From IMG/VR virus record IMGVR_UViG_3300009151_000374, positions 1-24,362 of that record: DNA of 24,362 bases, one strand, 5' to 3'. The DNA comes from a virus. Shown piece after piece: positions 1-24,362 of this stretch. Within the stretch, counting starts at the first letter, position 1. Each line of letters begins with the position of its first letter. The position numbers were made by a program, and so were the translations under genes. Below the pieces are notes generated by a model, which was not told the DNA's origin, did not search any database, and was given only the letters and a program-made list of their open reading frames with translations.

Positions 1-1230
1 ACTAACACCTGTAGTAAATACTGAACCGTCAGCAAAATTTTGTCCTGTGGTAGTAAATGTAATAGCACCACTAGGCATTGTAACTGTACCGTTTAATCCT
101 GACGTACCGTTAACTTGTATGTTGTTATTAAAAGTATTTAAATTTGCTGCGTAATAATTATTATCAGAAGTTCCAGCTTGGTATATGCCGTAACGAGTTG
201 TAGCATTTGGCGTACTGTAAATATAAAGCATTGCTGCCGAAGATAAAGTCCCAGACGCCAATGTAGGAGTGCCTAATGTTATGCCTTGATAAACTGTACC
301 TGTATAGCTTGCACCATAGATAGTACCACCTTGGATAAAATTATAAAGAGTGTCTGAGTTTTCTATTGCGTACATAGATGGAGACAATCTAACAGCCTTT
401 AAGTTGTTACTAGCTGCTGTAGCTGTAGGTGTTAAATTAACAGGAAATGTTGCTGTTGGAGCTGCACCTATTCCTATAGTACCAAATTGCACTGCTGCAC
501 CTGTATCTATGTTTTGCGGAGTGGATAATGTAACTACATTAGCCGTAGTAATTGCTGTAATCTGATTGGTTGTTCCATTGACCGCAGTGATACCTGATCC
601 ACCGCCACCTCCACCACCGTTACCAGTGTTGCTTGTAAAAGATACGTTACCATTAGCATCAAACCCTAAATATTTACCTGCACGAGCAGCTAATGTCATT
701 GTAAGATTAGGAGGTACTGCATTTTTTGTTTCCCATGATTCTACATGAAGGCTTATAGCATTACCATTCAATGCCTGTTGTGCTAACACAGCAGACTTGT
801 CTAAGCCTTGCTCAATCATACTTGCAGTTAAATATCCGCTATTTGCAAATACTGAAAGCTGGTTAGCTGGTGAATTGTGAAGAACGTAAATAGTATCATT
901 AGCTAATACGGCATTAGTACCACCATAGACCATTTTAATTGTGCCTGTTTGCATCTGGTTGGTTGTATTGTAACCACCGCCAGCAACTGTGTAATCACCA
1001 GTTGGTGATAGAACAACAGCAGGTGATCTAGGAGCACTTGATTGACCTACGTCAACAAGAAGTAAATCGCTAGATTGCTGAAATGGTATGCCACTTGGAA
1101 AGTACACAGGATTACCTGATGACAAACTTGTCATTATGTATGGGCCAGCGACATCATTGGTGTTGGTTATAGTAGCACAGGCTTGCACTACAAATACAAC
1201 CAAAGGTATTAGGTAACGTAAAACTTTCAT
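1..1230 (-). CDS. Tail fibre protein, N-terminal part (partial, runs off window)
   Basis: The minus-strand frame is open from an ATG at 1230 to position 1, giving 410 residues with no stop, so the C-terminus lies outside the window. Residues about 33-150 follow the pattern of T7-type tail-fibre N-terminal (virion-attachment) domains: a beta-rich stretch with TGDYTVAGGG, then TIYVLHNSPANQLS, then the helix YLTASMIEQGLDKSAVLAQQ, and later AARAGKYLGFDANGN. A glycine run (GNGGGGGGGSG, near residue 205) looks like a hinge into a Thr/Ser/Asn-rich beta shaft. The first 18 residues, MKVLRYLIPLVVFVVQAC, read as a lipoprotein signal with a VQAC lipobox, which is odd for a fibre. ATG 1230 is 8 nt after the ATP-grasp stop, matching the tight spacing elsewhere; the alternative ATG at 1134 (M33) would leave about a 100-nt gap. 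Neither start has a clear Shine-Dalgarno. The fibre role is inferred from pattern and position. Confidence 0.8.
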   Translation of the reverse strand, partial: MKVLRYLIPLVVFVVQACATITNTNDVAGPYIMTSLSSGNPVYFPSGIPFQQSSDLLLVDVGQSSAPRSPAVVLSPTGDYTVAGGGYNTTNQMQTGTIKMVYGGTNAVLANDTIYVLHNSPANQLSVFANSGYLTASMIEQGLDKSAVLAQQALNGNAISLHVESWETKNAVPPNLTMTLAARAGKYLGFDANGNVSFTSNTGNGGGGGGGSGITAVNGTTNQITAITTANVVTLSTPQNIDTGAAVQFGTIGIGAAPTATFPVNLTPTATAASNNLKAVRLSPSMYAIENSDTLYNFIQGGTIYGASYTGTVYQGITLGTPTLASGTLSSAAMLYIYSTPNATTRYGIYQAGTSDNNYYAANLNTFNNNIQVNGTSGLNGTVTMPSGAITFTTTGQNFADGSVFTTGVS

Positions 1231-1238
1231 GGTGTTAG

Positions 1239-2789
1239 TTAAGATTGTTCTTTTTCGGATTCAATGGAAAATGGTGAAACGCCGTATTCTTCAATTTTGG
1301 CTATTTGTTGTTTAGCCATTTCTACAGGACCTACGTTAAATTTTATACCGTAACCTTCTATGGTTTCACCTGCTTCTTTAACCATTTCAATAGCATCTTC
1401 TAACGTATCTCCCCATCCTACGACTGCACCAATCTCTATCATTTCGTCATCTTGTGGTACAATGTAATAATTATTATTTACTTTTACAGCGTTAAATAAC
1501 TTGATGTTTCTGCGATACTTAGGATCAAAACTAATCTGCTGCCAGTTCTTTTCAGCCCATGCAGATTTAAGTATTACTTCTACGCCAAACTTACCTGCTG
1601 GTATAGGCTCAACCACAACGCCATTAGATCCATGCCAAATAATTTCTGATAGGTTGGTATAAAGTTCGCAATACAGTTCATTAGGTGGACAAGGAGCACG
1701 ACAAGTAGCGTCTATCATGTAAGGCTCTTTATCCTTACCTATACGTATCTCGTTGCTAAGAAAGCCTCTGTAACCTGCACGCCCCATGTACTTTGCCATT
1801 GTGTTAGTCCAACGTGTAATGGGTTCTGGTATAGATTTATATGGCATCATTTCGCCTACGTAGCCTAAGTCTTTTACTTCTATACCACATAACGTGTTCT
1901 TAGGGTATTTACCGTCTATACAATAGCAGTCTAAGCCAACTTCTACGCAATCTGGTAAATCATCTTCTACTATAAATTCTAGCACTTCTTGAAACGCACC
2001 TAGCTTGGCTGCTATTTCATCTAACTTTGGTGCTACTATATCGTAACGTGGTGCAAAGAAAGATTCTGTTACGCCACGCCATTTGTTTATCTTAACGTGC
2101 TGGTTCTCGTGTGCTTGTAAATACTCACGCAAGGCTTTCATGCCAGTCATCATTTTCCAAGGTTGTACTGGCAAACCTTCTTTTTCCATTAGCTCTTTAG
2201 TAACATCACGGTAAACTTCTAGCTCCTCACCGTAGCGTGCACCCCATACACGCTTACCCATCTTTTCAAGTTGTACCTGTAAAGCTGCATGACCTAAATC
2301 TGGAAACACGTACAAATCTATTTCATCGTACTTTTCCCACATATTATCTACTAACTCTATATCTTCTAAACCATAACCTACCATGCCATGATTCATTGTA
2401 GGGAATGAACCGCTTACAGGAACGTACAAATAGACTTTTTTAAAGTCTCGTGCAAGACGTGTAGCCATATCTACGAAAAGCGGATTACAAACAAACAAAA
2501 CAGTCTTTGTAGAAACATCATCATCCTTCGTAGTATCATCAGTATCACCTGTATCTTCTGGGTAATCATCCATCATAGTCATTCGACTATGTAAATCCTC
2601 ACGACCTTCATCGTCCATAAGTTGACCAGATTCACGAGCGACTTTCATACCTTCATAACGATCTACAAATGATCCGTCGTTTAAGAGAAAGCCACGCTTA
2701 CCCTCAACGCCAGTATCATCATGCATACGTGCGGTATGTAGTACACCATTAGCGTCTTTAACTGCTGCTGCTTTAATCCGTCGCTTCAT
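1239..2789 (-). CDS. PurD-like ATP-grasp protein with N-terminal phage domain
   Basis: ATP-grasp enzymes join a carboxylate to an amine or similar group using ATP; the substrate here is unknown. I chose the ATG at 2789 (MKRRIKAAAV...; 516 aa) because GGAG lies about 9 nt upstream; another in-frame ATG at 2816 has no such site. Residues about 5-75 form a small separate domain (AAAVKDANGVLHTARMHDD, GFLLNDGSFVDRYEGMKVA, ending SGQLMDDEGREDLHS) of a kind I recall as stand-alone phage proteins. An Asp/Thr-rich linker follows (DTGDTDDTTKDDD). The rest resembles a PurD-type enzyme: a Rossmann-like start (TVLFVCNPLFVDMATRLARD), VWGARYGEELE, the probable ATP-binding HVKINKWRG, the FIVEDDL hinge, EVGLDCYC, NEIRIG and the probable metal site YMIDATCRAPCPPNE. 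The gene overlaps a 43-aa ORF upstream and sits between the largest internal virion protein and the tail fibre. The family is likely; the function in the phage is open. Confidence 0.8.
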   Translation of the reverse strand: MKRRIKAAAVKDANGVLHTARMHDDTGVEGKRGFLLNDGSFVDRYEGMKVARESGQLMDDEGREDLHSRMTMMDDYPEDTGDTDDTTKDDDVSTKTVLFVCNPLFVDMATRLARDFKKVYLYVPVSGSFPTMNHGMVGYGLEDIELVDNMWEKYDEIDLYVFPDLGHAALQVQLEKMGKRVWGARYGEELEVYRDVTKELMEKEGLPVQPWKMMTGMKALREYLQAHENQHVKINKWRGVTESFFAPRYDIVAPKLDEIAAKLGAFQEVLEFIVEDDLPDCVEVGLDCYCIDGKYPKNTLCGIEVKDLGYVGEMMPYKSIPEPITRWTNTMAKYMGRAGYRGFLSNEIRIGKDKEPYMIDATCRAPCPPNELYCELYTNLSEIIWHGSNGVVVEPIPAGKFGVEVILKSAWAEKNWQQISFDPKYRRNIKLFNAVKVNNNYYIVPQDDEMIEIGAVVGWGDTLEDAIEMVKEAGETIEGYGIKFNVGPVEMAKQQIAKIEEYGVSPFSIESEKEQS

Positions 2790-2904
2790 CGTAATCTGGG
2801 TCTCCTGACGAATCATCGTCTATGTTAGGCAATAAGCAGCCACTACGCCCTGTTTCGGCAGGGTCCATGTTGTATTCTATTTCTTCTGGAAATGAGTTAC
2901 TCAT
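2773..2904 (-). CDS. Small acidic 43-aa ORF, unknown function
   Basis: A short reading frame fills the gap between the 1744-aa internal protein and the ATP-grasp gene. It encodes 43 residues beginning MSNSFPEEIEYNMDPAETG and ending DPDYDEATD, with 13 Asp/Glu residues. Its ATG overlaps the upstream TGA as ATGA, the junction type used repeatedly in this operon, and its stop lies 17 nt inside the chosen ATP-grasp start. The start at 2789 for the next gene is therefore also coupled to it. I do not recognise the sequence. Coupling and gap filling support a real gene, but it is short enough that this is a moderate call. Confidence 0.5.
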   Translation of the reverse strand: MSNSFPEEIEYNMDPAETGRSGCLLPNIDDDSSGDPDYDEATD

Positions 2905-5900
2905 TGTGTTGGATAAGATTCATAACCAGTAGTTTTCTTTTTCTTCAATGGAACAAGCTGACGTGCAAAAGGTATTTCTTGTTCTACTGCTTGTGGAATA
3001 CCTTTAGGATCACGAAGATTAGTTTCACCCCATAATGTAAATTTACCAGTCTTTGGATCAAGATTACGTGCTATTTGTGCAGATATTGTAGGAACTAAAC
3101 TAGCTATTTCATCTTGTACTAATTTGTTATATTGAGCACGACTTATATCTTCAGCAATTCTGTAACCAGGACCAGCTAATGGACCTTGAATTGCTAATCC
3201 AGCTAAACTTGCTGCTATGCCAGAAGCTACATTAGTAATTTCATCTTGATCTTTAAATTTAGCATTACGATATTTTTCAAAAGCTACACGATAAAACGTA
3301 TTACCCATTTGCCATTCTTCAGATAAAAGATTGTGACCTGCAACATGAGGTATAACAACTCCATTAATTCTTAATTGTCCAAATGGAACATCTTTAGGGT
3401 CACGTTTTCCAGGTTGATAATAACCACCAGCAATACGTTTTTCTGGTGGATTAAACATAGCATCTAAAAATCCACCTACAAAAAAACCGCTACCAACAAG
3501 GCCAACTTTCCACATTTTAGCTATAGAATTAACTGCTGCTGGTGGTAAGTTTTCTAATCCAGCTCTATAAGCAGCAACTGTTTTAGTTAAACCAACAGTT
3601 CCTAAATAATAAGGACTGCGTTCAATAGCTTGTGTTACATAGTTTGCTGACGCACGTACAATACCTTTAGTTAAGAAAACTTTAACACCTGTACCAACTA
3701 CATATAATGCTAATTCGTCTGGTGTTAAATCAGGTTTTTTCTCAAGTGCATCAAACTCAATTTGTTTAATCCAGTTAGCAAATCTATTGTTTTCTTTCAA
3801 TACTGCACTGGCTGCATCTTCGTATGCCTGTTTTCTAATAGCACCTTGTACTAATTCATCAGATAAATCCATATCTCTTGAAATTGCGTCAGCAAATCCA
3901 CGATCTAAATTTACATTAAATTGTGCAACAAACTCAGGTGCTTTTGCTGCCTTGTGAGCAATACCAAAATAATCATACCATTTAACTGGTGCAGCATTTT
4001 CTATGGGTTTACCTAATTCTAAATCAAGTTTACCTATACCTTTATTTTTTAAAATGCTCCATGCTTCTGAAAAACCTTCAGTAGCAAATTTAGTATAATA
4101 AGTTGATAATGCTTTGATTTCGTTACCTGTTTCTAATTTAGCAGCAGCCATCAAATCTCTTAAACCAGGTGTTTGATTTAAAATTATTCCACCTAATTCA
4201 GAAGCACCAAATTCAACTAATCGACCTACGCTAAACGAAAATAATTTACCAAATATACCAATACCTGTTAAAGCAGATGCTCTAACAATATCACTAGCTT
4301 GTTTTAATGCTCTTACCGCTTTGCCTTGTGAAGCTATACGTGCTTTTTCACGATTAAGTAAAATATTTGTTTGTAACTCACCTACCTTAGCTTTTTTCTT
4401 TAGCGTTTCCTTACTAAGTTTTAAAGGTTCTTTTTTAGCATCAGGTTCAAAATCATTATTCCTGATTTTTTCTTCTAATTGTTTAATTTTACTATCTAAA
4501 AATGTGTTATAACGATTTTCTCTTTGTAAGTCTGTTAAATCTGGTTTCTTGAATATCTCGTCGAATTTTGCTTTTAGTTGATCACGTTCTGCTTGTAATG
4601 CTTCTGTGTCTGCATTGTAACTAGGTGATGTCTTAGTATTAGCATCTTTTACTCTGGTATCTATTTGACGCTGTAAATCATCTATTTGCTTTTTTAAATA
4701 CTTTTGACGCTTTTCGTTTAGTCTTTCTTCTGGAGTTTTTTCTACTACAGGTTCTGGTTTTGGTTTTCTAAGTTCAGCAATTTGTTTATTAATTGCCTCT
4801 AACTCTTGTTTAGCTTTTTCTATTTCTTCAACAGCAGGTCTATCAACTGGTCTTTCTGCTTTAGGAGCACCTGCTTCTAAAACAGCTTTACGTTTTTCAA
4901 TTTGTTCTTCTAAACGTGCTTTTTGTGCTTCCAATGCACGCTGCTCTGGTGATATTTCAGGTTCTTCTATATCACGTAATTCTTGTCTAAAATCTTTAAG
5001 GCTTTGATAATACTTTTGTTTTTCCTCTAATTCAGGGCTTGTTACTTTGGAAGGCTCTTTTTCATCTGGTTTTATTTTACCTTCTTGTAATTCACTTTCT
5101 AATTTAGAAATTGAAGTATCTAATGCCTTTATTTTGCTTTGTAATTCTTTTTCTGGAGTTACAACTTTTGCTTCTGATGGTTCAACAGGTTCAAGATCTT
5201 TTATCGTTGAAGAAATACGATCACGTAAATCTCTAAGATCTTGTATTTTTTGAGGTACTTCAACTGCTGGTTTACCTTCTGGTTTAATACCAGTTTCAAA
5301 CTGTTTAGTTAACTCATTAATTTTTTTACTTAATGACGTTTCTAAAGTTTTAAATTTATCTACTGCTGCTTTGGTTTTCTTTTTAACAACCATTCCAGCT
5401 TCTTCACGAGCAGCTTTAACTTGCTGTGCTAATGACTTCTCTTCTTCAGAAGGTACACGTCTTTCATAACCTTGTCTTGGTGGTGCTTTACCAGCCTTAA
5501 TATCTTCTAAAGAAAGTTGTAAACGTTGTTGTGCTTGTAAATCTCTTAATTTGGCAACAATTTCATTTTTACTTAATTTGCGATATTTTCCGTAACCAGA
5601 AATAGCTTCTGCTGTTTGACGTTCTGTTATATTAGGTACGCCCTTTTTTAACTCATCAAATACAGATTTAATTAAATTTTTAGCATTATCTTCTCCTTGT
5701 GCAACAAAGCCTAAAGCTAGTTCTTTAGCTATACTTCCAATAGTTGATAAATCACCAACTTCATGTGCGTTTGCTAACAATTCAGTTGCTGCTTCTCTAT
5801 GCTCTACAAAATATTTAGACTTAGAATCTTCCCAGAATTTGTTTAAAAACGGTTTAATGTTTTCACCAAACTCTTTAATCATTTCACCAGACCACTTAAC

Positions 5901-8135
5901 AAAATCTAAACCTGTAGAATAAATTTTATCAGCACCTATTACTGCAACGTGATAAGCTGCTTCTGGTCCTACTCCTTGTATATCAAATAATCGACCACCT
6001 TTTTTAATTTCATCTAATGCTGCACGAGACTTTTCTGCCGTTTCAGATAATCTTTTACGTAATGCTTCAGTCCTGCTTGTTTTAGGATTTTTCTTTTTAG
6101 TAGCTTTATTTTCTTCAACAAACTTTTGTACTGTATCTTCTGGGGTTTGCTTTAAATCAGCTCTAGCAGATGATTCGTATTCAGCCTGTGCTTGTTGTAA
6201 TTCTGATGTTTGTTTAGCTAAAGTTTCTACTTCTTCTGATGTTAATTCTGCACCTTTTTTTGCAGCACGTAATAATGTAGATTGTGTGGCAAAAGTGTAA
6301 TCTTCTTGAGCTAATGCTTGTCTCCATCTACCTTCACGACCCCATTCAGTACCACGACGTTTTACAGCATCAAGAAGTTCAACTAATTGATCACTAAGTT
6401 TATATGCTTCGTTAGCAGCAAAAGCACGTTCTTCTGGAGTCTTGCTTAAATCATTTACTACTTCTATTTGCGTGTTTAACGCATTTTTGAGTTGTACTTT
6501 GTGTCTTAAAAGTAAAGCAGATTGATCATCAGATAAACCAATATTAGGATTATCTTTTAATCTTTCTGTTAATACCGCACCTGCATTAGGATCTTTTGAT
6601 AAAACTTCTCCTGCTTGTATCCAGCGTGGAGCCATTGCACGTTCTTCAGCAGGTGTAAACTTTTCACCTGATGCGTCTAATCTTTCTAATTCACCAACTG
6701 CATTTTTTAATGCAGTACCATCGTATCTTTTTTCAAGTGCAGTTAATGGTCTATCTATTATTGGTTTTGGTTGTTCATTTTCTGGCAATAAATCATCAAA
6801 TGATTCTGTATTAGTTTTTATACCTCCAAGATCACCACGAGAAGGCCAAGTTTCTGGGCCATTTTCAAAGTGTTGTAATTCATCATAATGATCAGCTACG
6901 TTTTGCCATGCTGCTTGTTCATCTACCGTAGCAGATAACATTGATTCTTGCATAGCTTTTGTTGCCAATTCAGAAGCTTTTAAACCATAGGATTCATTAG
7001 CAAATTTAGTAGCCCTACCAACATCTATGTAATTTAAAGCACCATCTAAAACTGTAGCGGTTGCAGCTACTGTTCCTAAAAGTGCTGAACTAACTGCTGA
7101 TATTTTATCTTCTGTTGGAACATTAGGATCTTTTACTGTAGATATTATATTTTTGTCTAGATCATAAGCAGTTTTACCCATAGTAGCTACAAAATAAGCA
7201 TTTGTGCCTAATAATAGCTTTTTAGTTATATCAAACTTTTGTTGTGCATTTGCTATATTAGTAGCAGCTTCAGCTATAACTTCTGGTGCAGCTCTTTCCG
7301 CTTGTGCAATAGCCAAAGATTCACTGGCAGCTTTACTAGATTCTGCTGCAACTTGTACACCTTGTTTTAACTTACCTAATGAACCTAAAGCAAAAGTTTC
7401 CAATATACCTCTTAAACTAGAACTTCCTTCAATTATACCTGAAACAGTATTATAAACACCTGCTGCTATAGCAGGTGTAGCAATCCAAGCTGCACTATCA
7501 CTTGAATATTCTTCTGGAACTTGATCTGGCAAAATTTTAATATCTTTTGCCGTTGCTTTTTTTATTTCTATTGAGGGTTTGTTAAACCCTTTCCAAAACA
7601 TACTATGTTGTGTTTGATAAGCAACATTAGCAGGAATTGATAATAATGCCTTAGGCCAACTAAATGGTTTAATTTCACCACTTTTTTCTGTAACTAAAGA
7701 ATTATTTATTTCATTAGCTAATTTAGTATCACTTAAATTTTTTAATTCTTCGTCTGATAATTTAAGTTTAGATTTACCAATAGCAGACCTAACAGAAGGC
7801 CAATTTTGTCTTATTACATCATTAGACAATTCTGGCATCAAATATTGAGCAAAAGATTGATTAACTACTTTATTCTTTTCCTCTGGATCTTTTATTTTAT
7901 CTAAAATAAGTTTTTGCTGTGGTGTATAACGACCACCATAAATATCATTCCATGTAGTATCTTGCTCTTTAGGTTCTTCAACCTTTACCGCAGTTGATGG
8001 ATCAAATTCTTGCGTATCCGCAGGTTTACTAATTTGCGGTTTTTTAGGTTCTTCAACTTTTACGGCAGTTGATGGATCAAACTCCATTTCTTGCCCAGTA
8101 GGCTGTGTAGTAGCCGTTGTAGGATCAAAAGCCAT
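2901..8135 (-). CDS. Large internal virion (ejection) protein, gp16-like, 1744 aa
   Basis: By position (last and largest of three genes after the GNAT-like gene) and by length this is the counterpart of the T7 gp16-type internal core protein, which leaves the head with the DNA and helps form the conduit across the cell envelope. Two copies of EFDPSTAVKVEEPK lie at residues about 17-30 and 42-55, after a degenerate one at the N-terminus (AFDPTTA). Hydrophobic or small-residue helices occur near 210-232, 305-369, 1278-1307, 1541-1560 and 1633-1654. Residues about 845-1262 are Lys/Glu/Gln-rich and read as long coiled coils. The C-terminal 470 residues resemble helical regions of large phage polyvalent/ejection proteins, ending IPFARQLVPLKKKK. 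I see no lytic transglycosylase motif, unlike T7 gp16. ATG 8135 follows the previous stop by 3 nt (TAAtttATG). Confidence 0.8.
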   Translation of the reverse strand: MAFDPTTATTQPTGQEMEFDPSTAVKVEEPKKPQISKPADTQEFDPSTAVKVEEPKEQDTTWNDIYGGRYTPQQKLILDKIKDPEEKNKVVNQSFAQYLMPELSNDVIRQNWPSVRSAIGKSKLKLSDEELKNLSDTKLANEINNSLVTEKSGEIKPFSWPKALLSIPANVAYQTQHSMFWKGFNKPSIEIKKATAKDIKILPDQVPEEYSSDSAAWIATPAIAAGVYNTVSGIIEGSSSLRGILETFALGSLGKLKQGVQVAAESSKAASESLAIAQAERAAPEVIAEAATNIANAQQKFDITKKLLLGTNAYFVATMGKTAYDLDKNIISTVKDPNVPTEDKISAVSSALLGTVAATATVLDGALNYIDVGRATKFANESYGLKASELATKAMQESMLSATVDEQAAWQNVADHYDELQHFENGPETWPSRGDLGGIKTNTESFDDLLPENEQPKPIIDRPLTALEKRYDGTALKNAVGELERLDASGEKFTPAEERAMAPRWIQAGEVLSKDPNAGAVLTERLKDNPNIGLSDDQSALLLRHKVQLKNALNTQIEVVNDLSKTPEERAFAANEAYKLSDQLVELLDAVKRRGTEWGREGRWRQALAQEDYTFATQSTLLRAAKKGAELTSEEVETLAKQTSELQQAQAEYESSARADLKQTPEDTVQKFVEENKATKKKNPKTSRTEALRKRLSETAEKSRAALDEIKKGGRLFDIQGVGPEAAYHVAVIGADKIYSTGLDFVKWSGEMIKEFGENIKPFLNKFWEDSKSKYFVEHREAATELLANAHEVGDLSTIGSIAKELALGFVAQGEDNAKNLIKSVFDELKKGVPNITERQTAEAISGYGKYRKLSKNEIVAKLRDLQAQQRLQLSLEDIKAGKAPPRQGYERRVPSEEEKSLAQQVKAAREEAGMVVKKKTKAAVDKFKTLETSLSKKINELTKQFETGIKPEGKPAVEVPQKIQDLRDLRDRISSTIKDLEPVEPSEAKVVTPEKELQSKIKALDTSISKLESELQEGKIKPDEKEPSKVTSPELEEKQKYYQSLKDFRQELRDIEEPEISPEQRALEAQKARLEEQIEKRKAVLEAGAPKAERPVDRPAVEEIEKAKQELEAINKQIAELRKPKPEPVVEKTPEERLNEKRQKYLKKQIDDLQRQIDTRVKDANTKTSPSYNADTEALQAERDQLKAKFDEIFKKPDLTDLQRENRYNTFLDSKIKQLEEKIRNNDFEPDAKKEPLKLSKETLKKKAKVGELQTNILLNREKARIASQGKAVRALKQASDIVRASALTGIGIFGKLFSFSVGRLVEFGASELGGIILNQTPGLRDLMAAAKLETGNEIKALSTYYTKFATEGFSEAWSILKNKGIGKLDLELGKPIENAAPVKWYDYFGIAHKAAKAPEFVAQFNVNLDRGFADAISRDMDLSDELVQGAIRKQAYEDAASAVLKENNRFANWIKQIEFDALEKKPDLTPDELALYVVGTGVKVFLTKGIVRASANYVTQAIERSPYYLGTVGLTKTVAAYRAGLENLPPAAVNSIAKMWKVGLVGSGFFVGGFLDAMFNPPEKRIAGGYYQPGKRDPKDVPFGQLRINGVVIPHVAGHNLLSEEWQMGNTFYRVAFEKYRNAKFKDQDEITNVASGIAASLAGLAIQGPLAGPGYRIAEDISRAQYNKLVQDEIASLVPTISAQIARNLDPKTGKFTLWGETNLRDPKGIPQAVEQEIPFARQLVPLKKKKTTGYESYPTQ
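7971..8085 (-). repeat. Two direct repeats at the 5' end of the 1744-aa gene
   Basis: About 40 nt near 7971-8010 and 8047-8085 are nearly identical and encode EFDPSTAVKVEEPK twice. A third, degenerate unit (AFDPTTA) is at the start codon. Repeats of this kind suggest a short binding motif present in several copies on the N-terminal arm. Confidence 0.8.
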
Positions 8136-8138
8136 AAA

Positions 8139-9845
8139 TTAAGGGTTTACCCATTCACCATTAACCCAACGTTTTTGAACTCCATTTGCAAATTTATAAA
8201 GAGCACCTTCTTCAAAAGATTTATCTTTTACAATAGATTTACCCTTTTGTTGTGCAGGTTTTTCTTGTTCTTGTAAGTATTTTTGTTTTGGAACTAAAAG
8301 ATTACTCACTGCATCGTAAATTTTATCTGCTTCTAAACTATGCACGTAATCTCTTACTTTTTTTACGTCTGCATCTGGATTATCAATCATGTAATCACGA
8401 GCAGCTTCTGTCATATCATCTCGTGATTCTTCCATTAATTGCACCATTTGTGCTCTAAACTTAGGAGCTTGTTTTAATTCTATACCAAAATCTTTTACTA
8501 ATTCATCGTCTGGAATTTTTTTAGGATCACGCATTGCATCTATACCACCAGATACAGCACTCCATTTTTTTACTTTAATTGTTTTTAACCCTTCAAGGGT
8601 TGAACCTGTTTTTGCATCTTCTTCTGTAGCAAAAGATGGAGCAACAGCAGTACCAGTATTTGAAGCACTTTTAATTTCGCTTAAAATATCATTTTGCCAA
8701 GGTTGTTTAAGTACTGGACTTGTTTTTCTGCTATTCAATAATCTTTTGAGATCAGCTTTTACTGGTGCTGATAAACTATTAAATTCACCATTTTGATCTA
8801 ATTGAATTTCTTTAGCTACTAATTGTGAATCGGTAAGACCACGAGGTATTTTTCTAATACCATTATAAAAAAATTGAGTTCTTTTATTTATTTCTTCTGG
8901 ATCTACTCTACCATTAATTAAATCCATATAACCATTAGCAGCAGACTGTGTCATAATATGTGTATCAACATATTTTGATTTTAATGATTCAGGTGTAAAT
9001 GGTGCAGGACCTTGAGGATTTCTTAACCACTGATCAATACTATCAGTTACCTCTATATTTGCTTTTTTAGTTTGTGCATTAGCTCTAGCTTGTGCCTGAC
9101 TTGCTGCACTTTCTCTAGCACCACCTTTAATTGCTGGATAATTTATATAATTACCATCTTTATCTACCGATGGGTCATTAATTTCTATTTGTGCCTGATT
9201 AGCATTTATTCTTAATGCGTGTTCAAATCTAGACTCATCTACAACTTGCGGAATTTTATCTAAATGGTCTTGCAACTGCTGTTGCGATAACAATTTATCG
9301 TTATATAATTGCATCAACGGTGCTGATGCTCTTTTAATTCCTTCATCTCTATTATCTGAATATGTATTAGCTAATTTAACTGAACTTTTAATACCAGATT
9401 CAATAGTATCATTACTAAATTTTATTAATCCTCTAGTGTTATATTCTGAAGATAATTGATTTTTCCAAGCATCGCCTTTTTGCATCAATAATCTTCTATC
9501 AAAAGGACTCAGATCTGGATGATCCTTAAAATAAGCATTTATTTTATCTTGAGCGTATTTGTCAAATTCAGTTTTAAATTGTTTACCGTCTTGGATAGTT
9601 ATTAAATTACCATCAAAATCTGTTTTCGCCGTATCCAACATATTTGTAAAATCAAATACGTGTTTTGTAGTAGAAACTTTAGACATTGATTCAGAAACTT
9701 GCTGAAATACACCAGCAGCATCTTGACCTAAAGCACTAACAAGGCGACCAGGAGCCATAGCAGCTTCACGAAAAGCCCTTGGGTCAATTTTAACCCCTGT
9801 AGCTTGCGTTTGTACTTCAGTGCCTTGTACTATTTCTAAAGCCAT
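8139..9845 (-). CDS. Internal virion protein, gp15-like, 568 aa
   Basis: This middle member of the internal protein set is mostly helical and hydrophilic, without signal peptide or membrane segment. It starts MALEIVQGTEVQTQATG, has an amphipathic N-terminal region (PGRLVSALGQDAAGVFQQVSESMS, broken here only by its length), and a central Gln/Ala-rich part (ESAASQAQARANAQTKK at about 245-262). The C-terminus is basic and ends FANGVQKRWVNGEWVNP. The assignment rests mainly on order (between a 166-aa gp14-like and a 1744-aa gp16-like gene) and composition, since these proteins diverge quickly. ATG 9845 follows the upstream stop by 3 nt, with a strong AAAGGA ribosome-binding site overlapping that stop. 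Confidence 0.72.
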   Translation of the reverse strand: MALEIVQGTEVQTQATGVKIDPRAFREAAMAPGRLVSALGQDAAGVFQQVSESMSKVSTTKHVFDFTNMLDTAKTDFDGNLITIQDGKQFKTEFDKYAQDKINAYFKDHPDLSPFDRRLLMQKGDAWKNQLSSEYNTRGLIKFSNDTIESGIKSSVKLANTYSDNRDEGIKRASAPLMQLYNDKLLSQQQLQDHLDKIPQVVDESRFEHALRINANQAQIEINDPSVDKDGNYINYPAIKGGARESAASQAQARANAQTKKANIEVTDSIDQWLRNPQGPAPFTPESLKSKYVDTHIMTQSAANGYMDLINGRVDPEEINKRTQFFYNGIRKIPRGLTDSQLVAKEIQLDQNGEFNSLSAPVKADLKRLLNSRKTSPVLKQPWQNDILSEIKSASNTGTAVAPSFATEEDAKTGSTLEGLKTIKVKKWSAVSGGIDAMRDPKKIPDDELVKDFGIELKQAPKFRAQMVQLMEESRDDMTEAARDYMIDNPDADVKKVRDYVHSLEADKIYDAVSNLLVPKQKYLQEQEKPAQQKGKSIVKDKSFEEGALYKFANGVQKRWVNGEWVNP

Positions 9846-9848
9846 AAA

Positions 9849-10349
9849 TTATCCTTTACCGCCAAATGTTCCCGATTGTATGTCTTGTGCTAACATACTA
9901 GCCATTTTAGCACCACCATCGATTAAAGCTATATTTGCAGCAGTTCTATCAGCGTATGCTTGTGCTTCACCTTCAGCTACTCCTATAGCAGCAGCACTAT
10001 AGAGTTGTTGTTGTTTTTGTTGTGAATCTAAATACATTTGCTGTGCTTGTTGTTCTAAACGACCAGCAGTGGTAATTTGTGCATGAAGTGCAGATCCACT
10101 ATTAGCTAAAACACCAGCACTTGCGTAAGAAGCAGCTTGTTTAGATAAATAAACATTACCTTCTTGTCTTTGAGTTCTAATGTTTTGCAGCGTGTTGTAA
10201 TCAAGCTGTTGTGCCTGTACTTTATCTACATTAGAATTATATCGTGCAGTAGCTTCAGATACATCAGCAGCAGATCTGCCAGCTTTGTATTGACCGTAAG
10301 CTGATACGCCTGTTGCAACCAAAGCGGTTGCTGCTAGAGCCATTGGCAT
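9849..10349 (-). CDS. Internal virion protein, gp14-like, 166 aa
   Basis: A small protein with a hydrophobic N-terminus (ALAATALVATGVSAYGQYKAG, residues 4-24) followed by long Ala/Gln-rich helices, including the stretch QQMYLDSQQKQQQLYSAAA. T7 gp14 and its relatives have this design and act in the outer-membrane part of the ejection channel. It ends QSGTFGGKG. The ATG at 10349 has GGAAAGG 7 nt upstream and overlaps the end of the GNAT-like gene by 16 nt; a second in-frame ATG is at 10343. It precedes the gp15- and gp16-like genes as in T7. Function is inferred from architecture and order. Confidence 0.78.
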   Translation of the reverse strand: MPMALAATALVATGVSAYGQYKAGRSAADVSEATARYNSNVDKVQAQQLDYNTLQNIRTQRQEGNVYLSKQAASYASAGVLANSGSALHAQITTAGRLEQQAQQMYLDSQQKQQQLYSAAAIGVAEGEAQAYADRTAANIALIDGGAKMASMLAQDIQSGTFGGKG

Positions 10350-10750
10350 GAAAAAGCCTTTCCGTAAGTTACATGAGGTTCACCTTGAAGATCTTTATAT
10401 CCTGTTTTAGCCATTATTCTAGCTTCTCCTGAATTAGGCTTAACAAATGATAATATGCAGGGACTACCATTGTCCCATGCCATTTTCTCTAAATGTGCAT
10501 AAAGTGCTTTTACTGCTTTAACCAAATCTTTAGATAATTTAAACATTGGATTAGTTGTAGTAAATTCTATTATAGATATGCCACCAATGACACAGTAAAG
10601 AAAACTGACTGCTATTGGATTACCATCAACTTCAGCAATAGCACCAGTTGCAGGTAAAAAAACTTCTGGTGGTATTACCGTAGCTCCATGACGTTCCATC
10701 CATGAACAGATCATGTTATAATCTTCTGAACTGTAAGATCTAATGGTCAT
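10334..10750 (-). CDS. GNAT-like acetyltransferase-fold protein (T7 gp13-like position), 138 aa
   Basis: The start (MTIRSYSSEDYNMICSWMERHG) and the layout (IAEVDGNPIAVSFLYCV, then the C-terminal ILSFVKPNSGEARIMAKTGY) match small GNAT-fold proteins found after tail-tube genes in podoviruses; T7 gp13 is also 138 aa in the same place. The C-terminal half with N-x2-x-AR-x-MAKTGY corresponds to the usual GNAT region where a helix packs after the cofactor site, but I do not see a clear Q/RxxGxG/A acetyl-CoA loop, so it may be structural, not catalytic. Its ATG overlaps the nozzle gene stop (ATGA), and its end overlaps the gp14-like gene. Confidence 0.72.
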   Translation of the reverse strand: MTIRSYSSEDYNMICSWMERHGATVIPPEVFLPATGAIAEVDGNPIAVSFLYCVIGGISIIEFTTTNPMFKLSKDLVKAVKALYAHLEKMAWDNGSPCILSFVKPNSGEARIMAKTGYKDLQGEPHVTYGKAFSCQWL

Positions 10751-13700
10751 GGCGTTGCTATTACATCGTACTTAATAATAAGTGCCAATACGGTCAACGG
10801 CAATGCGTCACTACCTGTAACTATTATTATAGGATCGGTATCAGGAGTAAGGTTTAATTGAGGGGTAACACGTATGTCTGTAGGTATAGTTACTAATAAT
10901 CCTTGTGCTTGTTGTGTAGGATCACCGTTTAAAGGGTTACCTGTAGGTACGTAAGGTATAGGTACAGGTTGGTAAGGAGCACCACCTATTAGTCTCCAAT
11001 TAGTAGGATCGTTGGAAGGAGGTACAATATCTGTATATACTGTAGCTACAGCCTGATAATTATAACCAAAGTAACTTACTTGGCTTCCTTTACCATAAGT
11101 TGTACCAGAAACCCAAGTATTAGGTGCTGGATACTTATTAGCTATTAAACCACCACAAGAGTTATAAACTCTAATAAATACGTCTGAGATCTGCTTTATA
11201 AGGCTTTGTGTATTGCCTACACGTTGATCTGAGTCGTAACGCATAGCTTGAGCAGAATAAGTAATAGGAAGCCCAACTTGTACTATGTTTGGTCCAACAT
11301 AATTAACTAATTTCCAGTTTGTTGGGTCTGATGATGGAGGCGTTGTAGTACCTGCTGGAATGTCATGCAACGCTTCATAATTGCCTAATCCTGATCCAGT
11401 ACCCCAACTTACTTGTATTCCAGTAGAATAAGGGAAACCAGACTGCCATAAAGGAGCTGCTGGTGGGTATCCAGAAGGTATAACTACTGTACCATAATCC
11501 GTATCTGTATAACCAACCTGTACAGGTCCAAAAGCATTACCATCTGCCAAACCGACTACCCAACGTCCTGCTAAGTTATTAAGGTTAGATAAAGTTACAC
11601 CAACAAGAGATGGGCCAGAAGTTATACCTGTTACGGTAAATCCGCTATCTACATAATAAGCATTTTTAACAATAGCCTGTGGTGGATTTGGAGCTGCTGT
11701 AAATGTTTGTTCCCAGTTGTTAGGATTGAACCTTTCAATAGATCTTACAGGTATTGTTTGCCAAGGAGCTAATTGCCAGTGCGTGGGATCTGCTCCTGGT
11801 AAAGTAGAACTGGTTACAGCAGCTATACATATATACGTATTATTAGCCGACCAAACCATGTCATTTACGGCATAAGTATTGCCATAATACCATATAGGAG
11901 GGCTGACGTATCGATTTGCTACCACCCATACTTCGTCATCGTTTTTACCGTTACCAAATAAAGTAGATACGGATTCAAAACCTACGTCTGGGTAATTACT
12001 ATCAGGAGTACTAGTATTAGCTCCAGTAGTATGGTTATGCCAACCAAATATGTTCTGATCCATTTCGTAGGTCATGCCACAAAGCTGTCCTTGTTGCGTT
12101 ACAGCCCAAATCTCTGGCTGACCATGCCATTGCTGCTGGTAGTCTAATTGAACGATTCCTGAGTTAAATAAATGACCACTATAGGTTGTTAGGCTTTGGC
12201 TCATGTATTTCTCAGTATAAACTGAGAACATCATCTGCCTGATTTGATTAGCCTGACGTTGAGTAAATATTATGCCATCGCCTACAACTAATGGTGTAAC
12301 ACCAAAGATAGAACCATAAGTAGAGTGTTCAACTGCCTGTATAGATGTTGGGCTTATGCTACCACCAATGCTACCACCTGTGGTTGCAGCACTACCTGAG
12401 ACTACCCATTCAGCACCAGAGAACCCTGCTATAAGGTTATTTTGAGCACACATCCAAACAATTGGTCCACGACCAACTGCGTTTAGATCAAATGCAAAAG
12501 AATCTGTAGCTAAAGTTTGATCACCTAAAGCAAAGTTTTCGATGTCGTTGGTGACTGTACCCCATATACGTTGAGGTTCGTAGGCAGACGAGGCGTATAT
12601 AACCCTCTGTTGATAAGAGGTGATTGCTTGCGGATATCCACGGTAGTCTGACCAAGCTCCTTCTGACCAATAAAGGGTGTTCGGTCCAGTAGGGGACCAG
12701 TTGCCAGTATTTTGCGGTGGGGGCGTTGATCCACCTGAGATTGCAAGTATGCAGGTATAGTTTTCTTCTTCATAGCTTACAATATCTCCAGCATGATAAA
12801 CTCCTGTTCCGCTTACCCAAGCAGTAGCTAAAGGAGCGTTGTTGTAAAGTTGTTGTATGACATTAGCACAAGCATGATTGCTATCATTAACAGCCCAATG
12901 CGTAGTATCAGTGGCTGGATTAGTAGCACTATTAACTGCAAGAATACAATAATACGTTACGCCACTGTACGTAACTTGCATATTAGGAATATAACTTACT
13001 GAACTATTCCAAGCATCAGGAGTACAAATTTGTACCAGTCCATATAAGAAACCATCTACTGCTTCCAATACGATACGTGGAGCAGTAGCACCAGCCGTAG
13101 ATGGAGATGTAGAAGTATTAACGTGTATTCTGAATAATGCACTTTGACTAGCTGTACCTGTAATATCTACGTTACGATCAGATTGACCAGAAATAGTCCT
13201 AATTGCAGTCCATGTAGAACCACCATCTATTGAACGCTCAATATCAAAAGAAGCGTTCCATACGCCATAAGTATGACATTCCCAATTTCCGTAAATTTGT
13301 ATCTGATTAGAATATCCACTTGCACCATAAGGAAATGCCGATGAAGGATTTGGTGCATCTATTTCAACTGATGCAGAACTACGCAACGTAGCTAACTGCC
13401 AATAAGAGTTTAAATGCGTTGGTTGAAATATAGTCTGTGATTTCCAATAAGTAGAATTAAACGAACTGCCACTTATATGAGCTGTAATGCAATTATAAAG
13501 TACGCTACCTATTTGTACTGAATTACCAATTGCGTAAAAGTTATTCGCTACCCATGCAGGAGCAGTAGCAGCAAGCCCTACCTTACCAAAATTAGATGTT
13601 GCTGATATACTAATTTCTGTAGCGTTCTGATCTAATAAAGCAGGAGTAATGAATTGTACTTGTGCAAACGTCCAATTTGTATCTGAAATTCGTGTAAGTT

Positions 13701-14160
13701 TATAAACTGGATATTTAGGACTAGTGAAATACATCACGTCATTTATCTGACAGTAGTTCACTTGCCATATATCAGTAGCAAATTTATTTACGTTTGCCGT
13801 AATATATTCTGCACTATAAGGTGTACTTACTTCTACTGGATTACCGCCTACTTGGATTTGCTGACCATTACTATAAAAACGAATGTAATTGTTACCTAAT
13901 TCTAAAATAAAAGTAGTTGTAGGACTGTATATAAACTTAACAAGTCTTACGCCATACGAGGTACTATAACCATTTTTTAGTTTTGCTGCTGCTATGTATT
14001 GAGTGCCAGGTCTGCGTGTTAATGGTCCCTGCTTGTAAGGGATCATGTTTAGCAATTGCCGTCCTGCTGAACGGTATTTTTCTTGGTCAACTCGTGCGTC
14101 TAGTCTTGGACTAAACTCACCACCAGAAAAACTAATTTGGCTGTCAATTGATTTAGCCAT
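10747..14160 (-). CDS. Tail nozzle / tail tubular protein B-like, 1137 aa, with six CBM5/12-like modules
   Basis: The N-terminus (AKSIDSQISFSGGEFSPRL, then RLLNMIPYKQGPLTRRPGTQY) is the typical opening of the podovirus tail tubular B/nozzle family, which closes the tail tip. I start at ATG 14160; a TTG 24 nt upstream is also in frame. The start overlaps the adaptor stop by 8 nt. Six copies of a module with the pattern W-x5-7-Y-x2-G/N-x2-V-x-Y/W-x5-Y-x-C/A-...-P-x3-D-x-x-x-W are inserted at residues about 198-243, 378-425, 442-490, 752-800, 898-952 and 1010-1059. They resemble CBM5/12 carbohydrate-binding domains and explain why the protein is much longer than T7 gp12 (about 800 aa). The modules probably project from the nozzle and may bind host surface sugars; binding is inference. 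The gene ends overlapping the GNAT-like start. Confidence 0.85.
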   Translation of the reverse strand: MAKSIDSQISFSGGEFSPRLDARVDQEKYRSAGRQLLNMIPYKQGPLTRRPGTQYIAAAKLKNGYSTSYGVRLVKFIYSPTTTFILELGNNYIRFYSNGQQIQVGGNPVEVSTPYSAEYITANVNKFATDIWQVNYCQINDVMYFTSPKYPVYKLTRISDTNWTFAQVQFITPALLDQNATEISISATSNFGKVGLAATAPAWVANNFYAIGNSVQIGSVLYNCITAHISGSSFNSTYWKSQTIFQPTHLNSYWQLATLRSSASVEIDAPNPSSAFPYGASGYSNQIQIYGNWECHTYGVWNASFDIERSIDGGSTWTAIRTISGQSDRNVDITGTASQSALFRIHVNTSTSPSTAGATAPRIVLEAVDGFLYGLVQICTPDAWNSSVSYIPNMQVTYSGVTYYCILAVNSATNPATDTTHWAVNDSNHACANVIQQLYNNAPLATAWVSGTGVYHAGDIVSYEEENYTCILAISGGSTPPPQNTGNWSPTGPNTLYWSEGAWSDYRGYPQAITSYQQRVIYASSAYEPQRIWGTVTNDIENFALGDQTLATDSFAFDLNAVGRGPIVWMCAQNNLIAGFSGAEWVVSGSAATTGGSIGGSISPTSIQAVEHSTYGSIFGVTPLVVGDGIIFTQRQANQIRQMMFSVYTEKYMSQSLTTYSGHLFNSGIVQLDYQQQWHGQPEIWAVTQQGQLCGMTYEMDQNIFGWHNHTTGANTSTPDSNYPDVGFESVSTLFGNGKNDDEVWVVANRYVSPPIWYYGNTYAVNDMVWSANNTYICIAAVTSSTLPGADPTHWQLAPWQTIPVRSIERFNPNNWEQTFTAAPNPPQAIVKNAYYVDSGFTVTGITSGPSLVGVTLSNLNNLAGRWVVGLADGNAFGPVQVGYTDTDYGTVVIPSGYPPAAPLWQSGFPYSTGIQVSWGTGSGLGNYEALHDIPAGTTTPPSSDPTNWKLVNYVGPNIVQVGLPITYSAQAMRYDSDQRVGNTQSLIKQISDVFIRVYNSCGGLIANKYPAPNTWVSGTTYGKGSQVSYFGYNYQAVATVYTDIVPPSNDPTNWRLIGGAPYQPVPIPYVPTGNPLNGDPTQQAQGLLVTIPTDIRVTPQLNLTPDTDPIIIVTGSDALPLTVLALIIKYDVIATP
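10982..13565 (-). repeat. Six divergent copies of a CBM5/12-like module within the nozzle gene
   Basis: Approximate copies on the DNA are 13431-13565, 12885-13025, 12690-12835, 11760-11905, 11305-11465 and 10982-11130. Each encodes 43-55 residues starting with a Trp (AWVANN, AWNSSV, AWVSGTG, IWYYGN, LWQSGF, TWVSGT) and ending with a second Trp (YWKSQ, HWAVN, NWSPT, HWQLA, NWKLV, NWRLI). Copies 2 and 3 are nearly adjacent; the others are separated by nozzle sequence. They are protein-level repeats and have diverged at DNA level. Confidence 0.75.
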
Positions 14161-14998
14161 TGATGAAATACCAACGTGCTGCAACGAAACGTGAAGAATT
14201 TACAGGAGTAAAACGTACTGGTAATCTTTCGCCAGCGTTTTTGGTCATAGCTTGAGATAAAGCTCTTTGATATATTGCAAGCATTGCTTGTTCAATTTTA
14301 CCGCCATCTTGACGAAGTGATGTAGAAATCTGTGAAGCTAATTTATAGGTTACGCAATCTATAAACAAAGGGTCCCAACGAGTAGTATCTTGATTATTTG
14401 AAACGTACTTAATTGAAGTAGTTGATGTGTTTGTATAAATTAATTGACCATTAATTTCATACTCATCTGAGTTCATATTACCATAAGTTTCACTGCTTGA
14501 TCCATCATTTACTGTATCCAATAATATGAAATCGTTAGGTAAAGCGAAAGCATAAGGCCAGCCACTAGGATAACTTGAGCCATCAGGATAACCTCCAAAG
14601 GCATTGTAGTCTGGGTAGTCGGCTTGAACAAGAGCACCAGTTGTAAGATCGTTAGTAAAACTACCTGTCGAAGTGTAAGCGTACTCAGTAGTATAAATGG
14701 CGTTGCCATAAGATAAATAAACATTCGCTGCATACGAAGTATAAGGCGACCAAGGTATTGATGCAGGTGTTCCTCCATTAGAAGGAAGCGGAGTTTGTGG
14801 AACTTGAACTAATACCGCAGTAGTAAGTAAACAATTCCAACGAGTAGCACGAGCTACTGTTTCAAACGCTAACTGAAAATTGTTATTACAAACAATCGCC
14901 GACGGATTGCTTAGATCGGTAAGTGAGACAATTGATTGTGCTCCTATTCTTGATAACGCTTGGTTAGCAATGTCCGTAGGTGATAATGTTGTAAACAT
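14153..14998 (-). CDS. Tail adaptor / tail tubular protein A-like, 281 aa
   Basis: The start, SPTDIANQALSRIGAQSIVSL, followed by NNNFQLAFETVARATRWNCLL, is the usual opening of podovirus tail tubular A/head-tail adaptor proteins, which sit between portal and nozzle. The C-terminal half also fits: YAFALPNDFILLDTVND, IKYVSNNQDTTRWDPLF, and YKLASQISTSLRQ with a final helix for ring assembly. Residues about 78-129 are an Tyr-rich insertion beginning PWSPYTSYAANVYLSYGNA that looks like a degenerate copy of the CBM5/12-like module in the nozzle. The ATG is only 7 nt after the T-tract of a terminator and has no Shine-Dalgarno, so the message probably comes from read-through. Its end overlaps the nozzle start. 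Confidence 0.85.
   Translation of the reverse strand: MFTTLSPTDIANQALSRIGAQSIVSLTDLSNPSAIVCNNNFQLAFETVARATRWNCLLTTAVLVQVPQTPLPSNGGTPASIPWSPYTSYAANVYLSYGNAIYTTEYAYTSTGSFTNDLTTGALVQADYPDYNAFGGYPDGSSYPSGWPYAFALPNDFILLDTVNDGSSSETYGNMNSDEYEINGQLIYTNTSTTSIKYVSNNQDTTRWDPLFIDCVTYKLASQISTSLRQDGGKIEQAMLAIYQRALSQAMTKNAGERLPVRFTPVNSSRFVAARWYFING
14612..14765 (-). repeat. Degenerate CBM5/12-like module inside the tail adaptor
   Basis: The encoded segment keeps the first Trp (PWSPYTSY), the central V-x-L-x-Y-G-N-x-x-Y and Ser/Thr-rich turn, but lacks the Y-x-C and the clear closing Trp. It is the weakest of the copies. Confidence 0.45.
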
Positions 14999-15005
14999 AT
15001 AAAGT

Positions 15006-15046
15006 AAAAAACCCGATAGTCACGTCGCCACAACGCAACTATCGGG
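15006..15046 (-). terminator. Rho-independent terminator between decoration and adaptor genes
   Basis: On the minus strand CCCGATAGT (15046-15038) pairs perfectly with ACTATCGGG (15020-15012) and is followed at once by six T (15011-15006). The 17-nt loop can add a GTTG/CGAC inner pairing. It lies downstream of the capsid and decoration genes, the place where T7 has its partial terminator T-phi. Since the adaptor ATG begins 7 nt later with no room for a promoter, some read-through is expected. Confidence 0.88.
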
Positions 15047-15078
15047 CAGGTTTTAATTACGTCAAACCACTAACCCAA

Positions 15079-15786
15079 TTAGTTGTTATCAACAATCTCG
15101 AAGCGGAACACACTGACTGTTCCTGCAACTGGACTGCCAATAGTAGCAACTAGTGCTTGTAACCAGCAATCTTCAGACACGAGGTATGGAGCGTATAACG
15201 CTGTACCAGTTGCTGTAGATACGTTACCGCTTGCAGCAGCACAGTTGATAGCTGTCGAATAGCGTACTGAATTTGCGATCCAGTATGTTGTATCCGAGTG
15301 TGGAGCTGTCGTCTGTGAACTAGTTGTAGCTTTGATACAGGTGTATGTTTGGTTCGCAGGACTTGAAGTTGCGTCCAATACAATCTGACCAACTGCGTAA
15401 ACAGTACCAGAAACCCAAGTTGGTGCTTGGATAACAGTTAATGAATTAGCTGCTGTTTGACCATTTGGGATCGGCAGGTTTGATGCCAAGCCTTGATCGT
15501 TATCACCGATAGCTAACGTTAATGTTGTTGCAGGGGCTGTTGTGCCACTGGAAACACGTCCGTTAGGATCAATCATTGCACCAGAAGGTATGATAGCAAT
15601 GTTGATTAGGTCGTATTGTGCTTCATTACCTGTCCATGTATATGTTGCGGTAATTTTGCCTGGACCTTCAAGAATAGGATTATTCTGTACGCCTGGCTGA
15701 GGGGTCATCATTGTCTGACCTGCTTGGCCTGGGAAGTTAACCCCTTGAATTTGATTAGACGCTACGTCTGTATAATAGATAGCCAT
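15079..15786 (-). CDS. Capsid-associated (decoration-type) protein with inserted CBM5/12-like module, 235 aa
   Basis: The body of the protein, KITATYTWTGNEAQYDLINIAIIP... with PSGAMIDPNGRV and a final beta-rich domain (YAPYLVSEDCWLQALVATIG), resembles small structural proteins encoded directly after the capsid gene in BPP-1-like and related podoviruses. Between its two halves, residues about 119-172, sits a complete CBM5/12-like module (APTWVSGTVYAVGQIVLD to HSDTTYWIANS) with Y-T-C. The start has a good site, AGGAGA, 9 nt upstream. The gene follows the capsid gene by 24 nt and ends just before a terminator, so capsid and this protein are likely co-transcribed at high level. A surface position on the head would display the module outward; that is inference. 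Confidence 0.75.
   Translation of the reverse strand: MAIYYTDVASNQIQGVNFPGQAGQTMMTPQPGVQNNPILEGPGKITATYTWTGNEAQYDLINIAIIPSGAMIDPNGRVSSGTTAPATTLTLAIGDNDQGLASNLPIPNGQTAANSLTVIQAPTWVSGTVYAVGQIVLDATSSPANQTYTCIKATTSSQTTAPHSDTTYWIANSVRYSTAINCAAASGNVSTATGTALYAPYLVSEDCWLQALVATIGSPVAGTVSVFRFEIVDNN
15270..15430 (-). repeat. CBM5/12-like module in the decoration-type protein
   Basis: The segment shows WVSGTVYAVGQIV, Y-T-C-I-K-A and a closing YW after a His-Ser-Asp turn. At DNA level 17 nt at its start (15404-15420, plus strand gtaccagaaacccaagt) are identical to the start of nozzle copy six (11102-11118). Confidence 0.7.
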
Positions 15787-15810
15787 GTTAGTTGTCTCCT
15801 ATGTTAAGGG

Positions 15811-16725
15811 TTAAACTGATTCGTCGCAATTGACTTGGACGACACCCTTTTCTTCTAGGCGAGTCGCATCCATTAAAAGTGCAGTACGCACTTGAATTGC
15901 ATGAGATTGCATTGGAAGAATATCGATGTGAGTACGTACATCTTCGCCTATACCCATGATTAAGAAATCTTTTTGGTAAGCTACGCAGGTACGGATTGTT
16001 GTTGAACCAGCTTGGTAAGGAACCAACTGAGTACGAACGAAATGGAAGCCCATAAAGTCACGGATCATACCGTCACGTAGAGCACGCACGTCGTTATAGA
16101 GTACGCTATTAACTTGATCAACATTTGTGATTAAGTTGTTTAATTGCTTTGCAGAATAAACAAATACACGACCCTCTTCTTTAACATCATTAGCATCCAT
16201 AACGTAGGATGTCTGAGTTAATTTAGCGAGTTGCAGACCTGAGTTTGCAGAGCCTGATCCATAAGTAACACCAACTTGCTGTGAGGAAGGCAGCGTTGTA
16301 GCTGTTGTTCCTTGAGCACCAGTATAGTTTGTGCCTAATAGAGCATTGATAAGAATGATATCCTTCTGTCTGTTAGCAGCAATAGCGTGTTGCTTTGCTG
16401 TTGGAGACTGTGGGTCAGGTAGCTGACCAAGAAGGATATGATCAAAGTAGTCAATCCAAGTGGTCTTATCGTAAGGGCGAGGACGCACCCAACGGAAGAA
16501 CGTAGGAATGTCAGATGGTTCACTTTTTTGAGCACGAGCAGTGATCTGACGCAGAGCGTAAGATTGATCACCGATTTGATCGTATCTCTTTTGGTTACCA
16601 TTTACATTGTCTGAAGTGTACATCCCTGCGAGACGGTGATCGACTTGTTGGGCCATGATTTCACGCCAAATGTCGTCGAACGCTGTCTCGTAATGGGGAG
16701 GTAGTGAGAATATTGCACCAGCCAT
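15811..16725 (-). CDS. Major capsid protein, 304 aa
   Basis: The sequence MAGAIFSLPPHYETAFDDIW, then MAQQVDHRLAGMYTSDNVNG and YDQIGDQSYALRQITARAQ, fits the phage capsid family of BPP-1/HMO-2011-like podoviruses (HK97-type fold; I believe pfam19821). Later parts also fit: TTWIDYFDHILLGQLPDPQS, AIAANRQKDIILINALLGTN, and the C-terminal VRTHIDILPMQSHAIQVRTA. The frame is open back to an ATG at 16812 (333 aa), but I prefer ATG 16725: it matches the expected N-terminus, and a sigma70-like promoter at 16770-16798 would start the transcript between the two codons. Neither start has a clear ribosome-binding site, and the upstream ATG lies inside a hairpin. It ends NCDESV and is followed after 24 nt by the decoration gene. 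Confidence 0.87.
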   Translation of the reverse strand: MAGAIFSLPPHYETAFDDIWREIMAQQVDHRLAGMYTSDNVNGNQKRYDQIGDQSYALRQITARAQKSEPSDIPTFFRWVRPRPYDKTTWIDYFDHILLGQLPDPQSPTAKQHAIAANRQKDIILINALLGTNYTGAQGTTATTLPSSQQVGVTYGSGSANSGLQLAKLTQTSYVMDANDVKEEGRVFVYSAKQLNNLITNVDQVNSVLYNDVRALRDGMIRDFMGFHFVRTQLVPYQAGSTTIRTCVAYQKDFLIMGIGEDVRTHIDILPMQSHAIQVRTALLMDATRLEEKGVVQVNCDESV

Positions 16726-16769
16726 GAGAGTATGAGAATTGAGGTTTAATACGGCGATATACCGTACTG

Positions 16770-16798
16770 ATTGTACGTTCGCTCCTCGGTTGTCCCAA
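16770..16798 (-). promoter_or_regulatory. Candidate sigma70-type promoter for the capsid gene
   Basis: Minus strand TTGGGA (16798-16793, 4 of 6 to TTGACA), 17-nt spacer, TACAAT (16775-16770, 5 of 6 to TATAAT). It lies between an upstream terminator and the capsid ATG at 16725, which would leave a leader of roughly 35-40 nt. Confidence 0.5.
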
Positions 16799-16805
16799 AA
16801 GGGAT

Positions 16806-16839
16806 CGATCATCGAACACTATTGTTCGACAAGTGATCG
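16806..16839. promoter_or_regulatory. Nested dyad upstream of the capsid promoter (operator-like or leader hairpin)
   Basis: Outer arms CGATCA/TGATCG (16806-16811, 16834-16839) and inner arms CGAACA/TGTTCG (16813-16818, 16823-16828) around a 4-nt loop. It ends 8 nt upstream of the candidate -35 box, a position suited to a regulator. If transcribed from further upstream it would fold as an RNA hairpin covering the ATG at 16812. Confidence 0.45.
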
Positions 16840-16880
16840 GGTCAGCTTTCGCTGGTTCTCCTCTGTTTGTCTATGGGCAT

Positions 16881-16910
16881 AAAAAAGCACCTGACGGTTA
16901 AGTCAAGTGC
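16881..16910 (-). terminator. Rho-independent terminator upstream of the capsid gene
   Basis: Minus strand GCACTTGAC (16910-16902), loop TTAACC, GTCAGGTGC (16895-16887), then six T (16886-16881). The 9-bp stem has one G:T pair. It ends the transcript of the genes from spike to the small surface protein. Confidence 0.9.
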
Positions 16911-16934
16911 TTAGTCTATAAACTATAATTAGTC

Positions 16935-17333
16935 TTAGGTAAGAGCTGTAGTACGACTTGCTTCATTCCAAGTTGTGCCGTCAGAACAGAATGTAACTAG
17001 TATAATTTTTGATGCTGTACCTGTTACTGTGCCTGTTGTGCGGAAACCAGTTGAGAACGTAATTGTACGTGCTCCACCAGAATCATTGTTAATTTGTATA
17101 ACTAAACGTGCTCCAGCCTGTGGGACGTATGCTGCCGTCAAGGTAGCATTGCCTACTGCTGAAGTTGTGTTGATAGCAATAAAACGAGTTGTCTGTAAAT
17201 AAGGTGCAAGCTCGATTGATGATGCATAAGTAGGAGTGATACCAGTTCCTGATACACCGCCTACGGTTACTCCAGATCCTGTAACTTGTGCTACGAAATC
17301 TGGGTTTGGTGAAAATGCTGTATTTTGTGCCAT
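16935..17333 (-). CDS. Small beta-rich putative capsid surface protein, 132 aa
   Basis: The protein is Thr/Gly/Ser/Val-rich with alternating hydrophobics and no charge clusters. Its second half, ARLVIQINNDSGGARTITF followed by GTASKIILVTFCSDGTTWNEASRT, has the pattern of a short beta-sandwich repeat common in phage decoration and fibre proteins (turn N-D-S/G-G, then F-x-x-DGTTW-x-E-x-SR). Placed between a GroES-like gene and the capsid gene and ending before a terminator, it could decorate the head or be a fibre cap. I see no ribosome-binding site at ATG 17333. Function is inferred, with low certainty beyond structural. Confidence 0.65.
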   Translation of the reverse strand: MAQNTAFSPNPDFVAQVTGSGVTVGGVSGTGITPTYASSIELAPYLQTTRFIAINTTSAVGNATLTAAYVPQAGARLVIQINNDSGGARTITFSTGFRTTGTVTGTASKIILVTFCSDGTTWNEASRTTALT

Positions 17334-17355
17334 GATGTAAGTTGGGGGACGAGGG

Positions 17356-17664
17356 CTAACTTAGGAGAGCTTCAGGTATTGTCAATGCTTCACCTTCAAG
17401 AACACCATTGATGTCTCGTAAACGACCACAGATAAACATATTACCTTCGTAAATAAATTTCTCACCCCATGATTCTGAGACATGAATAATGCTACCGATA
17501 GGAGCCATTTCTTGTGCTAATGGACCAGAACCAACAACAACACATTTAAAATGTGTACGTAAGGCTTGCTGATAGTTTGGTGGAATTATCAGCAGTCCTT
17601 GCTTGTTAGTTTCTTCTACTGGTCTTGCTATTAAGTTATCTTTTAAAGGACGTGGGATTTTCAT
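17356..17664 (-). CDS. GroES-like co-chaperonin, 102 aa
   Basis: Length and order of elements match GroES/Cpn10: the start RPLKDNLIARPVEETNKQGL parallels the bacterial RPLHDRVIVKR...ETKSAGG stretch; a mobile-loop-like segment follows with hydrophobic residues LLII (about 24-27) where GroES has IVL for docking on GroEL; then FKCVVVGSGPL parallels GEVLAVGNG, and PIGSIIHVSESWGEKFIYEG parallels the VGDIVIF...G region. The end GRLRDINGVLEGEAL is longer than the usual ending. GroES proteins cap the chaperonin ring; phage versions such as T4 gp31 help fold the capsid protein. Lying between scaffold and capsid genes fits that role. The start overlaps the scaffold stop as TAATG. I am fairly sure of the fold; partnership with host GroEL is inferred. 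Confidence 0.8.
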   Translation of the reverse strand: MKIPRPLKDNLIARPVEETNKQGLLIIPPNYQQALRTHFKCVVVGSGPLAQEMAPIGSIIHVSESWGEKFIYEGNMFICGRLRDINGVLEGEALTIPEALLS

Positions 17665-18656
17665 TATTTAAGTCCTCTTTGTCCTGCTTCAAGCATCAAA
17701 CTTTGATAACGTGCTTTAGCTGTTTTATTGTTAGGGTGTGAGCCATTAGTTAATGCTTCATTTAAAGGATGTGCTTTATTATGTAGCATATCACGAGCTT
17801 CTGCTAGTGGGTTAGTACCACCTGATGACTTAGCTTCACCTGATACAAATTTATCTTCCATAGTAGTCATAGCATGACGCATAGCCATTAAGAAAACATT
17901 ACTGTTTTTCATTAATGTTTGATGCTCTGGATTATTCATATCCAGACCTAAACGCATAGCACCACGTTCTGCCATCTCTTGTGCTTTGGTTAATGGAATG
18001 TTCTCGTTACGTAAAGTTGCTTCTAGGTTCTTTTGCTGAGTAGAAAAGAAATTCTTTTCATACTCTGCTTGTGATGCAACTTGCTTTTGAAGTTCTGCGG
18101 TCTGTAAGGCTACTAAATCTTTTAGCATCTGTGGAGATGCAGAATACTTATGAGCAATTTCTGCTGCACCTTTAGCCAGCGTATCATTCCAAAGTTCATT
18201 GGCTAGGTTTTCTGGTTTGGTGATGCCATAGTCTTTGGGATCTTTCGGCACTCCGTTTATTGAATCGAGAAGTGCTTTACGTTCCGCTATAACTTCAGGT
18301 GCAGCATTAGCTGGAAGTGGTGCAAGACCTTTCTTGCCAGCTAAAGTTTGCTGATTAGCCATCACTGTTAATACATCATCAAACGTCTTTTGACGTGATA
18401 GTGTATTCTTAAGTGATGTGTGATGATCAGGTAAATTATCTAATGCTTTATGGTTTAGTGTACCATCAGCGTTAATAAAGCTCTTATAAAATGGTTCTTT
18501 AACAGCAGATGTGGCGGTCTGTGTTGCAGGAGCAGTTTGATTAAGTGCAGGTATGTTTGCTTCTACTGGTGTAGGAGCAAGATTCAAGGCAGGTGCAGAT
18601 CCACCAGCAGGTGCATCACCTGTTATGGAATCATACAGTGGCGTGTGTGGGATCAT
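17664..18656 (-). CDS. Scaffold-like capsid assembly protein, 330 aa
   Basis: It has an Ala/Pro/Thr-rich disordered N-terminus (to about residue 55), a middle part with EPFYKSFINADGTLNHKAL and LPDHHTSLKNTLSRQKTFDD, then PKDPKDYGITKPENLANELW, and long helices from about 155 to 255. The pattern -FINADGT-, -LPDHH-, -PKDPKDYG- is the one I know from scaffolding proteins of BPP-1-like and related podoviruses. These shape the procapsid and leave before or during DNA packing. The C-terminus (NPLAEARDMLHNKAHPLNEA, then YQSLMLEAGQRGLK) is basic, as expected for a coat-binding tail. The ATG overlaps the upstream stop (ATGA), and the stop overlaps the GroES-like start. Confidence 0.78.
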   Translation of the reverse strand: MIPHTPLYDSITGDAPAGGSAPALNLAPTPVEANIPALNQTAPATQTATSAVKEPFYKSFINADGTLNHKALDNLPDHHTSLKNTLSRQKTFDDVLTVMANQQTLAGKKGLAPLPANAAPEVIAERKALLDSINGVPKDPKDYGITKPENLANELWNDTLAKGAAEIAHKYSASPQMLKDLVALQTAELQKQVASQAEYEKNFFSTQQKNLEATLRNENIPLTKAQEMAERGAMRLGLDMNNPEHQTLMKNSNVFLMAMRHAMTTMEDKFVSGEAKSSGGTNPLAEARDMLHNKAHPLNEALTNGSHPNNKTAKARYQSLMLEAGQRGLK

Positions 18657-18853
18657 TTGGTTTTAACAACAGGTGCTACTTCAGTATTATTTTCTTCACG
18701 TTCTGCATACATAGCTTGAGCAAGTTTAAATGCCATAGCTGAACAATCTGCATAATCTTGTTCACGAGAGAAATCAAACTTCTCACGAAATGCTACCATA
18801 GCAGCTATTGCTGCATCATCTATAAATTTTACTTTTTCGGTGTTAGAACTCAT
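18653..18853 (-). CDS. Small helical protein, 66 aa, unknown
   Basis: It encodes a mostly helical, acidic protein (FIDDAAIAAMVAFREKFDFS, then DYADCSAMAFKLAQAMYAE) ending VAPVVKTK, without membrane or signal segments. Both ends overlap neighbours as ATGA, so it is translated in step with the 212-aa gene and the scaffold-like gene. I do not recognise it. Its place suggests an assembly role. Confidence 0.7.
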   Translation of the reverse strand: MSSNTEKVKFIDDAAIAAMVAFREKFDFSREQDYADCSAMAFKLAQAMYAEREENNTEVAPVVKTK

Positions 18854-19488
18854 AAATCATCATCTCCGTCTGTTATTGTGTTTTCTCCAACGATTTCGTC
18901 TTTAGTAAATACTAAAGAACATTTACGAGATCCAATTAACTGATTATCAAGTGTGACTACTTGCATCTCATAGTTGATTGCACCTGTGCTCCAGGTCTTT
19001 GCACCCTGCTGAATCTTTTCAAGATTATTATCGTCTGCTGTATTACGGTCATCACGGATAACAGGAATCATACGCTTTACTGTAGCTCTACGTGGTTCGC
19101 CTTCATTATCTACTAACACACCAAAGCGTGCGTAGAACTGTTGTGGCTTATACTTTAATTCCCAAGCGTTCCATACTGGATCATCTTCACCAAGTAACTT
19201 GTTACGCTTTGGTGCAGGAGGAGTGTTAGGTTTAACTACATCACGCTTCTCACCTTTAATACTAATCTCTTTGATTTTACGTTCAGATACCTGACGACCA
19301 TCGCCAATAGTACCAATTAACACAGAAATACGTTGACCATGTTTAGCTGAGATTTCTTTTGATTCGTATTCAATATGACCAGTATCTTGATCATAGGTAG
19401 CTAAGAGGGTTTGTTTACCTCTGCGATTGTTTACTATTCTTCCATCTTCCAAGAGTTCAAACTCTGGAGTAGTTGTGGCATCTGACAT
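18850..19488 (-). CDS. Conserved-position protein, 212 aa, unknown
   Basis: I do not recognise this protein. It is hydrophilic and charged. The N-terminal part (FELLEDGRIVNNRRGKQTLL, GHIEYESKEISAKHGQRISV) looks beta-rich; a Pro/Lys linker (KPNTPPAPKRNK) is near residue 90; the second part has WELKYKPQQFYARFGVLVDN and RMIPVIRDDRN; the end is strongly acidic (TDGDDDL). It starts 4 nt after the 106-aa gene, with AAAAGG as ribosome-binding site, and overlaps the 66-aa gene. Between portal and scaffold it is likely a head-assembly or virion protein, which is inference. Confidence 0.7.
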   Translation of the reverse strand: MSDATTTPEFELLEDGRIVNNRRGKQTLLATYDQDTGHIEYESKEISAKHGQRISVLIGTIGDGRQVSERKIKEISIKGEKRDVVKPNTPPAPKRNKLLGEDDPVWNAWELKYKPQQFYARFGVLVDNEGEPRRATVKRMIPVIRDDRNTADDNNLEKIQQGAKTWSTGAINYEMQVVTLDNQLIGSRKCSLVFTKDEIVGENTITDGDDDL

Positions 19489-19491
19489 ATT

Positions 19492-19812
19492 TTACCTTTT
19501 GGTTATGGGTTGTGGCTTTGTTTCTTTTAACTTCTGAGAAAGTTCAATCTGTCTATCAATAACACGTATTGGTATTGATGCACCATCACGGTGTGCTGCT
19601 GCTAACGCTATTTTATAACCGTCGGCTTCTTGGAATATAAAACATGGTCCTGTTTCACCTGCACATTTCCTAAGATGCTCAATGACATCTTTCTGAGCTT
19701 GGGAACGTGACGTTGGTAATCCAAAGACTTGTAAGAAAGAATCTGCAACTCTTCCTTGTTCAATTCTTGATTGTACAAGGGAATCTGTTTGTTCAACTGT
19801 GGCTTTTGGCAT
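19492..19812 (-). CDS. Small head-module protein (Bbp19-like?), 106 aa
   Basis: The middle portion, VADSFLQVFGLPTSRSQAQKD and VIEHLRKCAG, then an aromatic segment FIFQEADGYKIALAAAHRDG, resembles small proteins encoded next to the portal in BPP-1-like phages (BPP-1 Bbp19 type: a VF-x-T/L...LR-x-C start and a closing RDG/GRRD motif). That match is from memory and loose. The tail is basic (QKLKETKPQPITKR). It starts 8 nt after the portal stop. Role unknown. Confidence 0.6.
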   Translation of the reverse strand: MPKATVEQTDSLVQSRIEQGRVADSFLQVFGLPTSRSQAQKDVIEHLRKCAGETGPCFIFQEADGYKIALAAAHRDGASIPIRVIDRQIELSQKLKETKPQPITKR

Positions 19813-19820
19813 TATTGGGT

Positions 19821-21509
19821 TTATTGCTGCATGGCGTTCTTAGCAGCATCTTGTACGAAATCAGGTGAACCACCTAATCCCTTACCAGCTTTACCAAGTT
19901 GTTCAGCAGCTTGGAGAGCTTGTTGTTGCTGTTGTAACTTCATGCGTTGTTGACGTATTGCTGCAACGGAACGTTCATCTCGGAATAAATCTGCGTTCAT
20001 TCCTGAGTTCATGGCGTAGTTCCGCATCATTTTATCTAAATCAAAATTGTCTGCTACCTCTGGCTTAAATTGCATAATAGGTTGCAAGAACTGCATTGCT
20101 TGTTCTGTTCCACGATTCTGCAATGCCTTAAGTGCAAGGCTAATTCTGCTGGTAATTGTAATCTCTGGTAAAACTAAACCTTTAGAATTAACACCAGAAT
20201 CTACCATAAGTGAGTCTGGAGCTTGTCCAAACTTACCTTGACGATAAAGAATACCAAATACCCTACGCAGTAATGGGTTTAAAAACTCGGTTACACGACG
20301 ATCAAATACAGGTGTAAATTGTTCTAACTTCTCTGCAAGACGTTGTGAGATTTCGTATGCAGTCATCTTCTTGTCGATGAGTGGATCAGATCCTAACATC
20401 TTAAACATATTAACAAAGAAAGCATCATTGATCATGTCTTTCTTGTTAGCGATTAACTCCATGCCCATTTTGTAATCACCAATCGTAGCCCATTCTACTG
20501 GTCTGCCGTTTGGTTCGTTGATGTCCCAAGTAGTTACACCACCTGCTCGTAAATCAACGTCACCATCTAGATTTGATGGCACTAGGATACGTGGGTATGC
20601 TTTTAGTTCTGCTAAAGCATCTGTGTATTGTGTGATGTAATTGATCTGACGTACATCAGGTAATGCTAAATAAGCAGGTGAATATCCCCAAGGTGCATCT
20701 GTACCCCACTTAGAAAAGCGACTGCAAAGATACGGCATCTCATCGTAACCACTAACACGCACACACTGACTGAAATCAACTGAGATATAAACTGAAGCGA
20801 TAGGTTTATTAGCACCATCTTGTCTCTCAGGTAATCTTGAAGAATCTTCTCTAGGAAATACTGCGTGTACAAACTTATAATCACGATCCATTCCCTTACC
20901 ACCTTTAAGAGCATTTTGCATCTTTTCAGGCAAACTCTCTTCACCAAACATTTGTATTGCCTGACGACCTGTTAACTTAAATTCACGACGTACTGTATCA
21001 ACAATACCTTCGTCATTTTCTTCGATAGTGTATGTGCCTACTTTTGTATTTCTAAAATTGAGTGAACTTGATTTACCTTCTTCACAAAAAATACAATCAG
21101 TACCAAAGATGCCTACGTGAAGATAACCAATGTTAACTACAGAATAAAAGTTAGAACGTGCTAACTCCTGCATGGTAATATCTGAACATCTACCTAACCA
21201 AATAGCAGCGTCATCACCTTCCTGACGTAATGGCATCGGTGGTTCAAATTGTGCCCATGGTTCACTTGATGGTGTTAACCAATTACGCTGACCAGCAGCC
21301 ATAGTTTGTGCTGCTAAGATTGCTGTCGTATCAAAAATGCGGTCTGTCCAGCCTGTAATTCCTTCTGTCTTTGTTACATTGATGTCAGACTCTTGAGGTA
21401 AAAAGTATTGTGAGATCGTTTGCCAATCAGAATCAAATGTAGCTGAACGCTTAGAACGTGCAGATTCGTACTTGTTTAGCTGCTCCTTGGCTAATAGATC
21501 TGTTGCCAT
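19821..21509 (-). CDS. Portal / head-to-tail connector protein, 562 aa
   Basis: The N-terminus LNKYESARSKRSATFDSDW, ISQYFLPQES, and RIFDTTAILAAQTMAAGQRN followed by LTPSSEPWAQF are hallmarks of the podovirus head-tail connector family (pfam12236). Next are WLGRCSDITMQELARSNFY, the cluster GIFGTDCIFCEEG, and further on TDAPWGYSPAYLALPDVRQI and the helical crown region. The C-terminus is Gln-rich (RMKLQQQQQALQAAEQ) and ends NAMQQ. Length is normal for the family. Twelve copies form the ring through which DNA enters and leaves. It starts 3 nt after the 76-aa gene. Confidence 0.93.
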   Translation of the reverse strand: MATDLLAKEQLNKYESARSKRSATFDSDWQTISQYFLPQESDINVTKTEGITGWTDRIFDTTAILAAQTMAAGQRNWLTPSSEPWAQFEPPMPLRQEGDDAAIWLGRCSDITMQELARSNFYSVVNIGYLHVGIFGTDCIFCEEGKSSSLNFRNTKVGTYTIEENDEGIVDTVRREFKLTGRQAIQMFGEESLPEKMQNALKGGKGMDRDYKFVHAVFPREDSSRLPERQDGANKPIASVYISVDFSQCVRVSGYDEMPYLCSRFSKWGTDAPWGYSPAYLALPDVRQINYITQYTDALAELKAYPRILVPSNLDGDVDLRAGGVTTWDINEPNGRPVEWATIGDYKMGMELIANKKDMINDAFFVNMFKMLGSDPLIDKKMTAYEISQRLAEKLEQFTPVFDRRVTEFLNPLLRRVFGILYRQGKFGQAPDSLMVDSGVNSKGLVLPEITITSRISLALKALQNRGTEQAMQFLQPIMQFKPEVADNFDLDKMMRNYAMNSGMNADLFRDERSVAAIRQQRMKLQQQQQALQAAEQLGKAGKGLGGSPDFVQDAAKNAMQQ

Positions 21510-21512
21510 ATA

Positions 21513-21743
21513 TTATCCGAGCTTAGAAGTCGTTGGAGTAGCACCAGAACTGTTACTTCCCATACCCTTGTAACCGCCAGTATCACCTGCAAAAACAGTC
21601 TTTTTGATAGATTTCTTCATCAAATTCTGTTGTGCAATGTCTTGCTGTGCTTGCATAACTTCAGCCGATGATGCCGTGACAGGTGGTGCAGCCACTGGAG
21701 TTGGTGCTGCTTGTATTGCTGCTGCTGGAGATCCGCCACCCAT
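21513..21743 (-). CDS. Small Ala/Pro-rich phage protein, 76 aa
   Basis: It begins MGGGSPAAAIQAAPTPVAAP and continues with an Ala/Gln helix (AEVMQAQQDIAQQNLMKKS) and a Gly/Ser/Thr-rich end finishing TTSKLG. Short proteins of this design (MGGGS/MCGGS start, Pro-rich middle, KxLLG-like end) are often found beside the portal gene in podoviruses; their role is not known. It lies between the 122-aa gene (5-nt gap) and the portal (3-nt gap). Confidence 0.72.
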   Translation of the reverse strand: MGGGSPAAAIQAAPTPVAAPPVTASSAEVMQAQQDIAQQNLMKKSIKKTVFAGDTGGYKGMGSNSSGATPTTSKLG

Positions 21744-21748
21744 AATAG

Positions 21749-22117
21749 TTAATTGGTTAAAATTTCGGCTAAACGTTGTAAATCTTCGGTTTTATACAAT
21801 CTAAGCTCTCTTTTATTGTCAATAATCCGTTCAAAAGCAATGTAAGGGAGTGGAAATGGCATAGAACTAAAGGCTTTTGATACATTTCCAGCCATTGCAA
21901 ACACATACCAACAATCAGAATCTTGTGGGTCAAAGACGTGTTCGCAGTCCACAATCTCGTTTGGTGGTGCTAAACGACGGCAATTTTTACCCATAACAAA
22001 GTATTCTGGCGTTGAATAAACAAAACCATACCTAAAAAACCAGTCAACGTAGTCACCAAAAGATACTCCTTGTGGTAAATCGATATACTTTTGTGCTATT
22101 GTTTCGTAAGGACTCAT
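21749..22117 (-). CDS. Portal-adjacent conserved protein, 122 aa, unknown function
   Basis: A soluble protein rich in aromatics and Cys: QGVSFGDYVDWFFRYGFVYS, MGKNCRRLAPPNEIVDCEH, DSDCWYVFAMAGN, then PYIAFERIIDNKRELRLYK. The central CW-x-V-FAMAGN and PLPYIAFER segments recall small proteins encoded just before the portal in other podoviruses, for which I know no function. The ATG shares one base with the spike stop (TGATG), so the two are coupled. Five Cys residues are notable but no clear metal site is seen. Confidence 0.72.
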   Translation of the reverse strand: MSPYETIAQKYIDLPQGVSFGDYVDWFFRYGFVYSTPEYFVMGKNCRRLAPPNEIVDCEHVFDPQDSDCWYVFAMAGNVSKAFSSMPFPLPYIAFERIIDNKRELRLYKTEDLQRLAEILTN

Positions 22118-24267
22118 CAGAAATACGTAGATGTATCTGTTGTAGGTGGATTGCTTGTGCCGTAAAATAGTAAATTAGAACCGTGTCCTGCAACCCTAGT
22201 AGATCCATTGACGCCGCTATTTAAAAACTGTGTAGCGTGTGTCTGACCCCATAGCGTGTTAGATGCTACAATGATTGCTGTAAGAGCTGTTGAGCTAGGA
22301 CCGCCATCAATTGTTATGCCATATTGAGCGTTGTTGCTGTAAGCATAGTTATTCCAGAACTCATTACATGATGATGAGCCTGTTAGTCTAAATCCATCAG
22401 AAGTTAGGCTGCTGTCTGAATAAACGTAATAAAACGAAGATGCTGGTGTAACGCTAAATGGGTTGGCTGCTGCTAGAACATTGTTGATAGATACACCAGG
22501 GAATCTGATAGCCCAGATACCACCTAGTCCTAAATAGCCATCACCATTACCTACTATTGTACCGCCAGTAATACTTACACGTCCTTGTGTAGCATTAATA
22601 CCCATCATCAAGATACCAACTCTGCCGTAGTCTGCGTAGTTATTATCAAGCAGTATGCCTTCTAAGCTACCTGATCCTGGTGTACCATCTAACAATAGTC
22701 CTGCTGATATAGGATCGGTAGGATAGCCCACTGCACCAAATTGATTATTGGCTAGAATAGACTCGTTGAAATATCCACCAGCCGTATCAATAATAACGCA
22801 AGCTGGAATGGTTGATACATATCCATAGCCTACTGTGCCTGTGCCTGACGATGGTGCTGCGTAAAATGCTGTTGTGCCAAATGCTTTAGCTATAACTGTT
22901 GTACTTGTTACGGATGTAATAAGAAAAAATCCGTTATACCCTGCCGTAGTCATATTACGTGATACTATAAAACTATTAGCATAAAACCCTGTGGTGCTAG
23001 CCATAGTAAACGTAATGTTAGTACCGTCTGACGTAATAGCTGTTGGGTTGTATTGATAACGTGGTCCACCACCAGCAAATCCATTATTTACGTATTGGTT
23101 ACTTGTAGAACCACCAGTAACGTACACGCAAGGTTTGCCGTTATACGTTCTAAATAAATTGTTAGTTACTTGTGCTGCTGTGCCTATAAGTTGTAAAGCG
23201 TAACCAGACAAAGGATTACTACTAGCTACTGACCAATGAGTGCTATCTGCTGGAGGTACAGGATTACCAGAACTACCTGCAATAATTGTAGTACATGTAT
23301 ATGTAACATTGTTATACACTGTTTGTGAACCTACACCGTAACCGTACAACGGATTCCAAAGACCAGCAGAATTGATTTGTATGTAGCAGTTAGTAACAGA
23401 ACAAAAAGGTGATACACCACTTATCTTTATGCCGTCTCCTGTGATAGCTGCGTTGATATTATCTAACCATACATTACCACCACCTGATACATTGATAATT
23501 GGGTAGCCAGCAACACGTACAGCATTGGTTTGAATGTATAGGTCTTTAATTGTAAGTCCTACATTAGAACTAGAGAATACTATGTTAGTAGTACCGCTAG
23601 AGAATATCTTTGTACCGTTAGGACCATCACCACGTATGCAAATAGAGTTGGTTGCACAACTCACTGTGCCATTAATAATGTAAGCAGATGACTGAGATGG
23701 AAAGTATAACGAAGCAAAACTAGGTAAAGATGCTATTAAAGTGTTTAAGGCAGATGTTTGGTCTGTAGATCCGTCTGCTATAATGCCGTAATCTAGTACG
23801 TTGTAGCTAGGACCATTCACCCATACAGGTGCTGCTGATGCTGATCCTGTTCCTGTTTGTGCATGATATTGTCTGCGTGTAGTAGTATTACCAGCTAAAC
23901 GAGTAGCTGTACCTGATGTACCACCATAAATGCTATCACCCAATGTAGTCATTGGGTTGGTAAGTGTACTGATGCTCGTATTAGTTGCTGATGTTATCTG
24001 ACCTTGTGCATTAACAGCGATTACTGGAACTGTTGTAGATGATCCGTATGTGTTAGCAGTAACACCTGTTGTGTTTAAATATACACTTACATTACCTGTT
24101 GTAGGACTAGCACCAACGCCAACTGATCCAGTAACGCTAGTAACTGGCCCTGTACCTCCACCTGATGCGGTTGTACCTGTAGCTGGCGTGTTGTCAGGCT
24201 TACTACCACCAGCAGTACGATCTGTGGATTTTGTGTTACCTGTATTGCTTGTAAAATAAGTAGCCAT
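22117..24267 (-). CDS. Tail spike with pectate-lyase-type beta-helix and one CBM5/12-like module, 716 aa
   Basis: Residues about 1-150 are Gly/Ser/Thr-rich with phage fibre phrases (VPVIAVNAQGQITSATNT; MTTLGDSIYGGTSGTATRLA). At 154-172 is NVLDYGIIADGSTDQTSAL, the entry motif of right-handed parallel beta-helix spikes (pectate_lyase_3 type), followed by Asn/Gly/Val-rich coils (IRGDGPNGTKI, SVTNCYIQINS) to the end. Such trimeric spikes bind and often cut host polysaccharide; I cannot point to catalytic acids. A CBM5/12-like module interrupts the helix at about 302-347 (AGLWNPLYGYGVGSQ to DSTHWSVAS). The gene lies ahead of the portal, at the other end of the module from the tail fibre, so the phage probably has two receptor-binding proteins. 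The ATG overlaps the upstream stop (TAATG), and its stop overlaps the 122-aa start. Confidence 0.85.
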   Translation of the reverse strand: MATYFTSNTGNTKSTDRTAGGSKPDNTPATGTTASGGGTGPVTSVTGSVGVGASPTTGNVSVYLNTTGVTANTYGSSTTVPVIAVNAQGQITSATNTSISTLTNPMTTLGDSIYGGTSGTATRLAGNTTTRRQYHAQTGTGSASAAPVWVNGPSYNVLDYGIIADGSTDQTSALNTLIASLPSFASLYFPSQSSAYIINGTVSCATNSICIRGDGPNGTKIFSSGTTNIVFSSSNVGLTIKDLYIQTNAVRVAGYPIINVSGGGNVWLDNINAAITGDGIKISGVSPFCSVTNCYIQINSAGLWNPLYGYGVGSQTVYNNVTYTCTTIIAGSSGNPVPPADSTHWSVASSNPLSGYALQLIGTAAQVTNNLFRTYNGKPCVYVTGGSTSNQYVNNGFAGGGPRYQYNPTAITSDGTNITFTMASTTGFYANSFIVSRNMTTAGYNGFFLITSVTSTTVIAKAFGTTAFYAAPSSGTGTVGYGYVSTIPACVIIDTAGGYFNESILANNQFGAVGYPTDPISAGLLLDGTPGSGSLEGILLDNNYADYGRVGILMMGINATQGRVSITGGTIVGNGDGYLGLGGIWAIRFPGVSINNVLAAANPFSVTPASSFYYVYSDSSLTSDGFRLTGSSSCNEFWNNYAYSNNAQYGITIDGGPSSTALTAIIVASNTLWGQTHATQFLNSGVNGSTRVAGHGSNLLFYGTSNPPTTDTSTYF
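23225..23365 (-). repeat. CBM5/12-like module inside the tail spike
   Basis: The segment has LWNPLYGYGVGSQTVYNN, Y-T-C and a closing HW after PPADST, and sits between two beta-helix coils, so it may loop out of the helix. Confidence 0.65.
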
Positions 24268-24362
24268 TAACGCAGTGATTTGTTTTTCTTCTTGACCGAG
24301 TAAGACGCAGCAGAAGGACCACGCAATACTTTATGTGGTGTGTGTCTAGACTCACGAGCAAC
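24267..24362 (-). CDS. C-terminal end of an unidentified phage protein (partial)
   Basis: A minus-strand frame enters the window at 24362 and ends with TAA at 24269-24267, sharing a base with the spike ATG. The visible 31 residues (VARESRHTPHKVLRGPSAAS then a basic YSVKKKNKSLR) are too few to name it. Position ahead of the spike and portal would suit a terminase or another head gene, but nothing here shows that. Confidence 0.55.
   Translation of the reverse strand, partial: VARESRHTPHKVLRGPSAASYSVKKKNKSLR

Follow-up and report, generated by a model that had tools for sequence, protein, structure and literature searches.

We propose that a family of interchangeable domains of about 45 residues forms a multivalent glycan-adhesion coat on the presumed outward-facing virion proteins of a podovirus lineage, and we hold this reading with moderate confidence. 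The domains are homologous members of the CBM5/12 superfamily (PF02839), inserted at definable sites in four virion protein types and gained repeatedly, with losses and allele exchange contributing to their distribution. The window, by which we mean the whole 24,362-nucleotide stretch analysed (IMG/VR record IMGVR_UViG_3300009151_000374), represents part of the genome of an uncultured podovirus, with its genes arranged as in BPP-1, BcepC6B and Carin-1. All of its module-bearing proteins are encoded on the minus strand (Table 1). A search for the host, using the profile of the major capsid protein (MCP) against GTDB genomes, found no relative.

Table 1. Module-bearing genes, modules and reference gene in the window
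Feature	Position	Strand	Description
Tail nozzle (T7 gp12 / tail tubular B type)	10747..14184	-	1145 aa from TTG start; phrog_376 E=4.4e-113
N6	10984-11124	-	Nozzle residues 1021-1067; absent in L011-L017
N5	11302-11457	-	Nozzle residues 910-961; only in window/L007-L010 clade
N4	11764-11901	-	Nozzle residues 762-807; absent in L029, L068, L069, L071
N3	12685-12828	-	Nozzle residues 453-500
N2	12883-13020	-	Nozzle residues 389-434; only in window/L007-L010 clade; cleanly absent in L011-L017, L021-L025
N1	13429-13563	-	Nozzle residues 208-252; site common to other module-bearing lineages examined except single-module L112/L117 type
Head-tail adaptor	14153..14998	-	281 aa; phrog_394 E=1.7e-37; profile match to Carin-1 connector 8ck1_E
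A1 (degenerate)	14633-14761	-	Adaptor residues 80-122; not significant alone
Capsid-neighbour protein	15079..15786	-	235 aa; probable head cement/decoration protein by gene position
D1	15268-15426	-	Capsid-neighbour protein residues 121-173; 38.9 bits, nozzle-only HMM
Major capsid protein	15811..16812	-	Module-free reference gene; PF19821 E=1e-48
Tail spike, pectate-lyase-like	22117..24267	-	716 aa; PF12708 E=8.8e-7, above cut-off
S1	23221-23367	-	Spike residues 301-349; 22.7 bits, nozzle-only HMM

Membership of the family was judged with an HMM trained solely on the six nozzle copies, using 1000 shuffles of the same target protein as controls. D1 and S1 were each beaten by 0/1000 shuffles, joining them to the six nozzle copies in one family, while A1 scored 1.0 bit and was matched or beaten by 90/1000; once the nozzle-only HMM had been enriched with copies from relatives, A1 reached 7.2 bits (0/200 shuffles). 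The count of eight good copies and one degenerate copy given in the preliminary description is thus correct, and its outer limits of 10982-23365 agree with the modules as mapped. A Pfam search detects the family in the nozzle only, where PF02839 scores 60.3 bits over the whole protein against a cut-off of 26.2 (E=1.8e-16), and misses D1 (E=0.06) and S1. Searched singly, 7/8 modules have a PF02839 match of E<=1 (the best being 5.9e-6), and each of the eight stays below the curated cut-off. The window copies are 19-48% identical to one another and, apart from a single 17-base stretch shared by D1 and N6, show no similarity at the DNA level, which rules out recent tandem duplication. Two further matches, a weak half-module in the spike (residues ~146-160) and another stretch of the adaptor (residues ~185-210), were treated as noise.

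The profile of the modules matches the chitin-binding domain of chitinase A1 (ChiA1 CBM12, 1ed7) over residues 1-45 of 45 at E=2.2e-7, and it also matches the phage tail spike 8fqc, the putative phage tail fiber 9rkv and the F2-pyocin fiber 25vf. With the roles of ChiA1 residues, fold core versus ligand contact, taken from PMC3701571, the fold-core residues W656, Y662, Y675 and W696 (ChiA1 numbering) are kept in 8/8 good window modules and the equivalent of V668 in 7/8, while the C677 position holds C or A and position 670 is variable. The CBM5/12 homology claimed beforehand is borne out by this full-length match and by the retained core. The small beta fold, composed of three- and two-stranded sheets, was judged by DSSP strand order in the AlphaFold nozzle model; the order is identical in all six nozzle modules, with N2 modelled at low confidence (41-52), and is similar to that of the chitinase domain. 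Lack of a shared fold among the segments had been named in advance as an observation that would count against a common module; for the nozzle, all six copies gave one predicted fold pattern. The notion that Thr/Ser/Pro-rich segments merely resemble one another by chance or low complexity, with no shared module, draws on the failure of single copies to reach the Pfam cut-off. It is scarcely credible, and is refuted for the eight good copies by the shuffles (0/1000 for D1 and S1), the full-domain match to 1ed7, the clean insertion boundaries and the single strand pattern of the nozzle copies.

In ChiA1 the main chitin contact is the surface residue Trp687 (PMC3701571, PMC2265269), which acts together with His681, Thr682, Pro689 and Pro693. 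Tryptophan occupies the 687 position in 3/3 enzyme reference domains but in 0/63 phage modules scored, where T, F, V or S is found instead; the His681 equivalent is mostly lost, and the Pro689 equivalent is kept in 47/63. As Trp687 is absent from every scored module, classical chitin binding lacks support, and the ligand suggested in the preliminary description, chitin and related sugars, cannot be transferred to these domains, which also differ from the chitinase module in sitting in virion proteins rather than in an enzyme. A sugar bound by the modules would probably be held in a different way than chitin is by ChiA1. We consider it quite improbable that the modules bind chitin, cellulose or mucin and hold the phage on particles, as was originally proposed: among solved structures their closest relatives come from chitinases and chitin deacetylases, and the proline is widely retained, yet the residue that makes the principal contact is uniformly replaced.

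The carrier of most copies is a podovirus tail nozzle, homologous to solved nozzles in sequence and predicted fold. A profile of 37 nozzles matches the Carin-1 tail nozzle 8ck1 at 660 bits, and the AlphaFold model (pLDDT 79.2, pTM 0.73) has 8ck1 as its best Foldseek match (E=5.6e-45). Relatives begin at Met9 of the window protein. The nozzle body is shared with Carin-1, LME-1 and T7 (8ck1, 9efk, 6r21), whereas the window nozzle is ~300 residues longer and bears six inserted modules; no modules were found in Carin-1, BPP-1, BcepC6B, vir555 or ct8d5349. Nozzle modules occupy eight discrete sites that are present or absent by lineage, appearing and vanishing between nozzles 66-72% identical. One of these sites, that following residue 117, is filled by a Laminin_G_3 lectin-superfamily domain in L035 and by E1_FCCH domains in L135, L140 and L142, and so acts as a plug-in site for unrelated domains in distant nozzles. 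Furthermore, L010 and L011 share 96% identity in the DNA that flanks the nozzle interior at either end, and 68-76% within it, a pattern that indicates, at the level of sequence, the swapping of the interior as an allele between near-identical phages.

Modules of the same family are found on the other proteins that the preliminary description had listed, namely a protein in head-shell position, the adaptor and the spike. In the adaptor, the copy is unclear in the window lineage and clear in orthologues, where an enriched nozzle-only HMM finds it in the same register as A1 in L029 (30.3 bits), L087 (29.1), L068 (25.6) and L069 (19.5); the L029 adaptor also exceeds the Pfam CBM_5_12 cut-off (28.4 vs 26.2 bits). 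From these alignments A1 reads as a decayed copy at a site that bears a clear module in related adaptors. Module-free adaptor relatives have 188-210 aa, versus 281 aa in the window. Related spikes bear modules at differing positions: the L024 spike, 44% identical to that of the window, has none at the S1 site and carries its own at residues 558-601, where the window spike has none.

The gene of the 235-aa protein that carries D1 lies directly after that of the MCP, the position of the Carin-1 gp42 cement protein, and by this synteny it is probably a head cement or decoration protein. The decoration role named in the preliminary description is likewise a reading from gene position. Comparison with BPP-1 Bbp16, the Carin-1 cement protein and the vir555 and Manatee Spring capsid-neighbour proteins gave no link (hhalign probability 0.1-1.3%), profile searches of the PDB gave no relative, and tblastn in 50,697 phage records gave no link to known cement proteins. 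AlphaFold, supplied with eight near relatives, yielded no usable model (pLDDT 33.6). Module-free relatives have 154-211 aa, and alleles 63-98% identical reassort against MCPs that are 93-100% identical.

Across about 130 partly redundant loci, modules are limited to these four protein types. They were found in 26/30 distinct sequences of the capsid-neighbour protein, 6/60 of the adaptor, 34/88 of the nozzle and 5/10 of the spike, and in 0/66 of the MCP, 0/56 of the portal, 0/23 of the scaffold and 0/11, 0/13 and 0/17 of the ejection and internal proteins. The preliminary description would have been contradicted had all homologues carried the same segments with no insertion-free forms; module-free relatives were found for all four proteins. 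Its proposal of repeated insertion holds in that modules were gained at discrete optional sites, but not as the sole process, as losses and allele exchange also shape the pattern. Where a module has a same-site counterpart in another clade, 63/80 are closest to that counterpart, and the N1, N3, adaptor and D1 sites are old and site-conserved. This constancy, and the conservation of the core while the ligand Trp was lost throughout, would suit domains that bind no sugar and instead brace neighbouring subunits or stiffen loops, the fold being reused as a stable spacer. We regard such a structural role as unlikely, if deserving of serious consideration, given that sites come and go between similar nozzles, that spike modules shift position and that an unrelated lectin-like domain fills one nozzle site in L035. 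Conversely, clade-specific copies resemble the modules of other sites (N2 is nearest N4, N5 nearest N3, and L069 site b nearest N1), and this, with the frequent gain and loss and the decay of the adaptor copy in the window clade, could reflect recombination that keeps copying a tolerated small domain into virion-protein loops to little functional effect. Near-neutral insertion of this kind has reportedly been argued for some phage Ig-like domains. It appears improbable here, as the fold core is maintained at old divergence between the window copies, most D-type proteins keep their module, and modules are strictly absent from all other structural proteins.

The adhesion model that we favour would operate as follows. 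Small CBM5/12 domains are inserted in loops between strands of the presumed outward-facing proteins; they come and go at individual sites or are traded as alleles, against a capsid and portal that hardly vary. Each module may bind weakly to a surface glycan, with avidity arising from the large number of copies on a particle; the nozzle alone would display 36 if hexameric like its solved homologue. Contacts of this sort may keep the particle on the capsule, LPS or exopolysaccharide of the host during engagement of the receptor by the spike.

By analogy, the modules are best read as a podovirus counterpart, built from a single small module type, of the CBM decoration of lactococcal 936 phages. 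In the 936 siphophages CBMs occur on neck, tail tube and Dit, and two bind host cells in GFP assays; of 113 phages, only one had the three decoration types together (Hayes et al. 2019, PMC6669499). As there, the window virion genes have optional modules on several structural proteins that are absent in close or homologous forms, and copy number may likewise supply avidity. The 936 CBMs are BppA-like, in contrast to the small CBM5/12 family, with up to six copies per polypeptide, seen here on podovirus nozzle, adaptor, spike and capsid-neighbour protein. Phage Ig-like domains and T4 Hoc are reportedly similar in that one small domain family is reused on virion proteins as a proposed adhesion aid; they have another fold and are mainly appended or strung as Hoc fibres rather than inserted in internal loops. 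A search of open papers found no report of a CBM in a tail nozzle, which is weak evidence.

Most documented cases of sugar-binding decoration concern long-tailed phages that infect Gram-positive bacteria. The present lineage is short-tailed and has a single small family of domains on each of its presumed outer parts, among them the nozzle, which is usually regarded as a passive DNA channel. The nozzle has eight or more optional docking sites, of which one also takes a lectin-superfamily domain in distant relatives, and its interior is exchanged between near-identical phages; adhesion thereby becomes plausible as its second role. The presence and absence of modules among relatives offers a natural series in which module content could be compared with host range. 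More tentatively, a single CBM5/12-derived fold may have become, in this podovirus lineage, an all-purpose plug-in adhesin whose ligand site is non-canonical. It would be borne on head shell, collar, nozzle and spike at once, and recombination would exchange it as a rapidly evolving glycan-recognition coat that varies independently of capsid lineage.

The IMG/VR record is complete in the window (24,362 bp), and its main genes all lie on the minus strand in the order spike, 122-aa protein, portal, small proteins, scaffold-position protein, GroES-like protein, 132-aa protein, major capsid protein (MCP), 235-aa protein, adaptor, nozzle, 138-aa protein, internal virion proteins and fibre. Bordetella phage BPP-1, Burkholderia phage BcepC6B and Cobetia phage Carin-1 share this gene order, and the cement, connector and nozzle proteins of Carin-1, which have been validated structurally, lie after its MCP in the matching order. 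Relatives of the window MCP (~30% identity) occur in Pelagibacter and other podoviruses; a search of GTDB genomes with an MCP profile found no relative.

Features of the window and of related phage loci (L numbers)
Feature	Locus and position	Strand	Observation
525-aa protein in virion gene block	window 1239-2816	-	ATP-grasp-like by eye; no Pfam match, weak phrog_839 match
1744-aa protein	window 2901-8135	-	probable ejection protein; no family match
102-aa GroES/Cpn10-like protein	window 17356-17664	-	PF00166 17.0 bits, under the cut-off of 21.1
Portal	window		PF12236, E=1.4e-111; firm assignment
MCP	window		PF19821, E=1e-48; firm assignment
Nozzle	window		phrog_376; firm assignment
Adaptor	window		phrog_394; firm assignment
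Exchanged nozzle interior	L010:3339-6743 vs L011:7748-10864		96% DNA identity on both flanks
Nozzle with Laminin_G_3 domain at site a	L035:9974-13111		concanavalin-like lectin superfamily
Nozzle with E1_FCCH domain at site a	L135:8001-11081		also in L140 and L142
Adaptor with two tandem modules	L068:4272-5321		protein of 346-350 aa
Adaptor with two tandem modules	L072:2063-3100		protein of 346-350 aa

Copies of the module were sought with an HMM built solely from the six nozzle copies (N1-N6), with 1000 shuffles of each target protein as control. The copy in the 235-aa protein (D1, 38.9 bits) and that in the spike (S1, 22.7 bits) reached scores attained by 0/1000 shuffles. The adaptor segment (A1) scores 1.0 bit, equalled or exceeded by 90/1000 shuffles, and therefore provides no evidence of a module when taken alone. 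Orthologous adaptors, however, score 30 (L029), 29 (L087), 26 (L068) and 20 bits (L069) with an HMM of nozzle modules only, their modules at residues 83-126 agreeing in register with residues 82-119 of the window adaptor, and that of L029 exceeds the Pfam CBM_5_12 cut-off. Together with the shuffle tests, these clear, in-register modules bear out the preliminary description's count of eight good copies plus a degenerate one.

Membership of the CBM5/12 superfamily, as originally proposed, is well supported. The chitin-binding domain of chitinase A1 (ChiA1; 1ed7) is matched by the module profile over its whole length (E=2.2e-7); weaker matches are to chitin deacetylases, the phage tail spike 8fqc, the putative phage tail fibre 9rkv and the F2-pyocin fibre 25vf. 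The ChiA1 core comprises W656, Y662, V668, Y675, C677 and W696 (PMC3701571); equivalents of W656, Y662, Y675 and W696 are kept in all eight good copies and that of V668 in seven, while position 677 is C or A. Furthermore, an AlphaFold model of the nozzle (pLDDT 79, pTM 0.73) gives N1-N6 an identical strand order, with fair to good confidence for five and poor confidence for N2. Trp687, the main chitin contact of the ChiA1 domain (PMC3701571, PMC2265269), is conserved in 3/3 enzyme reference domains and replaced in every one of the 63 modules scored here (W in 0/63), with the Pro689 equivalent retained in 47/63. The fold has thus been inherited and the classical chitin site has not; because this known ligand residue is gone, a structural role for the modules stays the main rival to sugar binding.

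The preliminary description had staked repeated insertion on the existence of module-free forms, and these were found among nozzles, adaptors and relatives of the 235-aa protein. Across 37 nozzles there are eight module sites (a, b, N1-N6); a nozzle holds at most six modules, and nozzles without any (590-860 aa) are common. The segment is likewise missing from adaptors of 188-210 aa and from four 235-aa-protein relatives that are 154-211 aa long. Loci L011-L017, with MCPs 94% identical to that of the window, have nozzles in which N2, N5 and N6 are absent, the borders being clean, and in which one further module follows window residue 117 (site a). The spikes of the window and L024, 44% identical, carry one module each, at a place empty in the other. 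In distant nozzles the site a loop is a general docking site, where other domains reside. Viral fold hits, too, include E1_FCCH and GLEYA/VWFA names. Another type of insert (GNF..G..Y.I.SIGTTDFTL.GA..NT.G..F.AT..GTGTGTA) occupies nozzle insertion sites, namely site a in L021-L025, and is also seen in the L068 nozzle.

In 63/80 comparable cases the nearest module is that at the same site in another clade, and several insertions are therefore old, while clade-specific modules are nearest to other sites (N2 to N4, N5 to N3, site b of L069 to N1). The window copies are 19-48% identical pairwise with almost no DNA similarity, which rules out a recent duplication burst. Allele exchange is part of the turnover between close relatives: L010 and L011 DNA is 96% identical before the nozzle start and after its end and 68-76% within, L008 and L024 show an identity break of the same kind, and 235-aa protein alleles (63-98% identity) reassort against MCPs of 93-100% identity.

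Among distinct proteins fetched, modules occur in 26/30 capsid-neighbour (235-aa-type) proteins, 6/60 adaptors, 34/88 nozzles and 5/10 spikes, and in 0/66 MCPs, 0/56 portals, 0/23 scaffold-position proteins and 0/41 ejection and internal proteins, counts that take in partial proteins and redundant contigs and miss decayed adaptor copies. No module was found in five published phages of the same gene order (Carin-1, BPP-1, BcepC6B, vir555 and ct8d5349). The homologous nozzle and adaptor of the solved LME-1 complex have six and 12 chains, respectively; on this stoichiometry, 36 nozzle modules and 12 adaptor remnants would be expected per window particle. We infer that the modules are surface-exposed and bind a sugar, and that the 235-aa protein is located at the head.

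Multivalent adhesion, in which each module would make a weak glycan contact and copy number would multiply the contacts, is the reading best supported by the restriction of modules to these four proteins, by their optional and exchangeable sites, by the use of site a by a lectin-superfamily domain and by direct precedent in lactococcal 936 phages, whose neck and tail CBMs bind host cells (PMC6669499). CBM-decorated virions are already known, as are phage spikes with CBM5/12 domains; what is new is that a podovirus lineage uses one small CBM5/12-derived family on four proteins (nozzle, adaptor, spike and capsid-neighbour protein), that a single nozzle chain can hold as many as six copies, and that the modules are clearly turned over site by site.
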